64,000 nucleotides of DNA from a virus. Below, piece after piece: positions 1 through 64,000 of the stretch (positions are counted from its first letter, which is position 1; each line of letters opens with the position of its first letter). A program made the position numbers and the translations under genes. Location: positions 1-64,000 of IMG/VR virus record IMGVR_UViG_3300044467_000006; one strand, given 5' to 3'. Below the pieces are notes generated by a model. It saw nothing but the letters and a program-made list of their open reading frames with translations. It made no database searches and was not told the origin of the DNA.

Positions 1-63
1 GTTCTGGCTGCTTACGATGCCTTTGTGTCGCTCCGTCGAGCAGAAAACAGGGATGATACGTAA
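1..63 (+). CDS. C-terminal end of an upstream gene (partial)
   Basis: An open frame runs from the window edge to a TAA at 61-63, giving the last 20 residues of a protein. The stop shares a base with the next ATG (TAATG), the same tight junction used throughout this block. Too little remains to identify it. Confidence 0.6.
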   Translation, partial: VLAAYDAFVSLRRAENRDDT

Positions 64-260
64 TGCGCGCGAAGATCATTGGCTACGAGATCGTAGAGGA
101 GAAGCCTTCGGTGCTACGATGGGATGGAGATCAGCCAGTTTTCTACAAGAAGAACGGCCCTTCCTCGTGGGTAAACGTCACCATTCAGATGGACGGAGAT
201 GTACCAGACTTGGGCAAAATCCTTAGAGCGGGCGAAGTGAATATTACGGAGGTTGCATGA
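63..260 (+). CDS. small hypothetical protein
   Basis: This encodes 65 residues with no family I recognise. The start overlaps the previous stop (TAATG), and its own TGA overlaps the ATG of the RNA ligase downstream (ATGA), so it is translationally coupled on both sides. The sequence is charged, with no membrane segment. Confidence 0.7.
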   Translation: MRAKIIGYEIVEEKPSVLRWDGDQPVFYKKNGPSSWVNVTIQMDGDVPDLGKILRAGEVNITEVA

Positions 261-1261
261 GTTCTTTTAGCGTTCCCTTCATCCGAATCGGCAAGATCGG
301 CAAGCACCCGAATGCCGACAGCCTGTCCATCACGACTGTCGATGGCTGTCCCTGCATCTTCCGCACGGGCGATTTCGAACCCGGGCAAGCAGCCATCTAC
401 GTTCCTGTGGATGCCGTCATCCCTGAGACTGTTCCGGGCACCGAGTTTTTGGGCAAGAAGCGCCGTATCAAGGCTATGCGCCTTCGCGGCATCTTCTCCA
501 TGGGCCTCTTGCTCGACCCCGAGAAGGTGCTGCCTCCTATGAGCGGCTCCATCGAGCCAGAAGGTCGTGACCTGTCTGCTCGCCTTGGCATCACCAAGTA
601 CGAGGAGCCCGAACCTCTCTGGATGCAGACCGAGCAAGCATCGGCTCCAAAGCTGCCCTGCCAGCCTCCCGTGTATGACGTAGAGAGCTACCGCAAGCAC
701 AAGAGCATCCTCATCCCGGGCGAGCTTGTCTCCGTAACCGAGAAGCTCCACGGCACCAACTCTCGCTTTGTCTCCTACGAGAACCAGCTTCATGTCGGCT
801 CTCATCGGACGTGGAAGAAGTACAACGAGGGCAATATCTGGTGGCGCATGGCCAAGAAGTACGACCTTGAGGCCAAGTTGGAGGAGCTTCCCGGCGTCGT
901 GCTGTACGGCGAAACCTTCGGGGCCAACGTCCAAGACTTCTCCTACGACCTCAAGGAGCCCGAGGTCCGGTTCTTCGACGCTTTCGATGCTATCAATGGT
1001 CGCTGGCTAGACAATGACGAGTTTATTTGCCTGATGAGCAACCTCGAACTGCCTATGGTCCCCGTGGTCTGTGAGGGTCCATACGATCCGGCTATCGAGA
1101 ACAACGCTGACGGCAAGTCTACTCTAACGGAGAAGCAAATCCGTGAGGGCATCGTTATCAAGCCGGTGAAGAATCGGTGGGATCCGACCATCGGCCGAGT
1201 CATCCTTAAGCTTGTCAGCGAAAATTATTTGACCCGCAAGGGCGGGACTGAGAACCACTAG
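257..1261 (+). CDS. RNA ligase, Rnl5/DRB0094-like
   Basis: This 334-residue protein resembles the Deinococcus DRB0094 (Rnl5) RNA ligases. The N-terminal 110 residues look like the OB-type domain of that family (a HPNADSL signature near residue 17). The nucleotidyltransferase domain follows, with motif I EKLHGTN and predicted adenylated Lys163. Later come GETFG (motif III-like), REGIVIKP (motif IV) and LKLVSENYL (motif V). Such ligases seal RNA nicks through an AMP-enzyme intermediate. A metallophosphoesterase, a tRNA, a P-loop kinase and a second RNA ligase lie within 5 kb, so a role in tRNA or RNA repair is a reasonable inference. Family assignment is firm; the substrate is unknown. Confidence 0.88.
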   Translation: MSSFSVPFIRIGKIGKHPNADSLSITTVDGCPCIFRTGDFEPGQAAIYVPVDAVIPETVPGTEFLGKKRRIKAMRLRGIFSMGLLLDPEKVLPPMSGSIEPEGRDLSARLGITKYEEPEPLWMQTEQASAPKLPCQPPVYDVESYRKHKSILIPGELVSVTEKLHGTNSRFVSYENQLHVGSHRTWKKYNEGNIWWRMAKKYDLEAKLEELPGVVLYGETFGANVQDFSYDLKEPEVRFFDAFDAINGRWLDNDEFICLMSNLELPMVPVVCEGPYDPAIENNADGKSTLTEKQIREGIVIKPVKNRWDPTIGRVILKLVSENYLTRKGGTENH

Positions 1262-1269
1262 GAGAATGC

Positions 1270-1470
1270 ATGGATCCCGCCAGTATTGCTCTCAAGCTAG
1301 TCAAGACCGGGTTGCTGTCCATGGTGGCGGCAACACTCATGTTTTTCGTAGCTGCCGCCGTCTATACGTATGACACGTCTAGCTGGGCAGAGAGACTCTT
1401 CAAATTTCTTTGCGGCACCACCGCTGCCTGTTTCGTTGCTGCTGTGCTACTTTCCATTTGGGGTTCGTAA
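1270..1470 (+). CDS. small two-helix membrane protein
   Basis: This encodes 66 residues with two hydrophobic segments (about residues 14-33 and 45-63), predicting a small inner-membrane protein. A TAGGAG ribosome binding site precedes the ATG. It is coupled by TAATG to a second membrane peptide. Function is unknown. Confidence 0.72.
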   Translation: MDPASIALKLVKTGLLSMVAATLMFFVAAAVYTYDTSSWAERLFKFLCGTTAACFVAAVLLSIWGS

Positions 1471-1622
1471 TGACTTTGCTTACGATTGGGTGTATCTTCG
1501 GTGGCGTAGGCGGTTGCATCTACATGGCTGCCGACAGGTACGACCTTGAGCTTCAGTCGGTTGGTCGTCATTTGTTCTTCGTTGGCTTATTCTTCTGCAC
1601 AATTCACTGGATACTCAATTGA
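1470..1622 (+). CDS. small membrane protein
   Basis: This encodes 50 residues starting at the ATG inside the upstream TAATG junction. There are hydrophobic segments near both ends. It pairs with 1270-1470 as two consecutive membrane peptides. Its TGA overlaps the TTG start of the metallophosphoesterase. Function is unknown. Confidence 0.65.
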   Translation: MTLLTIGCIFGGVGGCIYMAADRYDLELQSVGRHLFFVGLFFCTIHWILN

Positions 1623-2416
1623 AGATTTTTCATGCAAGCGACTGGCATACGGACGGCTACGGAGCCGTCAGCATCCTTGACCGGATGATTCGGGAGGAAG
1701 CTGGCGAGCAGCCCGATCTTGTCATCCTGACCGGCGACATGGTGCGCAACTTTCACCCAAGCCTCAAAGACTTGGGCAACGAGGAAGTGCTCCAAGAGCG
1801 CATCTACCAGAACTTGGTTAGCTACATCGACCGCTGTTGGCCCGGCGTGGACATCTTCGCCGTCCGTGGCAACCATGATTGGTGTGACTACGAAATCTCG
1901 GGGTCGGCCAAGGCGTTTGATGCCCAAGAGGGCGGGAGCTTTGTATGGAACGGATTAAAGGTTGCGGGCTTTCGTGGAGTTCCGGCTCTTCACGGCTTTT
2001 GGAAGGACGAGTACAACGAGAGGCAGCTTGAGGCTTTGTGCGCTGGGGTTCCCAGCAACACCGATATCCTCGTGACACACGCTCCTCCCCATGGTATTAT
2101 GGACGACGTTCGCGACGCGGTAAGTCGCGTTCCAATCCCGGGCATGGAGGATACAACCATCCAGCCCAGACACATTGGTTCTTTTGCTATTAGAGAGTTA
2201 GTGGACAGGCTGCCGAACCTCAAGCTGCACGTCTTTGGTCACTGCCACGAACAGGGCGGGCAGGTGCAATCTAGGACTTACGCTATAAGACAGCCGGTGA
2301 TTCCGTTCTACGGCTCGGGAGCGAAAGAGGGAATCTGCGCTCCCGACCAGAAGTACCGACAAGTCATCTTCTCAAACGCGGCTGGTTGTGTTAATATGAT
2401 TCATCTGGGGGTATAG
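1619..2416 (+). CDS. calcineurin-like metallophosphoesterase
   Basis: This 265-residue protein has the metallophosphoesterase metal ligands in order: D8-x-H10 (SDWH), GDM, RGNHD, a THAPP histidine and GHCH. The family hydrolyses phosphomonoesters or diesters with two metals. The initiator is TTG, overlapping the previous stop (TTGA), so translation is probably coupled. Its last ten bases overlap the tRNA-Ala gene downstream, placing tRNA processing in competition with intact message for the 3' end. Beside RNA ligases and a P-loop kinase it could supply an end-trimming activity for RNA repair; that role is inference. Confidence 0.88.
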   Translation: MKIFHASDWHTDGYGAVSILDRMIREEAGEQPDLVILTGDMVRNFHPSLKDLGNEEVLQERIYQNLVSYIDRCWPGVDIFAVRGNHDWCDYEISGSAKAFDAQEGGSFVWNGLKVAGFRGVPALHGFWKDEYNERQLEALCAGVPSNTDILVTHAPPHGIMDDVRDAVSRVPIPGMEDTTIQPRHIGSFAIRELVDRLPNLKLHVFGHCHEQGGQVQSRTYAIRQPVIPFYGSGAKEGICAPDQKYRQVIFSNAAGCVNMIHLGV

Positions 2417-2477
2417 TTCAGCGGTAGAACATCGGCTTTGCAAGCCGAGAACGTTGGTTCGATTCCTACTACCTCCA
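2407..2477 (+). tRNA. tRNA-Ala (anticodon TGC)
   Basis: A cloverleaf can be folded by hand. The acceptor stem is GGGGGTA with TACCTCC, the D stem GTTC/GAAC, and the anticodon stem TCGGC/GCCGA around the loop TTTGCAA (anticodon TGC). The T arm is GTTGG-TTCGATT-CCTAC, with one mismatch. The acceptor stem holds a G3:U70 wobble pair, the main identity element for alanyl-tRNA synthetase, which independently supports alanine. CCA is not encoded. The gene overlaps the last 10 nt of the metallophosphoesterase. Confidence 0.9.
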
Positions 2478-2518
2478 TGGAAACATCGGGCGTTGTGCAG
2501 AGTCTCAATCTTCCATAC

Positions 2519-3079
2519 ATGGACGAAATCATCTACTCAAAGGAATACGACGGACTTAATAGGAAATGTGTTAGAAGTTCTTGCAAGCACTGCGGCAAGC
2601 CATACGTTGTCAGGTATAGTCTTCGGAAGTCCAAGAAAACATGCTCGATGATGTGCTCTTTCGCTTTGCGTAGTATCAAGCGGGAAGTCCGTTGTGCATG
2701 GTGCAATAAAAGCTTCTCAAGAACACCCAAAAAGCTCAAGACGAAAAGCGGGCTGGTGTTCTGTTCCCGAGCTTGTAAAGACAAAGCACAAAGGATTGGT
2801 GGGCTAGAAGCTATCCAGCCAGACCATTACGGAACAGAAGACCCTCGATACACCTATAGAAAGAGAGCGTTTGAGGTTTACGGCAAAGCGTGTTCTTCGT
2901 GCCACTACACTCATAAAGAATCTATGTTGGATGTACATCACATAGATTCAAACAGAGAGAATAATGCGCTCGGTAACCTTGAAGTTTTATGTGTATGGTG
3001 CCATGCAATTAAAACCCGAAAGCAAGAGTGGCATTTACAACAAGACGGCATCGCATTGACGGAGGAGAAACATGGCTAA
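2519..3079 (+). CDS. HNH endonuclease with zinc-finger N-terminus
   Basis: The C-terminal half carries an HNH nuclease core: CSSC, then VHHIDSN, then NLEVLCVWCH. Before it are treble-clef-like zinc pairs (CKHC/CSMMC and CAWC/CSRAC). This matches free-standing phage homing endonucleases. It sits immediately after tRNA-Ala. The start is uncertain: ATG at 2519 is used here, while an in-frame ATG at 2477 coincides with the tRNA 3' end, and neither has a good ribosome binding site. The stop overlaps the next start (ATGGCTAAG contains the TAA). Confidence 0.82.
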   Translation: MDEIIYSKEYDGLNRKCVRSSCKHCGKPYVVRYSLRKSKKTCSMMCSFALRSIKREVRCAWCNKSFSRTPKKLKTKSGLVFCSRACKDKAQRIGGLEAIQPDHYGTEDPRYTYRKRAFEVYGKACSSCHYTHKESMLDVHHIDSNRENNALGNLEVLCVWCHAIKTRKQEWHLQQDGIALTEEKHG

Positions 3080-3548
3080 GCACAAGTGTATCGTTCTTCG
3101 TGGTTGCAGCGGCTCTGGCAAATCTACCTACGCCAAGGTCAACTACCCGAGGGCTCAGGTCTTCTCGACTGACGATTTCTGGATTAACGTCCATACGGGG
3201 GCTTACGAGTTCGATGTCAAGCGTCACTCCGAGGCACATGCATGGAACCTTCGTCGGTTCATCGATGCCGTTCAGTACGCAATCAACTTCGACAGCGACC
3301 CTCAGACCTTCGTGGTGGACAACACCAACACGACGGTCGCGGAGTTCGCTCCGTACTGCGCCATCGCGGGGGCCTACGGCTTCGATGTCGAGATCGTGAC
3401 CATCGACGTGGAGGTTGATGTCGCTCACCCTCGCAACGTCCACAACGTCCCCCAGCCCGTTGTTCATGGGCAGCGCCGGAACCTTGTGGCCAACAACTCC
3501 CTCATCCCGAAGTGGTGGAAGCACAAGAAGGTGGTGCAGGATGGCTAA
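3072..3548 (+). CDS. P-loop kinase, polynucleotide-kinase-like
   Basis: This encodes 158 residues with a Walker A motif GCSGSGKST at residues 10-18, a STDDFW segment after strand 2, and VVDNTNTT, the pattern of AAA_33/PNK-type kinases. An arginine-bearing lid region (GQRRN) follows. The family phosphorylates RNA or DNA 5' ends or small molecules. GGAGGAG precedes the ATG. Its location between RNA ligases suggests 5'-OH RNA end healing, which is inferred. It could be a different small-molecule kinase. Confidence 0.75.
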   Translation: MAKHKCIVLRGCSGSGKSTYAKVNYPRAQVFSTDDFWINVHTGAYEFDVKRHSEAHAWNLRRFIDAVQYAINFDSDPQTFVVDNTNTTVAEFAPYCAIAGAYGFDVEIVTIDVEVDVAHPRNVHNVPQPVVHGQRRNLVANNSLIPKWWKHKKVVQDG

Positions 3549-3771
3549 GGACCGCAAGCCTGTCCGTAAGTTCAAGGCAGACGAGTTGCTTGCTATCTTG
3601 CAAGCTAAGATCGACAAGGAAGAGCACACCGTCAAGTGCTGCACGACTGACGACGGGACCGGGGTCCGTTGGCTTATGCGCAGCGAATTCCAGTCCGCTG
3701 CCGCTCGGAAGAGCGCTTTCGTTGAAGCCAAGATATTGCTGCTTGAAGCAGTCGCCAAGGAGACTACATGA
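3541..3771 (+). CDS. small hypothetical protein
   Basis: This encodes 76 mostly helical, charged residues, with start ATGGCTAAG nested over the upstream stop (8 nt overlap). No recognised domain. It is part of a tightly packed early operon. Confidence 0.7.
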   Translation: MAKDRKPVRKFKADELLAILQAKIDKEEHTVKCCTTDDGTGVRWLMRSEFQSAAARKSAFVEAKILLLEAVAKETT

Positions 3772-4016
3772 ACCCATGCCCTAGCTGTAAACGAACCAAC
3801 GGCACCCACACCATCAACTGCCGTCGCAGGTATACCAAGAGTGAGGACGAGAGCTACCGGGCGTACAACCCCGTCGATCCTCTCGTTACGGCGGCTTTGG
3901 TGGCTATGGCCACGGATAGCTCGTCCGACCCTAGCTCAGTGGACACTTCGTCCTCTGATTCGTGGTCGGGTGGTGGCGGGGACTTCAGTGGCGGTGGCGC
4001 TTCAGGAGACTACTAA
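3768..4016 (+). CDS. small Cys-pair, Ser/Gly-rich protein
   Basis: This encodes 82 residues. The N-terminus has CPSC and a further cysteine, suggesting a zinc site. The C-terminal third is low-complexity Ser/Asp/Gly (repeated GGG and SSS runs), a type of tail often seen on proteins with disordered ends. ATGA overlap upstream and TAATG downstream. Confidence 0.68.
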   Translation: MNPCPSCKRTNGTHTINCRRRYTKSEDESYRAYNPVDPLVTAALVAMATDSSSDPSSVDTSSSDSWSGGGGDFSGGGASGDY

Positions 4017-4186
4017 TGGACTTCATTACGTGGTGGTTTGACGAGCATTACATCCTTTCAACCGTCTTCACTACCAACATGTCGCTTGCGTGGTCTTTCT
4101 TCACGGGCAACGTTGGGCGAGGGGTTATCTGTACTGCTCTGATTTTTATCGGGGCGGCGTGGCAGAATCGCCAAAAGAGGGGCTAA
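4016..4186 (+). CDS. small membrane protein
   Basis: This encodes 56 residues starting in a TAATG junction. A hydrophobic segment around residues 22-48 ends in a basic tail (RQKRG), predicting one membrane span. It is coupled to a lipoprotein gene downstream. Together they might act on the envelope, but nothing more specific can be said. Confidence 0.62.
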   Translation: MDFITWWFDEHYILSTVFTTNMSLAWSFFTGNVGRGVICTALIFIGAAWQNRQKRG

Positions 4187-4455
4187 TGCTCAAAAGAATC
4201 TTGGTACTTGCCGCTTTGGCCTTGAGCGCCTGCACTCCGCAAGATGCGCAAAAGATCAAGGAGGTCAGGGTTATCGACCAATGCTTGCGTACCCAAATCT
4301 TTAAGGACTGCCTTGTTGTGGTCCCTAAAGGCCCAGAGAGGATTGCGAACTCTAACGACTGGGAAGAGGTTGTGACTGCATGCGCCGACGCAGCAATGTA
4401 CCAGTCTGTGAGACAGGCTGGACAAGTCAAGGCCGAGTGTGCTATTGTGTGGTAG
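4186..4455 (+). CDS. small lipoprotein
   Basis: This encodes 89 residues. The N-terminus is a signal peptide with a lipobox (LALSAC) and Cys17 as the predicted lipidated residue. The mature part has several cysteines. It starts in a TAATG junction with the upstream membrane protein. Phage lipoproteins of this size can be outer-membrane spanins or superinfection-exclusion proteins; there is no evidence to choose. Confidence 0.7.
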   Translation: MLKRILVLAALALSACTPQDAQKIKEVRVIDQCLRTQIFKDCLVVVPKGPERIANSNDWEEVVTACADAAMYQSVRQAGQVKAECAIVW

Positions 4456-4462
4456 GTGACTT

Positions 4463-5080
4463 ATGAACCGCTACAAATATCCGAAGACTCCCCACCTCCC
4501 TTGGAGCCCGGGTATGCAGAACGACGATACTCTCATTGAGAGTCTTGACGACTTCCTTGGGGAGCGGGTCATTGTGACCGAGAAGATGGACGGGGAGAAT
4601 ACGTCCATGTACCGCGACTACATCCACGCTAGGTCTGTGGATGGACGGCATCATCCTAGCCGTAATTGGGTGAAGGCTCTGCACGGAGAAATCAAGCACT
4701 CCATCCTGCCGGGGTGGAGGATTTGTGGCGAGAATCTGTATGCCAAGCACTCGATTGCTTACGAGGATCTGCCGAGCTACTTCATGGTCTTCTCGATTTG
4801 GGACGACGAAAACGGCTGCTGGGATTGGGACTACACCAAGCGATATTGCGCTGTAAGGAATCTAATTACTGTTCCGGTGCTGTATGACGGCATCTGGGAC
4901 GAGGACACTATCCGGTCTTGCTATAGGCCGGGTATGGAAGGCTACGTGGTTCGTAGAGCAGATGGTTTCGAGTTTGACGATTTCCGTAGCCGGGTAGCGA
5001 AGTATGTCCGAGCAGGACACGTTCAAACTTCGGAGCATTGGATGCATCAGGCAATTGTGCCAAATCAAACAAGGAACTAA
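4463..5080 (+). CDS. RNA ligase, second copy (PF09414-like)
   Basis: This 205-residue nucleotidyltransferase has motif I EKMDGEN with Lys41 as predicted adenylation site, CGENLY as motif III, EGYVVRR as motif IV and VAKYVR as motif V. It lacks the N-terminal domain of the ligase at 257-1261 and is typical of small phage RNA ligases. Two dissimilar RNA ligases in the first 5 kb may split substrates, for example different break sites in tRNA. Confidence 0.87.
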   Translation: MNRYKYPKTPHLPWSPGMQNDDTLIESLDDFLGERVIVTEKMDGENTSMYRDYIHARSVDGRHHPSRNWVKALHGEIKHSILPGWRICGENLYAKHSIAYEDLPSYFMVFSIWDDENGCWDWDYTKRYCAVRNLITVPVLYDGIWDEDTIRSCYRPGMEGYVVRRADGFEFDDFRSRVAKYVRAGHVQTSEHWMHQAIVPNQTRN

Positions 5081-5081
5081 C

Positions 5082-5339
5082 ATGGCTAAGAAGACTCAGG
5101 TTGTCACGAAGGATCTCACTGACGTTGTTTACTCGTTCTGCAAGAGCCGCTTCAATCGCGGTGGCGAGAAGGACAACTTCCATATGGACACGCTGCGCAA
5201 GCACGTTGCCAAGGTTGTTGGCAAGGTCGCCCCGGATTCGCCGGGTCGAACCCTTCGCCAGCTTCGTTCCTACGGCGCGGTGCAGTACACCGTGCTCGAC
5301 CGCAGCAAGTCGCTGTACGGCATTCTCGGCGTGTACTAA
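5082..5339 (+). CDS. small basic hypothetical protein
   Basis: This encodes 85 residues beginning MAKK, rich in Lys and Arg, with mixed helix and a C-terminal strand pattern, possibly nucleic-acid binding. The start is chosen at ATGGCTAAG after an AAGGA ribosome binding site. A structured 109-nt gap follows. Confidence 0.7.
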   Translation: MAKKTQVVTKDLTDVVYSFCKSRFNRGGEKDNFHMDTLRKHVAKVVGKVAPDSPGRTLRQLRSYGAVQYTVLDRSKSLYGILGVY

Positions 5340-5448
5340 GCCGCTCGCTGACTACGGTACTCGGTGGAACGTCCTACAGAGAGTAGGCCACTCGGTCGCA
5401 ATCCGTAGCTTGCACCCCAAACCGTGCGGGGAGCTTATGGGAGGACAC
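5340..5448 (+). ncRNA. structured intergenic RNA element
   Basis: This 109-nt gap folds into a nested hairpin. CTACGG (5352-5357) pairs with CCGTAG (5403-5408), GTGG with CCAC (5388-5391), and CCTAC with GTAGG around an AGAGA loop. A second stem GC-A-CCCC/GGGG-A-GC lies at 5412-5434. No open frame is seen. It precedes 5449-5763 and could be a leader element or small RNA. Confidence 0.45.
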
Positions 5449-5763
5449 ATGAAGTTAGTAACCAATGACCACTATGGAGGTTTTAGTCTAAGCGCAAAAG
5501 CTATCGCTTGGTTAATCGGGCGGGGCTACAAGCACAAGGGTAGGGTGGTCGACCCCGATTACCGCACTATTGCCCGCAACCACCCCCTCCTTGTGGAGTG
5601 CGTAGCAGAGCTTGGGAGGGACGCCAATGGCGGATGCGCTTCTCTGAGTATTGAAGAAGTGGACGAGTCCGCTCCTTGGTTCCTAGATGAATATGACGGC
5701 GCGGAAAGGATTAGGTATTTCTCAGACGATCACGGCTGTAACTTGACTTCTAACTCGAACTGA
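5449..5763 (+). CDS. conserved-type phage hypothetical protein
   Basis: This encodes 104 residues. The start is the ATG after GGGAGGACAC, a good ribosome binding site. The N-terminus (YGGFSLS near residue 9) resembles a family of small phage proteins of unknown function. Its 3' end overlaps the -35 box of the next promoter. Confidence 0.72.
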   Translation: MKLVTNDHYGGFSLSAKAIAWLIGRGYKHKGRVVDPDYRTIARNHPLLVECVAELGRDANGGCASLSIEEVDESAPWFLDEYDGAERIRYFSDDHGCNLTSNSN

Positions 5764-5771
5764 TTTAGGAT
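5743..5771 (+). promoter_or_regulatory. sigma70-like promoter for 5778 (probably leaderless)
   Basis: TTGACT at 5743-5748, a 17-nt spacer, and TAGGAT at 5766-5771. The ATG follows after 6 nt, so the predicted start site is at or next to the initiation codon. TAGGAT also contains AGGA, which could act as a ribosome binding site if transcription starts upstream. Confidence 0.65.
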
Positions 5772-5777
5772 GGCGGC

Positions 5778-6455
5778 ATGTCAAACATATCTGAGAAGAT
5801 TAACAAGCTCCTCGCCCTCGCTTCGTCCTCCAATCCCCACGAGGCGGCTCTCGCTGCATCCCGAGCGCAGGAGCTTATGATCCGTTATGCGGTGGACGAG
5901 GCAGCCCTTGGCGAAGCTGGGACGGCCAAGAACGAGCCCATCGAGACTCAGCCCGTGGGCTTCACGTATAAGCGTATCCCGAAGTGGGAGCCCATCCTCC
6001 TGAACGCCCTGTCGCGTTCCTTCTTCTGCCGGGCGTTCTACATGCCCGGGGTCGATGCCTACATCGTCGGTCGGGCTTCTGACCGTGCGGCGCTTCTTGC
6101 TACCTTCGCCTACCTCCGCAACGAGGTCCGCAGGCTGGCCGAGATCGGCTGGCAGGCTCAGCCCGCAGAGTTCCATGTCCACGGCAAGCGCTGGAAGGAC
6201 AGCTTCTACCATGGAGTCTGCATCACGGTGCGCGACCGGCTTGCTGAGAGTCTAAAGGAGCTTGTGGCCGACAATTCCAACACTGCCATCGTGCTGGCCA
6301 ACAAGCAGAAGGAAGTGGACGACTTCGTGAGCCAGAATCACAAGCTTCAGACTGGCAGCGCAAAGTCTGTTGACCGCAGCGGTTTCTCGGCTGGCATGAC
6401 CGCTGGCCACGCCCTGAACCTCAAGGGCGGCACCCAGAAGCAGCTTGCAGCCTAG
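5778..6455 (+). CDS. DUF2786 family protein
   Basis: This encodes 225 residues. The first 45 residues (ISEKINKLLALA, then AALAASRAQELMIRY) match the DUF2786 helical domain found in phages and some bacteria. The remainder resembles the companion domain usually fused to it. Function is not established. It is the first gene after a promoter and precedes the radical SAM gene by 8 nt. Confidence 0.8.
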   Translation: MSNISEKINKLLALASSSNPHEAALAASRAQELMIRYAVDEAALGEAGTAKNEPIETQPVGFTYKRIPKWEPILLNALSRSFFCRAFYMPGVDAYIVGRASDRAALLATFAYLRNEVRRLAEIGWQAQPAEFHVHGKRWKDSFYHGVCITVRDRLAESLKELVADNSNTAIVLANKQKEVDDFVSQNHKLQTGSAKSVDRSGFSAGMTAGHALNLKGGTQKQLAA

Positions 6456-6463
6456 GAGGATTA

Positions 6464-7462
6464 ATGGAACCCCTTGAAAAGATCGGCTTCTACACTCTGT
6501 CCGACATGCGCCGTCGCACGATCTCTGGCTACGTTGGGGGCTACCGCAACTTTCCCGGTTTGTCTCGTTGCGAACTTCTGATTACGGACGCCTGCAACTT
6601 CAAGTGCCCCTACTGCCGTGGCTGTGCCGAGGAGTTCAAGGGCACCATGAAGGCGTCTGCTGCCTTCAACACCCTTCACCACTGGGTCAGCGACGGGCTC
6701 AAGAACGTTCGCTTCTCTGGAGGCGAACCCACCCTGCATCCTCATCTGGTCGAGATGGTGAAGTTCTGTAAGCTGAATGGAGTCAAGCGCATCGCGCTGT
6801 CTACCAACGGCTCTGCGCCCCCAGCCCAGTACGAGGCTCTGGTCGAGGCTGGGGTCAACGACTTCTCGATCTCGCTGGACGCTTGTTGTGCTGACAAGGG
6901 CGACGAGATGGCTGGCGTCAAGGGCTACTTTCCTGTCGTGGTGGACAACATCCGCTACCTGTCTTCGAAGACCTACGTGACGGTCGGGGTCGTCCTGACG
7001 GACTCCAACGTGGCTGACATGCTGAAGACGGTTACCTTTGCTCACGAGCTTGGGGTGGCCGACATCCGCATCATCTCATCGGCGCAGGAGAACAAGGAGC
7101 TTGCGGACGCCATCAACATTCCGCAGGACATCCTTGACGCGCATCCGATTCTGGCGTATCGTGTTCGTCACATCAAGGAAGGCCGCAACGTCCGAGGCAT
7201 CAAGGAGACTGACTGCAACCGCTGCCCGCTGGTGCTGGACGACATGGCCGTTCTGGGAGACAAGCACTTCCCGTGCATCATCTATCTGCGGGAAGGTGGA
7301 AAGCCGATTGGGACTGTCGGGCCTGACATGATGCTGGAGCGGGCTGTCTGGTATAGGGATCACGACACCCATAAGGATCCAATCTGCAAGAAGAACTGCC
7401 TCGATGTCTGCGTGGACTACAATAATGCAGTCGAACACGAACTGAAGCTCATGGGGGAATAA
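6464..7462 (+). CDS. radical SAM enzyme with auxiliary Cys cluster
   Basis: This 332-residue protein has the radical SAM cluster motif C44-NFK-C48-PY-C51 after TDA, a GGEPTL motif, and a TIM-barrel-length core. The C-terminal third has extra cysteines (CNRC, HFPC, CKKNC, CVDY) arranged like a SPASM/Twitch auxiliary iron-sulfur region. Such enzymes cleave SAM to a 5'-deoxyadenosyl radical for modification chemistry. AGGAGG precedes the ATG. It overlaps the next gene by TAATG, making that gene the best candidate partner. The substrate is unknown. Confidence 0.87.
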   Translation: MEPLEKIGFYTLSDMRRRTISGYVGGYRNFPGLSRCELLITDACNFKCPYCRGCAEEFKGTMKASAAFNTLHHWVSDGLKNVRFSGGEPTLHPHLVEMVKFCKLNGVKRIALSTNGSAPPAQYEALVEAGVNDFSISLDACCADKGDEMAGVKGYFPVVVDNIRYLSSKTYVTVGVVLTDSNVADMLKTVTFAHELGVADIRIISSAQENKELADAINIPQDILDAHPILAYRVRHIKEGRNVRGIKETDCNRCPLVLDDMAVLGDKHFPCIIYLREGGKPIGTVGPDMMLERAVWYRDHDTHKDPICKKNCLDVCVDYNNAVEHELKLMGE

Positions 7463-8043
7463 TGTCGAGGACTTACCGCTGTCGCCACCTTCCCTCTCTG
7501 CCCGGCACCACCAAGCGGGTAGTGGAAGGCTGTGGACGATTCGGGTATTACGACAAGGACCGCATTCTGGAGAAGATGCTGGAGAGCCTTGGCTTCCCGC
7601 GTCCCGATCCGTTCGTGCATCCCCTGACCACTATCGTCAAGTCTCCCGGAGCTACGCACAAAGTCTGGCATCCTCCTGTTTACTACGGCAAGCCCAAGTA
7701 CCGAGACCCCGCTGCCTATGGCTTCGCTTTCGACTGGACGGACATCAAGACTCCCGGCTACCACACCATCGAACCCGGAGTCTTCCGGCCTACGGCAGCT
7801 TGGGCTGTCTACAAGCAGGCCAAGGAGCAGCTTGAGAACTCCATCATCTGGCCGGTGAATAGCTGGCACCCTCTCCAGAGGCGCTACAGCGTCGGCAGCC
7901 GCAAGAAGTATTACCGCACGCTGGGGAATCGCCTGAACCGTCACAAGACGCGGCAAATCCTCAAGTCCAGCATCATCGACGAGGATTGGGATGGCTTCTT
8001 TCCGCACAAGAATGAAGTCTTCAACTGGTGGGACATCTACTAG
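7462..8043 (+). CDS. hypothetical protein coupled to radical SAM enzyme
   Basis: This encodes 193 residues with no recognised domain. It is rich in aromatic and basic residues (many Trp, Tyr, Arg). The start shares a base with the radical SAM stop (TAATG), so the two are translated together. It could be the modified substrate, a recognition partner or an unrelated protein. Confidence 0.75.
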   Translation: MSRTYRCRHLPSLPGTTKRVVEGCGRFGYYDKDRILEKMLESLGFPRPDPFVHPLTTIVKSPGATHKVWHPPVYYGKPKYRDPAAYGFAFDWTDIKTPGYHTIEPGVFRPTAAWAVYKQAKEQLENSIIWPVNSWHPLQRRYSVGSRKKYYRTLGNRLNRHKTRQILKSSIIDEDWDGFFPHKNEVFNWWDIY

Positions 8044-8051
8044 GAGGCACC

Positions 8052-8246
8052 GTGGAACCCGTGAGCATGCACGACATTCGGTGGAACGCTCTGTGGCTGT
8101 TGTCTTATCGCAAAATCAGAAGCGTGAAGAATCATTCCGAGTGCCAAATCCGAGACTGGATCCGACAGAAGGAAGAAACTTACTGGATCCGACAGAAGGA
8201 AAAAACCTACTGGTATACCCTTCTGGTACATGACCGGGGAGTTTGA
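8052..8246 (+). CDS. small protein with internal tandem repeat
   Basis: This encodes 64 residues from a GTG after TAGGAGG. It contains two near-identical 9-residue units (WIRQKEETY then WIRQKEKTY) produced by a 27-nt in-frame duplication. The 3' end overlaps the -35 of the next promoter. Function is unknown. Confidence 0.6.
   Translation: MEPVSMHDIRWNALWLLSYRKIRSVKNHSECQIRDWIRQKEETYWIRQKEKTYWYTLLVHDRGV
8155..8208 (+). repeat. 27-nt tandem duplication inside 8052-8246
   Basis: Two adjacent 27-nt units begin ACTGGATCCGACAGAAGGAA and differ at only a few positions near the end. The unit length keeps the reading frame. It looks like a recent slippage or duplication event. Confidence 0.85.
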
Positions 8247-8271
8247 CATTCAAATCGGCTTGATATAGGAT
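8243..8271 (+). promoter_or_regulatory. sigma70-like promoter for 8278 (probably leaderless)
   Basis: TTGACA at 8243-8248, 17-nt spacer, TAGGAT at 8266-8271, then 6 nt to the ATG. The -35 is a perfect consensus and overlaps the end of the previous gene. Confidence 0.72.
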
Positions 8272-8277
8272 ACTCGC

Positions 8278-8466
8278 ATGGCTAAGAACATCCGAAGACT
8301 CTGTCAATTTGCTATGGCTTACCCAGAAGAGCGCTGCCTCAAGTGGGCCAACTGGTCAGCGACTGAGCATCTCGGTGCGGAGGGGCTTTGTAATTACGTC
8401 TGCGATACCCACCGACAGCACTACAAGAAGACCTACCCTTTGAGGATCGGGAATAACAATGGCTAA
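8278..8466 (+). CDS. small Cys-containing protein
   Basis: This encodes 62 residues beginning MAKN, with scattered cysteines and histidines (CLKW, CNYVCDTH) that could bind one zinc. It follows the promoter directly and overlaps the next gene by 8 nt. Confidence 0.68.
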   Translation: MAKNIRRLCQFAMAYPEERCLKWANWSATEHLGAEGLCNYVCDTHRQHYKKTYPLRIGNNNG

Positions 8467-8650
8467 AAAGCCCGAGATCGTCCACATGATGAAGTGGGGG
8501 CCGACAACGGAGTGCGGTAAGGTCTTCTACCGCCCCAACCCCAACCGGATTCTGTACCCCACGCTCCTTAGCTCGACAGCAGGCGTCACATGCAAAACCT
8601 GTCTCCGAGCAATGGAGAAAACTATGGTCGAGAGGGCCAAGTCCGAGTAA
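8459..8650 (+). CDS. small zinc-binding-type protein
   Basis: This encodes 63 residues with a single Cys in TECGK and a later CKTC pair. Start ATGGCTAAA overlaps the previous gene. Likely a small metal-binding protein of unknown role. Confidence 0.65.
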   Translation: MAKKPEIVHMMKWGPTTECGKVFYRPNPNRILYPTLLSSTAGVTCKTCLRAMEKTMVERAKSE

Positions 8651-8670
8651 CTCACCCAAGAAGGAGAACC

Positions 8671-8937
8671 ATGGCTAAGAACAAGCGCATTCACGCCGTC
8701 TGGCGGAACATCGACGAGTCCAACGAGCAGGTTGTCGTCAAGGACGTTGGTAACATCTTCACCTACGGGATGACCGCCAAGGACGTTCTGACGTGGATGA
8801 AGAACCGCAACGTCACCCATGTCGATTGGCAGGATTCCAACTCTGTTGGCAAGGACATGCCGGGCGGCATGAAGAACGGCATGCACACCATCGGGGAGAT
8901 TGCGGCATTCCTGAACGTGCGTAAATCTAAGAGGTAA
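8671..8937 (+). CDS. small hypothetical protein
   Basis: This encodes 88 residues starting at ATGGCTAAG after GAAGGAGAA. An alternating helix/strand pattern is visible, with no known motif. It sits 2 nt before the next gene. Confidence 0.7.
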   Translation: MAKNKRIHAVWRNIDESNEQVVVKDVGNIFTYGMTAKDVLTWMKNRNVTHVDWQDSNSVGKDMPGGMKNGMHTIGEIAAFLNVRKSKR

Positions 8938-8939
8938 GT

Positions 8940-9173
8940 ATGGCTGAGAAAAGGCACAAGCGCCCCAGAATCAACGGCACCGCCGAGGAGCGGGCTTGGT
9001 ACCGTGGCTACACATGGGCCATAAAGAACGGCTACGACGAGAACACCAAGGTCGCGCTTGGGGCTGATCTTGGCGATGCCCTGTCTGAATCCATCCGAGA
9101 CTGCCGCATGATTGCCATGGCTTACGCAATGGGGTACAAGAACGGGAGGAAGAGTCGTGCCCGAACTCACTGA
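8940..9173 (+). CDS. small basic hypothetical protein
   Basis: This encodes 77 residues, basic at both ends, with a central GYTWAIKNGY segment. No recognised family. It overlaps the GTG start of the next gene. Confidence 0.66.
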   Translation: MAEKRHKRPRINGTAEERAWYRGYTWAIKNGYDENTKVALGADLGDALSESIRDCRMIAMAYAMGYKNGRKSRARTH

Positions 9174-9342
9174 GGCTCAGCTTTACGATCTCGGCAACAC
9201 CCACAGCGGCTCCTTTAATGGCCACGTATGGAGCGCCTTCATCAAGACCTACATGCAGGACACGAAGCGCCTAAAGAAGCGTATCGACCGACTGCAAGCC
9301 AAGGTCAGAAAGTTGGAACGGAGGAAGCATGCACGACCCTAA
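9157..9342 (+). CDS. small coiled-coil protein
   Basis: This encodes 61 residues from a GTG preceded by GGGAGGA. The C-terminal half is a Lys/Arg-rich heptad-like helix. It overlaps the neighbouring genes at both ends. Function is unknown. Confidence 0.6.
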   Translation: MPELTEAQLYDLGNTHSGSFNGHVWSAFIKTYMQDTKRLKKRIDRLQAKVRKLERRKHARP

Positions 9343-9592
9343 GCTGGATGAGTTGCTTGACGAACTCGAACTAACGTCGGCAGCGTGCGAGTACGCCAAG
9401 GACAATTCCCCTCATGTCGCACTGGTGAAGGCCCGCCAAAATCTTTACCACTACATCGGAGTCTTATCTGACGACCGAAACCGGTTGCTCCTCGCCCTAC
9501 GGGCTGCCCGACAGGCAATCTCCGAGCTTTCCGCTCTGGCTGGCAAGATTGCTAGGGATGCCTTGGCCGTGACCTCTCGCTGGGACAACTAA
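9329..9592 (+). CDS. small helical protein
   Basis: This encodes 87 residues, almost wholly predicted helix with Leu/Ala heptads, probably a small helical bundle. TAATG joins it to the C2H2 protein. Confidence 0.68.
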   Translation: MHDPKLDELLDELELTSAACEYAKDNSPHVALVKARQNLYHYIGVLSDDRNRLLLALRAARQAISELSALAGKIARDALAVTSRWDN

Positions 9593-9855
9593 TGGACGTT
9601 GAATGCTACATCTGCGACCAGCCGTTCGACATTGAAACCAAGCTAGTCTCCCACCTGAGAAGCCACACCGAACTAGAGGGCCAGATAGCCTCCCAGAAGG
9701 CCAGAAAGGCTCGCCTTGAGGCGAATAAGGACAAGGTGGCCTACGCCGAGGAGGCTGCTCCAGAAGCGCTTAAAACGAAGCCTAAGAAGTCCAAGAAAGA
9801 GTCTCAGAAGGGTACAACTCCAGAAAGCTTGACGCCTCCAACAGAACCTGTATAA
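9592..9855 (+). CDS. small C2H2 zinc-finger protein
   Basis: This encodes 87 residues. The N-terminus is a textbook C2H2 finger: C5-x2-C8, then H21-x3-H25, with the conserved hydrophobic positions between (F12, L18). The rest is a highly charged Lys/Glu-rich tail. A single classical finger plus basic tail suggests DNA or RNA binding. Such fingers are uncommon in phages. Confidence 0.75.
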   Translation: MDVECYICDQPFDIETKLVSHLRSHTELEGQIASQKARKARLEANKDKVAYAEEAAPEALKTKPKKSKKESQKGTTPESLTPPTEPV

Positions 9856-9856
9856 T
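9829..9856 (+). promoter_or_regulatory. sigma70-like promoter for 9864
   Basis: TTGACG at 9829-9834, 16-nt spacer, perfect TATAAT at 9851-9856, then 7 nt to the ATG. It lies inside the 3' end of the zinc-finger gene. Confidence 0.7.
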
Positions 9857-9863
9857 CGTATCC

Positions 9864-10076
9864 ATGGCAAACACGAACGACATCAAGCTCGTCAAGCTGA
9901 GCGACGAGCCCGAGATGGAGTGCGACATGCACGGCGAAGAGAGCGGTTGCCCGGGTAGTTCATACCCTTACGGGGCTATCGGCTATAGTGGATACGTCTC
10001 TTCGTGCCATGGGCACGCAAAGGAACTGCTCAAGACAGCCATCGAGAGTGGCTGGATGGTCAAGGAGAACGAGTGA
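9864..10076 (+). CDS. small Cys/His-containing protein
   Basis: This encodes 70 residues, acidic, with Cys/His pairs (CDMH, SCHGH) that could bind a metal. The last base overlaps the ATG of the next gene. Unknown function. Confidence 0.66.
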   Translation: MANTNDIKLVKLSDEPEMECDMHGEESGCPGSSYPYGAIGYSGYVSSCHGHAKELLKTAIESGWMVKENE

Positions 10077-10258
10077 TGGGCCACCGCTACGGCATCTTCA
10101 CCAAGAACGGCTGGTTCTACGGCTTCGACACCCAGAAGTGCTGTGGCATCTATGTCCAGAAGCGCGAGAACGCCACGGTCTTTCGTTCTAAGACCAAGGC
10201 AGAGCTTCGAATGAAGCGGGATGGAATCATTGGCGAAGTCGTTAACCTTGACAAGTAA
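10076..10258 (+). CDS. small hypothetical protein
   Basis: This encodes 60 residues with aromatic-rich strands and a CC pair, ending with a basic helix. It starts in a TGATG junction. No recognised family. Confidence 0.64.
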   Translation: MGHRYGIFTKNGWFYGFDTQKCCGIYVQKRENATVFRSKTKAELRMKRDGIIGEVVNLDK

Positions 10259-10267
10259 GGAGAAACC

Positions 10268-10435
10268 ATGAGTTACGAGAACGTTCTGCTTGGGATCGCC
10301 GCCGTGTGTGCTTCCATCATCTTCGCTTCTCCAATTATTGCCTTTGGCCTGAGCCCCGGAGGGGCCATCCTCGCCATCGTCTTTGGCGTCGGCGGAATGG
10401 TGGGCATGACCATGGATAAGCTGGCTGCTCTGTAG
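10268..10435 (+). CDS. small membrane protein
   Basis: This encodes 55 residues, nearly all hydrophobic, with two predicted membrane spans separated by a short Gly-Pro turn. AAGGAGAAACC precedes the ATG. Likely an inner-membrane peptide of unknown function. Confidence 0.65.
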   Translation: MSYENVLLGIAAVCASIIFASPIIAFGLSPGGAILAIVFGVGGMVGMTMDKLAAL

Positions 10436-10443
10436 AGGGCTCT

Positions 10444-10557
10444 ATGCTGACTCGATCTGGGAAGACCGCCTCTAGCCAATTCATCAACGGATTCCTCTGC
10501 GGTATCTATATAACTCTCGCCTTGATTACCATCGTGAGGTTGTGGCGCTTGACATAG
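10444..10557 (+). CDS. very small membrane peptide
   Basis: This encodes 37 residues with a single hydrophobic span (about residues 14-30) flanked by basic residues. Its last codons contain the TTGACA of the downstream promoter. The short length lowers confidence. Confidence 0.45.
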   Translation: MLTRSGKTASSQFINGFLCGIYITLALITIVRLWRLT

Positions 10558-10577
10558 AACTCAAGATACCCTATACT
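10549..10577 (+). promoter_or_regulatory. sigma70 promoter for the DUF932 gene
   Basis: TTGACA at 10549-10554, 17-nt spacer, TATACT at 10572-10577: near consensus. Unlike its relatives in this window, it has a roughly 25-nt leader carrying an AAGGA ribosome binding site before the ATG at 10608. Confidence 0.78.
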
Positions 10578-10607
10578 CATCAAACCTCGAACGAAAGGAA
10601 CACCACA

Positions 10608-11657
10608 ATGCCTACTCCCTTCCAGCCTGCCGTTAACCCTGCCGACAGCCACAACCCCGCTACCGCCCTCGTCACCGACTTCACGAAGGCCAGCGACACC
10701 GGCCTCGCCCCGTGGCAGGCTGCTGGCACCAAGATCCCCAACGAGGTTCTGACCGCCGAGGACGTGCTGGAGCGCTCTGGCAACCGCTTCAAGGTCAAGA
10801 CGGTTCCGGCCTATGCCAAGGTGGGCGACGAGTTCTACATGGCCAAGGACTCCAAGATGGTGGTCCGCGAGGACAACAACACCGTGCTGGGCGTCGTGGG
10901 CAACAAGTACCGCGTCATCCAGAACGAGGACCAGCTTGGGGCCATCAGCCCGCTGGTCACGAGCGGCTTCGCCAAGTACGACACCGCCGGGCTGGTCTAC
11001 GGCGGCGAGATCGGCTGGGTCATGCTCAAGCTCAACGACGAGATCGTCCTCCCGGGCAGCAACGACTTCGTCCTCAAGTATCTCATGTGCTTGTGGTCAC
11101 ACAACGGAACGTTCAGCCTCCGCATCTTCCCGGCTCCGCTCCGCGCGTTCTGCGCCAACGTCCTCAACAGCCTCCTGTCGTCGTCTTCTGCCAAGAGCGG
11201 TATCTCTATCCGCCACACGAGCAGCGCCGACGCCCGCATCAAGGAGGCTTCTCGCATCATCGAGGCTTCGCAGGGCTTCTACAACGACTTCGCCCAGCGA
11301 GCGGCATCGCTGTCGGCCAAGCGCATGACCGACGCCCAGATGAAGGCCCTGACCGAGCACCTCTTCCCGGCCAAGGCGAACACCGATGGCGAGGTCGAGG
11401 TCAGCACTCGGTCCCAGAACATCCGTGACCAGATCATGGACCTGTTCGTCAAGGGTGCAGGCCACGAGGCTATCCGTGGCACCGCTTGGGCGGGCTATAA
11501 CGCGGTTGCCGAGTTCGCGGACCACTTCCGCACCACTCGGGTCGAGGAGGGTGGCAATGAGAAGGAGAGCCGCTTCGCTGCGACCATGTGGGGCACGGGC
11601 AACGCCCTCAAGACGAAGGCCATCAACTACATTGACAACGAGCTTCTCGCGGCGTAA
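10608..11657 (+). CDS. DUF932 family protein
   Basis: This 349-residue protein belongs to DUF932, a family common in phages and plasmids. Recognisable segments are VVGNKYRVIQNED in the first third and a helix-rich C-terminal half. The family has no settled biochemical function. The start is placed at the ATG after AAGGA; an upstream in-frame ATG would put the promoter inside the gene. The strong promoter and a very biased codon choice suggest high expression. Confidence 0.82.
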   Translation: MPTPFQPAVNPADSHNPATALVTDFTKASDTGLAPWQAAGTKIPNEVLTAEDVLERSGNRFKVKTVPAYAKVGDEFYMAKDSKMVVREDNNTVLGVVGNKYRVIQNEDQLGAISPLVTSGFAKYDTAGLVYGGEIGWVMLKLNDEIVLPGSNDFVLKYLMCLWSHNGTFSLRIFPAPLRAFCANVLNSLLSSSSAKSGISIRHTSSADARIKEASRIIEASQGFYNDFAQRAASLSAKRMTDAQMKALTEHLFPAKANTDGEVEVSTRSQNIRDQIMDLFVKGAGHEAIRGTAWAGYNAVAEFADHFRTTRVEEGGNEKESRFAATMWGTGNALKTKAINYIDNELLAA

Positions 11658-11660
11658 GAT
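11632..11660 (+). promoter_or_regulatory. sigma70-like promoter for 11666 (probably leaderless)
   Basis: TTGACA at 11632-11637, 17-nt spacer, TAAGAT at 11655-11660, then 5 nt to the ATG. It lies within the last codons of the DUF932 gene. Confidence 0.65.
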
Positions 11661-11665
11661 ACCGT

Positions 11666-11977
11666 ATGGCTAAGGAACTCTGGGAGATTTTGGTCCCAAC
11701 GATGAGGAATGACGGTCGGCCCTTCCGCTTGCGCTATCACAGAGTATGGGATGCGAAGGTTAGGGCGATTTCGGGTGGGCTGACCGTCATGCCGGTAGCT
11801 AAGGGCCAGTGGGTACATGGAGAAAAGCTCTTTACAGAGCGAATGATCCCGGTTAGAATCGTAGCAAGCAGAGCAGAGATGGACAACATCATCGACATGT
11901 CCATCAAGTATTACGACCAGATTGCAATGCTCGCGTACAAGGTTTCAGAGGAAGTCATCCTGAAGTACAGGGAGTAA
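11666..11977 (+). CDS. hypothetical protein
   Basis: This encodes 103 residues beginning MAKE, with a beta-rich N-terminal half and a helical C-terminal half. No recognised domain. It follows a predicted leaderless promoter. Confidence 0.7.
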   Translation: MAKELWEILVPTMRNDGRPFRLRYHRVWDAKVRAISGGLTVMPVAKGQWVHGEKLFTERMIPVRIVASRAEMDNIIDMSIKYYDQIAMLAYKVSEEVILKYRE

Positions 11978-11980
11978 ACC

Positions 11981-12265
11981 ATGGAAATCAAAAACATCGA
12001 AACCAAGAAGCACCTGACGATCTCGATCACCGAAGAGGAGGCAGCGGTTCTGGCTGCGGCTGCACGCAACTTCTATCAGGCTCGCGCAGCTTACGTCAGA
12101 GAGTGCCCGATGGGCACCGTGAACCTCAAGGCAAACTACGCTGTCCTGCTTAATGACATCGGGACGAATCTAACTAGGGCTATCGACCATCAGAAGAACG
12201 AGGATGTCTGGGCCTACGCAACGAGCGAACAGCCCCTTGTGAGCAGTAACGGCGATCCGATTTAA
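11981..12265 (+). CDS. hypothetical helical protein
   Basis: This encodes 94 residues with an Ala-rich helical middle section. It ends just before a long structured non-coding stretch. No family recognised. Confidence 0.7.
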   Translation: MEIKNIETKKHLTISITEEEAAVLAAAARNFYQARAAYVRECPMGTVNLKANYAVLLNDIGTNLTRAIDHQKNEDVWAYATSEQPLVSSNGDPI

Positions 12266-12635
12266 ACTTCAAGGGCATCCGCGTATACCCGGGTATCAGA
12301 GCTACGCCGCTTACGTAAACTACCTTCTAAACCCGGCGAGGTATCGGGTAAGTCGGCAAGTACCTAAGAGCACGGCGACTGCTAACGGCCCTGAATGGGG
12401 TAGTTGGAACCCAACGTGACCTGTCGGTGGAGGGAACCGAATGGAGCTAGGACTCTCCAAATTGCGCGGCCCCTTGCACAAGACCTAGTGTGGGTTGGGG
12501 TACCGTTCTGGAGGATTGACGAAAAATTCCTCCCGGTAACTGTTAGCCGTGTGAACACAGAGCCGTAAATTTGACGGAGCCGAGGGTGGAAAGACTCTAC
12601 ACGAAAGCCCTCACTTTCGTAGTGCTATAGTAGAA
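12266..12635 (+). ncRNA. candidate large structured non-coding RNA
   Basis: This roughly 370-nt gap lacks a credible open frame and is full of strong stems. TACCG-(4)-GGAGGA pairs with TCCTCC-CGGTA (12501-12538). ACGAAAG pairs with CTTTCGT (12601-12620). GTTGG pairs with CCAAC (12403-12415) and TGGAG with CTCCA (12442-12459). CTGC/GTAG stack with CCC/GGG (12379-12403), and CCGT pairs with ACGG (12563-12577). AGGGC near 12275 can pair with GCCCT near 12608 to close the whole domain, though this competes with the last hairpin. It does not match any RNA class I know. Group I intron, tmRNA and RNase P signatures were sought and not found convincingly. Confidence 0.55.
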
Positions 12636-12639
12636 ATGA

Positions 12640-12768
12640 ATGACAACGTTCAGCAAGGCAGAACTTAGAATCAATGGCAAGCTAATTGGCTTGCTAAGCG
12701 AAGTGAAGTACGATGTAGAAACCCGGCGGCATGGGGCTGGCGGGCAAAAACCAAAACAGGAGAATACA
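12640..12768 (+). other. in-frame leader ORF resembling a tail-tube fragment
   Basis: An open stretch of 43 codons is in frame with the next gene and begins at ATG 12640. It contains AELRINGKLIGLLSEV, whose pattern resembles residues 10-28 of the tail tube at 19222-19683. It may be an N-terminal extension of 12769-13245 or a relic of a duplicated tube gene. It has no good ribosome binding site. Confidence 0.35.
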
Positions 12769-13245
12769 ATGGCACAGGTTAAGGTGATTGCTGTTACCGC
12801 TGGCGAGGACTTTCTCAAGGCTCTGGAGAAGCTGCTCGGTGGCAAGATCGAGGACATCGCTTCGGGAGCCGTCGAGGCTTCGGCTGAGGCTGTTGCAGAG
12901 GACGAGGAGGAGGGCTGCTCGTGTGGCTGCGATGACTGCGCAGAGGAGAACGAGCCGTCAGTCCCGTTCGGTTCGATCCAGAGCGAGGACGAGGACGATA
13001 TCGCGTTCTACCGCACGTACAACGTCCCCAGCGCCGGGGACCTGAACGTCGTCGTCGGGCAGGATGGCGTTACCACCGAGGGCGAGCGTCATCTCGGCGT
13101 CGAGCCTGAGCATTTCACCAACCTCTTCGCTCCGCAGGGTGCGTTCGCTGAGGTCGAAGCGTTCTACGACGAGAGCGATGAGACTCTCACGGTCGTTCTC
13201 CAGAAGCTCGGTCCCGAGGAGACCGTCGAGATCGAGGGTTGGTAG
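12769..13245 (+). CDS. acidic hypothetical protein with Cys cluster
   Basis: This encodes 158 residues, strongly acidic. A Cys-rich centre (CSCGCDDC at about residues 47-54) could bind zinc or an iron-sulfur cluster. The start is the ATG after CAGGAGAATACA; an in-frame extension to 12640 is possible. It is flanked on both sides by structured non-coding RNA. No family recognised; the acidity could suit a DNA mimic, which is speculative. Confidence 0.7.
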   Translation: MAQVKVIAVTAGEDFLKALEKLLGGKIEDIASGAVEASAEAVAEDEEEGCSCGCDDCAEENEPSVPFGSIQSEDEDDIAFYRTYNVPSAGDLNVVVGQDGVTTEGERHLGVEPEHFTNLFAPQGAFAEVEAFYDESDETLTVVLQKLGPEETVEIEGW

Positions 13246-13349
13246 TTAAGCCGGTTGCGGGTTTGCCGAGAGTGACTACCTTCAGGCGAGGCCGCAACTG
13301 ATAGACGGGGCGCGCATGTCTGGCCTAACGCGCAATTTGAAAGGGAACA
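13246..13349 (+). ncRNA. structured intergenic region, two stem-loops
   Basis: GTTGCGG (13254-13260) pairs with CCGCAAC (13292-13298), with an inner TTGCC/GGCGA stem. A second GCGCG/CGCGC hairpin lies at about 13309-13334 and is followed by AATTT. It could be a terminator plus leader or a small RNA. No open frame seen. Confidence 0.4.
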
Positions 13350-13688
13350 ATGGCTAAGAACACGATGAGCAAGGGCGAGAAACCGAAGTTCGCACGCAAC
13401 CGTTTCTCAAGAGAAGACAAGGAGCGGAAGCACTCCGAGGCTGTTGCCCGTCAGGGCATCTACGACTCCCTTACAGCAGAGCAGAAGCTCGCTGCGTTGG
13501 ACCGTTGCGGCTTCGCTGCCATCAAGGAACGCATCAAGATCGTGCAGAGCGAGATTTCCAAGCAAGTGCGGCGTTCTGCGGATGTCACGCCGCCCATGGC
13601 GGATCCAGCCGACATTGCGTCGCTGGAGAAGCAGAAGAAGGGCGCGAAGGCCCGCAAGCAATCCAAGAAGGACAAGAAGGCTAGCTAA
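13350..13688 (+). CDS. basic hypothetical protein
   Basis: This encodes 112 residues, very rich in Lys and Arg, especially the last 25, and mostly helical, so probably nucleic-acid binding. It starts at ATGGCTAAG and is joined by TAATG to the next gene. Confidence 0.7.
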   Translation: MAKNTMSKGEKPKFARNRFSREDKERKHSEAVARQGIYDSLTAEQKLAALDRCGFAAIKERIKIVQSEISKQVRRSADVTPPMADPADIASLEKQKKGAKARKQSKKDKKAS

Positions 13689-14275
13689 TGCCTACCGGCT
13701 ATACCTGCGTCATCGATGACGATCCCGCCTGCACCTTCAAGAAGTATGCGTTGAAATGTATTCGCGCATTTGGAGCAGCGGCGCACATGAGGGAAGATTC
13801 TCTTGGCAAGGAGTACGTGCCTCGTGTGCCTAGCATTAGCTATCACGATGAGGCTCTGGAAGAACTTGAAGCTTGGAAGCTCACCGTCGAAGCCCCCGGG
13901 AAGCCGGATGAACTCAAGAAGGTCTATGAGGAGCAGTACAAATCGGCTTTCGACCGATGGCGTAAGAACGAAGAAGAGCGAGTTGAACTGAATGCTCGCT
14001 ACGACAAGATGGCTATCGAAGTTGAAGCTTGGGAGCCTCCTACCCGAGAGCACAAGGGCTTCAAGGCATTCATGTCGAGCCGGCTTAAAGATGGACGGCG
14101 CTATTCACGCGATCCCTATCCGCCTCCAGAGAAGGAGCCATTCGAGGTCTGGGTTTGGGAAGAGAAGACCCGCATTGCCCGAGACATCCAGTACCACACC
14201 GAGGAGAGGCTTAAGGAGATTGAACGCTGCAAGGAGGCCAACGCATGGGTGGAGAAGCTAATCGCAAGCCTGTAG
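13688..14275 (+). CDS. hypothetical charged helical protein
   Basis: This encodes 195 residues with long Glu/Lys-rich helices after a short beta region. Its 3' end overlaps the exonuclease gene by 31 nt. Co-translation with a FEN nuclease suggests a replication or recombination role, but this is only context. Confidence 0.7.
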   Translation: MPTGYTCVIDDDPACTFKKYALKCIRAFGAAAHMREDSLGKEYVPRVPSISYHDEALEELEAWKLTVEAPGKPDELKKVYEEQYKSAFDRWRKNEEERVELNARYDKMAIEVEAWEPPTREHKGFKAFMSSRLKDGRRYSRDPYPPPEKEPFEVWVWEEKTRIARDIQYHTEERLKEIERCKEANAWVEKLIASL

Positions 14276-15051
14276 TCTCCGTCGTGCTGGTGGACTTCAG
14301 CAACTACGTCTTTGCGTGCTGGTTCCCGGCGCTGTCAGCACAGAAGGCCGATCCCAAGTACGACCCCCACGAGGTTCTGAAGACGAACCTGATGGGGAAG
14401 CTCGGCACCATGCAGCGGACCATGAACGAGATCGGGATGATTGACCCCAAGATCCTCTTCGTGGAAGACCGGAAGTCGAAGCGCAAGTACGAGCTTTGGC
14501 CTTCCTACAAGGCCAACCGCCCTCCCCTTGAGCACGACCCTAGGCCCGAGGCCAAGGAGTTCCTCAAGTCTCAGGGATACACGCACTTCTCGCACTCGCC
14601 AGACAACGAGGCAGATGACGCGATTGCGTCGATGGTCCACAATGTGGGTGGAACATTCACTATTGTCATCGCTTCTTCCGACAAGGATCTTTGGCAGCTT
14701 ATTCGGCCCAACGTAGATGTCTGGTCAACGACCAAGGATTCATTCGTAACGCAGGAGATGATCTTCAAGGAGTTTGGGGTCCAGTCTCCCGTTAGCATCC
14801 CTATCGTCAAGGCCCTCTGGGGTGACAGTGGCGACAATGTTCCTAATTCCGTGCCGCGCATGCAGAAGCAGCTAGAGCCCATTGCGAATCTTTCCAATGG
14901 CGACATCAAAGAATTTTGGAAGTCCGTCAGCCATCTGAGGGGTACGTTAAGTCCTCGCTGTGTCGAGCTTCTCCAGAAGGGCGAGGCTCAAGTGAATCTC
15001 AACTGGCAGCTAGTCAAGCTTGACGAGCACTGCGAGATTGTGGCAGAGTGA
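14245..15051 (+). CDS. 5'-3' exonuclease / flap endonuclease (FEN family)
   Basis: This 268-residue protein has a metal ligand in VDFSNY, the arch motif YKANRP, EADDAIA (central acidic cluster), SSDKDLWQL, and the helix-3-turn-helix start GDSGDNVP. This matches phage FEN/RNase H-type exonucleases that remove RNA primers and 5' flaps. GGAGG precedes the ATG at 14245. With the DNA ligase at 34676 it could process Okazaki fragments. Confidence 0.88.
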   Translation: MGGEANRKPVVSVVLVDFSNYVFACWFPALSAQKADPKYDPHEVLKTNLMGKLGTMQRTMNEIGMIDPKILFVEDRKSKRKYELWPSYKANRPPLEHDPRPEAKEFLKSQGYTHFSHSPDNEADDAIASMVHNVGGTFTIVIASSDKDLWQLIRPNVDVWSTTKDSFVTQEMIFKEFGVQSPVSIPIVKALWGDSGDNVPNSVPRMQKQLEPIANLSNGDIKEFWKSVSHLRGTLSPRCVELLQKGEAQVNLNWQLVKLDEHCEIVAE

Positions 15052-15057
15052 GGAACC

Positions 15058-15717
15058 ATGGATAAGAAGCCAACATACACCATTCTTGTAGACCTTGACG
15101 CCATCGTGGCCGACCTGATGACCGACTGGCTCGCGCTCTACAATGCTGCTCGGCCCAATCGCAAGCCCGTGGTGCCCGAGGACGTTACCTCATGGAACAT
15201 CGGCAAGGCTATCGGGGACAAGTCCATCGACGGCTTCCTGAATGCTCCCGGGCTATACCCCAACCTCAAGCCCATGTCGGGTGCCATCGAGGCGCTCAAG
15301 CAGATCACGAGGATGAAGTGGAACACCACTGGCGGGCTGGTCTACGATGTTGTCTTCCTTACGTCAGCCATCTCTTCTCCGCACATTCTTGCGGACAAGT
15401 CCGCATGGCTACGCCAGCACTTCCCATTCATTGGTCCGAAGAACCACATGTACGGCTACAAGAAGGCGTTGGTGCGTGGAGACTTCTTCATCGACGATGC
15501 GCCCAAGAACCTTCAGGCGTGGAAGGCTGCGAATCCAGACGGCCTGACGGTGACCATCACGTACCCGTACAACAAGGATACAGAGGTAGACTTCCGGGCA
15601 GGAAGCTACACCGACATGGAAGGTACGTGGGGTAAGATTCGGGACTTCTTCGCGACTTACAGGCGTGTGGCCGAGGAGGAGATGGCTACGGAGAAAGAGG
15701 GGGCAACTCTTCAATGA
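15058..15717 (+). CDS. 5'(3')-deoxyribonucleotidase-like HAD phosphatase
   Basis: This encodes 219 residues. Motif I is VDLDAIVAD (nucleophile and acid Asp pair), motif II is LTSA, and the late motif FFIDDAPKN supplies the metal ligands. This fits the NT5C-type HAD nucleotidases that dephosphorylate dNMPs. Together with ThyX, a deaminase and a MazG-like protein it points to phage control of the nucleotide pool. Confidence 0.82.
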   Translation: MDKKPTYTILVDLDAIVADLMTDWLALYNAARPNRKPVVPEDVTSWNIGKAIGDKSIDGFLNAPGLYPNLKPMSGAIEALKQITRMKWNTTGGLVYDVVFLTSAISSPHILADKSAWLRQHFPFIGPKNHMYGYKKALVRGDFFIDDAPKNLQAWKAANPDGLTVTITYPYNKDTEVDFRAGSYTDMEGTWGKIRDFFATYRRVAEEEMATEKEGATLQ

Positions 15718-15917
15718 AAGCCGACGAGCTAAGGCAGCCCGGTAACGAGAGAAAGCTTCTAAGGATTATTAGGACTGTCGCCAAAGCCTCGTTCTTTGAC
15801 GATAGAACGGAAGACGAATTTCGATCGGCCCTGCGCGAAATCCTGATTCTAATGAAGGGCGTCGGCAACGAACCACTAGAAGAATACGAGTGGGATCATT
15901 TCCAACCTATTCAATAG
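15714..15917 (+). CDS. small acidic protein
   Basis: This encodes 67 residues, helical and acidic. It overlaps the previous gene (ATGA), and its end overlaps the convergent membrane-protein gene by 11 nt. No family recognised. Confidence 0.65.
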   Translation: MKADELRQPGNERKLLRIIRTVAKASFFDDRTEDEFRSALREILILMKGVGNEPLEEYEWDHFQPIQ

Positions 15918-16233
15918 CCTTGCCAGCAGTCTCAGCGGCCTTCTTGATGCTTGCTTCGGCGTTGGCTTGATTCTTCGTTACGTCCGCATTCACCTTACCG
16001 GCTGCAAACTTAGTTCCGACGTTCACTCCGAAGTACATGCCGATAAGAAACAGAACTAGTTGCCCGTAGGTATCATACAAGATTGCTCGGCCGGGCTTAA
16101 CATCTGCCCAAACCATGCCGCCAGTAATACACGCTAGGCCGACGAAGACCAAGAAGTATTTACGCCACCCCGAGTCGTGAGGGTCCATGACGTTATCGGG
16201 ATCGGTCTTAGGTTGAAGATTGAGAGGATCCAT
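15907..16233 (-). CDS. small membrane protein, holin-like
   Basis: This encodes 108 residues with two hydrophobic spans (about residues 27-43 and 57-74) and a charged Ala/Lys-rich C-terminal helix. Size and topology fit a holin, but no family match is claimed. It is coupled to the next upstream gene on this strand, forming a two-gene leftward island inside rightward early genes. Confidence 0.6.
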   Translation of the reverse strand: MDPLNLQPKTDPDNVMDPHDSGWRKYFLVFVGLACITGGMVWADVKPGRAILYDTYGQLVLFLIGMYFGVNVGTKFAAGKVNADVTKNQANAEASIKKAAETAGKAIE

Positions 16234-16757
16234 TACTTCCTCGTCTTTCTCCTCTTACGAGCAGGAGCCGAAGCCACGATGAATGCCTGAGTCTCTAGGT
16301 GACGAAGCCGACCGTCGTGGCTTTCGATGCGAGCCTGCATCAGCGTGAGGAGAGCGTCTACGTTAGTAAGCTTCTTGAGGATTTGGTCGGTGGTGTCTCG
16401 GACTTCGCGATCTTGTGCGTCACGCGAAGATTGGAATTCATCCTTGATTTGATTTAGCGCCCGTGTGACTTTTGCTTCTTCAACTACCTCGTGTGCTTCA
16501 AGCCGGGTGGCGAGCACTTCATGCATGATTTCTGGAATCTGGGCGCGAAGGATGATGGGTAGTTTAGTATAGAGCTTCTCGTTGAGTTTTTCTGGAACTC
16601 TCTCGTCTACTACTTCTTGAATCCACAGCTTGAATGCAGCCATGGCGTCCCACGCTTTCTTGCCAAGGAAGCCAAGACCTCCGAGCAAGACGCTAGCGAT
16701 TATGATGAAGACGGGAAGATGGGATGACACTTCGGGGTTCAGTAATTCGCTAGCCAT
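16233..16757 (-). CDS. membrane-anchored coiled-coil protein
   Basis: This encodes 174 residues: an N-terminal hydrophobic segment (about residues 14-33), long coiled-coil helices, and a basic tail (RKRRKTRK). It resembles small phage membrane proteins with a periplasmic or cytosolic stalk. Its stop overlaps the ATG of the holin-like gene. Role in lysis or membrane anchoring is possible but unproven. Confidence 0.6.
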   Translation of the reverse strand: MASELLNPEVSSHLPVFIIIASVLLGGLGFLGKKAWDAMAAFKLWIQEVVDERVPEKLNEKLYTKLPIILRAQIPEIMHEVLATRLEAHEVVEEAKVTRALNQIKDEFQSSRDAQDREVRDTTDQILKKLTNVDALLTLMQARIESHDGRLRHLETQAFIVASAPARKRRKTRK

Positions 16758-16800
16758 AGGACTCCATTTAGCATCGGGCCGTTACAAGGGATTCTGTATA

Positions 16801-16810
16801 TAAGATTAGG
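16801..16810 (-). promoter_or_regulatory. late-motif variant upstream of 16757
   Basis: Read leftward the sequence is CCTAATCTTA, sharing the AATCTTA core with CAATCTTAGG elsewhere, 43 nt upstream of the start at 16757. It sits in the 84-nt divergent gap to 16842. Confidence 0.4.
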
Positions 16811-16841
16811 TTTCTGTGCTATCTAGAAGTGTGAGGCAGGA

Positions 16842-17084
16842 ATGACTGGAGCAGAAAAAGTCTACAGTTACCTACTGGAAAATGGTCCGAAGACGGATGA
16901 CCAGATCGCAGAAGATTTGCACATGAGCCCAAGCTCGGTCAGAACAAGGAGATACGAGCTAGAGCAGGACGGGCTAGTTATACCTGTAGGTAAAGCTCTC
17001 ACAAAGTACGGTCGCCAGACTTACATCTGGGTGGCTAAATCCTATGACAAGCCTAACAAGAGTAGAAAACGCTGTCCCGCCTAG
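16842..17084 (+). CDS. winged helix-turn-helix DNA-binding protein
   Basis: This encodes 80 residues with a clear winged-helix pattern: KVYSYLLENG, then TDDQIAEDL and the recognition helix SPSSVRTRRYEL, followed by a wing (GRQTYIW). Probably a transcriptional regulator. It is first in its operon and divergent from the membrane pair, so it may control that intergenic region. Confidence 0.78.
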   Translation: MTGAEKVYSYLLENGPKTDDQIAEDLHMSPSSVRTRRYELEQDGLVIPVGKALTKYGRQTYIWVAKSYDKPNKSRKRCPA

Positions 17085-17286
17085 GCGCTTCCGTGTCATG
17101 CGTTCGATGGACGTGTCTGGAGTGTCCGGCATTGGTCACGTAGCCGACGGCATTACCTTCTACGACGGGACAACGGTTGTTTACTGGCGGACTGTCGTAG
17201 CGTCGTTGGTGATCTTCAAGGATCTCGAATCCATGATCAAAATCCATGGACACGGTGGCACAACTAGCATAGAATGGGTGGACTGA
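17044..17286 (+). CDS. small conserved-type hypothetical protein
   Basis: This encodes 80 residues containing DVSGVSG, then VADGITFYDGTTVVYW, a pattern I associate with a family of small beta-rich proteins in phages and actinobacteria. The start at 17044 overlaps the winged-helix gene by 41 nt; ATG 17098 is an alternative. Confidence 0.65.
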   Translation: MTSLTRVENAVPPRRFRVMRSMDVSGVSGIGHVADGITFYDGTTVVYWRTVVASLVIFKDLESMIKIHGHGGTTSIEWVD

Positions 17287-17765
17287 TGGAGCCAGAGCAA
17301 ATCGACGTTTCGATAGAACACCTAAAGAGAGCTACTGAAGATTACATTTTCAGGGAAAACAGAAGGATGATACTGAGAGCGTTCAACATGACCAACGAAC
17401 TTGAGAAGGCAGCCATCCCAGAACCGAAGCCTGAAACAAATACACATCCTTGCTCCGCAGACATGGCGGCCGGTTTCATTATCGAGAACTGGGGTTCGGC
17501 CGGGCACAGCCTAGTTCGCGATATTATGGCTCGCAAGGAGTTCGGGCTCAAGAAGTACGGCACTCCCCTTCAGCCCTTCAACGGAAGAAACACGTTGAAT
17601 GACCTTTACCAAGAGCTTGTCGATGGACTTAAGTACGCCACGTCGGCAATTTACGAGGCAAAGGAACTTGGGCTGTCTTCCCAAGCTCCGATCGACATCC
17701 GCAACAACCTGATTCGGGCTGCGATCATGGTGCGGAGCATGCTGGATAAGCAGAAGGCAAACTAG
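17286..17765 (+). CDS. MazG-like / dNTP pyrophosphohydrolase-like protein
   Basis: This encodes 159 residues. The C-terminal part has the signature KKYGTPLQPFNGRN, then DLYQELVDGLKYA, typical of phage MazG-superfamily proteins whose helical bundle hydrolyses (d)NTPs to monophosphates. The first 65 residues are a separate helical region. It sits directly before a deaminase gene, consistent with nucleotide metabolism. It starts in a TGATG junction. Confidence 0.62.
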   Translation: MEPEQIDVSIEHLKRATEDYIFRENRRMILRAFNMTNELEKAAIPEPKPETNTHPCSADMAAGFIIENWGSAGHSLVRDIMARKEFGLKKYGTPLQPFNGRNTLNDLYQELVDGLKYATSAIYEAKELGLSSQAPIDIRNNLIRAAIMVRSMLDKQKAN

Positions 17766-17768
17766 CAG

Positions 17769-18095
17769 ATGAACGAGATTACCCCCAAGATGAGGAAGCT
17801 GTTTGGCCGGTCCAACCATCCGTGCCATAAGCATGCCGCCATGGTTTTCCGGGGTGGGAATCTCGTATCTAGCGGCTCCAATCACGAGACAGTCCATGCC
17901 GAGGTACAGGCCCTCAAGAAGCTTTGGCCGGACCACCGAGCCGGGACGACCGTGGTTTCCATCCGCATGACTCGGGGTGGCGTTCTGGGCATGGCCAAGC
18001 CCTGCGCTGCCTGCGAGAAGTTCATGCGAGAAGCTGGTGTCAAGAAGGTCATATACAGCAATGCGCTTGGCCAGATGGAGAAGATGAGGCTATGA
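17769..18095 (+). CDS. cytidine/deoxycytidylate deaminase-like protein
   Basis: This encodes 108 residues of the zinc deaminase fold: HAEVQ supplies the zinc His and catalytic Glu, and KPCAACE supplies the two zinc cysteines. It is shorter than phage dCMP deaminases. Substrate may be free cytidine, dCMP or a modified base. It is flanked by a MazG-like gene, and ThyX elsewhere would use the resulting dUMP. Confidence 0.78.
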   Translation: MNEITPKMRKLFGRSNHPCHKHAAMVFRGGNLVSSGSNHETVHAEVQALKKLWPDHRAGTTVVSIRMTRGGVLGMAKPCAACEKFMREAGVKKVIYSNALGQMEKMRL

Positions 18096-18421
18096 ACCGA
18101 CTAAGGTTCCCGTTGGATGATGTTCATCTGGCTAGTGCCATCAAGAAAATAGAGAGGTCGCTGGAGGAGTTTAAGGGACTGCCGCTAGACGCCAAGACCA
18201 AGGCAGTCATTAAGGTCGAGGCCCTACACATTCTCCGTGAAACAGAATGGCTTGCCGATCCGTGCTGGAAGGGCGAGATCGACATCGATCTTGTAGAAGC
18301 TCCCGATTACGTACTGCACGTACTCTTTCAGCCCAAGACCGATCAAGCCACAGAGGTTCTGAAGGACGCCTTTAAGATCGCCTACTACGAGGAGGCTAAC
18401 CATGAGCATGTCCGTAGCTGA
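18092..18421 (+). CDS. hypothetical protein
   Basis: This encodes 109 residues, helical N-terminal half and a mixed acidic C-terminal half. Translationally coupled to the deaminase (ATGA). No family recognised. Confidence 0.68.
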   Translation: MNRLRFPLDDVHLASAIKKIERSLEEFKGLPLDAKTKAVIKVEALHILRETEWLADPCWKGEIDIDLVEAPDYVLHVLFQPKTDQATEVLKDAFKIAYYEEANHEHVRS

Positions 18422-18692
18422 AATGAAAGCTCACCGAGAAGACAAGGGCCTCAAGTACCGCATCTTCCATTGCGAGGAAGCCTATCAAGCAAAGCTCCCG
18501 GGCTTTGAAAAGCCGCCAGAGCAAGGCGACTGGGGTTACCACGACAGCTATCGGGTTCTCTTCATGTGCGAGAACGGGGAGCCCGTCGAGGAAGTATTCC
18601 GTGACCGCATGGAACCAGAAGACGCCATCCTGTGCCGTGATCTGAAGCCACTGGTCGATCTATTAAATGAGGAGGCTGGCTGTGCATCTTAA
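18402..18692 (+). CDS. hypothetical protein
   Basis: This encodes 96 residues with a beta-rich middle and acidic helical C-terminus. It overlaps genes on both sides. No recognised motif. Confidence 0.66.
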   Translation: MSMSVAEMKAHREDKGLKYRIFHCEEAYQAKLPGFEKPPEQGDWGYHDSYRVLFMCENGEPVEEVFRDRMEPEDAILCRDLKPLVDLLNEEAGCAS

Positions 18693-18885
18693 GTTCATCT
18701 TCCCAGACGGCGATGAAACTACTGCATATGACGTAGGAGGGGTGCCGAGTGTTGGGCATCGGGTAGAAATCATCAGAGACAGTAAAACTGGGCCTCACAC
18801 AGAGCGCTGTAGAGTGAAGGACGTGGTGTGGTTCCTAGACATCGAAGGATATCTCGGTCGCAGCGTTGAGGTTTACCTAGAATGA
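18682..18885 (+). CDS. small beta-rich protein
   Basis: This encodes 67 residues from a GTG preceded by GAGGAGG inside the previous gene. The pattern is mainly strands, resembling small SH3- or Tudor-like folds in size only. ATGA overlap with the next gene. Confidence 0.6.
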   Translation: MHLKFIFPDGDETTAYDVGGVPSVGHRVEIIRDSKTGPHTERCRVKDVVWFLDIEGYLGRSVEVYLE

Positions 18886-19031
18886 ACTGGCGATGCTGGA
18901 TTGGATGGCACGATTGGACCGGCTGGGTAGCTCGCGGTCTTTCGAGCCCTCAGTGGACCGTCTACGTCACTTGTTGTAAGCGCTGTAACGTACTGCGCTA
19001 TAAAGAAAAGCCGACTTGGCCGCACCAATGA
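18882..19031 (+). CDS. small Trp/Cys-rich protein
   Basis: This encodes 49 residues, rich in Trp, with a CCKRC cluster that may bind zinc. It starts in an ATGA overlap. Too short for family assignment. Confidence 0.55.
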   Translation: MNWRCWIGWHDWTGWVARGLSSPQWTVYVTCCKRCNVLRYKEKPTWPHQ

Positions 19032-19038
19032 GGACAAC

Positions 19039-19161
19039 ATGAACTACGATTTCCTTTGCTGGTTTGGGATTCATAAGTGGACAGTCAAAACTAACCGCAG
19101 ATACAAGCACCGCGTCTGCGTTCGCTGTGGACACCAGCACTACATCATCGATCCGCAATAA
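19039..19161 (+). CDS. very small zinc-ribbon-like peptide
   Basis: This encodes 40 residues with CVRCGH and further His/Cys, a half zinc ribbon. GAGGACA precedes the ATG. Similar in composition to the preceding gene (both have CxxC and aromatics). Last rightward gene before the terminator. Confidence 0.5.
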   Translation: MNYDFLCWFGIHKWTVKTNRRYKHRVCVRCGHQHYIIDPQ

Positions 19162-19196
19162 AAACGCACACCGGAGGAGCAGGACTCCGGTGTGCG
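19157..19196 (-). terminator. rho-independent terminator of the late leftward operon
   Basis: A perfect 12-bp stem (19165-19176 with 19185-19196) around an 8-nt loop is followed, on the leftward strand, by TTTTTATT. It lies 26 nt past the tail tube stop and between convergent gene blocks. Confidence 0.88.
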
Positions 19197-19221
19197 CGGC
19201 CACAGGGAACTCACTGTGGGT

Positions 19222-19683
19222 TTACGGTAGGTTTGAAGCACCGACAGCTTCGGTGTTGTTGCCCGATTCGTCGCTAAGGCGTAGGCCGACAAAGTTGTAG
19301 CTGAGTTCTTCCAGAGACTTCGGGGCAACACTCGTGTTGAAACCAGCGTGACGGACGCCAGTGACAGTCATAACGACCTTGTCGGTTTGGCGGTCGTAGA
19401 GAGCGAAGGTCATGTCCTCGGCCGTCAAGAGGTCTTGGAGCTTGGGCATGTTGCCGCCGTCCTCGGTGAACGGTCCGTGGTCGATGACTCTCCACCCGCT
19501 GGCGGTGATGCCGATGGGCTCTGCTGCTGTGTAAGTTAGCTCCGCAGGAGAGAAACGACCGAGGACGAACGCGGGTTGCACGTCATACGCAAGACCGTAG
19601 CTGACGTTAGTAAAAACGCCAACAACCTTCTTGCCCAAAATGACTTGGCATCGTGCTCCGTGCATGATTTTACTTTGAGCCAA
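19222..19683 (-). CDS. putative tail tube protein
   Basis: This encodes 153 residues, beta-rich, with the tube-like opening MAQSKIMHGARCQVILGKK and a VFTNVSYG strand. Size and position just downstream of the sheath gene match the myovirus sheath-tube order. It is the last gene before a strong terminator. A small homing endonuclease separates it from the sheath. Assigned by fold pattern and context. Confidence 0.65.
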   Translation of the reverse strand: MAQSKIMHGARCQVILGKKVVGVFTNVSYGLAYDVQPAFVLGRFSPAELTYTAAEPIGITASGWRVIDHGPFTEDGGNMPKLQDLLTAEDMTFALYDRQTDKVVMTVTGVRHAGFNTSVAPKSLEELSYNFVGLRLSDESGNNTEAVGASNLP

Positions 19684-19687
19684 CTGA

Positions 19688-19903
19688 TTATCCTACTTTC
19701 TTTAATCTGTATCTTGCTTGTCTTGTGGCGGCTTTAGCCCTTTGATCTACAGAACAATAATACGTCGGGTTATTTTTATGGCCCGGCTTTGCTAGAGAAG
19801 ACTTGGTGAGATGTTGGCGCACACGCACTTCAAGGTTCTTGGCGGTCTGACCCACATAACGGATCTCCTTAGAAAAGGGGTCTTGAAGTGCGTATACAAC
19901 CAT
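19688..19903 (-). CDS. small GIY-YIG homing endonuclease
   Basis: This encodes 71 residues with the GIY-YIG start VVYALQDP, then IRYVGQT, then a catalytic arginine context RVRQH and a basic tail. It is short for the family, containing little beyond the nuclease core, so it may be minimal or truncated. It is inserted between the tube and sheath genes with 3-4 nt on either side. Confidence 0.75.
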   Translation of the reverse strand: MVVYALQDPFSKEIRYVGQTAKNLEVRVRQHLTKSSLAKPGHKNNPTYYCSVDQRAKAATRQARYRLKKVG

Positions 19904-19906
19904 TGC

Positions 19907-22447
19907 TTAAGCCGCCTGAGTAATTTCTGTGACAAAAAAGGAAATTGGAATAAAGTAGATTGCTCCAGCGATCTTGACTTCGACACTAACTTTCATTACC
20001 GAACCAGAGATAACGATACGAGCATTCTTGTAGCCTAGCGGAGCATCGGACGACGCAGCGATTAGCTTGAGCCGGAAGAAGTCCGCCATGATGGCATCAA
20101 GGTAACTGAGTGCCACTGCGGCAGATACGTCCGCAACGCTCTTGCCAACGAACGCGCGCTCCATGCGCTGAGCAGTCGTGAGGGCAACGATGTCGCCCGC
20201 GTAGACCATCTGGATGGAGTTGTAGAAATTCTTGCTATCCTTGCCGTAGGTCGTCTGGTCAGAAACCCAAACGAACCCACCCTCTTCGGCCTTGCGAATC
20301 GGGTTAAGGCCCGCCTTAAGAGCGTTCTCGATGTCCGAGTCGCGATTGTAAGTCCAGTCGCCAGCAGCCTGAACAACGCCAGTGACGTTGACTTGCTTGC
20401 GGACAAGAGCCTTGTAGAAGGCCCCAGCCTGACCGGCAGCGCAAAGGACTGCGTTAATCCACGGCTGGTACTGAACGATAGAGCCGCTGATTGCGCTCTT
20501 GCCATCTTGGAACTCCATCGCGCAACGGTGCGAAGCGAGGTTGGCTGCCGCTTCTGCGTCGTTTGCATAGGTGTCGCGCTTTGACAAGAAGGCTTGGCGG
20601 TTGCGCTTAACCTTCATACCGCTCATCTTGTGGACGTGAGTTTTAAGCTGAGCGTTGATCGCTTCGATCTCGTAAGTCGAGGAAGCATCGGTGAGAGCAT
20701 CGGCAATGTCTGCCGTCGCGTCACGAGAGAAGAGCGGAATGGCGAAGTTCGCTCGGACCTGTTCGATAGCATCGACCGCAGCCGTGAAGTTGGCTGCCGT
20801 AGTTCCACCCTTGGATCCGCCAGTGAGGTAGGTTGCTGCCACGACACCCTTCGGCAAAGCACCTTCAGGAGCAGCGCTAAGCTTGACGAGATACGAGCCC
20901 GTTAGCGCTTCGCTGAATCTGAAAGCGTCGATCTTGATAGGGCAAGTCTTTGCGCCCCAAACACTATTAGCAGAGTAGCTGGTGTTGAGGAGCCCCCACA
21001 CCGTCGCGTCGAGCGCAGTAGAAGGCAGATTACCAAGGACAGCCGTGCCGGGAGCCGCGATGAAGCCAGCAATGCTTGCGAGATAGCCCGCAACGTCAGC
21101 GATGGTCGGGTATTGGTCAAAGCCAAGGGTTAGAACCGTAGAAGGATCGATGGAAGCCGCCTTGTACGATACCGTAATGGAATCGCTATTGATTGAAAGG
21201 GTGCATGAGTAGCCGTCGTAACCGACACGCAGGCCAATCTCGCCTCCGACTACGAACTCTTCAGCAATACCATCGTTCTTGCGTTCCGTCTTGACGCTGA
21301 TCTTGCGCTCGGTAGCGGAAGTGACAACCACAGGGGCTCCAGTAACCGATAGCCAAGTGACGTTGGAGTTGACTCCGAGGGTACGAAGCATCTTGCGAGC
21401 ATCGGTGTCTCCAGCGAGAGGCGACAGGGTGGCGAACTCGAAAGTCTTGCCCTTGCCCGGAGTGACGGTGCCGTCCCAAGTGAACGAAGTGTATCCGTAC
21501 ACAATGGCATCTGTGGCAGGCGGATTGGCAACCGCAACCGCAGGCGTAATTGCGATAGGAGCCACAACCGCTCCAGCAACGTGGCCAGTTGTGGTAGAAA
21601 GGTCTGCAAGCTTAGTAGCAGTAAGATTTACACCAGAGATAGCTGTGACGAGCCACCAGCCGGTGTTCTGCTTGGCTGCGCCCTCGAATTGAGAGTTGTT
21701 GGGAATGAGGAGGGTGTCTCCTGCTGATACGCTGGCCCAGTTGATGCTTAGGGTGAACGTACCAATGTTACCGTTGACGGCAATGGCCAGTGTAGGAGAA
21801 GTAATGCCGATTGCGTTGCGGTCGCCGCCAGATGCCGAAGCAAGGTCCGTTCCGCCACCGACAATGGCCGAAGCAAAAGCGACAGGAGTGCTGTCTGCGG
21901 GAATGGTCACATCAACAGCAATGTTACCGTCAACGACAACAGAGAAGTCAATCGCTGCGGGCTGGCCGATGTAGCTGAAGCGGTCAGTCCAAGGCAGGAC
22001 TTCCGCTACGTCATCGGTGATCGTGTAGAAGATCAGGTTGCCTAGCGACCCCGAAGACTTGGCAACAAGTGAAGTGTAAGCGCTGAAGTTGTCTTCGTGA
22101 GTCAAAACGGAGGCCGACGCCGCGCCAGTGTTAGTCTTCACGATGATTGCTCGCGAGAAAGTGTTGGTGATGTCGGGGTCTACTGCTGCGCCAGCCGCTG
22201 CGCGGAAAGCGTCAACGATTGGGCCAGACTTGTACTTAGAGACAACACTGGAGATGTCGTCCGAGGCGAACTGGTTGTCCTCAAGCTCGGTTTCCTCAGA
22301 GAAAGAGGGGCCACTCTCGGCCTCGCCCATCAGAACGATAACGCCCGTAGTAGCAAGGCCACCATTGTTTGGAGCGACGGTGATTGATGGATAGCTGCCG
22401 GGGATGATCAATGAGCCCCCGATAGGATCGACATATTCCTGAGCCAT
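19907..22447 (-). CDS. contractile tail sheath protein
   Basis: This 846-residue protein has a typical sheath N-terminus (GSLIIPGSYPS, then GVIVLMGEAESGP) and C-terminus (AQRMERAFVGK, then a MADFFRL helix and the final beta hairpin VEVKIAG). It polymerises around the tail tube and contracts on infection. It is longer than T4 gp18, with extra Ala/Val/Thr-rich beta domains around residues 150-400, probably exposed. A late motif lies 20 nt upstream inside the preceding endonuclease gene. Confidence 0.88.
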   Translation of the reverse strand: MAQEYVDPIGGSLIIPGSYPSITVAPNNGGLATTGVIVLMGEAESGPSFSEETELEDNQFASDDISSVVSKYKSGPIVDAFRAAAGAAVDPDITNTFSRAIIVKTNTGAASASVLTHEDNFSAYTSLVAKSSGSLGNLIFYTITDDVAEVLPWTDRFSYIGQPAAIDFSVVVDGNIAVDVTIPADSTPVAFASAIVGGGTDLASASGGDRNAIGITSPTLAIAVNGNIGTFTLSINWASVSAGDTLLIPNNSQFEGAAKQNTGWWLVTAISGVNLTATKLADLSTTTGHVAGAVVAPIAITPAVAVANPPATDAIVYGYTSFTWDGTVTPGKGKTFEFATLSPLAGDTDARKMLRTLGVNSNVTWLSVTGAPVVVTSATERKISVKTERKNDGIAEEFVVGGEIGLRVGYDGYSCTLSINSDSITVSYKAASIDPSTVLTLGFDQYPTIADVAGYLASIAGFIAAPGTAVLGNLPSTALDATVWGLLNTSYSANSVWGAKTCPIKIDAFRFSEALTGSYLVKLSAAPEGALPKGVVAATYLTGGSKGGTTAANFTAAVDAIEQVRANFAIPLFSRDATADIADALTDASSTYEIEAINAQLKTHVHKMSGMKVKRNRQAFLSKRDTYANDAEAAANLASHRCAMEFQDGKSAISGSIVQYQPWINAVLCAAGQAGAFYKALVRKQVNVTGVVQAAGDWTYNRDSDIENALKAGLNPIRKAEEGGFVWVSDQTTYGKDSKNFYNSIQMVYAGDIVALTTAQRMERAFVGKSVADVSAAVALSYLDAIMADFFRLKLIAASSDAPLGYKNARIVISGSVMKVSVEVKIAGAIYFIPISFFVTEITQAA

Positions 22448-22449
22448 AA

Positions 22450-22920
22450 TTATTGTACTCCCTGACTGTGAAGATTGTGCTTCTCCACATAGCTTGCTGC
22501 CGCACGAAGGCGGATTGGGTCGTCCCTAAATCTTCCAAGTCCTTGATTGCAAGAATCACATAGCAAGCCGCGAACCAAGCCGCTTTCGTGATCGTGATCG
22601 ACCTTCCAAGTGCCGCGACCAGAAGGAGTAGCAGAGCGACAAATCGCGCAGGCTCCCTCCTGCTCTGCAACTCTCTTTTCAAATTCACCGGGAACCAGTC
22701 CGTAAGTCCTGACTCGTTTACGATCCTTGTATCTCTCTGCGTTCTCTTGGTAATTAATACGCTTAAGTTCTTTCGCGCGGTCCTTGTGCGTCGCAACCCA
22801 CTCTTTGTGATATGCATTGCTGCACTTAATGCAATACGAGCGCTTGCCGTCCTTAGTTCCTCCAGCTTTGTGGAAGTTCTCCAGCGGAAGTGCTAACTTG
22901 CATTTCGAGCACGTTTTCAT
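22450..22920 (-). CDS. recombination endonuclease VII-like HNH nuclease
   Basis: This encodes 156 residues. An N-terminal zinc pair (CSKC, then CIKC) is followed by the endonuclease VII core: CAIC, VDHDH, GLVRGLLC, CNQGLGRF. In free-standing form within a late operon this is more likely a homing nuclease than a T4 gp49 resolvase. The start is set at ATG 22920. It carries its own late-motif variant upstream. Confidence 0.85.
   Translation of the reverse strand: MKTCSKCKLALPLENFHKAGGTKDGKRSYCIKCSNAYHKEWVATHKDRAKELKRINYQENAERYKDRKRVRTYGLVPGEFEKRVAEQEGACAICRSATPSGRGTWKVDHDHESGLVRGLLCDSCNQGLGRFRDDPIRLRAAASYVEKHNLHSQGVQ
22468..22477 (-). promoter_or_regulatory. late-motif variant upstream of the sheath gene
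   Basis: CAATCTTCAC read leftward, 20 nt before the sheath ATG, within the last codons of the endonuclease VII-like gene. It may be the original sheath promoter left in place when the endonuclease inserted. Confidence 0.45.
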
Positions 22921-22927
22921 AGACGCT

Positions 22928-22937
22928 TTCAAGATTA
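22928..22937 (-). promoter_or_regulatory. late-motif variant upstream of the endonuclease VII-like gene
   Basis: TAATCTTGAA read leftward, about 7 nt before the ATG at 22920. It shares the AATCTT core of the late element. Confidence 0.35.
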
Positions 22938-22959
22938 AGTCTTGTTCTACAGGGGATAT

Positions 22960-25236
22960 TTACTTGAGCTTGCCCGGAGTTGGAATTTTTGGCCCAACCG
23001 TCGCGCCGCTAGAGAACTTGCTAGGTGGCATGAAATCGCTGTAATCACTTGTGGGCTTTGGGATCGCCTTTGGTGCTGCCTCTACGGCTGGGGCTGGTGC
23101 GGATTCGTGCCCGGCTCGAATGGATGCCGCCTGAACGTTTCCGGCATCCATCCTTGACTGAGGCATGGCTGCCTTGCCCATCGTCCCGGCCTTACGGGGA
23201 AGCTTGGGCTTGGACATGGGAGGCTTGCCGGGGGTTGGGTTGCCACCGGGCGGCTTAGCCATTGGAGGGCCCGCCTTAGCCATTTCTGACGCTCCTAGAG
23301 GGCTTCCGGCTGCTGCCCCGGCAGAACTAGGGGCCTCGGGAGCCAAAGCGCCCTTGCCGAGAGCCTTGCCCTTGGTAATTTCGCCACCAGAGCCTTCGTC
23401 TAGTTTGCCCTTGACTTCCTTGCTCGGCTCGGCCGGACCGGGGGTCTCAGCGCCTACGTTCTTGATTCTAGGGCCACCCTTCGCGGCACTGTCCGTCGAA
23501 GTAGGACGGGCATTAGCGTTCTTAAGGTCGATGAAATCTTCTGACTTCTTGGCATCGCGCTTACGCTCTTCCGCAATAGAAAGAACGTGGTCAGGCCCTT
23601 CGGAATTTGGACCCTTCTTTGGATCGCGGAACGGGATTTGAGACAGTTCTGCTCCTTCGCGAGCATGGACGCCAGCAATGCGGTCACTGTCGTCAGACTT
23701 CAGTGTAGGCTGGCCCTTACGCTTAGCAGCAATCGCGGCAGCGGTATCTACGACCTTGGCCGCTGCATTCTTGTCACCCTTAGCTTCGGCGTACTTGATG
23801 TCGTGGAGATTCTGGCGACGGACCGAAGTCTTTGATGGGTAGGTAGAAGCAGTGACATTCTTCCCCATCCACTCGTCAGACTTGTTAAGCTCGGTCGTCC
23901 ACTCGCCATCCTCAAACGACTTCTGGAGATCCATCATGCATTGGCAGCCTTCACCTTCAAGGCCACAGAGGATACAGGCTTCAGACTTGCCCATCTTGTT
24001 GCACTTACACATTTCAGACTTACATTCCTTGCAAAGACCCTTCATCTCATCCTTGCGGTAGGAAGAACCATAGCCCGGCAAACGCGCCTGCCTAAATGAC
24101 TTGGCGGGCTGAGTGGGTACGGCCTTGGGGGCAGAAACCGCAGCTTGCTCGGCGGTAGAAACGTTACGCTGTGGCTGGGCCAAACCACGGTCTGGGGAAA
24201 CAGGACCAGCATGACCGGGGAGAGCGGCCTTGGCAACAGGAGGAGCAAAAGCCTCTTGCTGCTCTTGAGCTTGCGCGTTAGGATTGGTATGAACAGGAGC
24301 CGTGCCGGGTCCGAAAGAATCGGGGTATTCAAACTTAGGGGCAGTTGCATTGTGTTGGGGTGAGTCTACCGCCATCTGGCTCGCAGCCTGCGGACTGGCA
24401 CGAGAGGCCCAGTCCTTTGCAGCAGCCATGGCGAGTTGATGGGCAGCTTGGGGATCGTTCGGGGTCTGCTTAAGTGCTACGTTTTGTAGATAGCTCTGGT
24501 AAACACGCTTCATGGCAACCGCCATATCCATTGCGTGGCTCTTCTTCAGTTCCTCGACCCACATCGACTCGGGAGAATCTACCATCAGGACGGTGTGGCT
24601 CTTTTTGAAGTCCCCGACAACCGCATCGACATTGCCGTTGACTTCGCGACTAGCCAGATCCTCCAGCGACTTCGAAAATGCGGTAATCTGGCCTTGAAGG
24701 GTATGAGCTAGCTTGCGCTTGAATTCGGCAACGCTTACTTCGCTCTTCTGGGTGTCGTTATGGCTCATATCCGCTTCCTTTTTGGGAACATCTAGCAACT
24801 TGGTTGAATCAAAATTGAGTCTGACATGTCCAACCCCCGAGACTCGCGTTGTAAGACCTTCTTTGGGAGCCGATGGATGAACTTCCATCCCGGTTGATGG
24901 ATGGTAGCGCCCGGCATTTTTCCCGTTAACGTAAATAAGTTCGTGCTGCCCATTCTCAGAGAAAATGACACTCTCTTGGCCCATTTTTCTGCCAAGTTCC
25001 ATGACATGATCACGGGGAGCATTGTAAACGACGAACACGGGGCTCTTCGAAGAGCCACCTCCGTAATTGCCGTCTGTTTGCTCGTGTTGAAAGCCCGCTT
25101 GAGCCAATAGCTGTTCGAGCCCCTTGTGGCCACCGCCAACCTCTGGATGGAATCGGGGTTTCTCACCGCTGAGAATAGCGAATGGTTGCCCAGACTGGAT
25201 GGGGTGTGCAGGAGGTTGCGGGTTTTGTTCTGGCAT
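22960..25236 (-). CDS. large virion-type protein with DUF3293-like domain and zinc motifs
   Basis: This encodes 758 residues. Residues about 15-125 carry a domain with ELGRKMGQESVIFSE and HELIYVNG, resembling DUF3293-like domains seen in large phage proteins. A helical region follows, then a Cys-rich zinc segment (CKEC, CKC, CILC, CQC) near residue 400, then a long disordered Pro/Ala/Gly/Lys tail. GKSE and KKSE linkers occur. Its place among structural genes suggests a virion component or injected protein. No enzymatic assignment. Confidence 0.7.
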   Translation of the reverse strand: MPEQNPQPPAHPIQSGQPFAILSGEKPRFHPEVGGGHKGLEQLLAQAGFQHEQTDGNYGGGSSKSPVFVVYNAPRDHVMELGRKMGQESVIFSENGQHELIYVNGKNAGRYHPSTGMEVHPSAPKEGLTTRVSGVGHVRLNFDSTKLLDVPKKEADMSHNDTQKSEVSVAEFKRKLAHTLQGQITAFSKSLEDLASREVNGNVDAVVGDFKKSHTVLMVDSPESMWVEELKKSHAMDMAVAMKRVYQSYLQNVALKQTPNDPQAAHQLAMAAAKDWASRASPQAASQMAVDSPQHNATAPKFEYPDSFGPGTAPVHTNPNAQAQEQQEAFAPPVAKAALPGHAGPVSPDRGLAQPQRNVSTAEQAAVSAPKAVPTQPAKSFRQARLPGYGSSYRKDEMKGLCKECKSEMCKCNKMGKSEACILCGLEGEGCQCMMDLQKSFEDGEWTTELNKSDEWMGKNVTASTYPSKTSVRRQNLHDIKYAEAKGDKNAAAKVVDTAAAIAAKRKGQPTLKSDDSDRIAGVHAREGAELSQIPFRDPKKGPNSEGPDHVLSIAEERKRDAKKSEDFIDLKNANARPTSTDSAAKGGPRIKNVGAETPGPAEPSKEVKGKLDEGSGGEITKGKALGKGALAPEAPSSAGAAAGSPLGASEMAKAGPPMAKPPGGNPTPGKPPMSKPKLPRKAGTMGKAAMPQSRMDAGNVQAASIRAGHESAPAPAVEAAPKAIPKPTSDYSDFMPPSKFSSGATVGPKIPTPGKLK

Positions 25237-25239
25237 ACC

Positions 25240-25335
25240 TTAGCCTCCAATGACAAAGCCGCCCGTGGTGAGTAGCTCACCAGAGGCGGCACCGAGGTCG
25301 TGGCTGTCAATCGACAGGATTTGGGCAACATACAT
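25240..25335 (-). CDS. very small protein in the late operon
   Basis: A 31-residue frame begins with ATG at 25335 and ends 3 nt before the next gene's start. Composition is Gly/Ala/Leu-rich with an SIDSHDLG segment. It fills an otherwise unexplained 113-nt gap, and its end carries the GGAGG ribosome binding site of the next gene. Confidence 0.45.
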   Translation of the reverse strand: MYVAQILSIDSHDLGAASGELLTTGGFVIGG

Positions 25336-25349
25336 GACCGGCTTAAAGA

Positions 25350-26363
25350 TTATGTCTCGCCCGGCCCATTTATGTCTGGGTACGCAGCAGGAATTACGCC
25401 GCGATTGGTATACCTTGGTTCTTCATTGGCTATGGTCTCGGCGTCAACCTCTGTGTTGATACCGATATAGGGCTTAACAAAGAACTTAGGCCAATACTGG
25501 TGGACATATCCGTTCAAAGTGATCATGCGGCTAAAGACAGGCTGAGAAACAACAAAAGAAGTGTTGATCTTCACGTCGCCGGATGAGATGGTCGTGCGGG
25601 TAAGCCCTCGCGCTTCCAAGAGAACTTCCTTGTATCGGAGAAGAATGAAGAGAACGATTGAGTGTAGGTAAGTTAGGAAGGCTGGTTCGCCCAAAGCGTG
25701 ACAACCAATCTCGAAAGACTCTCTAAACTCAACAGATTCAACCGACACCTGCCTTTTCTGGGGTGCGCTGACAACATACATCCCAGAGAAATTGGAGTTA
25801 GCGTTAGGCTCAATGACAATCGTGTAGGGGTCTAATACGTCCAGAATTTCATGGCTCTTGCCCTTTTTGTCCTTGATTAGCTGGCCCGGGAAAACCTCCA
25901 AATCAAAGGTGCTCTTCATGGTCATGCAGCCGGTTGACGCCACATAATTGAGCGGAGTGAAGGGTCCTCCATAGACAATTACAGATTCGTCCTTGTCCAT
26001 CTCGACAGTCTGATAGTGAACGTCGCCTAGGGTTTGGGCGTCTTCATTGGACGACGTGACCGCAATCGTAATACAAGGCACCTTGCTCTCGTCAATGCGA
26101 GTATTCATAAATACCGGGATGTCGGTATTCAAGAACCAGTCCTTGGCGATCTTGACTTGCTCTTCGCCATAGATTTTGTAGGTCAAGTCATCTTTGGGAA
26201 GCGAAGCGAACACGTAATCTAGGAGCGCCGGGTTTTCTCGAATGTCAGCCAGCCCCGCAATAACGGCCGTCCTCACAACGATGTCGCTCTGGAAAATGCC
26301 CAGAGCGGTCCGCTGATCTTCAGGAAGTAGTTGGATTGGAGTGGTTAGATATTGGCGCGTCAT
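25350..26363 (-). CDS. virion structural protein (neck/tail region)
   Basis: This 337-residue mixed alpha/beta protein has no membrane segment. Located between a gp10-like protein and the sheath block, it is probably a tail-completion or neck protein. No family-specific motif recognised. A late motif lies only 3 nt upstream of its ATG. Confidence 0.6.
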   Translation of the reverse strand: MTRQYLTTPIQLLPEDQRTALGIFQSDIVVRTAVIAGLADIRENPALLDYVFASLPKDDLTYKIYGEEQVKIAKDWFLNTDIPVFMNTRIDESKVPCITIAVTSSNEDAQTLGDVHYQTVEMDKDESVIVYGGPFTPLNYVASTGCMTMKSTFDLEVFPGQLIKDKKGKSHEILDVLDPYTIVIEPNANSNFSGMYVVSAPQKRQVSVESVEFRESFEIGCHALGEPAFLTYLHSIVLFILLRYKEVLLEARGLTRTTISSGDVKINTSFVVSQPVFSRMITLNGYVHQYWPKFFVKPYIGINTEVDAETIANEEPRYTNRGVIPAAYPDINGPGET

Positions 26364-26366
26364 AAA

Positions 26367-26376
26367 AGTAAGATTG
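26367..26376 (-). promoter_or_regulatory. late motif CAATCTTACT
   Basis: Read leftward, CAATCTTACT ends 3 nt before the ATG at 26363. This is the closest spacing among the copies, so its role here is less certain. Confidence 0.45.
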
Positions 26377-26378
26377 TG

Positions 26379-27197
26379 TTACCGATGGCCTGTAGAGGCT
26401 TGCTGGATAAGGGCGAGAATTTCCGGCTTGATTGTCTGGTCCCATTCGCGCTCGGCCCAAGTATAGGCTTCGTCCATGAGTTTTTTCGCTGGAACGCCCG
26501 GATGAACCCACTTCCCAGATCCTTTCTGCGAGGAAGAAACCACTCGGAAGGTCATAGCCGTCTTCTGGATCATTGGACTGGCCCCGCCAATCTGGCGCTG
26601 CATGACTCTCATACCCTGAAGGAAAGGGGTGCCGGTCTGCCCTTGCCTGACTTGGCCGATAGCTCCCCAACCCTGATAGGTGCCTTCCGATGTCTTGATG
26701 GGCTTGTCCATCACGTCGAGCTTGTGCAGTGCTCCGACTTTGGGTCGGCCATCGATCTCTTTCTCAATCTGCTTCATGTTGATGTTGGCGCGCTTGAGAG
26801 CATTCATAGCCGCAAGCCGGATTGGAAGGGCGTTAGGCGCAGTATTAGCGGCCCCCTTGATAGGGAAAGGGATGACCTTGTAACGGGTGCCCTTCTTGGA
26901 TGTCATGGCATTCTTGAGAAGGTCGTCGATCATCTCGTGTCGAGGCATTCCTTCTTCAATCCACATCGCCTTCTTATCTAGGGTGACGGTCCATGCTCCA
27001 CCTCCAGCGGCTTCATAGCTAAGAGCATTCAGGTATTCCTGTCGAGAAGTGCGAAGCTTGGACTGGGCGATCTCCACAACCTTTGAGTACGTCATGGCAG
27101 CAAGGTCTTCGGCTGACTGCGAAAGCATTGCATCTGCAATAGCCTTCACCCGCTCGTGCATAGCGGAGATATCGCCAAGGTTGAGGTTGAGGATCAT
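26379..27197 (-). CDS. minor virion protein, HK97-gp10-like
   Basis: This encodes 272 residues with a helical N-terminus, then TLDKKAMWIEEGMPRHE, which resembles the edge strand and loop of HK97 gp10-type tail-completion proteins, then a Lys-rich extension. Context (neck and tail genes) agrees. Its start overlaps the stop of the 1052-residue gene upstream. Confidence 0.55.
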   Translation of the reverse strand: MILNLNLGDISAMHERVKAIADAMLSQSAEDLAAMTYSKVVEIAQSKLRTSRQEYLNALSYEAAGGGAWTVTLDKKAMWIEEGMPRHEMIDDLLKNAMTSKKGTRYKVIPFPIKGAANTAPNALPIRLAAMNALKRANINMKQIEKEIDGRPKVGALHKLDVMDKPIKTSEGTYQGWGAIGQVRQGQTGTPFLQGMRVMQRQIGGASPMIQKTAMTFRVVSSSQKGSGKWVHPGVPAKKLMDEAYTWAEREWDQTIKPEILALIQQASTGHR

Positions 27198-30100
27198 TAG
27201 TGCTTACCCGATGGGTTCTGACCTCCACCGGGGTTCGGACCCGGCTGGGGGTCACTTGCCTTGCCGTCCTTGGCGTCACGGCCAGAGACTCCGTTGATGT
27301 GGCCTGCGCCAGACATGGCTTCTGCGTGGTTGTCTGGAAGAACACGACCAGAGTACGAACGGCGATAGACGGTCTTTCCTTCTACTTTGCCGCTATTGGA
27401 AATGTGAGCCGCTTGCCCGGGGTCTTGGTGGAACTCGCGAAAGGGCATGACTGTATTCTGGCCCTCTACGTGGATAGCGATGCCACCGTGGGGCTTAGCG
27501 GGAGTGTTATGCTTGGCTTGCTCTTCGGGAGTAGGCAGCTCCTCCTTGTCGAGATCCGTACCTTGCGGATACGGCCGATCCATGCGAGGCTCTACCTTTG
27601 TCCCGGCAGCCTTGGCGATTGCTCGGGGGCCGCGAAGTAAGGAGCTTTTCTTGATACTGAAGTCAGTGTTCTGCACCTTCACTTGATTGTCGATACCCGT
27701 ACGTTTTGTCTCGCGGCGACCGCCTACGATTTCGTAAGCCTTCCCCAACTCATCTTCCTTCTTGCGGACCTGATCGGCCCAGACAGCATTGCCCTTAAGG
27801 CTCTTAGACTTCTGAGTAGGCAGAGAACCGTATTGGGTAGGCTGATAATTCATCTTCTCAGGACCAGCGCCGTATGTATTCCTCATGTGAACAGGCAAGG
27901 GCTCATCTGGATCCTGATCGGATAGCGGAGCTTTGCTCTCGGGAGTCCAAATATGGACGGGCGTTCCTACAGGATACTTCTGGCGAGCGAACTCGTGGAA
28001 CGCATCGTGAAGAACTTGGTGAACTGGATGCCCCAATACTGTGCGGAACTTCTTTTCATTCTCAGAGCCGAAGTCGTGCTGAATCTCATCGATATGGAGG
28101 CCCTTGTCGTCGCCCGTATAACGAATCCATCCAAGGCCAGAAACGGGCTCGCCGGGGTGGTCAGAGTTGTGGCCCTCATTCATAGTGACACCCTGCTTGA
28201 GCATCGCTTCTGTCGCCGCCGTAGGTAAAGAAACTCGCAAAACCTTGGATGCGTCCTTGCTATGTTGCTGACCGCCATCCCATTTACCTTCAGTCAAATA
28301 GACAGGTATGCCGGGCAGGGAATCGATATGGCTTTGTAGCTCCTTAGAACTGAAGTTGCCGTTGGGCAGTCTTCCGATCTTGCCAAGCGCTTGCGCTGCG
28401 CCACCTAACTCAGCGGGCTTCACTTCACCACCCTTGGCCTCAATGGAATCGCGGATCTTGCGAATCTTGTGAAGACCGGGTTTGATGATAGTGGGCTTCA
28501 CCCCATTCGCCGCGTGAACCGAATCTGGATCTCGGGCGAATGGCTCAATCGCGGTAGGCGCATAGCCCAGCCGCGCGGCGACGAAGTGTTTTTTGCGTAG
28601 TTCGTAAAGCTCCTTAGCTTTTTCAAAAGGCACCTTTGGGCTTTGGATCAACTCTTTGAGCTGCATCACCGCGCGAGCGTGCTTCTCTTTGGTCGCTGAC
28701 GAAGCCGTCACTTTGGGCGGTGCGCGGACAACTTTTTCATAGGCAGCCACGAACTTGTCCATGTACTCTTGGGGGACTTTCGGGTGATTAAGGAGTTGAG
28801 TTTTTTGCCCTTCAGAGAGTCCCTTACTGGACAACTGCTTAAGAAGGTGAGGCAGTGGGGCTTGGGGGCTAATAAGCAATTGGGGCTTCCTATGGCCGGG
28901 AACCCTTTTGTTATCGAGAAGGCTGCCAATTTGAGTTTCATTGAGATCGACGCGCCGAGCTACACGATCTAAAACATCAGGGCTCTTGTCCTGTATGAGC
29001 TTGTCTAGTGCCGCAGGAGACAAACGGGCCTCGTGCCCCGCCAATTTACGACGGACGTGGGATTCGGGGTGGTTGGAAAGGAACGATTCCATTTCTGGCG
29101 TTAGCGGTTTGCGTTCTCGGGCTTCTAGCAAAGCAGGTAGGGCGTCCGAAGTGTCTATATCTTCGTCTTTGTTGTCAACGAAGTTGGTCAAAAACTTTTG
29201 CTCCAAAGGGCCATCCATCTTGGGATGGTTTGCAAAATCTTTGAGAATCCAGGCCAATTGGCCTTCGTTGTACAGCGCTCTTTGATGTAGCTTCACATAG
29301 TCGAGCATCTCGCTGAGCTTCTCGGGTGAAGTTTCGTCGTTGACAGCCGCCGCGCGAATTCTGCGGATGTCCGTAGCGCTCTTAAACAACGCCTCCTCAA
29401 AGAATTGCTCGCTCTTCTTGACCGCTTCCTGCTCTTCTTGTGGAGCTTCCTGACTGCCTCCACTAAAGGTCTTAGCCATCAGAATCATGGCTTGGATAGC
29501 ACCGACGACAGCTTGGTAAGCTTCGGGAGCCTGAGACTGTAGCTGCTCTAGAACTGGAGCTTGGGCCTTGACCGCCTGTAGAATCTGGGAGATTTTTTGC
29601 TTTAGTTCGTCACCAGAAGAGCCACCCTGCGCAGCGGCATTAGCCTGACCTTCTGCACGAGCCACCTCGGCTTCGCCTTGAGAAGCCATCTGGTGAAACT
29701 GTCGCTCAACGGGAGACAGTCCGTCGGCCATGTTGGTGGAAGATGGAGGAGGCGGCATTTCAGACGAGCCACCCGAGATGGGCTGTTGGGGAGTAAAGGG
29801 GCTTGCGCCTGACGTGTCATTGCGAAGGTTCTGGTGCTTGATAGCGTGTACGCCACGGGGCTGTACAGAATGCGTAGGCGTATTGGACTTGTTAAGGCTC
29901 TTGAGCTTGTCGGGATCGGGACTAGGAGTCTTGCCAACGTGAGAGTCGCTCTGGGACTCTTCATCACCACCAACCATCTGCTCAATCTCTGGAGCGTAGA
30001 ACAGAATTCGGGAGCCGCCGCGCTTCTTGCCAGCGTCCAATGCTTTCTTGGCTTCGCGGAGATCCAAGCCGACACCGATTGTGATGGTGTCGTTCCATGC

Positions 30101-30355
30101 CTCTTGGAGTTCCTCGTGGAGTTTGCCTAGTTCTGCAAGGCGTTCGCCAGCGACAGAGGCGTAGATTTCGTCCCCGTGGAACAAAAGTACCCGGCCTCCT
30201 CGCTCTTCAAGCCATGACCGCAATAGCTTATCGCCACGCTCGATGTCTTGTGACATCTGAGCGATCTTCTCTGGCTTGTTGTTGCGGATGGCCCGATCTA
30301 CGGCAGGGCTGATGTTGTCCGCGTCGATGAGTAGGAAAATTTCTTGTGAAGACAT
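27197..30355 (-). CDS. giant polyvalent protein: GGDEF/mCpol-like palm, helical repeats, DEIQ-D domain
   Basis: This encodes 1052 residues from ATG 30355 (TAATG with the HNH gene). Residues 1-130 form a palm domain of the GGDEF superfamily, closest in pattern to GTP cyclohydrolase III/mCpol: LLIDADN with metal ligands D11 and D13, FHGDEIY at 59-65 in place of GGDE, then ITIGVGLDLREAKKAL. A disordered region follows. About residues 340-580 carry LRV/HEAT-like repeats (recurrent NHP). A domain with GWIRYTGD and HIDEIQHDF, shared with 36585-38537 and 47550-53153, occupies about residues 690-900. Probably virion-associated. Whether the palm is catalytic is unknown. Confidence 0.72.
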   Translation of the reverse strand: MSSQEIFLLIDADNISPAVDRAIRNNKPEKIAQMSQDIERGDKLLRSWLEERGGRVLLFHGDEIYASVAGERLAELGKLHEELQEAWNDTITIGVGLDLREAKKALDAGKKRGGSRILFYAPEIEQMVGGDEESQSDSHVGKTPSPDPDKLKSLNKSNTPTHSVQPRGVHAIKHQNLRNDTSGASPFTPQQPISGGSSEMPPPPSSTNMADGLSPVERQFHQMASQGEAEVARAEGQANAAAQGGSSGDELKQKISQILQAVKAQAPVLEQLQSQAPEAYQAVVGAIQAMILMAKTFSGGSQEAPQEEQEAVKKSEQFFEEALFKSATDIRRIRAAAVNDETSPEKLSEMLDYVKLHQRALYNEGQLAWILKDFANHPKMDGPLEQKFLTNFVDNKDEDIDTSDALPALLEARERKPLTPEMESFLSNHPESHVRRKLAGHEARLSPAALDKLIQDKSPDVLDRVARRVDLNETQIGSLLDNKRVPGHRKPQLLISPQAPLPHLLKQLSSKGLSEGQKTQLLNHPKVPQEYMDKFVAAYEKVVRAPPKVTASSATKEKHARAVMQLKELIQSPKVPFEKAKELYELRKKHFVAARLGYAPTAIEPFARDPDSVHAANGVKPTIIKPGLHKIRKIRDSIEAKGGEVKPAELGGAAQALGKIGRLPNGNFSSKELQSHIDSLPGIPVYLTEGKWDGGQQHSKDASKVLRVSLPTAATEAMLKQGVTMNEGHNSDHPGEPVSGLGWIRYTGDDKGLHIDEIQHDFGSENEKKFRTVLGHPVHQVLHDAFHEFARQKYPVGTPVHIWTPESKAPLSDQDPDEPLPVHMRNTYGAGPEKMNYQPTQYGSLPTQKSKSLKGNAVWADQVRKKEDELGKAYEIVGGRRETKRTGIDNQVKVQNTDFSIKKSSLLRGPRAIAKAAGTKVEPRMDRPYPQGTDLDKEELPTPEEQAKHNTPAKPHGGIAIHVEGQNTVMPFREFHQDPGQAAHISNSGKVEGKTVYRRSYSGRVLPDNHAEAMSGAGHINGVSGRDAKDGKASDPQPGPNPGGGQNPSGKH

Positions 30356-30780
30356 TAGGAGATCCTCTTGTTGTGTTTCCGCGAGTTGCAGGACTTGCAA
30401 GCAGGGCGCAAGTTAGCTGGCCAATTGGTGCCACCTTTAGATAGAGGGATAACGTGGTCGATGGTAGTCCCCTCAATTTTGCAGTCCGCAAGCTTAAGCC
30501 AGCACTTCCCACCCCACATTGCCTTGCGAGACTCCCACTGCGACAAGCTGCATTGCCCTTTAGCATTTCGCTTGCGGGCGCGTCGGCAGCTTTCTGCGAG
30601 AGCGTGGACTTGTTTCCCGTGAGTGGTTTCTCTGTAGGCTTTCTGGTAGACGGAAACCTTGTCCTTGTTGGAATCCCTGTATTTTTGGGCTGCTTTGTTT
30701 TCTGCGTCAGGGAATTTGGCCAGATAAGCAGCCCTGTACCTGCGACTCTGCTCTGGAGTAGATTTACCTTGACTTGCCAT
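30355..30780 (-). CDS. HNH homing endonuclease
   Basis: This encodes 141 residues. The C-terminus is an HNH core: IDHVIPLSKGG, then NLRPACKSCNSRK. The N-terminal half is basic helix, a likely DNA-binding arm. It has its own late motif, is divergent from another endonuclease gene, and is joined by TAATG to the giant palm-domain gene. Confidence 0.85.
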   Translation of the reverse strand: MASQGKSTPEQSRRYRAAYLAKFPDAENKAAQKYRDSNKDKVSVYQKAYRETTHGKQVHALAESCRRARKRNAKGQCSLSQWESRKAMWGGKCWLKLADCKIEGTTIDHVIPLSKGGTNWPANLRPACKSCNSRKHNKRIS

Positions 30781-30794
30781 ACACGATCTCCTAT

Positions 30795-30804
30795 CCTAAG
30801 ATTG
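30795..30804 (-). promoter_or_regulatory. late motif CAATCTTAGG
   Basis: Exact copy of the consensus, read leftward, ending 14 nt before the HNH ATG, with an AGGAG ribosome binding site between. It is one half of a divergent pair with 30833-30842. Confidence 0.65.
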
Positions 30805-30832
30805 GGTCTAAGAATGTCCTTAGCCCCGAAGG

Positions 30833-30842
30833 CAATCTTACT
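30833..30842 (+). promoter_or_regulatory. late motif CAATCTTACT (rightward)
   Basis: This copy faces right and ends 8 nt before the ATG at 30851. Having one copy per direction in a 70-nt divergent gap argues for promoter function. Confidence 0.6.
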
Positions 30843-30850
30843 CATACCAC

Positions 30851-31726
30851 ATGAAACGCTTAACCATCCAAGACTGCGATACTCTTGCTCTGACCCACGG
30901 GGGGCGCTGTCTGTCTATTGCCTATCAAGGTACTGGCCTTCCGCTGTGGTGGGAATGCGGTAAGCACCATCAATGGACTAGTAGGCCAAACGATATCAAG
31001 AGAGGTACTTGGTGTCCAAACTGTGCTGGCAACAAGCCACTGTCTATTGAAGACCTACGCGCAATGGCTAGTCTCAAAAACGGCAAGTGTTTAGATTCTA
31101 AATGTCTGGGAGCTTCCAAAAAACACCACTGGGAATGTAACAGGGGCCATCGGTGGACGGCTAAGCCCAACTACATTCAACAAGGCAATTGGTGCCCAGA
31201 CTGTGGCGGATCCAAACGACTGTCCATAGGGTTGCTACACAATACAGCCGACCAGAACAACGGGAAGTGCCTATCTGAAACCTACACAAATTCACATGCA
31301 AAATACGAATGGCAATGTCGCTTTGGACACCAATGGAAATCTAAAGCATACACCGTCATTAATGGACACTGGTGCCCGTTTTGCATTAATAGGATCTCCA
31401 AGCCAGAAATCCAGTTTCGCAATGCCATTCAGCAAGTTTACGCGGAATGCGTTGGCAACGTTCGCGGGATACTAGAAAACAAGAAAATGGAGTTAGACAT
31501 CTACTTACCCGGTTTACGCAAAGCTATCGAATTTGATGGAGATTATTGGCATTCACGGCCAGAATCGCAGAAGCGCGACTTACACAAAGACGAACAATGC
31601 CGCAAGGCCAACGTGAGCCTACTCAGAATAAAAAGTTCGGAATTTAAAGCCGACCCACAGGCTACGATTGCGCGCGCAATATCGTGGCTAGCCTCAGAGG
31701 AGGCCCCAAATGTCTCTATCGCCTAA
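30851..31726 (+). CDS. zinc-ribbon repeat endonuclease (Vsr/PD-(D/E)XK-like homing nuclease)
   Basis: This encodes 291 residues. Three tandem zinc-ribbon units of about 55 residues each end in WCPxC (CPNC, CPDC, CPFC) with preceding GH-W motifs. A nuclease domain follows: MELDIYLP, then AIEFDGDYWH and a late LLRIKSSEF strand, the arrangement of Vsr-like/PD-(D/E)XK homing endonucleases. The zinc repeats probably read DNA. It opens the rightward island within the late block. Confidence 0.75.
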   Translation: MKRLTIQDCDTLALTHGGRCLSIAYQGTGLPLWWECGKHHQWTSRPNDIKRGTWCPNCAGNKPLSIEDLRAMASLKNGKCLDSKCLGASKKHHWECNRGHRWTAKPNYIQQGNWCPDCGGSKRLSIGLLHNTADQNNGKCLSETYTNSHAKYEWQCRFGHQWKSKAYTVINGHWCPFCINRISKPEIQFRNAIQQVYAECVGNVRGILENKKMELDIYLPGLRKAIEFDGDYWHSRPESQKRDLHKDEQCRKANVSLLRIKSSEFKADPQATIARAISWLASEEAPNVSIA

Positions 31727-32690
31727 AGACCTTACGCAGTTGCTTCTCAAACACGTTCCTTACAAAGATTCATGGACCAAAGAAGCATACGGGCCACAAA
31801 ATACGCGCACCATCAAGGGGGCCATCAACCGCGCCCTCTACTGCGTTACCCCGACCGATGCCGTTGTTGACCATTTCAATCGCGAAAAGTACGACATCCT
31901 CCTAACCCACCACCCCTTCGTTAAAGGCGTCCCCCAGTGGATTGCCCACACCGCCCTTGATTGCACAACCGGAGGGCTGAATGACCAGTGGAGAGACGCC
32001 CTCGGGGTCAAGAACGCACAGCACTTTGACGGCAACCTTGGCTGGCACGGGGAGATTGAACCTACCAGCCTTAAAGACCTGATTGCCAAGTGTAACGCCT
32101 TTACTGGAATTCCCATGATTGGGGAACATCACGGACACGAACACACCATCAACCGAGTCGTCATCTGCACCGGCTTGGGCGGCATGGTAGAACGTCAAGC
32201 GCACGCTACTGGGGCCGACTGCTACATCCTCGGGGAAGCCAGCACGCATCACTCCCAGAGCCCCTTCAAGGCCCGTATCGAAGTTGGCCACACCATCTCC
32301 GAACACGGGACTGGACTCAACTTCTTCCGTAAAATTCTGGCCCCACATGGGGTTCAAGTGGACGGCAGCAACCTTGACCATGACAAGTATTCAGGCGAAG
32401 TCTACAACCGCCCTGTTTACAACTGGGAGTTTGCCGAGGACAGCAGCGACGAAGACGACGGCAAGTGGGATTACTATGCAGGCCAGTCAGGCAAGGTTAA
32501 GCCCGGGGCAGCCTACGGAGCTATTCCCAAGCCCTACGCTGGGCCTCGCAAGGAAGTCAACTGGAATCCCGGCGATAAGGCTCCTAGCTGGAAAGAACAC
32601 TTTGCCCAAGACTGGGGCGACGAGGAGAAGGTCGAAGGAGCAGAGCCCGGCCTCAAGCCCGGCCAAGATCCCTATCCTAAAGGTGGGTAG
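31710..32690 (+). CDS. NIF3-like metal-binding protein
   Basis: This encodes 326 residues. The first 240 match the NIF3/YbgI family: LLTHHPF gives paired metal His, followed by HHGHEH, ILGEASTH and a HTISEHG segment that supplies distal metal ligands. The C-terminal 80 residues are an acidic, Pro/Gly-rich extension. The NIF3 family has no settled function (sometimes annotated as GTP cyclohydrolase-related). It overlaps the endonuclease by 17 nt. Confidence 0.8.
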   Translation: MSLSPKDLTQLLLKHVPYKDSWTKEAYGPQNTRTIKGAINRALYCVTPTDAVVDHFNREKYDILLTHHPFVKGVPQWIAHTALDCTTGGLNDQWRDALGVKNAQHFDGNLGWHGEIEPTSLKDLIAKCNAFTGIPMIGEHHGHEHTINRVVICTGLGGMVERQAHATGADCYILGEASTHHSQSPFKARIEVGHTISEHGTGLNFFRKILAPHGVQVDGSNLDHDKYSGEVYNRPVYNWEFAEDSSDEDDGKWDYYAGQSGKVKPGAAYGAIPKPYAGPRKEVNWNPGDKAPSWKEHFAQDWGDEEKVEGAEPGLKPGQDPYPKGG

Positions 32691-32719
32691 TTGACAAGGC
32701 CCGTGGGATCGCCTAGTAT
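32691..32719 (+). promoter_or_regulatory. sigma70-like promoter for 32726 (probably leaderless)
   Basis: TTGACA at 32691-32696 begins right after the NIF3 stop. It is followed by a 17-nt spacer, TAGTAT at 32714-32719, and 6 nt to the ATG. Confidence 0.7.
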
Positions 32720-32725
32720 GCGTCC

Positions 32726-32962
32726 ATGGGTAAGCCCTTCCTGTCTCTCGAAAAGATCCTCAAGAAGACCCACTACTTTAGTGACGGGGTGTCGTATGCC
32801 TATCTCACTCCAGTAGAAATTCTCTATGTCGCGGATGTTCTCGGATTCAAGCCAGTGGCCAGTAGCGCTTCTTGGATTGAACACGCCAGAGAGCAGAAGC
32901 GCGAAGGGGACTGTTGCCCGACCCACTACTACTTCTACGTGCCGAAGAAGGAGGCTCCGTGA
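32726..32962 (+). CDS. hypothetical protein coupled to radical SAM
   Basis: This encodes 78 mixed alpha/beta residues with no known motif. The stop overlaps the GTG of the radical SAM gene (GTGA), and the GGAGG for that gene is within its end, so the two are co-translated. Confidence 0.7.
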   Translation: MGKPFLSLEKILKKTHYFSDGVSYAYLTPVEILYVADVLGFKPVASSASWIEHAREQKREGDCCPTHYYFYVPKKEAP

Positions 32963-33540
32963 GTTGGGCACCTAAAACCGCTAGAGTCATCTTCACTTTC
33001 GATTGCAACCGTCGTTGCGTTGGCTGCTGCAATGAGTCCATGAGCCTAATGTCTGAGGCTCGGGTCATTTGCAGCACAAACGACCTTGTTGGGTATGACG
33101 AAGTTGTCATCACGGGAGGAGAGCCTCTGCTCTATCCAGACGCCCTCATTGACTTCATCAAGAACGTCAGGTCCGCCAATCCCAAAGCGAAGATTTACCT
33201 CTACACCGCCACGATGCCCCCGCACAAGCCCTTCTTTGTCCCTCTCTTGATGTCTCTGCTGAACGGGATTCACTACACAATCCACGCAGAAGCAACCCAG
33301 ACAGACATTGACGATTTCCATCACTTCCAAGCCTACGCCAAGCTTTATTCGTCCGCCTTGTCTTTCCGGCTATACATAGACAACCGCTGTACAATTCCGG
33401 CATTCATTCAGCCCAATGTGTGGGTTAGGGCCGAAATCAAGGGGTGGATTGACAACGGGAATTGTCCGCTGCCCATGCACGAGCATCTGCTTATCTGGGG
33501 GCCGAAGGTGGAAAAGAAGCTTGACATCGTTTATCGGTAG
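32959..33540 (+). CDS. compact radical SAM protein
   Basis: This encodes 193 residues from a GTG preceded by AAGGAGG. The cluster motif is C16-NRR-C20-VG-C23, followed by ITGGEPLL. It is shorter than typical radical SAM enzymes and lacks the auxiliary Cys region of the protein at 6464-7462. It resembles small activase/QueE-size proteins, but the reaction is unknown. Confidence 0.83.
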   Translation: MSWAPKTARVIFTFDCNRRCVGCCNESMSLMSEARVICSTNDLVGYDEVVITGGEPLLYPDALIDFIKNVRSANPKAKIYLYTATMPPHKPFFVPLLMSLLNGIHYTIHAEATQTDIDDFHHFQAYAKLYSSALSFRLYIDNRCTIPAFIQPNVWVRAEIKGWIDNGNCPLPMHEHLLIWGPKVEKKLDIVYR

Positions 33541-33549
33541 GAGTAATCT
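33521..33549 (+). promoter_or_regulatory. sigma70-like promoter for 33556 (probably leaderless)
   Basis: TTGACA at 33521-33526 (inside the radical SAM 3' end), 17-nt spacer, TAATCT at 33544-33549, and 6 nt to the ATG. Confidence 0.68.
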
Positions 33550-33555
33550 ACCTGC

Positions 33556-33729
33556 ATGCGGACCTACCACTGGAAGCACATTCCGACCGGGAACGAAGGC
33601 ACGGGGGAGTTTTCCGAGGAGCTTATCCCTTCCTTCTATGCTAATGCGCGGCTGCGCACGCAGGCCCTCGAACTCATCAACCAGTGGAATCGCGTCGGTC
33701 GTGGAGCTTGGCTCTACTGGATGGACTAA
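33556..33729 (+). CDS. small hypothetical protein
   Basis: This encodes 57 residues with aromatic-rich ends and a helical middle. It follows a predicted leaderless promoter and is joined by TAATG to the next gene. No family recognised. Confidence 0.62.
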   Translation: MRTYHWKHIPTGNEGTGEFSEELIPSFYANARLRTQALELINQWNRVGRGAWLYWMD

Positions 33730-34034
33730 TGACTAACTACAAGAACGGATACGCAAACGGGATCTCCTGCCAGACCGCACTATCACGCCCCTTCTTGCTT
33801 GACCTTGAGGAGCGGTCCATTCGCCTCAAGGCATTTGCGAGAGAGTACATCTTGACTCTCAAGGGCAACTATCTCTTTGGAGAGCGCTTTAACGACCCCT
33901 CCAACATCGTCGCAAGAAGTGCCTCTCATTGCCTCCAGAGCCACGACAGCGACACTCGGGACAACTTCGTGATCGCAGCCTTCATTGACGCCGCCGACGC
34001 AGACTGGTACTACACCCACGAGAAGGAGTATTGA
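33729..34034 (+). CDS. hypothetical protein
   Basis: This encodes 101 residues, helical, with an acidic C-terminus. It starts in a TAATG junction and ends in a TGATG junction. No recognised domain. Confidence 0.68.
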   Translation: MTNYKNGYANGISCQTALSRPFLLDLEERSIRLKAFAREYILTLKGNYLFGERFNDPSNIVARSASHCLQSHDSDTRDNFVIAAFIDAADADWYYTHEKEY

Positions 34035-34279
34035 TGTACTTCACCGACGAAGACTACGCTACAATGCTCCGATTCGAAGTCGCGCGAAGCGTTGCCGATC
34101 GCGCCGGTCAACAGATCGAGAAGCGATTTAGGTCCCGGCTGGAAAAACTGCTTGATGAAGGAGAGTTGGCTGAAGCCCGAGAACTCGTTAGAGCCCTTCC
34201 TAGCGACTGTGTTGAAGTTGTTTTCATGATGGATACGCTACGCCAAGCGGAACTCGGCAAGTGGAAGAAGAAGGGATAG
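34034..34279 (+). CDS. small helical protein
   Basis: This encodes 81 residues, nearly all helix with charged heptads and a Lys-rich tail. ATG 34034 is preferred over a TTG one codon upstream. No family recognised. Confidence 0.66.
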   Translation: MYFTDEDYATMLRFEVARSVADRAGQQIEKRFRSRLEKLLDEGELAEARELVRALPSDCVEVVFMMDTLRQAELGKWKKKG

Positions 34280-34280
34280 T

Positions 34281-34640
34281 ATGCCCACCTACAAAATCAA
34301 GGTCGAGTACGAGACTGGCGACTCTTTTGGACGCCAAGACACCAGCACCATTCTCGAAATGGAGTGGAAGACTTTGGCTTTCGCCAAGGTCGCTCTGGCT
34401 CGGATCCGAGAGCACTACGACTGGTACTCCTACCAGAACTGCTACCGACGCTTTGGTAGGGATAAGGGCCCGGCAGAGCCCGAGTGGCACAAGGGGCTGG
34501 ACTGTTCCGAGAGCCTAATTCTCGTACTCGACAACGGGAACGAAGTGAAGTTCTGGCCTCCTTGGTGCGGCTACTTCGAACGGCTGTACGGAGCCAGCAT
34601 CATTCTTCCCGAGGAGGAGGGAATGTCGTTTAGCGTTTAG
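34281..34640 (+). CDS. hypothetical protein
   Basis: This encodes 119 residues with beta-rich ends and an aromatic helical centre. The last gene before the DNA ligase promoter. No recognised motif. Confidence 0.68.
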   Translation: MPTYKIKVEYETGDSFGRQDTSTILEMEWKTLAFAKVALARIREHYDWYSYQNCYRRFGRDKGPAEPEWHKGLDCSESLILVLDNGNEVKFWPPWCGYFERLYGASIILPEEEGMSFSV

Positions 34641-34641
34641 C

Positions 34642-34669
34642 TTGACATTTACCTAGGAAAGCGTAAGAT
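34642..34669 (+). promoter_or_regulatory. sigma70-like promoter for the DNA ligase (probably leaderless)
   Basis: TTGACA at 34642-34647, 16-nt spacer, TAAGAT at 34664-34669, then 6 nt to the ATG. Confidence 0.7.
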
Positions 34670-34675
34670 ACTCAC

Positions 34676-35869
34676 ATGGCAAAGAAGACCGACAAGCTCC
34701 CAACCCTCTACTCCCAGAACGCCGACGGCTCCATCAACGAGTGGACGATCTACGTCGAGAAGTGTGAACGCCCCATTGGTATTGAGGTGCCCGTCATCGT
34801 CACTGACCATGGGCGGGTGGGTGGGGCTATCCAGCAGACCCGCGATGTCGTCACGGCTGGCAAGAACGAAGGCAAGCAGAACGCAACCACTCCTTGGGAG
34901 CAGGCTGTCAAGGAAGCCAAGTCGAAGTGGACGAAGAAGAAGAAGAGCGGCTACGTCGAAAAGCAGTCTGACGCCAAGGCTGGCAAGGTAGATGCCATCA
35001 TCGAGGGTGGCGTGCTGCCGATGCTCGCCCAGAAGTGGCGCGACCATGCCAAGAAGATGCCCTTCCCGGCCAAGGGCCAGCCGAAGCTCGATGGTATTCG
35101 GTGCGAAGCCATCGTGAAGAATGGCAAGTGTACGCTCTGGACGCGCACACGGAAGCCGATCAACAGCGTTCCGCACGTCATCAAGGCAATCGAAGCCTGC
35201 TGTGCGGAGCTTGACATCAAGAACTTCTCCTTCGACGGCGAGCTTTACAACCACGACCTAAAGGCGGATTTCGAGAAGATCGTTTCGCTGATTCGCAACG
35301 ACAAGCCGTGTGAGGACAGCGAGCTTGCGCAGTACCACATTTACGACTGCATCAGCAACGAGCACTTCGAAGCCCGTTCCAAGAAGCTGGAGAGCATCGT
35401 GATTAATGGCCCCGCCCTTCGATTTGTCGAGACTGTTGACCTGAACAGCGCCGAGGAGGTCGAGGAGTATCAGGGTAAGTGCCTTGAGGACGGCTATGAG
35501 GGCTGTATGGTCCGCGCCTCTGGTGCGACCAAGGAGAATCCTACGGGTGGCTACGAGGTTGATCGCCGGTCCTACGGGCTCCTCAAGGTCAAGCAGTTCG
35601 AGGATAACGAGTTCGAGATCGTTGGTGCCGAGGAAGGCCGAGGTTCGATGGCTGGCAAGGCAGTCTTTGTCTGTAAGGTGAATCCCAAGCTGCCCGCTAG
35701 CGACGACAATACGTTCCGTGCTAAGATGCGCGGCAAGCTGGAGAGTCTGCGCCAGTACCTCAATAATCCAAAGATCGTCGGCCTGAAGCTCACCGTGCGC
35801 CATCAGGCATACACCAAGTACGGCAAGCCCCGGATTCCGGTCGGTATCGCCGTGCGTGACTACGAGTAA
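34676..35869 (+). CDS. ATP-dependent DNA ligase
   Basis: This encodes 397 residues. Motif I is QPKLDGIR with predicted adenylated Lys137, motif III FSFDGELYNH, motif IV EGCMVRA, and motif V LLKVKQF, then a C-terminal OB fold. The N-terminal 100 residues resemble a WGR-like domain often fused to phage ligases (GKNEGKQN, then EQAVKEA). Seals nicks during replication, with the FEN nuclease at 14245 as a likely partner. Promoter directly upstream. Confidence 0.9.
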   Translation: MAKKTDKLPTLYSQNADGSINEWTIYVEKCERPIGIEVPVIVTDHGRVGGAIQQTRDVVTAGKNEGKQNATTPWEQAVKEAKSKWTKKKKSGYVEKQSDAKAGKVDAIIEGGVLPMLAQKWRDHAKKMPFPAKGQPKLDGIRCEAIVKNGKCTLWTRTRKPINSVPHVIKAIEACCAELDIKNFSFDGELYNHDLKADFEKIVSLIRNDKPCEDSELAQYHIYDCISNEHFEARSKKLESIVINGPALRFVETVDLNSAEEVEEYQGKCLEDGYEGCMVRASGATKENPTGGYEVDRRSYGLLKVKQFEDNEFEIVGAEEGRGSMAGKAVFVCKVNPKLPASDDNTFRAKMRGKLESLRQYLNNPKIVGLKLTVRHQAYTKYGKPRIPVGIAVRDYE

Positions 35870-35888
35870 CCCAACCCAAGGAGAAACC

Positions 35889-36017
35889 GTGTTCAAGGAA
35901 ATTTGGAAGTTCAGCCCCACCTTCGTCGTCATCTGGGTCCTGTCGGCTCTGCTCGGCCTGACATTTGCTGGGGTTGTCATCTGGGCTATCGTTCGCGCAG
36001 TCCAGAAGTTTCTCTAG
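35889..36017 (+). CDS. very small membrane protein
   Basis: This encodes 42 residues from a GTG after AAGGAGAAACC, with a single long hydrophobic span (about residues 11-35) and basic ends. Function is unknown. Confidence 0.55.
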   Translation: MFKEIWKFSPTFVVIWVLSALLGLTFAGVVIWAIVRAVQKFL

Positions 36018-36027
36018 GAGTGACTCG

Positions 36028-36222
36028 ATGAGTAAACTGCGCTGCGCTCGTGACACCATCATTGAATTCATCCACTGGGTGCGATGGGGCAAGATCACTG
36101 AAGAGGTTGTGGACGCGATTGCCAACGTCCCGTGCGAGATCCAGTACCGCGACAGGAACGGGACCATCATTGGCTACTGGGCCTATGGCTATTTTGACCC
36201 CAGTCTGCCCTACAAGGGATAG
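36028..36222 (+). CDS. small hypothetical protein
   Basis: This encodes 64 residues: a helical first half, then a short beta hairpin (QYRDRNG) with aromatic tail. AGGAG precedes the ATG. No family recognised. Confidence 0.64.
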   Translation: MSKLRCARDTIIEFIHWVRWGKITEEVVDAIANVPCEIQYRDRNGTIIGYWAYGYFDPSLPYKG

Positions 36223-36223
36223 T

Positions 36224-36436
36224 ATGGACGCCAAAAAGTACGACGCTCTCTACGAACACGCTCGGACCTTCAAGTGTACCGAGTGTGGACACAAGCAGAT
36301 CGTAGTGCCTGCGGTGGAGGTTATTCGTGGGCTGTCGAGCTTCTTCATCTTTGGCTCGGACGCCGATTTCTGTCAACGCTGCGATGGCCCTGTGGTAGAC
36401 AAGGGAGAAACCTGTGGCAAAGAGAAAGAAGCGTAA
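36224..36436 (+). CDS. small zinc-ribbon protein
   Basis: This encodes 70 residues with CTEC and CQRC pairs about 30 residues apart, a zinc-ribbon arrangement. Overlaps the next small gene. Possible nucleic-acid or protein adaptor. Confidence 0.66.
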   Translation: MDAKKYDALYEHARTFKCTECGHKQIVVPAVEVIRGLSSFFIFGSDADFCQRCDGPVVDKGETCGKEKEA

Positions 36437-36584
36437 GCCCTACAACGGACGGGACATCCTCATCCTGAACAGCCGACGTGCGCCCGGGGTTCCTAACTCC
36501 CACAAGGTTGGCGTGGGTCGTCGTCAGGACAAGAAAAAGGAAGCGAGCAAGAAGGTTGCCCGCCTCCCGGTGAATGACGAGTAA
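36414..36584 (+). CDS. small highly basic protein
   Basis: This encodes 56 residues from a GTG, over a third Lys/Arg, ending PVNDE. Likely DNA- or RNA-binding. Its stop at 36582-36584 abuts the stop of the convergent gene at 36585 with no gap and no terminator. Confidence 0.58.
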   Translation: MAKRKKRKPYNGRDILILNSRRAPGVPNSHKVGVGRRQDKKKEASKKVARLPVNDE

Positions 36585-38537
36585 CTACTTCTTGCCGGGG
36601 ATACGGCTCTTTGAAGCTCTACCAGATTCCTTACACGCTGAACAAGTTACGCTATGATCGGTATCTCCAAACTCCAAAACGTGTTCGCCACGCCCCTTGC
36701 ACTCTTTGCACGATCCTGAATCCTCATTCGGACTCTTCTCAGCCATCTTGATATCGAGCTTGGCGGGCTTGGGCATTCCGCTCGTGTCGGTAGTCTTGAT
36801 CTTGGGGGCTTGGGCCGCATTGGCCTGAGTGATCGCCGCTAACGCACCGGGGGCCATCGGCTTAACCCCAGCCGTAGAAGGCGCAGTAGGGGCCGCGATC
36901 TTGCCAGCGGGAGCAGGAGCGCCACCTGACATGCCCGGCGTAGGAGCGCCCGGCAAAGCTTTGGCTAGCTCTTCCGCCTTCTTGAGCACACCGATAAGGT
37001 TCTTCCTAAGCTCTTCTAGAATTTCTTGCTTGGTCATATCTTCCGCCTTCTTAATGGTACCCTTGTAGGTTTCGGTACTCGGCCTCCATTCGGCATCCTT
37101 GCCGCCAGTCATACGAGGCTTCTTCTGAAACTTCGGATTGCTCTGCGTAGGAATCTCTCCGTACTGGCCGGGAATCATGCCGCGCTTCTCGGGGACAACA
37201 CGGTATCCTTCGTGGAAGTGACGAGGCAGCGGGCGCTTGGTACTCATGCGGCCACGAGGGTCTGGGTCTGCGATGGTCTGGTAGCCCTTAGCTTCTGGCG
37301 TCCAGATATGGACAGGAGCACCAGCTAAGTCGCCCGGCCCACGAGCCCATGAGTCAAAGCCTTCTTGTAAGACTTCGGCTGGGTGTTTATTACCAAATAG
37401 CACTTTGGCAATTACCTTGCGCTGATCTTCTGGAAACTGCTGCATGAAGTCGGCTAGGTAGCGCTCGCGGTGTTCAGGACGGCCCTCGCCACGGCCAATC
37501 GCCTTATCGACAGCCTCGGACAGCATAGCAGGCCAAGGGCGACCATAGTCGGTCTGCACTTCGTCTACCATGACTCCAGACTTGTCGCCAGTGTGACGAA
37601 CCCAGCCAATAGTATCAGGACCAACCGGGTGTCCACTCTGAGTAGACATCTCGTTCATCTGTCTGAAAGCGCCCATAACTCCAGCTTGCTCAAGCTGCTG
37701 CTTGTGCTGCGGAGTCAAGTCTAGACGTAGGACGTTAGATAGCTCGTTAGAGTGACGCTGAGTTGCTCCTGCGGCGTGATCGAACTTACCAGTGCTCCAG
37801 TTATACTGAGCAGCCGGTTGGGAGTCGATGAACTGCTGGATGCGCTCGCGAGTGAAATTACCGCCGTAATCACGACCAACACGCATCAACTGGGAGCGCA
37901 TCTCCGGGGTTAGATCCTTCTCGTTAATAGACTTGATGCCTTGCTGGTCAAACCAGTCGCGAAGACCGCGAAGCTTGTTCGTGAGGAAGTTGACTTCCAA
38001 TGGATGGTCGCTAGCCTTGACTAGCTGGAACACCGGAGTTTCGCTCTTGCCGAGCTTGCTACCAAAGAGATCGTACTCTGGGGCGTTTCTTTCCCAGACG
38101 GCCCATTCGTTCTCGGGAAGCGGCAAGGGCTCGCTCTTTCCTAGCAAGAAGGCGTCAGCCTTGTGCGCTTTGAACTTGGGAGCAGGCAGGCGTGAGGGGT
38201 CGCTCATTGCCGACTGAATCTCGTCTGGAATCTGATGGTCGTCCGCCCCAAAGCCAAGAGACTGGCGGTGGAGGTCATAGACCAACTTGTGTTTCTTGGC
38301 GGCTTCGTTAGAACCAGAGGCAGCGGCAGCCCGCATCATCCCGAGGTGATAGGCAGCGCCCTGCACATGGTGCTTGCGCTTGTAGTCGTTGTAGGCTGCA
38401 TCTTCGGCTTCGCCGCGAGGCTTACGATTGACAAACTCTAAAGTGCCAGCGCCCCGTTCTAATTCGGGGATGTCGTCGGCTGACAAAATGTAGCGGCGTT
38501 TAGGTCCATTGGACCACTCTGGAAGCTTAACGGCCAT
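36585..38537 (-). CDS. polyvalent-type virion protein with DEIQ-D domain and zinc finger
   Basis: This encodes 650 residues. The central domain (about residues 235-470) has GWVRHTGD and MVDEVQTDY, then a helical segment and VHIWTPEAK, collinear with the domain in 27197-30355. A Pro/Ala-rich linker leads to a DnaJ-like zinc finger (CKEC, CSAC) at the C-terminus. Two GKSE sites lie in the N-terminal linker. The domain resembles the (E/D)EIQSD-type domain of large phage polyvalent proteins. Its enzymatic role, if any, is unknown. Confidence 0.68.
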   Translation of the reverse strand: MAVKLPEWSNGPKRRYILSADDIPELERGAGTLEFVNRKPRGEAEDAAYNDYKRKHHVQGAAYHLGMMRAAAASGSNEAAKKHKLVYDLHRQSLGFGADDHQIPDEIQSAMSDPSRLPAPKFKAHKADAFLLGKSEPLPLPENEWAVWERNAPEYDLFGSKLGKSETPVFQLVKASDHPLEVNFLTNKLRGLRDWFDQQGIKSINEKDLTPEMRSQLMRVGRDYGGNFTRERIQQFIDSQPAAQYNWSTGKFDHAAGATQRHSNELSNVLRLDLTPQHKQQLEQAGVMGAFRQMNEMSTQSGHPVGPDTIGWVRHTGDKSGVMVDEVQTDYGRPWPAMLSEAVDKAIGRGEGRPEHRERYLADFMQQFPEDQRKVIAKVLFGNKHPAEVLQEGFDSWARGPGDLAGAPVHIWTPEAKGYQTIADPDPRGRMSTKRPLPRHFHEGYRVVPEKRGMIPGQYGEIPTQSNPKFQKKPRMTGGKDAEWRPSTETYKGTIKKAEDMTKQEILEELRKNLIGVLKKAEELAKALPGAPTPGMSGGAPAPAGKIAAPTAPSTAGVKPMAPGALAAITQANAAQAPKIKTTDTSGMPKPAKLDIKMAEKSPNEDSGSCKECKGRGEHVLEFGDTDHSVTCSACKESGRASKSRIPGKK

Positions 38538-39384
38538 GGCGTGAGACTCCTAGCGTATCTAATACTGTGGCAACGGCATCGTCGTCCATTGCTTTGCCGA
38601 ACGTAATGACGTAATGTTCAGCGTCGTGCTTTGCTAGGTCTACAAACCGAGCGGTCTCTTTTAAACACATACAGCCAACAAACTTCTCGTTCTTGACGAG
38701 AGCTAGGCCACACTCTTTGCATTTTGAATCAATCGACTTGGCAGTAATCTGGAAACTCTTTTTGGCAGTTACCTTCAACTTCGGGATAGTAGCCTTGGGG
38801 GGCTTTGCTTCTTTGGGTGGTCCCTTGGGTTGTTTGCCTACGGGACCTGGCTGTCCAATCTGTTTAGTTGGAGGCGCGGCTACCTTTGGAGGGGCGGGAA
38901 CTCCCGAGCGCGTAGGTGCTCCCGGTGCGCCAGAACCAGCCCCCTTGCCCTGCGCGATCTTCTTAATAAGATCGTCTGCGCTTGCTACATACTTAGCCTT
39001 AGCCAAAACATCGATACTCTTCCCTAGCTTAACCAAGTCCGTATCCTTGATGTTTGTGTCTTCGAATTCTGCGTCCAATGCCAGCGCTACAGAAGCAGCA
39101 AGATGGAAGACGCTGGCGTTCTGAAACGGGAATACCCCACTGCCAATAGCAATGGAGCCGGTGTAGGTTGAGTCTATGTTCTTTGCAAAGTCGAGATAGG
39201 AATCCTCTACGCCGGGGAGTTCGCCTTCGTAGTCACCCCGCGCTGCAACGCCTAACCACGCCATGATGGCGCGGGGCACAATAGCAGACTCCAGATTTTC
39301 GATCCTGTCAGCAGCCTTTTTAAGCGAGCACGCACCGTCGTCGCCAAGTACCGCTTTAAGGAAGGCATACTTTCTATCATCCAT
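38527..39384 (-). CDS. hypothetical late protein with zinc pair
   Basis: This encodes 285 residues: an N-terminal helical half, a Pro/Gly/Ala/Lys linker, then a C-terminal domain with CKECG and CMC cysteines. Overall layout (helical, linker, small zinc domain) echoes 36585-38537, which it overlaps by 11 nt. Function is unknown. Confidence 0.68.
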   Translation of the reverse strand: MDDRKYAFLKAVLGDDGACSLKKAADRIENLESAIVPRAIMAWLGVAARGDYEGELPGVEDSYLDFAKNIDSTYTGSIAIGSGVFPFQNASVFHLAASVALALDAEFEDTNIKDTDLVKLGKSIDVLAKAKYVASADDLIKKIAQGKGAGSGAPGAPTRSGVPAPPKVAAPPTKQIGQPGPVGKQPKGPPKEAKPPKATIPKLKVTAKKSFQITAKSIDSKCKECGLALVKNEKFVGCMCLKETARFVDLAKHDAEHYVITFGKAMDDDAVATVLDTLGVSRHGR

Positions 39385-39398
39385 AGGAGGTTCCTTAC

Positions 39399-39408
39399 CC
39401 TAAGATTG
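39399..39408 (-). promoter_or_regulatory. late motif CAATCTTAGG
   Basis: Exact consensus copy read leftward, 14 nt before the ATG at 39384, just after the stop of the upstream gene. Confidence 0.65.
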
Positions 39409-39411
39409 CCT

Positions 39412-40236
39412 CTACCTCGGCCCAAACGAACCATCTCGGGGCGCAGCTACCTGCCTAGTGCTCTGGCGTGCATCCTTGCTCCTTTGCTCGTCCTCATAGA
39501 AATATTCGCGCTGAATCAGGACAGACATTGGAGCCCTAGCGACATTGGGACCGTTCCTGAGAACGCGGATTTCGTGCAACAGCCTATCGATGTACCAAAA
39601 GGGAATGTAGCGATAGCGGATGGAGCACACCTCGCCCTTGCGAGTTTCTGGGTCCATTCCGGGCTGATTGGTACCCAACCACTTAAGTTGTCCGCTGACT
39701 AGTGTGAAGTGTTCGTTCTGGGCATACTGCTTGCCGTGCGAATCCATAAGGTGCTCGACCATGACAGCCCGATACTTAAGGCGATCCATGCCGCCAATGT
39801 TGTGTTCAAATAGGTGGCTGGCGACGACGGTGCCGACGTTCTGTTTCAAGAAAAGCCGGTCCGCAATCGCTACGGCAACTTCCTTGTTAGGATCGCTGTC
39901 GTAGAATCTCGGAAGCGTAAGTTGTGCCGAGGCTCCCGTCACAAGCCCCATGTCTAAAGCTTGAATGGACTTGGAGTTGCCGGTGAACGCAGCCGTGATG
40001 TCGCCTGCGTGCATGTAGACGTTACCATTAGAGCAACCGACAGAGCAGTCATGGACTCGGCGGGAATCATAGGGATCGTCCTTGCCGATAGGGCAAGGCA
40101 TCGCTCTCCAGTGTTCGAACTGGATGCCTTGCCCATCTACCAAGCCATCAAGGTAGGGAGTATCCATATGCACGGCATCTCTTACCGGCATCTGGATTTG
40201 AATGTATGAATCTGCGATGGCTTTTCTGGTATCCAC
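39412..40236 (-). CDS. virion structural protein (neck or connector candidate)
   Basis: This encodes 274 beta-rich residues with a CPIG and CSVGC cysteine group in the first third. Placed among late structural genes. No family-specific motif recognised. Confidence 0.6.
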   Translation of the reverse strand: MDTRKAIADSYIQIQMPVRDAVHMDTPYLDGLVDGQGIQFEHWRAMPCPIGKDDPYDSRRVHDCSVGCSNGNVYMHAGDITAAFTGNSKSIQALDMGLVTGASAQLTLPRFYDSDPNKEVAVAIADRLFLKQNVGTVVASHLFEHNIGGMDRLKYRAVMVEHLMDSHGKQYAQNEHFTLVSGQLKWLGTNQPGMDPETRKGEVCSIRYRYIPFWYIDRLLHEIRVLRNGPNVARAPMSVLIQREYFYEDEQRSKDARQSTRQVAAPRDGSFGPR

Positions 40237-40593
40237 TTAGACCTTCATTCCTGCCCTTACAACGCACTGGAACAGGTAGTCCTTGAAGCGCTGGGTAATA
40301 GGTAGCTGACTGTACGGCACCATACAAGGGTGTTCTTTCTTGCCAGCGTCCTTAACCTCACCATACTTCCAACCGTCGGCTAGCTTGTGAGCCATCCAGC
40401 CAGCATGAGACTGGTCTGGAGTCATATCTGGATTGTCAAGGACTGACTCTACACCCATCTGGGCGCTTTCCCGTTGCCACGTCGGAGCTTCCTCCCAAGA
40501 CGCCTGAGATTCATCTCCAATGAAGCCACAATAGGCCCTGTTTGCCTCGTGGGCGAGTTTTGCCAAATACTCTACTTGCTCCTGCCTACTCAT
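40237..40593 (-). CDS. RyR-domain protein
   Basis: This 118-residue protein is a single RyR (ryanodine receptor repeat) domain. Signature segments in order: HEANRAYC, WEEAPTWQRESA, SHAGWM, DGWKYGEVKD, HPCMVPY and KDYLFQ. RyR domains occur in phages and bacteria, often alone, without a proven function. It overlaps its upstream neighbour by 8 nt and abuts the next gene. Confidence 0.9.
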   Translation of the reverse strand: MSRQEQVEYLAKLAHEANRAYCGFIGDESQASWEEAPTWQRESAQMGVESVLDNPDMTPDQSHAGWMAHKLADGWKYGEVKDAGKKEHPCMVPYSQLPITQRFKDYLFQCVVRAGMKV

Positions 40594-40909
40594 TGTCCCG
40601 CTCCTTCTGACGCGCCCTGAGAGCGTCCGTGATCGCTACGTACTTAGGAAGTAGATACATGTAATCCTCTAAGTCCACATGGTCCGACTTGGACAAGCCG
40701 TCCCAAACGATGTTTGGCTGTTTGTTTTCTGAAATGTGACGAGCAATCGCGCGGTGAGGGCCAGTGCCAATGACTTCAAAACCTGCGCCCTTGCCTAGAA
40801 TGTTCATGTAGAGCCCGCCGGTCGTTAGAATCTCATGGACCGGGTTACTGCCTACGTGACCGATCTGTTTCTTGTATTTGATATGGATTGGTTCAATCTT
40901 AAGTGACAT
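40586..40909 (-). CDS. hypothetical protein
   Basis: This encodes 107 residues with a beta-rich first half and a basic helical tail. Translationally linked to the RyR gene. No recognised family. Confidence 0.66.
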   Translation of the reverse strand: MSLKIEPIHIKYKKQIGHVGSNPVHEILTTGGLYMNILGKGAGFEVIGTGPHRAIARHISENKQPNIVWDGLSKSDHVDLEDYMYLLPKYVAITDALRARQKERDNE

Positions 40910-40919
40910 ATTTGCCTTC

Positions 40920-42692
40920 CTATGCTGCTCCAGCCCACAAACGATTTAAAACCATCCACTTGGCTCCCGGCATAGCCCTGATCTTGGCGATGCGTTCGAG
41001 TGCTGCGGATGGATCAACGTGATAGTCACTAAGAATCTCAGCGACGTGATGCTCGTTGACGTGCTCTACCCATTGGTCGAAAATCTGTGCGCCACGATCT
41101 CCGAGACTGGGCATGTAACGAAGACGATCGTGAGGGCTCATCTTGGTAAATTTCTGGCCAGTCCATGCGCGAAGGTAGAACGGAATGAAGCTGTTTTCGT
41201 CACCAGACGGATCGAAGCCAGAGCCCGCTAGAGCGCTACCGTGGTCGATAAGGCGAACGATCTTGTTATCAGGATCGGCCATGAGATTCTGGCTGTGGCG
41301 GTCTGGATTGCCTAGCACGTAATCGATGAAAGACCACTTAAATAAGGTGCTGTTCTGGCGGTACGGTTCCATGATACGGGTCGGTAGGTTAGGATCTTCC
41401 TTCTTCTTCTGACCTAGGTTGTGGAAGTTAATAGGTAGAAGCTCCATTGCGGCTGTCTGGTGGTTGTTTACCAAAACGAGGTCGGCTCTTGGGAATGAAT
41501 CGCCAATGCCAATGTAATCAGCAACATGCCAAAAAGCAGCTTCGCGCTCAGACTGAGAAGCATCAATCTGGCTAACTCCACTTGCGGGACTATTCTTGCC
41601 AGAACCCGGCTTGAGGAGGTAGATTTTCTTGGTCTGTGGGTCCTTGGCGAGCATAGTCCCCTTGGAGTGCTTGCCATTGAGCTTGACAGGGTTGATGAAA
41701 CCGCCGTTGGCTGCACGCTGAATCGCGTTAGCAACTTCTGTAGCCTCAGACCGGGCTGGTGTGATCTTGTAGGACTCTACGTTAAGCGAGCTTTCATCCT
41801 TAAGGAGATTCGAATCCTTCAAGAAGGTGTCGAGGCGGAAGAGGTTGTCGGCGTCTGGAGCAATGTGGTACGCGGCCAATACCGCTTCAGGAATCGTATC
41901 CACTTCTTCCAGCAAGTTGCGGGCAGCAGAGATCGAAATGCCGTTTGCCTTACTCATGGACAACATACGACACGCAGCGTCGATATGACGATGTAGATTA
42001 GCGGCGTATCCCAGTTGCTCCATAGCGGCTTCCTCATACCCCTCAAGGTCCATCCAACCATCAAGATTGGGCTCTTGCTTGGCCAAATAGCGAGAAGGGA
42101 CTAGGGTGGGTTCGCTGCGAGCTAGCTTAGTGGGTCGAGGAGCGGGCTGAGCTTCTTCTGGATCTAGACCGTGAGAGTAGGACTTGTAGGCAAAGTCGAA
42201 TGAGCCCGGTGAATCGTCGTTGTTGTCACGCCAACTAAAGGGCGACCTGTAAGCTCTCCCTGTCTGCTCGGCCTCATAAGCTAAGTTGTATTGGGCAGCG
42301 AGCTTCTCATGTAGGTGGTGAGCTAGTGTGGAGTGCTTCCCTCCCTTGACCCTAGTAAGGCCCATCTTGTTGCGAGCATGGGCATAGAGGGCAGTGTACA
42401 TCGCCGCTCCAATTCCCTTCTCGCGGTGTTCTGGCTTGACAGAGCTAGCGCCAATACGGATGTAGGGAGCAAATGGGACCGCGAGTAGCTTACCAACAAC
42501 TTCATTGGGATCGGTAACACTGACGGAAACAGTCGGAGTCCCGCTTTCGCCAACATCTTCAGCAATCGTGAGTTTATGGTCAGCCTTGAGATGTTCTGGC
42601 AGAAGATGGCTGTAGTCGTGGCTCTCCCTCGCCTCGTCGTACTTGCCGGGAGGAATGTCCTTGATAGCCGCCTTGGATAGATACGTTCTCAT
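40920..42692 (-). CDS. fusion of GNAT-like domain and HipA/PI3K-like kinase domain
   Basis: This encodes 590 residues. The N-terminal 180 form an acetyltransferase-like module: HDYSHLLP, then REKGIGAAMY (acetyl-CoA loop), then HSTLAHHLHEKLA and YNLAYEAE. Residues about 330-590 are kinase-like: an ATP-binding strand pair, VLGNPDRHSQNLM (catalytic loop) and RLIDHGSAL (metal-binding, DFG-like). It overlaps the small protein 42692-42904 by one base. Related modules recur in 47550-53153 (GNAT-like) and at 42909, 46430 and 62605 (kinase). Confidence 0.75.
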   Translation of the reverse strand: MRTYLSKAAIKDIPPGKYDEARESHDYSHLLPEHLKADHKLTIAEDVGESGTPTVSVSVTDPNEVVGKLLAVPFAPYIRIGASSVKPEHREKGIGAAMYTALYAHARNKMGLTRVKGGKHSTLAHHLHEKLAAQYNLAYEAEQTGRAYRSPFSWRDNNDDSPGSFDFAYKSYSHGLDPEEAQPAPRPTKLARSEPTLVPSRYLAKQEPNLDGWMDLEGYEEAAMEQLGYAANLHRHIDAACRMLSMSKANGISISAARNLLEEVDTIPEAVLAAYHIAPDADNLFRLDTFLKDSNLLKDESSLNVESYKITPARSEATEVANAIQRAANGGFINPVKLNGKHSKGTMLAKDPQTKKIYLLKPGSGKNSPASGVSQIDASQSEREAAFWHVADYIGIGDSFPRADLVLVNNHQTAAMELLPINFHNLGQKKKEDPNLPTRIMEPYRQNSTLFKWSFIDYVLGNPDRHSQNLMADPDNKIVRLIDHGSALAGSGFDPSGDENSFIPFYLRAWTGQKFTKMSPHDRLRYMPSLGDRGAQIFDQWVEHVNEHHVAEILSDYHVDPSAALERIAKIRAMPGAKWMVLNRLWAGAA

Positions 42693-42904
42693 TAGCCCCT
42701 CAGAAATGGATGCGGCGTTGGATCTACTACTTCGACCCCGTGAAATTGTTGATGGTCAAGCGTCCAAAGGATGCTCTCTAGATCGCCCTCGTTGCCTTCA
42801 ACAGCCCAAGGATATTCCTTCTCAAGCTCGCGCTCTAAAGTCTTGGCGTCACCCTCAAAAGTTTGGTGGCTTCCGTGGAGTAAGTCGTGAATCGTTACTT
42901 TCAT
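42692..42904 (-). CDS. small protein paired with kinase-like gene (copy 2)
   Basis: This encodes 70 residues, homologous in pattern to 46144-46428: both start with a beta strand, then an acidic helix, then DLESIL or DLDSIL and a final strand. Each copy directly follows a kinase-like gene in the direction of transcription. Could be a substrate, inhibitor or chaperone of that kinase. Confidence 0.68.
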   Translation of the reverse strand: MKVTIHDLLHGSHQTFEGDAKTLERELEKEYPWAVEGNEGDLESILWTLDHQQFHGVEVVDPTPHPFLRG

Positions 42905-42908
42905 TGGG

Positions 42909-44054
42909 TTACCTATTCCAAACGTGTAGCGGCACTTGATAGTCTTGCATTACACCGTGCTGTTCATACCACTCTGGGCGAGAACTAATGTCGTCTAGCT
43001 TCTTGACTCGCTCTGAAAAGTTATTCCAAACGTGCTCCTTCATGCGCGGCTCTTTAAGGCCAGAGAGCCTACTGGCCATGGTTGCAACAACTTGATCGCG
43101 CACTCTAGGCCACCAGCCGGTTACAGCCGGGATGAGATCAGGCGAGTGGAATGGCGGATAACCGTGTAGCCGCGCAGCTTGCCCCAGCTTCTCAAAAGCT
43201 CTGGAGTGGAAGTAACCCGTGAGATTATCAAATTGTTTACCCCATGCATTTCCTTCGTCGCGCTTCTCCTGCGGTACAGTCTCTAAATCGCCAAAGACAT
43301 TATGAGCCTTCGCCGGGACTCCTTTGTGGGAAGCATGGTATTGGAAGCTTCGTCCGTGGTCGATAGACATCAGCTTGGATTTGCGCGGGATGCCGTACTC
43401 ATCTACAGAGCCCTTCGGGAAGACAAGGAGGTTGGCAGTGTGCCTGTCGAGGTTGTTCGACAGGAAGTCCATGATGCCCATCTTGAAAGCGTCGGCGTGC
43501 ATACGCTCGTCATACTCATTAGGGTCCATGTTCTGAACCCAATCAGCATGGGGTGCCATGTGGACTACTAGGCCGGGATGCTTGTCAAAGCCCGGCCCCA
43601 TGTCGTGCTCTGAAACATGAACGGCTTGGTGAAGGTGCCCTACATCAGCAGCATGCCAGAGAGACTGGCTGGTCATCTCTGCCCACCCCTGAATCGGATG
43701 AGTTTGCCAGAACGATGCCTTCTCGGGTACCGCTTCGTGGTATGGCTTCACCATGAACATGTCGCCATTCGGAAGGCTGTCTGCCCTCGGCACTTTGTAC
43801 ATGACCTTGGGAGTTTGCCCATGCAGAGTAGTTGGACCGGCGCGCATCAACGGAGTAGCGCCAGAGAGAGCCTCTCGGTAAACAGCGACAGCGGGATTGT
43901 GAGTGCGAGGATGAGCGTCGAGATCGAAGGTGTGGTCAACCGCGTCCATCCCATGAGGAGAGGTCTCTTGGCGAACCATATCGAAGTCGCCAGAGGCAAT
44001 AGACTTAGCTAGAATGCCTAGTCCTAGTCGCTTTTGGAATTGTCCTAGCCCCAT
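42909..44054 (-). CDS. HipA/PI3K-like kinase homologue
   Basis: This encodes 381 residues. Shared with its paralogue at 46430: FMVKPYHE (nucleotide-binding Lys region), GWAEM, then NNLDRHTANLL (catalytic loop) and MSIDHGRSFQY (metal-binding). The catalytic D, H, N and D are all present. Family members phosphorylate proteins or lipids; the substrate here is unknown. It lies between two other effector-like genes. Confidence 0.72.
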   Translation of the reverse strand: MGLGQFQKRLGLGILAKSIASGDFDMVRQETSPHGMDAVDHTFDLDAHPRTHNPAVAVYREALSGATPLMRAGPTTLHGQTPKVMYKVPRADSLPNGDMFMVKPYHEAVPEKASFWQTHPIQGWAEMTSQSLWHAADVGHLHQAVHVSEHDMGPGFDKHPGLVVHMAPHADWVQNMDPNEYDERMHADAFKMGIMDFLSNNLDRHTANLLVFPKGSVDEYGIPRKSKLMSIDHGRSFQYHASHKGVPAKAHNVFGDLETVPQEKRDEGNAWGKQFDNLTGYFHSRAFEKLGQAARLHGYPPFHSPDLIPAVTGWWPRVRDQVVATMASRLSGLKEPRMKEHVWNNFSERVKKLDDISSRPEWYEQHGVMQDYQVPLHVWNR

Positions 44055-46114
44055 TACTCCATCCCTCCAACCGGCACTGGCAAAATCATGTGTTCGTAAG
44101 AGCCCCTCTGTTTGAGTCCCTCAATGAGTCGCTTCTCGAAAGGTGTTTGCTCTTGAGGATCTCTAGACTGCACATGTTTAAGTACGATTTCGGTGGGGAC
44201 AAGGGGATTGGCAGCAATCGAGAAAGCTGCGAGGCTAGGCGTATATCTATCTGTGCTTGTAGAGAGTCTCTTGAGTAAGGTATCTGCAACCGAAGGAGCA
44301 AGCTCGCTTCTGGTAGCTAGGTTAATAACAACGTGCGGCCAGCGAGTATTACCCGCCCCAGCCCCCGATTCTGCGAAGTCTGCATTTTCAGCAATCGCTT
44401 GCTGAATCGCAACCGGCATGGTGCCAGAGCGATTGACCAAGCCCTCCGCTCCTTCAGCAAAGTTCGAGAGGCGAATGAGTTGGCGATTGGACAAGTGGGG
44501 GTTGAACCTAGCCATCTCGCCTAGCAGTTCGCGGTGCTGGGCCGGTGTGACACCCGGTAGATTCTGCTCGCCTTGATGGATGTCCAACAGAGCACCCATG
44601 GTCGTATCGTTGATGCGACCTCCACACAGCAGGGAGTGGTATGCGCTCTTGGCCATCGGCTCGTCAGTATCGTCCTTGAAGTAAGAAGCCAGAGCGCGAA
44701 GGTATCGCTCCGAGTTCTGGGAGTTGTTAAATGCGGTAGGAATCTGCGTAGCGGCCTTCTTGGCTGAGCCTATTTGCAAATCCGACAATCCGAAGCAACG
44801 AGCAATAGTCTTCGACGGCATCCAAGTAGCGTGCGTATCCAGCCCCTCGATCAGCGCACGATGCAAGGCCATCGAAGGGATCTTCGCACTCTTGGCAATA
44901 GAGGGGAGCAGCGTGCCTGCGTGTCCAGCTTGGAGAGAGTAGTCAACCAATTGAGACAGCACCTTCTCTGTTGCGCTAGGATGCGCAGCGACCGTAGACA
45001 CAGCCTTTGTGAGAAACTGGGGGTGGTAGCCTTCTAGGTGCGGGAAGCTCGCCATGGCATTCCCTAGGTCTTCTTCATTTAGGTTGGGGTTGCTAAGTGC
45101 ATCGGCCCATTTGGTATTGGACGGACCCAGCAATGAATGGTAAGTTTGAAGGGCCACCTCACGAGGAATGAGCCTATCGGCAATCACTGAATTCTTATCC
45201 AATCCCTGTGCAAGAGCGGCTTGTAGAGAAAGAGGGCCGAGCTTACCGAGCCCACTCAAGGTGATAGCGTGTTCCTTGGTCAGACGCCCCTCCGCAATGC
45301 CACGAGCAATGTCGTCGTCCCTAGACAGGTCTGCGTTATGAATGGCGATTTCGCCCGGGAAAGCACTTTGGAAAATGCTGGGGGTAACGTCGATATCCCG
45401 GGCTTGGTAGCGAGAAGCGGAATTGGAGAATAGCCATTCGTTCTCGTGTCCATGATTCCCTTGCGTTCCGCGAGGAGCCGCAGGAAAGCCGTACCATAGA
45501 TCCTTAAGAGGCATCCAGACATGATGCTGATAGCCTCCAAAGCCCGTGTCTTCTACGTCTCCAAAGGATGACAAGGCCATCTCGCCCTTCATCTGGTTAC
45601 TCCAAAGCCCCCGGGTCATAGCAACGTGGGGCTCGCTATTGATTTTGCGGACATTCAGCCCAATATCACGAAGAATAGCGCCATGGAGTTCATCCCGGTG
45701 GGCTAAGGCTTCGGATACGAGGTTGGAGTTGATGGACAGCCAGTGATTGAGGTGGCGGGCAGTCACTTGACAATGCTGCTCCCGGGCCGAGCCAGCACCC
45801 TGCTCCCTGAAAAACTCCTCGTCCATGGCCGCGCCAGAGCCCGCAGAATCGTAGTGCTCTAGGTTGTTGACCCGATGGGCGATATACTTGAAAAGAAGGG
45901 CTGGAGGGGCATGCGGGGCGTGTTTATAGCCCCTTGCTAGGTCGTGGACGGAAGTTTCCCCAGTCTGGATCTTGGACACCAACTGCTTGAGGACAGGGCT
46001 GTCCGCTCGCTTCCCGCTAAGAACGTCGGCGTGAGGCTCTGCTTGCCCAGCAAAGTCAGAAAGATAACTGGAAGTTTGCTGGCTAATACGGTCAGCCGTC
46101 TGCTTGGAATCCAT
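44054..46114 (-). CDS. large protein with possible ADP-ribosyltransferase domain and helical repeats
   Basis: This encodes 686 residues. Around residues 165-260 is an R-S-E-type arrangement: AMTRG, then ALSSFG, then GHENEWLF, as in phage ADP-ribosyltransferases. Residues about 290-650 are LRV/HEAT-like helical repeats similar to those in 27197-30355 and 47550-53153. The transferase assignment rests on motif order only. A late motif lies 14 nt before the ATG. Confidence 0.55.
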   Translation of the reverse strand: MDSKQTADRISQQTSSYLSDFAGQAEPHADVLSGKRADSPVLKQLVSKIQTGETSVHDLARGYKHAPHAPPALLFKYIAHRVNNLEHYDSAGSGAAMDEEFFREQGAGSAREQHCQVTARHLNHWLSINSNLVSEALAHRDELHGAILRDIGLNVRKINSEPHVAMTRGLWSNQMKGEMALSSFGDVEDTGFGGYQHHVWMPLKDLWYGFPAAPRGTQGNHGHENEWLFSNSASRYQARDIDVTPSIFQSAFPGEIAIHNADLSRDDDIARGIAEGRLTKEHAITLSGLGKLGPLSLQAALAQGLDKNSVIADRLIPREVALQTYHSLLGPSNTKWADALSNPNLNEEDLGNAMASFPHLEGYHPQFLTKAVSTVAAHPSATEKVLSQLVDYSLQAGHAGTLLPSIAKSAKIPSMALHRALIEGLDTHATWMPSKTIARCFGLSDLQIGSAKKAATQIPTAFNNSQNSERYLRALASYFKDDTDEPMAKSAYHSLLCGGRINDTTMGALLDIHQGEQNLPGVTPAQHRELLGEMARFNPHLSNRQLIRLSNFAEGAEGLVNRSGTMPVAIQQAIAENADFAESGAGAGNTRWPHVVINLATRSELAPSVADTLLKRLSTSTDRYTPSLAAFSIAANPLVPTEIVLKHVQSRDPQEQTPFEKRLIEGLKQRGSYEHMILPVPVGGME

Positions 46115-46128
46115 TGAAGTCCCTCTTG

Positions 46129-46138
46129 CCTAAGATTG
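46129..46138 (-). promoter_or_regulatory. late motif CAATCTTAGG
   Basis: Exact consensus copy read leftward, 14 nt before the ATG at 46114, with AGAGGGA between. Confidence 0.65.
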
Positions 46139-46143
46139 TGGCC

Positions 46144-46428
46144 CTATGGCTTCTTCCAGAAGTGAGTAACTTCAAGCTCCCCTCCACGGGGGTCAGAGGA
46201 GGAGATCGTTTCCTTATGAACGCGAGGTACAGCCGTAAAACCCTTGACAACTACCTCTAAGCCATAAACCCGGGACAGTTCGTCTAGAATAGAGTCTAAG
46301 TCGCCAGAGGGAACGTGAAAGAATAGTGGCTTAAATTCGAGGCGAAGCTTGTTCTCGACTTCGGCGGCCTCTCCTTCAATCTTCGTGACTTCGCCTTCTC
46401 GAAAGTAGTTGATGACCGTGATTTCCAT
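46144..46428 (-). CDS. small protein paired with kinase-like gene (copy 1)
   Basis: This encodes 94 residues, paralogous to 42692-42904, with a longer C-terminal tail. It follows the kinase-like gene at 46430 by one base. Unknown function; conservation of the pairing suggests interaction with the kinase. Confidence 0.68.
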   Translation of the reverse strand: MEITVINYFREGEVTKIEGEAAEVENKLRLEFKPLFFHVPSGDLDSILDELSRVYGLEVVVKGFTAVPRVHKETISSSDPRGGELEVTHFWKKP

Positions 46429-46429
46429 A

Positions 46430-47548
46430 CTACTCCTCCAAGGTCCGCATAGGGACCGAAGCTCTCGACCATTGAGCTTTGTGTGAGCCGTTTTGGATGT
46501 TGTCGTTCATGCCTTCGACGTACGCCTTACACCCCAATGAATCCGAATCTGACATGACCCGGTCCAGAACCGCCGCTCTATCAGCGAAGGACTTAATCAA
46601 GTGGCAAGCCAAAGGAGCGTGCTTGATCCCGGCAACATGAGTATGAAACTCTCGGCTGATAGCGGGCTTGTTGTCTACCCACCACTTGGCCACTGTCGGC
46701 ATTGACTCTCCAAGACAATTTTGGAGCCTGAAGAGCTTGTATCCCGGAGCTTGGACGTAATCAAAAAGGTGGTCTACGCCATTGTCTCGCTCGGCAAAAC
46801 GGTTGGGCGACATGTACTGCATCGAACGACCGTTGTCGATAGCGAGCAGCCCCTGCGCCACCGCTGGAGTGCCCGGGATGTTAGCAGGAGCAAGATTAAC
46901 CATGAGGTTTCTGCCGCTACGGTCTTGGTGGTTCAGTAGGAAGTCCAGAGTAGCAAGTTTAAGCGCGTTGGTTTTGACATACGACGGCATTTGTACAACG
47001 CCATGATGGGAATGCCAACTCCAAGGCTCCGTTTTTGCTCCATCGAGCAACTCGGGGTCCATAGAACAAGACGGGTAGTGATCCTCATGTAATTCTACTG
47101 CCAGCAACGGAAGCCCCTTGTCGTTGGGATACTGGAAAGTGTGGACATTCATGGCATTCGGTCCCAGTCCGCTCTTGTGAAGGATGCCGTGCCAAGCCAT
47201 TTCAGCCCAACCAGATAGCGGCAGTTTCCCTTGATGCCAACCACGTAGATACTCATAGTAGGGTTTAACCATGAAGAGCGAACTAGGCATAACGCGGCCT
47301 TCCTCGTCCCTAGCCCCGCCCACCCGGAAATGCTGTTTTTCTGTTGCGCCACTACCATACATGTCACTTAACGACTTTAGGACGTTGTGAGTAGGGTTGC
47401 TGAGAAACTTAGATCGGAACAAGGTCATAGAATCTTGTGCCGACGGGTCAACGAATTGAGGAGAAGCGTGGAAGTCGGGATCCACCAAAAGCCTGCCGCC
47501 CTCGTGATCGCTAGCGTCCAACAGCTTCATTAGCCCTGCATTTGGCAT
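46430..47548 (-). CDS. HipA/PI3K-like kinase homologue, divergent
   Basis: This encodes 372 residues, paralogous to 42909-44054 (LFMVKPYYE, GWAEMAW). The catalytic loop reads NHQDRSGRNLM and the metal motif LAIDNGRSM, so His of DRH is replaced by Ser and HG by NG. Activity may be altered or lost. It abuts the small partner gene and the 1867-residue gene. Confidence 0.7.
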   Translation of the reverse strand: MPNAGLMKLLDASDHEGGRLLVDPDFHASPQFVDPSAQDSMTLFRSKFLSNPTHNVLKSLSDMYGSGATEKQHFRVGGARDEEGRVMPSSLFMVKPYYEYLRGWHQGKLPLSGWAEMAWHGILHKSGLGPNAMNVHTFQYPNDKGLPLLAVELHEDHYPSCSMDPELLDGAKTEPWSWHSHHGVVQMPSYVKTNALKLATLDFLLNHQDRSGRNLMVNLAPANIPGTPAVAQGLLAIDNGRSMQYMSPNRFAERDNGVDHLFDYVQAPGYKLFRLQNCLGESMPTVAKWWVDNKPAISREFHTHVAGIKHAPLACHLIKSFADRAAVLDRVMSDSDSLGCKAYVEGMNDNIQNGSHKAQWSRASVPMRTLEE

Positions 47549-47549
47549 G

Positions 47550-50500
47550 TTAGCTCCGATTTACAGCAACGTCGTATCCGCCCCACTTGCCGTCGATGGG
47601 CGCGTTCGGGGCAGACTCCCATGCCGCTTCAGTTGGATATTTGGCCGATGGATAGTTGGGAGTTGCTTCGTAGTTAAGGTTGTGCTTGACTGCCAATTTG
47701 TTCCACAAGCCATGAGCCAGCGAGGAATGAATCAACCCTCGTAGGTGCGTAGCTCCCCAATGCTTGGTGGCACTTGCCATTAGGCTCTCGTACATGGGAG
47801 TCCCCAGCCCCTTGCCGGTGTGTTCGTCGTTGATGTTGGCAAGGTCGATCTGGGCATACTTACGAGTCTCGTTGTTCCTGATAACTGGAGTATCATCCAC
47901 GAACAACGACGCTCCACCGACGATGCGATCCCGATGGTAGACGTTTGCGATAGTTGAAGGACCGAACGTTCCGTTGCTCGCGTGTAAGGTCATCCTGTAT
48001 CCAGCGTTGCGGTGCTCTGGCGTCAAGTAGTGGGTTGCGTCGTAAATGCGTTCGCCACCCTGAACTCTAGGATTTTCAAGTGGGGGTAGCGTCGCAATCG
48101 ACTTGGCTAGCTCTTCGTAGGTCGGCAGTTCTTCAAACTTGCGGACAATAGAGGTGTGGACCTGCTTGCCCACCAAATCTCCGCCGTAACCGCCGCTGTC
48201 GTTTTCTTCGGCATGCGGATCGGTTCCAGAGAAATACCTGTCATCATCCATGTCATAGCCCATCTTAGCCGGAATCGCGGTATACGTAGTCGGCAGCCAG
48301 CCCGGGGGTTCGGCGGGATCGAGATCGCGGAGTTTGGCAGCCGCATCGTGCCCGGTGATTCGCACTTTGATGTTCGGGCCATGCTGCTGACGAAGGTGCT
48401 CGTGGAATGCCTCTAGAATAGCCTCGTGAGGGTCTACGTTTTTGCCGAAAGCAATCTCGTTAATCTTGTCAAGATGATCCGACGGCATATTGGAGAGAGT
48501 CTCTAAACTGCTCGCCTTCCAGAAGTAAAACATCTGTGGAGGATTCACCCTTCCGTTCGTGATTTTTGCCTGTTCAAGCGCATGCTTGTAGTTGGCGGTA
48601 GCACCATGCCAAGAGAGGCCGGCCTTGTCCTGCGGACGGAAGTCTGACTGAATCTCAGAAATAAAGACCTTCCCATTACTATCTACAGGACGATAACGGA
48701 CCCACCCGAGAGTGTGGTTGTCGAGAGGGTGGATGTCCTTCTTACCGCGAATAAGCTTCTTGAAGGTTGCCCAGACGCCAGATGCCTTCATCTGCTTGAC
48801 GTGCTCGTCGGTTAGGTTGACTTGGAAGACGCTGTCTGCATCGCGCCTAACATGCTGCTGAGCCCCACCGTATTTTGCAGACCCGACATTGAACTCCTTG
48901 ACAGGCAAGGAATCGATATACTTCTGGACACTTTCGGTCGAAACGAAATCGGACTTCTTCTTGACCGGGCCTGTCGGACGATTCTTTGGAGGAATCTTTG
49001 CGATCTCCTCGGGGGTCATATCCCTCATTTCGCGGGCACGGTCATAATTGAGTTGCTTGGGAAGCTCGTTAACGTGAGCCCTCCCTCCACCGGCAGTATC
49101 AATAAGGTCGCGGACCTTACGCCAAATGGCACTGCCGAATCGAACGACAACGTGAGGAGACTTCGCTCGATAATGCGCGTTAGGGGACGACTCCTTCATA
49201 AGTTCCCCGATGGCCTTACCTAAAGAAACAGCGGTGTGTTCGGTTAGCCACTGAGGATCGAGCCCGTAATATTGCAAGAGTTGATCTTGCTGAGCCATCT
49301 TACTATGAAGGTCTTTAACCCATGCCTCTGGAGCATGCGGAGATTCTGCCAGATAATTGTAGAATGCGTGAGCTTTCTGTTGCGCGGTATTCCTTGCTCC
49401 TTGCCAGTGCTCGTCTTCTCCCCAGTTACCTTCTGGCATAACAGCGCGGGCCTTTTCGATCATCTTGTTGACCGTGCTCTCGGGAAGATTGGAACCTCTC
49501 AGCAGTTCTCTATAAAAGACACTGTCGAACGGCCCGCGATCAATAGCGTCATCTCTCCAAGCTGGGTTTGCCTTGGGGTTGTTTAAGAAGCTTAAGGTCT
49601 CTAATTCGGAATCATTGCCAGCAGCAAGGTGCTTGTTCCAAATAGTCTCCAACACATTCTCGGGGATATGTTTGCTTGTAACAGCCTCGGCGGTGGCTTG
49701 TGTGACAGGCGATACTTCAAAATGCCCATCGTTTAGCATCTTATTCCAATGTTCGGGCGCCAATTTGCTACCGTAGGATTGCAGGAGGTGACGTAATGCC
49801 TCGTCGTGCTGGCCTTTGCTCCAAGGGACATTGCCTTGAGAAGCAACTTGGTAAATTGTATACCCATTGTCATCGTATTGGTAATGACCTTCATTGTCTA
49901 AAGCTGGATTTCGGTTGAACACTATCGGCTTCATATCCAAAATGGCCGAAGCATGCTCCGAAGTAAAGTTAGGGTGCTCCATCAAAGGAAAGACGGAAGC
50001 AACCTGCTTTGCAGTAGACATCAAGTGACTAATGTGGGCAGGTGTCAAAGCCGGGGAACGGGCTAGATTGTTCTGGACGCCTGCCTTGAATTGGGGAAGG
50101 CTCTCTTCGCCCCAGTCGCTATCTCGGCGGAATCCTTCTGGATTGCCGGATGGCGAGGCGGATGTGAACTCGGGGCGGGAAAGAACGTAATCAATCCATT
50201 CCGGCTTGGCGTCAGAGCGATTGAGAATGCTATCAATGATTGAGTGACGCTTGGAATTTCCCAAGAGCTTGACCGCATTTCCGTGATCAACACTCCGAAC
50301 GAACTCCACGATCGCGCCAACGTCCGGGTCTTGCGGCGGTCGTTGTAAAAGGTAATCAGTCAGTCGGTCGTCTACGCTCTTATCCTTTAGCCCAAGGGCA
50401 TCTCTCCAATAAAATGGATCGCTTTCCGTTCTGTCATTGTATCGGTCTATGTTTCCCCACGGAAAGCGCGGATGGTTCAACCCGAAGACCGCGTTTGCTT

Positions 50501-53153
50501 GGTGCTCGGGCAGGGCGTAATTCACACACTGAGCGTGCTTGTCTAGCAATGCATGGAAAGCCTGTGTAGTCACCTTACCCTTAAGAATGTCGAACAAGCT
50601 TAGGTTGAGAAAAGGGTAGGCAAAAGGATTAGATGTATGCACAGCGTGGGGGCTGTCATATTCGTTACGCAAAATACCGTTTTCGTCCAATCTCCAATAA
50701 CTATACTGATTGCGCTCGCGCGGAGTAAACGCAGACGCCAGTGCGTCCTGATGGGCCTCCGCAAAAATTTTCTGACGCTCATCTACGTTCCCCATCGCGT
50801 TGCTTAGCGCAAAATCTGCAATGCTGGGGGTGAGCTTATTAGCATCCGCTAGAGATTGAAGGAACTCTTGACTAGGAGAATCTAAGTAGAACTGCATTGC
50901 TAGATCGTCATCAAAAAATCTAGAGTTGACGATGTCGTCGTGGCTAAGATCATCTCGAAGATCCTTCGCAAGACCCAACCAATGTTCTTTGGTAATGAGA
51001 GGGTGATTGAATAGGGTCTTGGACAGTTCGCGGCGGACGAAGGGGTGCTTGGTGGTCTTGCCTGCCGCCACATGCTCTAGAAGGGCTGTAAACTTGGCAG
51101 CCGGGAAGCCCGGAGCGTGAGCCAGCATGGCCAGATACAAGCCCTTCTTGATATTGCCCCTGAAGGCAGCAGCCGGAACTCCCCCTTCGATCATCTTCTT
51201 TACATCACCCAACACCCCTTGTAGTTCTCTGGTGAGATAGCGAGAAGAGGCGGTGTGCTCGGAAGAGAATTTTTCTAGAGAACCTACTAGATCCTTGGCG
51301 TAAGCCAAAACATTGAGTTTTGCTTTGTCAGACAAAGGAACTTCTGGAGTTACTTTGCTCAGGGCTATCTTTAAAAAACCAGAACGCAAGCTCCCTCTTT
51401 CACGAGATTTAAGATAGAAATCGGCGTCCTCAAGCATCGACGGAGCGATCTCGTCTGGACGCTCTGTAAACCAACTCATCTTAAGCGAAGGCAGTCTCTG
51501 AAGAATATCCTTGCGGGCTGAGCCAACGGCAGTGTCAGCGAAGGAGGAGTGGGCTTGAATAGCTTGAGAGAGATTGTCGATCCCGTTGGTGAACCACTGC
51601 GTATTTGCCCAAGCGGGCAATGCATCGGGACCTACTCTCGCAATAGAACTTAAAACTCCCTCGCGCTCCGGGAAAAACATGGGGTCCTCACGCCCCGCTT
51701 CATCAGTGAAGGCGGCGTCGAGGATTCCGGGCGTCATCTTAGGATGATTTAAGATACCGGCATATTGGTGACGGAGGGGTTGCCGGGGGTTGGCTATCAA
51801 CGCGCGGAGATGTTTGCCCCCGAATCCGGGCAAGTCCATGATGTCCGAAATGTAGCTCCAACCCGCTCCGTAAGGAAGCGTTCGAATTGCATCCATGACA
51901 GGATCGGTGCCCTCTTCCTCCTCCTTCGCTAGTGGAATACCGATTTCTCCATCAAGTCTGGCGAATTCGTGAAGCTTAAGAGCATAGCTCGACATAGCGT
52001 CATCGAAACTGCCGGGATGCCTAGCGCTAGGATTGGGAGACCTTGGCCGTGGCTCTTGTGCCCAACTCAAGCCGTACTTGTCGGCAATGCTCTTGTGGAC
52101 AGCGTCAGCGGATAGGCTATGGTTCCCGCCAGTAAGTAGTTGGGCGTCATGGTTGTTCTTACCGTGCGCGATAAGAGCTTCGTAGGCAGCCTGCCCCAGA
52201 GCTTGCCCTCTGTGAGCCTTATCTGTACGGGCAAAATTGATGTCGATTGAACGGTCGTGCTCGTTGAAGAGAGCTTCGACCTTGCTAAGAAACTTGTGTG
52301 AAGTCCCGTCGGGCTTGTGCTGATGCACCCAAGCCGCCATGAGGGAAGGAGTCTCATCGTAACGACGGTGAGTGGTACGCACTTCAAGTTGATAGCCAGC
52401 TTCGCGCTGCTCGGGAGTCAAGAGGTGGCCGTAGTCGAAGAAGCGGACGTGATTCCGCTCTGCACTCTGAGTCTGCGGACCCACAGGGATAGTTTCTAGT
52501 CCTTCGCTCTTGCCAAGGCGATACGTATATGGACCGTAGCGGTCATCTATAGATTCGGGCTCTTGCTGTTCAGTTCCCCATGACTCTGGCGAATACTGCT
52601 TGCCTCCAAAGCCGCCCATTTCGGCAGCATCGGGCTCCACCAAACTCTGATTTTCGAGCAGGTTGGGCATTGCTTCGTAACTGAGGTTGTGCTTGTCGGC
52701 TAGGTATTGGTGAGCTTTGTGCGCATAAGTAGAATGAGCGCCCCCAACAACGTGGGTTGCTCCAAGAGCATTCCTAGCGTGAGACATGACCGCTTCGTAG
52801 AGCTTGCGCCCGAAGTACAAACGCTTGCCGTTGTGCTCGCGCGGGGCACCTCGGACTTCTGATTGAGCAATACGTAGAAACTTACGCCCGTCCTTCTCGG
52901 CGGGAAATACATCGCTCTCAACATAACCCAGACGCTCGCCCCCTTGGTCATACAAAGATGCGATAAGCCATCCAGCCTTGTCTTCAGGCTTTTCGCCAAT
53001 AGTTGGCTGCCAGCGGACGTTGATATAGGCCCCCGGGACAGCTTCGTGATGAATGGGGTCCAAAATGTGGGTGTAGTCATGGATACCCTTCCCCCTTTGC
53101 GGAGCTTCGGGTCCAACTGGGATATTGGCGAGCGTTTTATGAAGTGGGAACAT
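47550..53153 (-). CDS. 1867-residue polyvalent protein: three GNAT-like modules, helical repeats, DEIQ-D-type domain
   Basis: Largest gene here. Two GNAT-like modules at the N-terminus (about residues 20-180 and 235-385) and one at the C-terminus (about 1710-1850) share a start (HDYTHIL, FDYGHLL, YDATHYL), a GxG/A-type cofactor loop and an ending HSxxAH then NLxYEA. The middle thousand residues are LRV/HEAT-like repeats. A domain with LGWVRYRP and ISEIQSDF (about 1480-1690) matches those in 27197 and 36585. An LGKSE linker separates modules 1 and 2. Probably a virion-carried multi-domain effector; every activity is inferred. Confidence 0.7.
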   Translation of the reverse strand: MFPLHKTLANIPVGPEAPQRGKGIHDYTHILDPIHHEAVPGAYINVRWQPTIGEKPEDKAGWLIASLYDQGGERLGYVESDVFPAEKDGRKFLRIAQSEVRGAPREHNGKRLYFGRKLYEAVMSHARNALGATHVVGGAHSTYAHKAHQYLADKHNLSYEAMPNLLENQSLVEPDAAEMGGFGGKQYSPESWGTEQQEPESIDDRYGPYTYRLGKSEGLETIPVGPQTQSAERNHVRFFDYGHLLTPEQREAGYQLEVRTTHRRYDETPSLMAAWVHQHKPDGTSHKFLSKVEALFNEHDRSIDINFARTDKAHRGQALGQAAYEALIAHGKNNHDAQLLTGGNHSLSADAVHKSIADKYGLSWAQEPRPRSPNPSARHPGSFDDAMSSYALKLHEFARLDGEIGIPLAKEEEEGTDPVMDAIRTLPYGAGWSYISDIMDLPGFGGKHLRALIANPRQPLRHQYAGILNHPKMTPGILDAAFTDEAGREDPMFFPEREGVLSSIARVGPDALPAWANTQWFTNGIDNLSQAIQAHSSFADTAVGSARKDILQRLPSLKMSWFTERPDEIAPSMLEDADFYLKSRERGSLRSGFLKIALSKVTPEVPLSDKAKLNVLAYAKDLVGSLEKFSSEHTASSRYLTRELQGVLGDVKKMIEGGVPAAAFRGNIKKGLYLAMLAHAPGFPAAKFTALLEHVAAGKTTKHPFVRRELSKTLFNHPLITKEHWLGLAKDLRDDLSHDDIVNSRFFDDDLAMQFYLDSPSQEFLQSLADANKLTPSIADFALSNAMGNVDERQKIFAEAHQDALASAFTPRERNQYSYWRLDENGILRNEYDSPHAVHTSNPFAYPFLNLSLFDILKGKVTTQAFHALLDKHAQCVNYALPEHQANAVFGLNHPRFPWGNIDRYNDRTESDPFYWRDALGLKDKSVDDRLTDYLLQRPPQDPDVGAIVEFVRSVDHGNAVKLLGNSKRHSIIDSILNRSDAKPEWIDYVLSRPEFTSASPSGNPEGFRRDSDWGEESLPQFKAGVQNNLARSPALTPAHISHLMSTAKQVASVFPLMEHPNFTSEHASAILDMKPIVFNRNPALDNEGHYQYDDNGYTIYQVASQGNVPWSKGQHDEALRHLLQSYGSKLAPEHWNKMLNDGHFEVSPVTQATAEAVTSKHIPENVLETIWNKHLAAGNDSELETLSFLNNPKANPAWRDDAIDRGPFDSVFYRELLRGSNLPESTVNKMIEKARAVMPEGNWGEDEHWQGARNTAQQKAHAFYNYLAESPHAPEAWVKDLHSKMAQQDQLLQYYGLDPQWLTEHTAVSLGKAIGELMKESSPNAHYRAKSPHVVVRFGSAIWRKVRDLIDTAGGGRAHVNELPKQLNYDRAREMRDMTPEEIAKIPPKNRPTGPVKKKSDFVSTESVQKYIDSLPVKEFNVGSAKYGGAQQHVRRDADSVFQVNLTDEHVKQMKASGVWATFKKLIRGKKDIHPLDNHTLGWVRYRPVDSNGKVFISEIQSDFRPQDKAGLSWHGATANYKHALEQAKITNGRVNPPQMFYFWKASSLETLSNMPSDHLDKINEIAFGKNVDPHEAILEAFHEHLRQQHGPNIKVRITGHDAAAKLRDLDPAEPPGWLPTTYTAIPAKMGYDMDDDRYFSGTDPHAEENDSGGYGGDLVGKQVHTSIVRKFEELPTYEELAKSIATLPPLENPRVQGGERIYDATHYLTPEHRNAGYRMTLHASNGTFGPSTIANVYHRDRIVGGASLFVDDTPVIRNNETRKYAQIDLANINDEHTGKGLGTPMYESLMASATKHWGATHLRGLIHSSLAHGLWNKLAVKHNLNYEATPNYPSAKYPTEAAWESAPNAPIDGKWGGYDVAVNRS

Positions 53154-54295
53154 TACATCACCCCGGTAAATAATTTCGTTCCGTAGGCCGACCTTACCTT
53201 GTTCACGAGAATGTCCTTCTGCTCCTTCAACATCGTAATGCGAGTGTCGTAGATTTGCGGACCCGGGGTGCTGATGCTCTGACTGATGCCGTCCATGCCG
53301 ACGCTATGGCTAGAGTTACGAGCGTTGGTGGTAGCCAGCAAACCAAGTACATCAATTGCAGCCGTCATGCCGACTAGCTCATTAATGAGAGTAGGAAGCC
53401 TGCCATCGGGGAAGCCGCACATGTAGTCACATTGCCAGTAGGCGGGGATCCAAGGATTCTGGCCGAGAATCGACAAGAATGCGGAGCCGCCAGCGTTGCC
53501 ACCCCAACCACTATTGGTAGGAGCCATGAAGCCGCTCGACATAAACGCGATAGTCATGGGTACAATGTTGATTTGGCCCGTAGTGATATAAGCAGTTTCG
53601 ATCCAGTCTGGAGGAACGATGTAAAGATCGGAGCCGTTAGATGCCGTCACTGCAAACTTAAGAAGAGAGATAACCGGCTTGTCTGGCAGCATTAGGTAGC
53701 CAAGAGAAGCGTACGCCTGCCGATCAAAGGGGAACTTCTTGCGAAAGGTCTTGGGCATGATGTTGATATGAGTCTCGGCCTCTACGACAGCAACGGCTCG
53801 CTTGATGGAGTCTTCTAGGATGGCGTCGGTAAAAACTTGACGCTTCCCCGTCATAGGGTCAATAGCGTAAGACATTAGCGGAATACCGAAAAGGTGACGC
53901 ATCTTGAGCAAGGAGGGGTCGATAAGAGGCTCTAGAATGCCCCACGAGTCAGCCGTGGCTCCGATAGGGTAGACCGCACCAAGCCCGCCTTTTTCACGGA
54001 AGTTGTTTTCGGTGAAGTTAGAGGTAGCCGCCAGAGAGGTAGCTTGGAAGGCGGCAGGAGTAGACTCTTCTGCGGTGTTGTCAATGGCTACAATTACATA
54101 CCAGTTACCGGCGATACCGCTACTATCAACATAAAAAAACTTGCCAGCCGCAGAATCAAAAACTAAAGGGTTAGCTAGGTTGTGAATGATAGTAGCCAAG
54201 GGAGAAAAGGGGCCGCTCTCAGCTGAAGCTCTCTCGATGCGATACGCATAGATGTCGGTGTCGCTACTTGGAAGCCACGAAATTTTGTTACCCAT
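53153..54295 (-). CDS. virion protein with FN3-like N-terminus (neck/connector candidate)
   Basis: This encodes 380 residues. The first 90 form an Ig/FN3-like beta domain (AYRIERASAESGPF pattern). The rest is a mixed fold with Pro/Gly-rich loops. Its stop overlaps the start of the giant gene by one base. No family motif for portal or adaptor found. Confidence 0.6.
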   Translation of the reverse strand: MGNKISWLPSSDTDIYAYRIERASAESGPFSPLATIIHNLANPLVFDSAAGKFFYVDSSGIAGNWYVIVAIDNTAEESTPAAFQATSLAATSNFTENNFREKGGLGAVYPIGATADSWGILEPLIDPSLLKMRHLFGIPLMSYAIDPMTGKRQVFTDAILEDSIKRAVAVVEAETHINIMPKTFRKKFPFDRQAYASLGYLMLPDKPVISLLKFAVTASNGSDLYIVPPDWIETAYITTGQINIVPMTIAFMSSGFMAPTNSGWGGNAGGSAFLSILGQNPWIPAYWQCDYMCGFPDGRLPTLINELVGMTAAIDVLGLLATTNARNSSHSVGMDGISQSISTPGPQIYDTRITMLKEQKDILVNKVRSAYGTKLFTGVM

Positions 54296-54304
54296 GGAAG
54301 CCCC

Positions 54305-54901
54305 TTATGGCAATGGTTCTGCCTCTCCTAAGATTGGGGCTGGAGGGACGAAGTCCATTAGAGTATCTGTACCTATCACAAATCCATCCGCTACTCTAAA
54401 AAATTGGAACTCGGACGAATCAACCGGGACTGCTGCGATTGAAGCGTACAAGCTTTCGACGCTGCTTAGGTCTGGATATTCCGAAAGCAGAGTATAGGTG
54501 TTCGCGTTCTGGTTAACGACCCAAGAATTGGTAGTGAAATTCCAAAACAAACCGGTTGCTCCTAGGACCCGAACGGACAAGGCCGCACTTCCAAGTCCCT
54601 TGGTGTATCGCAAAGAGTAAAAAGTCCTCTTCCCCACAACCTCTTCCCCGACAACCTCTCCATCAGAAGAGCGTACGAATTCAATAACCACTGAAGAAAG
54701 CGGAGGACTCACGACAACGCCGTAGTTAGATTCTAGGACATCAACATCGAGCCGCTCAGATAAAAAGGACTGACAGGCTTCGGTTTCCGAGACGCTCCAA
54801 CCGAGACTTCCCCAATTCCAATAGCGCCCTTGGCCATCGCGGGCACGAGCGTACAAGCCGGAATCTCCCATTCCTCTACTGTAACGAATCACTAAGAACA
54901 T
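54305..54901 (-). CDS. late protein with internal duplication
   Basis: This encodes 198 residues made of two similar units of about 85 residues: IRYSRGMGDSGLY aligns with LRYTKGLGSAALS, and IEFVRSSDGEVVG with FQFFRVADGFVIG. Beta-rich, probably a virion surface or fibre-associated protein. Its 3' end contains the late motif for the next gene. Confidence 0.66.
   Translation of the reverse strand: MFLVIRYSRGMGDSGLYARARDGQGRYWNWGSLGWSVSETEACQSFLSERLDVDVLESNYGVVVSPPLSSVVIEFVRSSDGEVVGEEVVGKRTFYSLRYTKGLGSAALSVRVLGATGLFWNFTTNSWVVNQNANTYTLLSEYPDLSSVESLYASIAAVPVDSSEFQFFRVADGFVIGTDTLMDFVPPAPILGEAEPLP
54327..54336 (-). promoter_or_regulatory. late motif CAATCTTAGG
   Basis: Exact consensus copy read leftward inside the last codons of the upstream gene, about 31 nt before the ATG at 54295. 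Confidence 0.55.
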
Positions 54902-54932
54902 GCGCCAACCCTCGGATCGCTGCTTTCAATCA

Positions 54933-55409
54933 TTACGGTAGCTCCATGTAATCCAATAGGGCTTCGGGCGAAGTAACTTCAACCTCAAGTTTCTCTGGAT
55001 GCGGCGGATACTTACACTTCTTGAGGATGCGGGCCCCGGCTTCAGAACAAATCAGAGCGGTAGCATTGGAGAGTGGAGCGTGAAGTTTGAGGCGCAGAAC
55101 TTTGAGCACATTGACGGGGATCTGATAGAGCAACCCAAGGTAGCCATAGGGACGCCCCACCCAACTCTTAAGGTCGCCTTCCGCTTCGTCTAGGCTCGCC
55201 TTAAGGTGCGGGCAGTGGGTTAGCGTCAGTTTGCGATCCCACTTCGCCCAAGGTGTCTTAGTAAAGCCAGACCACCATGCTTCATAAACATAGGTCACGC
55301 CATCCTCGTCGTTTATAATCACGACATGGCTTACTCGACCATTAGTGAACCAACGGATGAGCTTGGAAATAGGCCCAGTGTCTCTCGTAAATCCAATGCG
55401 AACGTTCAT
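54933..55409 (-). CDS. permuted NlpC/P60-like (YiiX-type) cysteine hydrolase
   Basis: This encodes 158 residues. The order VSHVVII (His), VYEAW (acidic), then ALICSEAG (Cys nucleophile) matches the permuted papain-like YiiX/NlpC-P60 group, which cleave peptide or amide bonds, sometimes in cell walls or lipids. Close to the lytic transglycosylase gene. Could be a virion peptidase or lysis helper. Confidence 0.65.
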   Translation of the reverse strand: MNVRIGFTRDTGPISKLIRWFTNGRVSHVVIINDEDGVTYVYEAWWSGFTKTPWAKWDRKLTLTHCPHLKASLDEAEGDLKSWVGRPYGYLGLLYQIPVNVLKVLRLKLHAPLSNATALICSEAGARILKKCKYPPHPEKLEVEVTSPEALLDYMELP

Positions 55410-55417
55410 GGCCTCTC

Positions 55418-55867
55418 CTATGTTGAGAAGAAATCAGAAGGACTTGGTCCCATCGAGCCGGTCATTTCGGACGTAGGCATGACGCGGAGAGCACTCTGGA
55501 CGATGCCACGCTTGACAGTACCTTCGGTCAGTTCCAGTCGGACATTACGAGTGCCTCTAATGGCATCGGTCGCAAGAACGGTGAACTTCCAAAGGGAACG
55601 ATCGTCCGCGAAGGGCTGAGAGCATTGCTTTGTCACAACCTTGGAGTTGTCAAAGGAGTTGTCGAGGTAAACCTTGAGGGATGCTCCAGAAGCCGGAATG
55701 TATCTTCGCCCGGGCGGCTTGTAGCCAGCGTGCGGAGGATTCACAGCAATGTCACGGAGTTGAAGATATACGTCAACCTGATCGCCTTCCGACATGAAGA
55801 ACACAGGGTTCTCCTGAAAGGCGTTCACGCTAGCTACGTCAGTAAGGAAGGAACAGGACAAAATCAT
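55418..55867 (-). CDS. virion structural protein
   Basis: This encodes 149 residues, all-beta pattern with an immunoglobulin-like strand order. No specific family. A late motif lies 13 nt before the ATG with GGAGGAG between. Confidence 0.6.
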   Translation of the reverse strand: MILSCSFLTDVASVNAFQENPVFFMSEGDQVDVYLQLRDIAVNPPHAGYKPPGRRYIPASGASLKVYLDNSFDNSKVVTKQCSQPFADDRSLWKFTVLATDAIRGTRNVRLELTEGTVKRGIVQSALRVMPTSEMTGSMGPSPSDFFST

Positions 55868-55880
55868 GGCAGTCTCCTCC

Positions 55881-55890
55881 CCTAAGATTG
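55881..55890 (-). promoter_or_regulatory. late motif CAATCTTAGG
   Basis: Exact consensus copy read leftward, 13 nt before the ATG at 55867, in the gap after the transglycosylase stop. Confidence 0.65.
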
Positions 55891-55893
55891 GTA

Positions 55894-56442
55894 CTACAAC
55901 GAAGCCAGCCTAGCCCAGCGCTGAATGCGCTTCTCATAGTCCTTGCGGAACTCTGGATTGGCGTTGTAATATAGACTATAAGCGTTCTTGTCCTTGGGCC
56001 GAAGCTCGATGTAGTGATGAATGATGCGAGCCGAGATATCGAGATTGTAGCCAACATCGTACTGGAGTCGCTTGGTGTCTAGCTTCCAAGCCTTGACCCA
56101 GATAGAGCTAATCTGCCCGAGCCCGTAGTCGCAGTTGCCTTCAAAGCCATGACAGACCTTCAGGTTGAGCCTGAAGGAGCTTTCCTGACGAATCAGGGCA
56201 GCGAAGATTACCGGGTGAATTCCGTGCTCCTTAGCCTTACCTTCGATTGTCCGGGCAAGATAGAGTGCATCTGAATCCGAGAGAGCCGGGTTGGTCTTCT
56301 TGATAAAATGGGTGATCTTTGGGGCTTCCTCTACGATTGGGGTCAGTAGTGGACCACGGTAATCCTCAACACCACCGATGCTCCAAACAGGAGTAGCCAG
56401 AGCCACCATCGCAATGGCCACGTACTTCAATAGTTTGTTCAT
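55894..56442 (-). CDS. secreted lytic transglycosylase (SLT/MltE-like)
   Basis: This encodes 182 residues. Residues 1-21 are a signal peptide. The lysozyme-like domain has the catalytic Glu in ALIRQESSF, then CDYGLGQI, and a YNAN motif near the end. It cleaves peptidoglycan glycan strands to anhydro-muropeptides in the periplasm, so it is a likely endolysin or virion wall-degrading enzyme. The start is the ATG at 56442 that shares a base with the upstream stop (TAATG); a longer frame exists but would lose the signal peptide. Confidence 0.85.
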   Translation of the reverse strand: MNKLLKYVAIAMVALATPVWSIGGVEDYRGPLLTPIVEEAPKITHFIKKTNPALSDSDALYLARTIEGKAKEHGIHPVIFAALIRQESSFRLNLKVCHGFEGNCDYGLGQISSIWVKAWKLDTKRLQYDVGYNLDISARIIHHYIELRPKDKNAYSLYYNANPEFRKDYEKRIQRWARLASL

Positions 56443-56876
56443 TATGAGTTCTCCGTGTCGTACAAGGTAACGGTCAAAGGACCGCCAATGCCAGCGTGAG
56501 TAGGCGGGGTGTAAAACAGGTCGATGCCTGAAATTTCCACGTAGTCTACCACAAGATCGCTCGGCCTGAGATAAAAATCTCCCCGCGGCACGGCGAACAC
56601 TGGTGTACCTAGTTGCAGATCGAGCCTCTCTGGGGTCGCGTAATCGAATCCGATGAGGGCGACGACCTGTCCATTCGTGACGAACAAGGTTGCAGCGCCG
56701 ACCTGAACTTCTCCCTCGTACACAGGGACAACCTGACGCTCCAAGGTCACGTAATCTGCAACGCCATGGCGTACCCAACTAGCGGCATTGAAATCGAAGA
56801 GAACGGCCGAAGCTCGGACAAGCTTGGTCTCTTCTTGAGCTATCACTCGGAACCCATCGTTTAGTTTTGTCGTCAC
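56442..56876 (-). CDS. beta-rich late hypothetical protein
   Basis: This encodes 144 residues, mostly strands, possibly a decoration or baseplate component. TAATG joins it to the transglycosylase. AGGAGAC precedes its ATG. No family recognised. Confidence 0.6.
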   Translation of the reverse strand: MTTKLNDGFRVIAQEETKLVRASAVLFDFNAASWVRHGVADYVTLERQVVPVYEGEVQVGAATLFVTNGQVVALIGFDYATPERLDLQLGTPVFAVPRGDFYLRPSDLVVDYVEISGIDLFYTPPTHAGIGGPLTVTLYDTENS

Positions 56877-56921
56877 GGTGTCTCCTGATAGGTGATAGCA
56901 CTACGATTTTACGTCAGCCTC

Positions 56922-57137
56922 TTAAATCCTCTCAGAACGAGAATCGCTGGAATCCCGGCTAGCTAGCTCCCAGTCCTTGTCGGCCCCCTTGTCGGCCTTG
57001 GAGAGCTTCTCACCTAAAAGATCGCCTATAAGGGCATCTACGCACTCTGGGATGCCATCCTCTGTCTCTTTAGCGATGTACTTAAGGGCGGTTCGGGGGT
57101 TTTTAAACTGCTTTGCTGATTCGCAGATATTGCACAT
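56922..57137 (-). CDS. small hypothetical protein
   Basis: This encodes 71 residues with an N-terminal CNIC pair, a helical middle and a charged tail. No recognised family. Confidence 0.6.
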   Translation of the reverse strand: MCNICESAKQFKNPRTALKYIAKETEDGIPECVDALIGDLLGEKLSKADKGADKDWELASRDSSDSRSERI

Positions 57138-57144
57138 AGGGCTC

Positions 57145-57327
57145 CTAGGAAAGAACCAAGTCCCAGTGTGGATTGAAGGTCGGGAGAATATGGTTGGACT
57201 TGCAAAACGCCTTGGTGAACTTCTTGTAGTCCTCGTCGGACAATTCTGGAACTACCAAAGCCCGAAACATCTCTGGCTTGGTGTGCTTGTCTGCGTCTTC
57301 GATTAGGAGGTCTAGGTCATCTTTCAT
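57145..57327 (-). CDS. small acidic helical protein
   Basis: This encodes 60 residues from ATG 57327 (GGAG 7 nt upstream). A longer frame to 57363 would overlap the ThyX gene. Pattern is all-helical. Preceded by a late-motif copy. Confidence 0.6.
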   Translation of the reverse strand: MKDDLDLLIEDADKHTKPEMFRALVVPELSDEDYKKFTKAFCKSNHILPTFNPHWDLVLS

Positions 57328-57342
57328 TGTAGCTCCATGTAG

Positions 57343-57352
57343 GTTAAGATTG
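57343..57352 (-). promoter_or_regulatory. late-motif variant CAATCTTAAC
   Basis: Read leftward, the copy overlaps the ThyX stop codon and lies 15 nt before the ATG at 57327. Confidence 0.5.
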
Positions 57353-57964
57353 GGGCGCGGCATACTGCCCGAAAAGGGCGGAACATTCGACGGCTAGGAT
57401 CTCGCCAATCATCTTGGCCAGAACCCTCATCTTGGGGTGAGCAGCAGGAGAGGTGCGAAGCTTGAGGAAGTGTAGCCACTCGCGGAAGTTAGTGGTCATC
57501 ACAAACTCCGTCTTGGTACCAAGAGGTAGGTAATCTCGGGCTTGCTGCGGCGTCATTTTGAGCTTGATAGCCCGGTTGTAGAGCGCTTCGCAAATCTTGT
57601 AGGCACGGATCGAGAAACGAAGCTGCTCCTCTGTCAGATCCAGCGGGTGGATGAACTGGATATCCCCGCCACCATGCTTCTCCTTGGTGTAGTTGACGTA
57701 GCGAGTGGATTCTTGAGAGTACGAAGCTATCCGATGTCTGACAACTTCGTTCCCGATAGCTCGGTCTGTGATAACGCGGAAAGACGCGGACGCATGCTCA
57801 ATGACCGAAGCGTGACCTTGATTGATAGCGATGCGCTTTACAAACTCGCCAGAGTCCTCGGTGGTGGGGTCGCTCTTATAGCAAGTGCGGGCGGCTCGCT
57901 CAATCAGATACAGAGGGTCTGGCGTGATCCATTCAAGCTCCACCCTCTGTTGAATCGCTTTCAT
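57344..57964 (-). CDS. thyX: flavin-dependent thymidylate synthase
   Basis: This 206-residue protein carries the ThyX signature RHRIASYSQESTRY. It also has the substrate-binding segments SFRVITDRA and LPLGTKTEF. It makes dTMP from dUMP with FAD, NADPH and methylene-tetrahydrofolate. The start is ATG 57964 after GAAGGAGA. Found in the late block just past the capsid terminator; works logically with the deaminase and nucleotidase in the early block. Confidence 0.93.
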   Translation of the reverse strand: MKAIQQRVELEWITPDPLYLIERAARTCYKSDPTTEDSGEFVKRIAINQGHASVIEHASASFRVITDRAIGNEVVRHRIASYSQESTRYVNYTKEKHGGGDIQFIHPLDLTEEQLRFSIRAYKICEALYNRAIKLKMTPQQARDYLPLGTKTEFVMTTNFREWLHFLKLRTSPAAHPKMRVLAKMIGEILAVECSALFGQYAAPQS

Positions 57965-58001
57965 GCTGTCTCCTTCTCCAGATATAGCGCAGCAGACGCA
58001 C

Positions 58002-58035
58002 AAAAGGAAAGGGCCAGTCTACAACGACTGGCCCT
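58002..58035 (-). terminator. terminator after the major capsid gene
   Basis: A 10-bp stem AGGGCCAGTC/GACTGGCCCT (58010-58035) with a 6-nt loop is followed on the leftward strand by TTTCCTTTTG. It lies 30 nt beyond the capsid stop and before ThyX. Confidence 0.78.
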
Positions 58036-58065
58036 AACCCATTGAAGGGACTCGACTAATTGGAA

Positions 58066-59490
58066 TTAGCCCTTGACGTTATCCACGAGCACATTTTTTC
58101 TGGGCTGGGGAACCGTGAGTGTGAGAAAGCGGAAGTGCGCCTCCGGGATCGAGAGGTCGGTCACAGCTAGCTTGAGGCGGCTGTAAGGCGATAGCTCACG
58201 AACTTCCATCGTGTCTCCTTGGATGAGGTAGCCAGTCACGAAGCCCGGGATCTTGGCCCCGGTGTCATCGAACTGAACCACGTTCGCGCTACGATTGACG
58301 CGGCCAATCCACTTGGTCGTGGTCCCGCCAACTTCCGAGCGGTACACGTTGAAGTAGAGCGGTAGTGCGCCACCGCCAGTGGTGATGTCGAAGGTGATAC
58401 GGTCACCAGCGACAGACGCCACGGTTAGAACTGCGGACGCAACGCTTTCCCCAAGCTCGTTACACGCGGTAACGATGTAGTTGTAGTTACCCGTGAGCAG
58501 CGCGCCAGTTGCAGGGCTTGCGCTGTTACCAAGGGTAGGAGCACCGGGAACGCCGGGGCGGGAAGCCTGCGGACGAGTCTTGCCAGAGAGGAAGCGGGAC
58601 GCTTCAAGCTGGACGGTACCACCAGAAACCCACTGACGACGGAGGTCCGCGCCAGAGGCATCTTGCGGTGAACCGGCAAGGATGATGCGTTCCTTTTCGA
58701 ACGCTAGCTTGTTGTATGCAGCGAGCGACCTCGGGTCGAGGATGAGTCGATCCGCGTTACCCATGTTCATCGCAGAGCGAACAGCCGCGTCTTCGATGTT
58801 GGCTTGGGTTAGGACGCCCGTACCGTGCGAGCCGTAGCCCGGAACGGTGGTGAGGGAAGCGATGCCGCCACCCTGAATGACAACGGTTTCGTCGGAGCCG
58901 TACTCGCCAAACATGAGATCCTTGGCGTTACGCTGCGCATCCGACTGACGAACCTGCTCGCCAAGTCCGAGGACGTTGGGAAGCGGGGCGATAGTACCCG
59001 GGTTGCCGTCGAACACGCCGATGTTGCTGAAGCCTTCCTTACCACGGAAGAGGTCGAACTCAACGTCAGCCGAAATCTTCTTGGCTGCCGAAGACGCAGC
59101 ACGCTCAGAGGCGTCCTTGCCGTCAACGGTGTTGACCATGTTGGCCACTAGCGTCACGCGACGAACGTGTGAGTAGTAGCACATGGGAACCACGACACGG
59201 ACGTAGTCGTCCGTGAATTCCTGACCAACAGCGCCTTCGATAACAGCCGTCCCGCCGAAGCCGCCGTAGCTAAGCTGACGATCAAACTGAACGAGGGTGC
59301 TCTTCGCGGGGCTCACCTTAAGCATCTTCTGAAGCTTAATGTGTGAGTCATCGAAGGTGACATTGTTCATAACCGGGGAGAGATCCTCGGTCTGTAGAGC
59401 GCTGCCTTGGACGAGTGAACCGGGGGCCGCATCATATCCGCCCGCCTCAAGTGCCTTAACTAGCGACTGTAGTTGTTCCAGTGCGTTCAT
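58066..59490 (-). CDS. major capsid protein candidate with Ig-like insertion
   Basis: This encodes 474 residues from ATG 59490 (AAGGAG 6 nt upstream). The sequence has a capsid-like layout: N-terminal helical arm, beta-rich E-loop-like segment (QLSYGGFGG), and a P-domain-like region with repeated short helices. Residues about 310-420 look like an FN3/Ig-like insertion (YNYIVTACNELGES), as in decorated capsid proteins. Own terminator and position after a scaffold-like gene fit a highly expressed capsid gene. Assignment is by pattern and context. Confidence 0.72.
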   Translation of the reverse strand: MNALEQLQSLVKALEAGGYDAAPGSLVQGSALQTEDLSPVMNNVTFDDSHIKLQKMLKVSPAKSTLVQFDRQLSYGGFGGTAVIEGAVGQEFTDDYVRVVVPMCYYSHVRRVTLVANMVNTVDGKDASERAASSAAKKISADVEFDLFRGKEGFSNIGVFDGNPGTIAPLPNVLGLGEQVRQSDAQRNAKDLMFGEYGSDETVVIQGGGIASLTTVPGYGSHGTGVLTQANIEDAAVRSAMNMGNADRLILDPRSLAAYNKLAFEKERIILAGSPQDASGADLRRQWVSGGTVQLEASRFLSGKTRPQASRPGVPGAPTLGNSASPATGALLTGNYNYIVTACNELGESVASAVLTVASVAGDRITFDITTGGGALPLYFNVYRSEVGGTTTKWIGRVNRSANVVQFDDTGAKIPGFVTGYLIQGDTMEVRELSPYSRLKLAVTDLSIPEAHFRFLTLTVPQPRKNVLVDNVKG

Positions 59491-59500
59491 TGTATTCTCC

Positions 59501-60382
59501 TTACTTGAGAAGGTGCTCGATGGCGGCGAGATTAACTCGGCCCTCATAGAACCCCGTGACTAGGTCGCGGTCCGACTTCTTGAAATCTGCGCTTCGCGTA
59601 AGCTCACTGAGCTTGGCGGTGATTTCTGCGGGACTGACCGGCTTCTTCGGTGCTTCTTCCGACTTAGCGACGTAAGAAGTACCAGTGATTGCTTTCTGCA
59701 TCGGCTTGTTGACGACAGTGGTAACGATCTTGGTTAGTGCCTCGATCTGTGCGTGTAGGTCAGCGATTTCTGACTTGCTGAATTCCCCGCCGTTACCAGC
59801 CTGAGAAACTCCGATGTTCTTGCCTTCGCCCATTGCCATCGGGGGAGCCCCAGCAGGCGACGGACTTGCACCGGGAGGGGGAGGAGCACCCGCGCCTGCG
59901 CCCGGAGGGGCAACAGGAGCCGACGGACCAGCACCCTGCCCACCACCCATGACTTGCATGAGTGCAGCCTTCGCTGCTAGGTAGTGAGCCTTGAGTTCCT
60001 CTGGAGGAAGCTGAGCATACTCTTGCTCAAGCGCGGCCGGATCAACTGGCCCGCCTTCGCCCCCACCTTCTTGACCGGGAGCGCCACCCTCCATACCGGG
60101 AGGAGGAGCTTCGCCACCAGCCCCCGGAGGTGCGCCACCTTCAGCGCCCATCGGAGGTGCGCCACCGCCCGCAGACGGAGGACCGCCCGCACTAGGAGAT
60201 CCACCCGCAGACGGGGAGCCTCCAGCGGCAGATGCAGAGCCCATACCGGGGGACGGAGAACCGTCTTCCTCGCGGGCCTTTGCTAGCCTGTTTTGCGCGT
60301 CAGCCAGAATTTCGTTGAGTTCACCGTCGAGTTCACCGAGGATGTTGTCAAGTTCCTGACTTGATACCTTGAGATTTGCCAT
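59501..60382 (-). CDS. low-complexity head/scaffold-like protein
   Basis: This encodes 293 residues. A helical N-terminus is followed by about 130 residues of Gly/Pro/Ala/Ser-rich sequence, a helical segment, and a charged C-terminus. SKSE and AKSE sites flank the helical part. It directly precedes the capsid gene in transcription, the usual place for scaffold or protease-scaffold. No protease catalytic motif visible. Confidence 0.55.
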   Translation of the reverse strand: MANLKVSSQELDNILGELDGELNEILADAQNRLAKAREEDGSPSPGMGSASAAGGSPSAGGSPSAGGPPSAGGGAPPMGAEGGAPPGAGGEAPPPGMEGGAPGQEGGGEGGPVDPAALEQEYAQLPPEELKAHYLAAKAALMQVMGGGQGAGPSAPVAPPGAGAGAPPPPGASPSPAGAPPMAMGEGKNIGVSQAGNGGEFSKSEIADLHAQIEALTKIVTTVVNKPMQKAITGTSYVAKSEEAPKKPVSPAEITAKLSELTRSADFKKSDRDLVTGFYEGRVNLAAIEHLLK

Positions 60383-60406
60383 TGTTGGCTCCTTATCCCC
60401 AAGGGA

Positions 60407-60889
60407 TTAGACGCGACCCTGAATCGGGTAGTAGAGGTTGGAATTGAACGTACCAACTAGAGTGCCCTGCGCTGCGATGTTAGCTGCGGTAGGAGCATTG
60501 CCGTTAGCGATCTGCCAGAGTTCGACAGTTCCGCCTCTACGGACGAGTTCGCCAACAACCTGCATGATGAGAGCAGGAGCGACGTAGTAGCTGAGCGGTG
60601 CCGCGCCAAGCTCATAGGTGAGCTTGAAGACAGTACCAGTGTAGACCGGCTGATCGACGCTGCCGAAACCCGGAAGAGCCTTCCAGCCCGGCTCGGTCGA
60701 GGTAACGGTGCCGCGCTGGGCCTGAACCGCGATCTGGACGCCAGCATTGGTGGTAGTGCAGTTACCGACGCTGATGAGTGGAGCAGCAAACGCGCTCTCC
60801 GACTGATCAACTACGGCAGTAAGCCCCGTGCGGAGTGCAAGGACTTCTGCCGCCGATTCTGCGGTTGCTGATTGCTTAAAATTTCCCAT
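60407..60889 (-). CDS. small head protein candidate
   Basis: This encodes 160 residues, beta-rich with an Ala/Thr/Val bias, no membrane span. Position just upstream of the scaffold-like and capsid genes suggests a head decoration or fibre base. Good GGAGATT ribosome binding site. Confidence 0.58.
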   Translation of the reverse strand: MGNFKQSATAESAAEVLALRTGLTAVVDQSESAFAAPLISVGNCTTTNAGVQIAVQAQRGTVTSTEPGWKALPGFGSVDQPVYTGTVFKLTYELGAAPLSYYVAPALIMQVVGELVRRGGTVELWQIANGNAPTAANIAAQGTLVGTFNSNLYYPIQGRV

Positions 60890-60974
60890 GATTGAATCTC
60901 CTTTGTTTGTGAGTAGGCGAGTCCCTTAACTCACACTTAAGTTTGTGCTGGGGCTTCCGCAAAAAGTGCGAACA

Positions 60975-60984
60975 CAATCTTGCT
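60975..60984 (+). promoter_or_regulatory. late-motif variant CAATCTTGCT (rightward)
   Basis: Rightward copy ending 4 nt before the ATG at 60989, in the 99-nt divergent gap. Confidence 0.45.
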
Positions 60985-60988
60985 AAAC

Positions 60989-61309
60989 ATGAACAGATAC
61001 AAGTGCTTGTCTTGTGGCCACGAAAAACGCAGAACGGAATTCTACGAAAAACGTAGCAATAGCGCCAAGTTAAGACCTGTATCTTCAGATTGCCGTATTT
61101 GTCGCAGCACCAATCGTTCGGTTCAAATGGGCGCGACAATAGATGGAAACTGCCAGCGCTGTGGAACGCCAGCGATCCTGTCAAGCAATAAGCAGTGCAA
61201 AAGATGCCTCAAACAACAGGGGCTAAAGCAGTGCCGCTCCTGTCGAGAGGTCAAAATCGTAGAGTTGTGGTTTTACGAGAAGAAGGCTCTCTGTAAGGAC
61301 TGCCTCTAG
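60989..61309 (+). CDS. multi-zinc-finger protein, possible homing endonuclease relic
   Basis: This encodes 106 residues with four CxxC groups (CLSC, CRIC, CQRC, CKRC) plus CRSC and CKDC. The opening CLSCGHEKRRTEFYE resembles the zinc N-terminus of the endonuclease VII-like gene at 22450-22920, but no HNH core follows. It faces right within leftward genes and overlaps the GGDEF gene end by 4 nt. Either a relic or a free-standing DNA-binding protein. Confidence 0.62.
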   Translation: MNRYKCLSCGHEKRRTEFYEKRSNSAKLRPVSSDCRICRSTNRSVQMGATIDGNCQRCGTPAILSSNKQCKRCLKQQGLKQCRSCREVKIVELWFYEKKALCKDCL

Positions 61310-62028
61310 ATGAGATCGAACTCGTTGTCTAGAGGAATCGCGCCTTCATGGCCGGGTAAAAGGCTATGGACATGAGTCTTTGCCTGTCCCGGGGCATATC
61401 GCATGGCGTTCTTGGTCTTCTTGGCGTGCTCGCGCACAGCTTCGTCCGCCTTATCAGCAGTATGGGCGATCCCGATTTTGAGACTGTGGTTGAACCGTCC
61501 CGCAATGGGAACTAGCTGTCCCAACCGCTTGGTAATCTCGCGGGTGTAGTGAGCGGCCCGGGCGTGATCCTTGGAAATGTCGCCAGTCTTAGGAATCAGA
61601 GTGTGGAATTCATCCCCGCCCAGACGGTAAATCTTGGCGGTGCCCTTCCCCAGTACAGCGTCAGCCGCTTCGCGATGAACATTGGCGTAGTTTCTGATAG
61701 CAAGATCGCCCTGATCATAGCCCGCGTTGTCGTTCATAGCCTTGTGATCGTTGCCGTCGGACCGAACGTGGATGTACTTAGTGTGAAAATCTGGAGCTTC
61801 AGACTCGTCAGTGTACGCAGCGTGATTGCCCACAACTCCATTCGTGAGCTTGTCGAGATACATGCGCTGGCGAATTACGTCAAAATACTTCTTGTCTTCT
61901 TCGGAGCCAGTTTCCGACTTACCCCGGAAATGGGCCATAGCCTCGCGAAGCGCAGGATCGGTCTTGGCAAGCTCTTCAAAATGAGCCGACATAGCTAGGA
62001 GCTTTTGTGCGACGTTGAAGACTTCCAC
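61306..62028 (-). CDS. GGDEF-domain protein
   Basis: This encodes 240 residues from a GTG. N-terminal helices (1-50) with a GKSE linker lead to a GGDEF domain: DKLTNG at 59-64, D91 as first metal ligand, MND at 98-100 and QGD at 106-108 (guanine-binding Asn and Asp kept), YRLGGDEF at 134-141, then LKIGIA and a final helix. The second aspartate of the usual DxD is Asn93. No RxxD inhibitory site is seen. Such domains make c-di-GMP or related nucleotides. It lies in an operon with a kinase-like gene near the capsid genes, an unusual setting. Confidence 0.82.
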   Translation of the reverse strand: MEVFNVAQKLLAMSAHFEELAKTDPALREAMAHFRGKSETGSEEDKKYFDVIRQRMYLDKLTNGVVGNHAAYTDESEAPDFHTKYIHVRSDGNDHKAMNDNAGYDQGDLAIRNYANVHREAADAVLGKGTAKIYRLGGDEFHTLIPKTGDISKDHARAAHYTREITKRLGQLVPIAGRFNHSLKIGIAHTADKADEAVREHAKKTKNAMRYAPGQAKTHVHSLLPGHEGAIPLDNEFDLI

Positions 62029-62029
62029 G

Positions 62030-62602
62030 CTACACCTTCTTCCTGTAGCGAAGCTTGCCCAAGCCAGTCTCTAGAGTGTACATGATGCGCTCGGTCTCTC
62101 TGGTCGAGAGCTTGGTGCCGTTCATAAACACTTCCTGCCCGTGAACCTCAAGAATCTGAGGCTCCTTCATTCCAACCCTCATGTAGTCAAAGACCGCAGG
62201 AGGAGTTTGCATACTGAAGCGAGGAGAGTTGGGGTCCACGATCTGGGGAGCTTCTGCGCTTGCGGGTTGCTCGACAACATCAGGCGGGCTGCCGGGTTGC
62301 GGACCGGAAGGATCGGGATTTTCTTTCCCTTGAGGGATTAGTCCTATGTGATGCCCTTCTTTGACCTCAGACTCGGAAACCACTTGAGTATATGGAGAGC
62401 GAGCCAAGGAATCAAGTTGCTGTAGACTGTGCCCAACAGGACCATTGGACAACATCTTGAGCATGCCGTTATGATCCTCAAGGACTCGGAGCTTCCCATC
62501 TTCGATCATGAAGCGGCCCAAAAGAAGTCGCTGGTTGCCCTTCTCGTTAGGATAGACCCCATATACATCGAAGATTCCGTTAGCATTTTGGAAGTCAACC
62601 AT
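62030..62602 (-). CDS. hypothetical protein between kinase and GGDEF genes
   Basis: This encodes 190 residues: a beta-rich N-terminus (FDVYGVYPNEKG pattern), a Pro-rich linker (about residues 100-135), and a short beta/helix C-terminus. One to two bases separate it from both neighbours, so the three form one transcription unit. No family recognised. Confidence 0.65.
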   Translation of the reverse strand: MVDFQNANGIFDVYGVYPNEKGNQRLLLGRFMIEDGKLRVLEDHNGMLKMLSNGPVGHSLQQLDSLARSPYTQVVSESEVKEGHHIGLIPQGKENPDPSGPQPGSPPDVVEQPASAEAPQIVDPNSPRFSMQTPPAVFDYMRVGMKEPQILEVHGQEVFMNGTKLSTRETERIMYTLETGLGKLRYRKKV

Positions 62603-62604
62603 AG

Positions 62605-63999
62605 TTATCCCTTAATGTATTTGCCCATATGCTTGTGGATATGTGGCTCCATGTAGTCCAAGATGCGCTTCTGGAAATCTTGGTCTGTTTCTCCATCGCC
62701 TCGCTCTGGGCCATGCCACTGTCGAGACAATGCATCTAAACTATAGCCTAAGCTGTTTAAATACCCCGCCGGGTCTGCACCTTTGGAGATTCCGCGGGCC
62801 AACCTATTGGCCCCTTCGTCCCTATTGCGATGAGCCTCTCGCCTCTCCGAATTTCCTCGGCGGCGAATTGAGTTATTGAATTCAGTAACGGCTTCATCAA
62901 AAGTCATATCGGCGTGATGAGCAAATTTCTTGATGATGTTCTCGGCTTCTCCCGGGCCACGATTCGACATGAGAAGCTCGTAAGGAACGGGCGCTTCGCC
63001 TTTTCTTGAAGCCGACTCATGGTCCTTACTTACTGCAAGGCTAGCGAGGTCGTAGTCCTGCTCAGCTTCGGGCAAATTTTGGATACGAGCCTTTACCTCT
63101 TTAACCCGTTCTGCGTGACGAGCAAGGACAGAGAAATCCTTGTATGCCCTCTCTCGAATCTGAGGGGCATGCATTCCTGTCCATCCCGAATTTGCAAACC
63201 CCAGATAAGACGTGATTTCGTCCACCGATGCGTCTGGCTCTACAGACGCATAGTGTTGGAGATTCTCTAGCCGCTGCCGTGCCGCCCGAGCTACGGAAAC
63301 AGGAACATCGTGATCTTGGATCTCTTTAGTAAACTTGTCCTTGTCGATGCCCATCAGCCATTTTCTGGCATCGGGATGCAAGCGGTTGTCATTGTGTCCG
63401 GCGGCTTTTGCCGCTTCCTGTGCAGGAACCATATAATCGCTTCGATCGTCGCCTACACCACGAGAAGGGAAAGAGTCGCCATGGTCAATGAGGTAGATGT
63501 TATCTCCTTTAGCCCCACCGAACATGAAATTGTTTAAGTGGCGGTCGCGAGCACCAAGCATCTGATCTGCGAGAGCCAATTTGTGAAGCTTGCCGTTCTG
63601 AATATTCTTTACGAAAGCGCTATTTTGCTCCTCGTCCCCATCGCGCTGGTGAGCGGCGTTGGGAATAGCCTCATGAACGGACCACCAATCATTGGGCCTT
63701 GGCTCTTCGTTGGTCTTCAGGTTGGGGTTTTGGAAGATTGAAGTAGGAGCTACGTGCTCGCCCAAGCCAAGATGATGCATCATATTGTGAAACATGATCT
63801 CGTTAAGCGCACTGGATCTGCCATCTCGCTGAGTGGAAAGAGTCTTGATGAAAGCTTGCTTGCCATTAGGTAGCTTGACCCATCGGCCTTCGGAGATACC
63901 CGACTTAAAATGTTCTGGCGAAAACTGGGCTGCGGCATTGTGATCAAAGCCGTGGACCATCTGTCTCTGGTAATCATTGATGATTAGATTTGAAGGCAC
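62605..63999 (-). CDS. HipA/PI3K-like kinase homologue (possibly 5'-truncated by window)
   Basis: This encodes up to 464 residues, the first codon being GTG at the window edge, so the true start may lie outside. The kinase core has AFIKTL (Lys), LNEIMFH, then LGARDRHLNNF (catalytic loop) and YLIDHGDSF (metal motif); all expected catalytic residues are present. The C-terminal 200 residues are helical and charged. It is the first visible gene of the kinase/unknown/GGDEF trio. Confidence 0.72.
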   Translation of the reverse strand: MPSNLIINDYQRQMVHGFDHNAAAQFSPEHFKSGISEGRWVKLPNGKQAFIKTLSTQRDGRSSALNEIMFHNMMHHLGLGEHVAPTSIFQNPNLKTNEEPRPNDWWSVHEAIPNAAHQRDGDEEQNSAFVKNIQNGKLHKLALADQMLGARDRHLNNFMFGGAKGDNIYLIDHGDSFPSRGVGDDRSDYMVPAQEAAKAAGHNDNRLHPDARKWLMGIDKDKFTKEIQDHDVPVSVARAARQRLENLQHYASVEPDASVDEITSYLGFANSGWTGMHAPQIRERAYKDFSVLARHAERVKEVKARIQNLPEAEQDYDLASLAVSKDHESASRKGEAPVPYELLMSNRGPGEAENIIKKFAHHADMTFDEAVTEFNNSIRRRGNSERREAHRNRDEGANRLARGISKGADPAGYLNSLGYSLDALSRQWHGPERGDGETDQDFQKRILDYMEPHIHKHMGKYIKG

Positions 64000-64000
64000 G

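Follow-up and report, generated by a model that had tools for sequence, protein, structure and literature searches.

The window, the whole 64,000-nucleotide stretch of DNA that we analysed, is part of a 94,360-base virus record in IMG/VR. Between a 94-aa gene and the gene for an acidic protein, it carries a long segment that appears to be untranslated. The features of this locus are as follows.

10549-10577, plus strand: promoter-like TTGACA-17-TATACT before the DUF932 gene
10608-11657, plus strand: gene for a DUF932 / TIGR03299 protein, the left end of the conserved interval
11981-12265, plus strand: upstream gene, encoding a 94-aa protein of no family; in the near-identical contig G001 its allele is divergent
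12266-12639, plus strand: core non-coding gap, 374 nt, with no coding signal in either orientation; 100% identical in G001
12270-12476, plus strand: predicted closed domain, CAAGGG-CCGCGTA (12270-12285) paired with TGCGCGG-CCCTTG (12463-12476), with three hairpins inside
12441-12488, plus strand: 15-codon ORF behind GGAGG (MELGLSKLRGPLHKT), a possible leader peptide that could be due to chance
12501-12538, plus strand: best-determined single hairpin, TACCG...GGAGGA/TCCTCC...CGGTA, pair probability 0.85-0.98
12601-12620, plus strand: 7-bp hairpin ACGAAAG-CCCTCA-CTTTCGT
12640-12768, plus strand: probable continuation of the untranslated segment; in-frame codon score 0.02 per codon, near zero
12769-13245, plus strand: gene downstream of the gap, with AGGAG as its ribosome-binding site; encodes an acidic protein of 158 aa that has a CxCxCxxC stretch and belongs to no family
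13246-13349, plus strand: a further untranslated segment of 104 nt, following the acidic gene; contains a strong GGTTGCGG...CCGCAACT hairpin

Promoter-like sites lie upstream of the gap at 10549, 11632 and 11831, and we found none within or just before it. Two further observations concern the neighbouring DNA. The 103-aa gene at 11666-11977 contains a long inverted repeat (11680-11799) that makes folding unusually stable on either strand (z = -3.2 and -4.9), and the 104-nt segment behind the acidic gene has ACTACCTTC in common with the main gap (p about 0.12).

The major capsid protein of this virus is 56% identical to its counterpart in Myxococcus phage Mx1 and shares up to 63% identity with the capsid proteins of about 50 IMG/VR contigs; the tail sheath likewise matches Mx1. 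Judging by these two proteins, the virus is an Mx1-like, contractile-tailed phage. By sequence it is far from all sequenced relatives, apart from a single near-identical contig, IMGVR_UViG_3300044786_000009 (G001; 20.8 kb, from metagenome 3300044786), which is 99.7% identical to the window over 10 kb. Elsewhere in the window, a 1052-aa protein (27197-30355, minus strand) has an N-terminal mCpol (minimal CRISPR polymerase / nucleotide cyclase) domain (Pfam E = 8e-11; the NCBIfam match, at 1.4e-05, is under its cut-off). Its gene lies near the tail genes and on the same strand as them; in Mx1, a gene annotated 'nucleotide cyclase' adjoins the capsid genes.

How unusual is a gap of this kind? The preliminary description of the locus reported about 370 nt without an open frame in a genome where most intergenic gaps are below 20 nt, and both statements are borne out. 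The gap spans 374 nt (12266-12639), from the TAA stop at 12263-12265 up to ATG 12640, the first start codon that could be used after it. The best codon-usage segment in the gap scores 3.3 on the plus strand and 2.1 on the minus strand, compared with a mean of 4.0 and a 95th percentile of 6.1 for shuffled sequence, and the adjoining 94-aa gene scores 21 in the same test. On these scores, we rejected the possibility that a shifted reading frame or the opposite strand is coding. Across the 127 called genes of the 94,360-base record, the median intergenic gap is 3 nt and 71% of gaps are shorter than 20 nt; the 374-nt gap ranks second in length. The longest gap (60890-61305) probably hides an uncalled Cys-rich gene. 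By eye, the apparent gaps at 2479-3071, 30781-31709 and 60890-61305 look like uncalled genes for Cys/His-rich, HNH-like free-standing endonucleases with unusual codon usage.

The segment was originally delimited as 12266-12635. Its left border, directly after the stop codon, stands, but the right border was set slightly short. The ORF in frame with the downstream gene has two possible starts, 12640 and 12769. ATG 12769 has AGGAG eight bases upstream, and the gene at the corresponding place in the relative G048, described below, has a start context nearly the same as that at ATG 12769 (ggagaatacaATG). Judged by this context, the downstream gene most likely starts at ATG 12769, and with that start the untranslated span would be 12266-12768 (503 nt). 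Residues 5-30 of the longer reading (12640-12729) are weakly similar to the tail tube proteins of these phages, at their first beta-hairpin (profile E = 0.018), and given this likeness, translation could conceivably begin at ATG 12640. The phage's own tube gene, at 19222-19665, lies a long way from the DNA for this tube-like peptide (plus strand).

It is tempting to see a structured RNA in such a segment, and at least six stem-loops and a possible closing helix had been noted in it. The hairpins named at that time exist (for example 12510-12533 and 12601-12620), but structure beyond chance was not confirmed. The MFE of 12266-12635 corresponds to z = +0.13, with 58 of 100 dinucleotide shuffles folding at least as well, and the reverse strand gives z = -0.59. 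The 503-nt span, again compared with dinucleotide shuffles, has z = -0.30, while sliding 120-nt windows within the gap range from z = +1.1 to -1.9. There are 9 perfect hairpins, compared with 6.5 +/- 1.7 in shuffles, a count reached by 11% of shuffles and 19% of genome windows. Structure beyond chance is supported neither by folding energy nor by hairpin counts. The closed domain at 12270-12476 has pair probabilities of 0.97-0.99 when folded alone and 0.6-0.7 in the full segment; its z = -1.27 applies to boundaries that were picked after folding. The 12601-12620 hairpin was considered as an intrinsic terminator and rejected, as no T run follows it. No iterons or direct repeats that would point to an origin were found in the gap. 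A long gap with visible hairpins in one sequence is not equivalent to a structured RNA; shuffles of equal composition fold as well.

A search of 4,227 Rfam families, at gathering thresholds and at E up to 10, gave no match inside the gap, consistent with the earlier view that it fits no known RNA class. ARAGORN found no tRNA or tmRNA in the gap, and a single tRNA-Ala lies at 2406-2478, about 10 kb away. The one hint of a known class, a resemblance of AGCCGAGGGTG to part of a group I intron P8 region, did not hold up. The group I intron model RF00028 is silent across the whole 94-kb record at E up to 10, and by eye no P7 and P3 can be arranged around the 12601-12620 hairpin taken as P8. AGCCGAGGGTG does not belong to any detectable group I core. 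The 94-aa upstream ORF ends at its own stop, and no homologue was found with which the length of its protein could be compared.

We also checked relatives for conservation of the sequence and found none; the sole other copy is that of the near-clonal contig G001. There, the 503-nt span is 100% identical, with no substitution to inform on pairing. BLAST searches with the gap as query, against 50,697 phage records, plasmids and E. coli genomes, found no further copy, and one against 50 Mx1-like viral records found no relative; all matches were 13-20 nt long and at chance level. The best of these, 17 nt in G027 with E about 0.01, was rejected; it falls within or next to a methyltransferase-like gene, on the opposite strand. 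Exact 19-mer and 18-mer scans of IMG/VR returned G001 alone. A 19-mer match in GTDB, in an Aldersonia contig, was judged to be chance (about two are expected at that size, and the covariance models are silent there). Single-sequence covariance models of the gap (R1 and R2), which recover the window and G001, gave nothing credible in 50 relatives; a 12.5-bit match in Mx1 was rejected because it overlies the start of an annotated gene. The BLAST and R1/R2 searches were run without a positive control among the 50 relatives, and we give the empty homologue searches only limited weight, as an RNA that diverges fast could escape them. The G001 sequence diverges abruptly from the window left of about 12245, inside the 94-aa gene, and is nearly identical to the right of that point, which may reflect either recombination at the left border of the gap or a strain variant.

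A DUF932 protein search of relatives led to G048 (IMGVR_UViG_3300045974_000209; 13.8 kb), whose DUF932 protein is 63% identical, and tail sheath 54% identical, to those of the window. The order of nucleotidase, HTH and deaminase-like, and tail tube genes is common to both. Within the DUF932-to-acidic-gene interval, G048 has a 294-nt gap (3686-3979, plus strand) with no coding signal, the largest co-directional gene-free gap of this contig. BLASTP gave no match between the window acidic gene and the G048 gene at 4411-5004; position, start context and the colinear motifs SGAVEA, F..YNV and A(Y/F)..(D/E) suggest that the two are counterparts. The slots differ in that two small genes precede the window gap and one membrane-protein gene follows the G048 gap. 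Directly before gene starts of G048 (1293-1330, 1521-1556 and 6763-6796), repeated TTGAC(T/C)...TAACCCA...TATACT-like boxes can be seen by eye; these are probably phage promoters with very short leaders.

The G048 gap has an MFE z of -1.96 (8 of 200 shuffles as good; about -2.0 in a repeat), and about 5% of equal-size coding windows reach z = -1.9. Its reverse strand gives z = -3.25. With boundaries picked after folding, the domain at 3689-3912 has z = -3.0 and the hairpin at 3716-3780 has z = -4.7. On these folding estimates, the G048 gap makes a better structured-RNA candidate than the gap in the window. In either gap, three or four hairpins can be drawn inside a closed domain of 207-224 nt, and the first hairpin of both domains contains GCCG...ACTACC...AAGTCGGC, a motif found by comparing the two gaps. 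Local alignment of the window and G048 gaps gives no support for homology (p = 0.23), the 8- and 9-mers that they share are at chance level, and covariance models built from either gap do not recognise the other. Homology of the two gaps is not supported by sequence or structure, and their similar position is no more than suggestive. G048 has roughly 27 intergenic slots and the interval has two; from this we roughly estimate the probability of a coincidence at about 7%. The G048 gap also contains a 16-codon ORF behind GGAG. In all, the idea of a structured RNA at this locus gains mild support from a syntenic gap that is non-coding and folds better.

Our best explanation, held tentatively, is that 12266-12768 may be a long, fast-evolving stretch of untranslated DNA, intercistronic or leader, within a phage operon whose genes all run in one direction. 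The segment would be co-transcribed with the upstream DUF932 genes and the downstream acidic-protein gene, which we infer because they share a strand and no internal promoter was seen. It would form ordinary local hairpins and evolve too fast for sequence recognition even in a syntenic relative. Its likeliest effect would be local, on the stability, processing or translation of the acidic-protein mRNA. The short ORFs behind GGAGG in the window and GGAG in G048 would fit a leader-peptide arrangement, to which we give little weight because such ORF pairs often arise by chance. The reading as a leader is supported by the outlying length, the lack of coding signal, the strand shared with both neighbours, the promoter-like sites seen only upstream and the better-folding G048 gap in the same interval; the shuffle-level folding, the lack of likeness to the G048 gap and the non-identical slots count against it. 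A neutral spacer or decayed gene is almost as probable as a functional leader. It is quite conceivable that the segment is functionless, the remains of a decayed or exchanged gene that mosaic recombination left behind in this variable early region. Folding no better than that of shuffles and the absence of a homologue in any search are consistent with this, as is the apparent recombination point at the left border of the gap, where the G001 allele of the upstream gene diverges while the right side is nearly identical. In addition, the 26-residue stretch at 12640-12729 that resembles a tail tube N terminus (E = 0.018) could be a gene relic. However, no trace of codon bias is left, dense phage genomes tend to shed dead DNA, and in a related phage this interval also contains a gap, one that folds better than chance.

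The data do not support a large structured RNA of a new class, although one is possible. It would take the form of a stand-alone, trans-acting RNA that diverges quickly, with the closed multi-branch domain at 12270-12476 and further hairpins; we consider this unlikely. The length and position of the gap would suit such an RNA, as would the closing helix, which is well determined when the domain is folded alone, and the closed domain of the G048 gap, with four hairpins of similar size and the same GCCG...ACTACC...AAGTCGGC in the first of them. Set against these points are the chance-level word sharing (p = 0.23-0.41), the failure of the covariance models to cross-recognise the window and G048, and the lack of a detectable promoter or terminator of its own. 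The more specific proposal, that the window and G048 represent a fast-evolving class of large phage RNAs with a domain of about 200 nt, the first-hairpin motif and almost no sequence conservation, is in our judgement distinctly improbable. That the gap is a diverged representative of large RNAs already known, either a group I intron or a GOLLD/ROOL-like RNA, is very improbable. The initial impression from AGCCGAGGGTG and the free-standing HNH-like genes seen by eye elsewhere in the phage speak for it; the empty Rfam search, the silence of RF00028, the upstream ORF, which ends at its own stop with no interrupted gene apparent, and the distance to the only tRNA leave this reading largely refuted.

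What would follow from each outcome? If the segment is only a leader or spacer, the gain is little more than an improved annotation for one Mx1-like phage. If covariation were found in closer relatives, the locus would hold a large phage RNA whose place in the genome, between the DUF932 and acidic genes, is defined, and further members would be easy to collect by that address.

Comparison with known RNAs places the gap near several of them in outline. Group I introns are a few hundred nucleotides long and contain several hairpins, and the gap resembles them in size range and in its several hairpins; it differs in that the genome has no match to the RF00028 core and that no split gene is apparent. 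It is also, like GOLLD and ROOL, a long non-coding segment of a phage genome. GOLLD and ROOL are large ornate RNAs of phages and prophages, often located beside tRNA islands; GOLLD members often exceed 800 nt, and the structures of both are supported by covariation (PMC12286853). In contrast, our gap measures 374-503 nt, has no Rfam match and no excess structure, and lies about 10 kb from the sole tRNA. The manA and wcaG leader motifs have many homologues with conserved structure, whereas the window gap has none. Both motifs are structured RNA candidates from phages, and wcaG RNAs appear to regulate adjacent genes (PMC2864571).

What the first reader, a model, noticed from the sequence alone, without database searches (positions are those of the whole stretch)
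61306..62028. A GGDEF-domain protein inside the late operon of a phage
The protein keeps the GGDEF signature (YRLGGDEF), one metal aspartate, and the guanine-binding Asn and Asp. It lacks the RxxD inhibitory site and has Asn in place of the second aspartate. Its neighbours are a kinase-like gene, an unknown gene and head genes, not typical signalling partners. If active, it could make c-di-GMP or another nucleotide during or at the start of infection to reset host behaviour or block nucleotide-based immunity.
Basis: partly seen in the sequence, partly recalled or inferred. Interest (0 to 1): 0.82.

Follow-up and report, generated by a model that had tools for sequence, protein, structure and literature searches.

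The report
Signalling enzyme in phage head module
A phage carries, among the genes that build its head, a gene that looks like an intact bacterial signalling enzyme (a c-di-GMP synthase); related phages keep it in the same place, often fused to the protease that matures the head, so it may travel inside the particle and act as infection begins.

Summary
The ORF at 61306-62028 (-) is a real GGDEF domain (Pfam 38.5 bits, cut-off 23.8; AlphaFold pLDDT 90; Z about 17 to WspR, DgcB, PleD). Metal Asp, guanine-binding Asn and Asp, the GGDEF loop and a phosphate Lys are present; the I-site is absent; Asn replaces the second Asp. The 'kinase-like gene' is the end of a 1424-aa protein whose N-terminus is a head-maturation-protease domain. 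Myxococcus phage Mx1 and 33 further viral contigs keep the GGDEF domain in this module, between protease and capsid genes; in 17 of 35 it is on the same polypeptide as the protease. The linker after the protease repeats the N-terminal motif of the capsid protein. Catalytic columns are nearly invariant. Best reading: a diguanylate cyclase without product inhibition that belongs to the prohead and is probably carried in the virion as an injected effector. Activity, product and packaging are unproven. The same phage has a second cyclase-like domain (mCpol, like Panoptes OptS), matched in 20 of 28 related records. GGDEF in injected 'polyvalent' phage proteins was proposed in 2017, so this is a new variant of a known kind.

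The parts
61306..62028 (-). GGDEF-domain protein, 240 aa, predicted diguanylate cyclase
   Evidence: Pfam PF00990 over cut-off; AlphaFold2 model and PDB matches; homologue in the same place in Mx1
62030..62602 (-). 190-aa protein of unknown function, directly before GGDEF; fused to the GGDEF domain in 30 of the 35 family members
   Evidence: 28% identical to the Mx1 protein in the same place, E=1e-16; fusion states
62605..63999 (-). C-terminal part, with a kinase-like domain, of a 1424-aa protein that runs beyond the window to about 66879; its N-terminus is a head-maturation-protease domain
   Evidence: full ORF; PI3_PI4_kinase match below its cut-off; Mx1 'putative prohead protease', 28.6% identity; PHROG head maturation protease in 13 of 17 members
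60407..60889 (-). 160-aa protein, family kept downstream of GGDEF
   Evidence: profile hits in the related loci
59501..60382 (-). 293-aa Gly/Pro/Ala-rich protein before the capsid gene, scaffold-like by position (inference)
   Evidence: profile hits in the related loci
58066..59547 (-). major capsid protein; its N-terminal motif recurs in the linker after the protease domain
   Evidence: PHROG major head protein E=1.6e-42; 55.9% identical to the Mx1 capsid protein; shared motif

Best explanation
The gene encodes a diguanylate cyclase without product-inhibition site that belongs to the prohead module of Mx1-like phages. It is made with the head-maturation-protease module, probably enters the prohead with it, stays in the mature head and enters the next host with the DNA. 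There it makes c-di-GMP (or a related dinucleotide) from host GTP before phage genes are expressed. The likely benefit is a fast change of host surface and motility state, or interference with nucleotide-based immunity. Shown here: fold, nearly complete catalytic set, lineage-wide position, fusion to the protease in about half the members, constraint on sequence. Inferred: activity, product, packaging, injection, host effect.
For: Fold and active site. 35 family members: metal Asp 33/35, N99 34/35, third GGDEF residue Asp 34/35, K203 33/34. Fused to the protease in 17 of 35. GGDEF present in 20 of 22 loci with the protease on the capsid strand. A scan with GGDEF domains alone gave 17 loci, all in this module. 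Capsid-like motif in the linker after the protease. dN/dS 0.06-0.15 in 8 close pairs.
Against: No virion proteomics and no assay. The capsid-like motif was found in capsid and protease proteins, not beside GGDEF, so its release from the fused forms is unexplained. GGDEF is absent in 19 of 19 loci with the protease on the other strand, so it is not needed for head assembly as such. Asn replaces the second Asp; the PleD K332 position is Lys in only 18 of 35 (Lys in the window copy), R446 is Lys, and D108 is Asn in 6 of 34. L023, L030 and L057 have eroded sites. The dN/dS pairs come from three clusters, do not include the window gene, and several have dS above 1.
Confidence: 0.48

Rival explanations
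1. Late cytosolic cyclase: it is active but not packaged. It raises c-di-GMP late in the infected cell (superinfection exclusion, motility arrest, timing of lysis); its place among head genes only sets its timing.
For: In the window and Mx1 it is a separate gene; no packaging signal was found next to it.
Against: Fusion to the head protease in 17 of 35 members would be an odd way to make a free enzyme.
Confidence: 0.25
2. Non-catalytic part of the prohead: the palm domain serves as a scaffold or as a nucleotide-binding regulator of assembly.
For: Some members have eroded motifs (L023, L030, L057). A GGDEF fold does not by itself show catalysis.
Against: Catalytic columns are among the most conserved of 216 (metal Asp 33/35, Asp of GGD 34/35); a purely structural role does not need them.
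Confidence: 0.15
3. Other product: the enzyme makes a different di- or oligonucleotide that jams nucleotide-based immunity, together with the mCpol protein of the same phage.
For: 13 of 14 records with a GGDEF match also have an mCpol match. Base-contact D108 varies (Asn in 6 of 34). mCpol products hold Panoptes effectors off (passages of PMC12657218 and PMC12657230).
Against: The window copy keeps the Asn and Asp associated with guanine. mCpol also occurs without GGDEF in 7 records, so the two are not obligate partners. No product or host system is known.
Confidence: 0.12

Closest known systems
Bacterial diguanylate cyclases (PleD, WspR, DgcB, SiaD; Pfam PF00990)
   Same: Same fold (Z 16.8-17.5), GGDEF signature, metal Asp, guanine-binding Asn and Asp, phosphate Lys
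   Different: No I-site, Asn at the second Asp position, no sensor domain on the window protein, a family-specific C-terminal tail, and a phage head-gene context
Myxococcus phage Mx1 'nucleotide cyclase' WNM70324.1
   Same: Same gene order and a homologous protein, 31% identity, E=1e-16
   Different: Sequence has diverged far more than the capsid protein (55.9% identical); annotated only, and I found no study of it
Polyvalent proteins of phages with GGDEF domains (PMC5512222, passages)
   Same: GGDEF in phage proteins thought to be packaged and injected, with other enzyme domains on the same chain
   Different: There described as not very widespread; here a whole lineage with the domain tied to a head-maturation protease and a fixed place before the capsid genes
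Annotated cyclases of temperate phages (Bordetella LK3 and others; PMC8471281, passages; structural matches to phage G, SP-15 and CN1 proteins)
   Same: Phage-encoded GGDEF domain
   Different: LK3 is temperate with a lysogen biofilm correlation; no link to a head protease in the passages I saw
Panoptes OptS (mCpol), for the second domain at 27197-30400
   Same: Fold (Z 16.8, rmsd 1.8 over 118 residues)
   Different: N-terminal part of a 1067-aa phage protein, not a two-gene operon with an effector that I identified

Membership tests
GGDEF diguanylate cyclase | GGDEF palm fold | tested here: met
   Model pLDDT 90.0; top 50 second-look rows are GGDEF proteins, Z 15.7-17.5
GGDEF diguanylate cyclase | GG(D/E)EF signature and metal-binding Asp | tested here: met
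   GGDEF 137-141 and D91
GGDEF diguanylate cyclase | Guanine-binding Asn and Asp | tested here: met
   N99 and D108 (PleD roles recalled)
GGDEF diguanylate cyclase | RxxD inhibitory site (common, not required for membership) | tested here: not met
   Residues 128-131 are KGTA
GGDEF diguanylate cyclase | Synthesis of c-di-GMP | not testable with these tools
   Needs a biochemical assay
GGDEF diguanylate cyclase | Active homodimer | not tested
   Only monomer prediction was run
Polyvalent phage protein | Several unrelated enzyme domains on one chain | tested here: not met
   The window protein has only the GGDEF domain; 17 of 35 relatives carry the protease on the same chain
Polyvalent phage protein | Encoded with head and packaging genes | tested here: met
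   Capsid, portal and protease neighbours
Head-packaged, injected effector (T4 Alt type) | Present in virions and delivered with DNA | not testable with these tools
   Needs virion proteomics and infection assays
Head-packaged, injected effector (T4 Alt type) | Own copy of the capsid-like linker motif | tested here: not met
   Pattern hits lie in capsid and protease-bearing proteins; in the fused forms it follows the protease, and the window GGDEF protein has none

The most novel reading that the evidence does not exclude
Mx1-like phages carry two cyclic-dinucleotide synthases as virion cargo, a GGDEF enzyme tied to the head-maturation protease and an OptS-like mCpol enzyme, and inject them to set the host's cyclic-dinucleotide pool at time zero: c-di-GMP to change host behaviour, and an mCpol product that keeps inhibitory-signal immunity of the Panoptes type switched off.
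Probability: 0.12. Interest if true: 0.93.

Novelty: new variant of a known kind. Interest (0 to 1): 0.72.

Why it matters
Phages are known to degrade or soak up cyclic nucleotides (passages). A lineage that conserves a cyclic-nucleotide synthase in its head module would be the opposite strategy. The fusion to the head protease makes packaging testable with one proteomics run on an existing phage, Mx1. It would also give a natural way to ask what a pulse of c-di-GMP does at the start of infection.

Tried and rejected
Single-protein scans of viral contigs with the window GGDEF, capsid and 1424-aa proteins found no relative. Two-sequence alignments with Mx1 worked for capsid and portal, not for GGDEF. 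tblastn of the GGDEF protein in 50,697 phage records gave one weak hit (E=3e-3), an unannotated faecal contig, and missed Mx1 at that limit. Profiles of the protease and 'mid' domains matched no PDB sequence at E<=1, and the unknown domain one chain at E=0.43. The kinase profile matches PI3/PI4-type kinases weakly (best E=0.0043). The protease domain has no Pfam match in 0 of 17 members at E<=0.01; its name rests on PHROGs (best E=1e-7, 13 of 17; 4.5e-4 for this phage) and on the Mx1 annotation. PADLOC: no match for the GGDEF, mCpol, unknown and 1424-aa proteins; one of three kinase-like proteins gave a weak match, E=0.0057. Repeats near the gene look like chance. Rejected: chance or a miscalled ORF (fold, conservation, gene order). 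Also rejected: that Asn93 marks damage in this copy; it is a family trait, but that does not prove it harmless. The genome-contig scan gave one capsid relative, in a planctomycete MAG, with no GGDEF in view; the host of the window phage stays unknown. Left out of the 35-domain count: L005, six mCpol-like hits, loci of repeated contigs, and L121, a further member with the same neighbours seen later.

Full report
What is there. The window is bases 1-64000 of a 94,360-base viral record. The ORF at 61306-62028 on the minus strand encodes 240 residues. It starts with GTG one base after the stop of the gene before it, with AGGAAGAAGG six bases upstream. Pfam GGDEF matches at E=1.2e-9, 38.5 bits against a cut-off of 23.8. 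It is the only PF00990 match in the record.

Is it a complete cyclase domain? An AlphaFold2 model from the window protein and 26 relatives has mean pLDDT 90.0 and pTM 0.82. Its best PDB matches are GGDEF proteins: 3ign Z 17.5 (rmsd 2.1, 148 aligned), DgcB 6tts Z 17.5, SiaD 7e6g Z 17.4, WspR 3bre Z 17.1, PleD 1w25 Z 16.8. A family profile finds 46 PDB sequences at E<=0.001, led by diguanylate cyclases. The window copy keeps D91, N99, D108, R135, GGDEF 137-141, K96 and K203; where PleD has R446 it has Lys. PleD residue numbers and roles are recalled, not from a call. There is no RxxD: residues 128-131 are KGTA.

Neighbourhood. Reading beyond the window shows that the 'kinase-like gene' is the end of a 1424-aa protein. 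Its kinase match is below Pfam's cut-off (22.7 and 27.1 bits). The N-terminal domain belongs to a group in which 13 of 17 members match the PHROG 'head maturation protease', best E=1e-7 and 4.5e-4 for this phage, with no Pfam match; His and Ser motifs (NxEH, S-x-E-G) are kept in the alignment. Farther on lie a plus-strand RlaP-like gene, a protein with a LAGLIDADG insert, the portal protein (Pfam over cut-off) and a 1055-aa protein with a second LAGLIDADG insert; I call the last terminase-like from Mx1 gene order alone. Downstream of GGDEF come a 160-aa protein, a Gly/Pro/Ala-rich 293-aa protein and the major capsid protein (PHROG).

Named relative. Myxococcus phage Mx1 (OR576727.2, 169,621 bases) has a capsid protein 55.9% identical and the order terminase, hypothetical, portal, hypothetical, four small minus-strand genes, 'putative prohead protease', hypothetical, 'nucleotide cyclase', two hypotheticals, capsid protein. 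The GGDEF proteins are 31% identical (E=1e-16), the unknown proteins before them 28% (E=1e-16). A meeting report calls MX1 a virulent phage of M. xanthus (PMC7232257, passage).

The lineage. Scans of viral contigs with capsid and portal alignments gave 55 and 59 loci. Domain profiles show one module, protease, linker, 'mid', kinase, unknown, GGDEF, with parts missing and fusions varying. With repeated contigs removed there are 35 GGDEF domains, the window and Mx1 included: 17 on the same polypeptide as the protease, 12 fused to the unknown domain only, one (L147) to mid and unknown with its 5' end cut by the contig, and five alone (window, Mx1, L030, L042 and L009, which is cut). L121 has the same neighbours and was not counted. 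Of the 55 capsid loci, 49 show at least 6 kb upstream: GGDEF is present in 20 of 22 with the protease on the capsid strand, 0 of 19 with it on the other strand, and 1 of 8 with none in view; some loci are near copies. A scan with six GGDEF domains alone found 17 loci, all in this module; six of the contigs are those of the query rows, five more had been seen before, six are new. The protease is visible in 16 and the 160-aa family gene in 15, the rest being cut by contig ends. That scan reaches only fairly close relatives.

Constraint. Over the 35: D59, G67, N68, R135, G138 35/35; metal Asp 33/35; N99 34/35; D108 27/34, Asn in 6; G137 32/35; third GGDEF residue Asp 34/35; E140 32/35; F141 26/35; K203 33/34; N93 32/35; K96 18/35; mean column conservation 0.55 over 216 columns. 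In the 8 close pairs with measurable dS, dN/dS is 0.06-0.15; they come from three clusters without the window gene, and several have dS above 1. GGDEF and capsid identities correlate (Mantel r=0.57, 0 of 2000 permutations as high, 30 loci), which fits vertical descent. L023, L030 and L057 have eroded sites.

A shared linker. The capsid-protein profile also matches the stretch after the protease domain in many loci. A pattern of that motif hits 65 times in 7,318 ORFs: 41 in protease-bearing proteins, 22 in capsid proteins, one in a truncated capsid protein, one elsewhere; mean 0.0 in 20 shuffles. ORFs of overlapping loci count more than once, and the pattern misses capsid variants with Ile. I read it as a common processing or assembly site of the head protease; this is inference. 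No copy was seen beside GGDEF, so its release from the fused forms is open.

How it most likely works. The maturation protease acts inside the prohead (general knowledge of tailed phages, recalled). A cyclase on the same chain in half the members would then be inside too, and the split versions probably keep that place. Without an I-site its product should not hold it back. Packaging and injection would let it act before transcription.

A second cyclase. The protein at 27197-30400 (-) begins with an mCpol domain (42.7 bits, cut-off 26.4). Its model (five sequences; blocks of pLDDT 83-97 over the first 120 residues, 74.9 overall) matches Panoptes OptS 9pd0 at Z 16.8, rmsd 1.8 over 118 residues. 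Two Asp and Gly-Asp-Glu are kept in 5 of 5; a sixth, L030, lacks them. I searched the 26 viral contigs over 100 kb, Mx1 and this record: mCpol matches in 20 of 28 (19 over cut-off), against 1 of 14 control genomes (0 over cut-off); GGDEF in 14 of 28. 13 of those 14 also have mCpol, Mx1 below cut-off; 7 records have mCpol without GGDEF. OptS-type enzymes make 2',3'-c-di-AMP, and the product holds the effector off (PMC12657218, passages and one section; PMC12657230, passages). The section on mCpol distribution mentions no phage genomes.

What is known. GGDEF domains in polyvalent, probably injected phage proteins were described in 2017 as not very widespread (PMC5512222, passages). Bordetella siphovirus LK3 and, it says, yuaviruses carry annotated cyclases (PMC8471281, passages). 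I found no paper on a GGDEF linked to a head-maturation protease or on the Mx1 gene, nor on mCpol as a phage gene. The library holds open-licence papers only, and I read listings and passages, not all hits.

Verdict.

Noticed in passing
27197-30400 (-): 1067-aa protein with an N-terminal mCpol domain like Panoptes OptS; mCpol matches in 20 of 28 related records.
   Followed up: partly
40920-42692, 42909-44054, 46430-47548 (-): Three further proteins match the kinase profile built from the 1424-aa protein; relatives carry several too.
   Followed up: no
47550-53153 (-): 1867-aa protein with a GNAT acetyltransferase domain near its C-terminus.
   Followed up: no
L002:9953-11887 and L002:14984-18151 (beyond the window): Two late genes hold LAGLIDADG inserts that look like inteins, in the proteins beside the portal.
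   Followed up: no
L003:9565-11424 (beyond the window): Cpn60/TCP-1 chaperonin gene on the phage record.
   Followed up: no
60980-61309 (+): Cys-rich 109-aa ORF on the opposite strand between the GGDEF gene and the next late gene; only weak family matches.
   Followed up: no
L014, L022, L024-L027 and other loci: In 19 of 49 related capsid loci with enough flank the head protease is on the strand opposite to the capsid gene and the GGDEF module is missing.
   Followed up: partly
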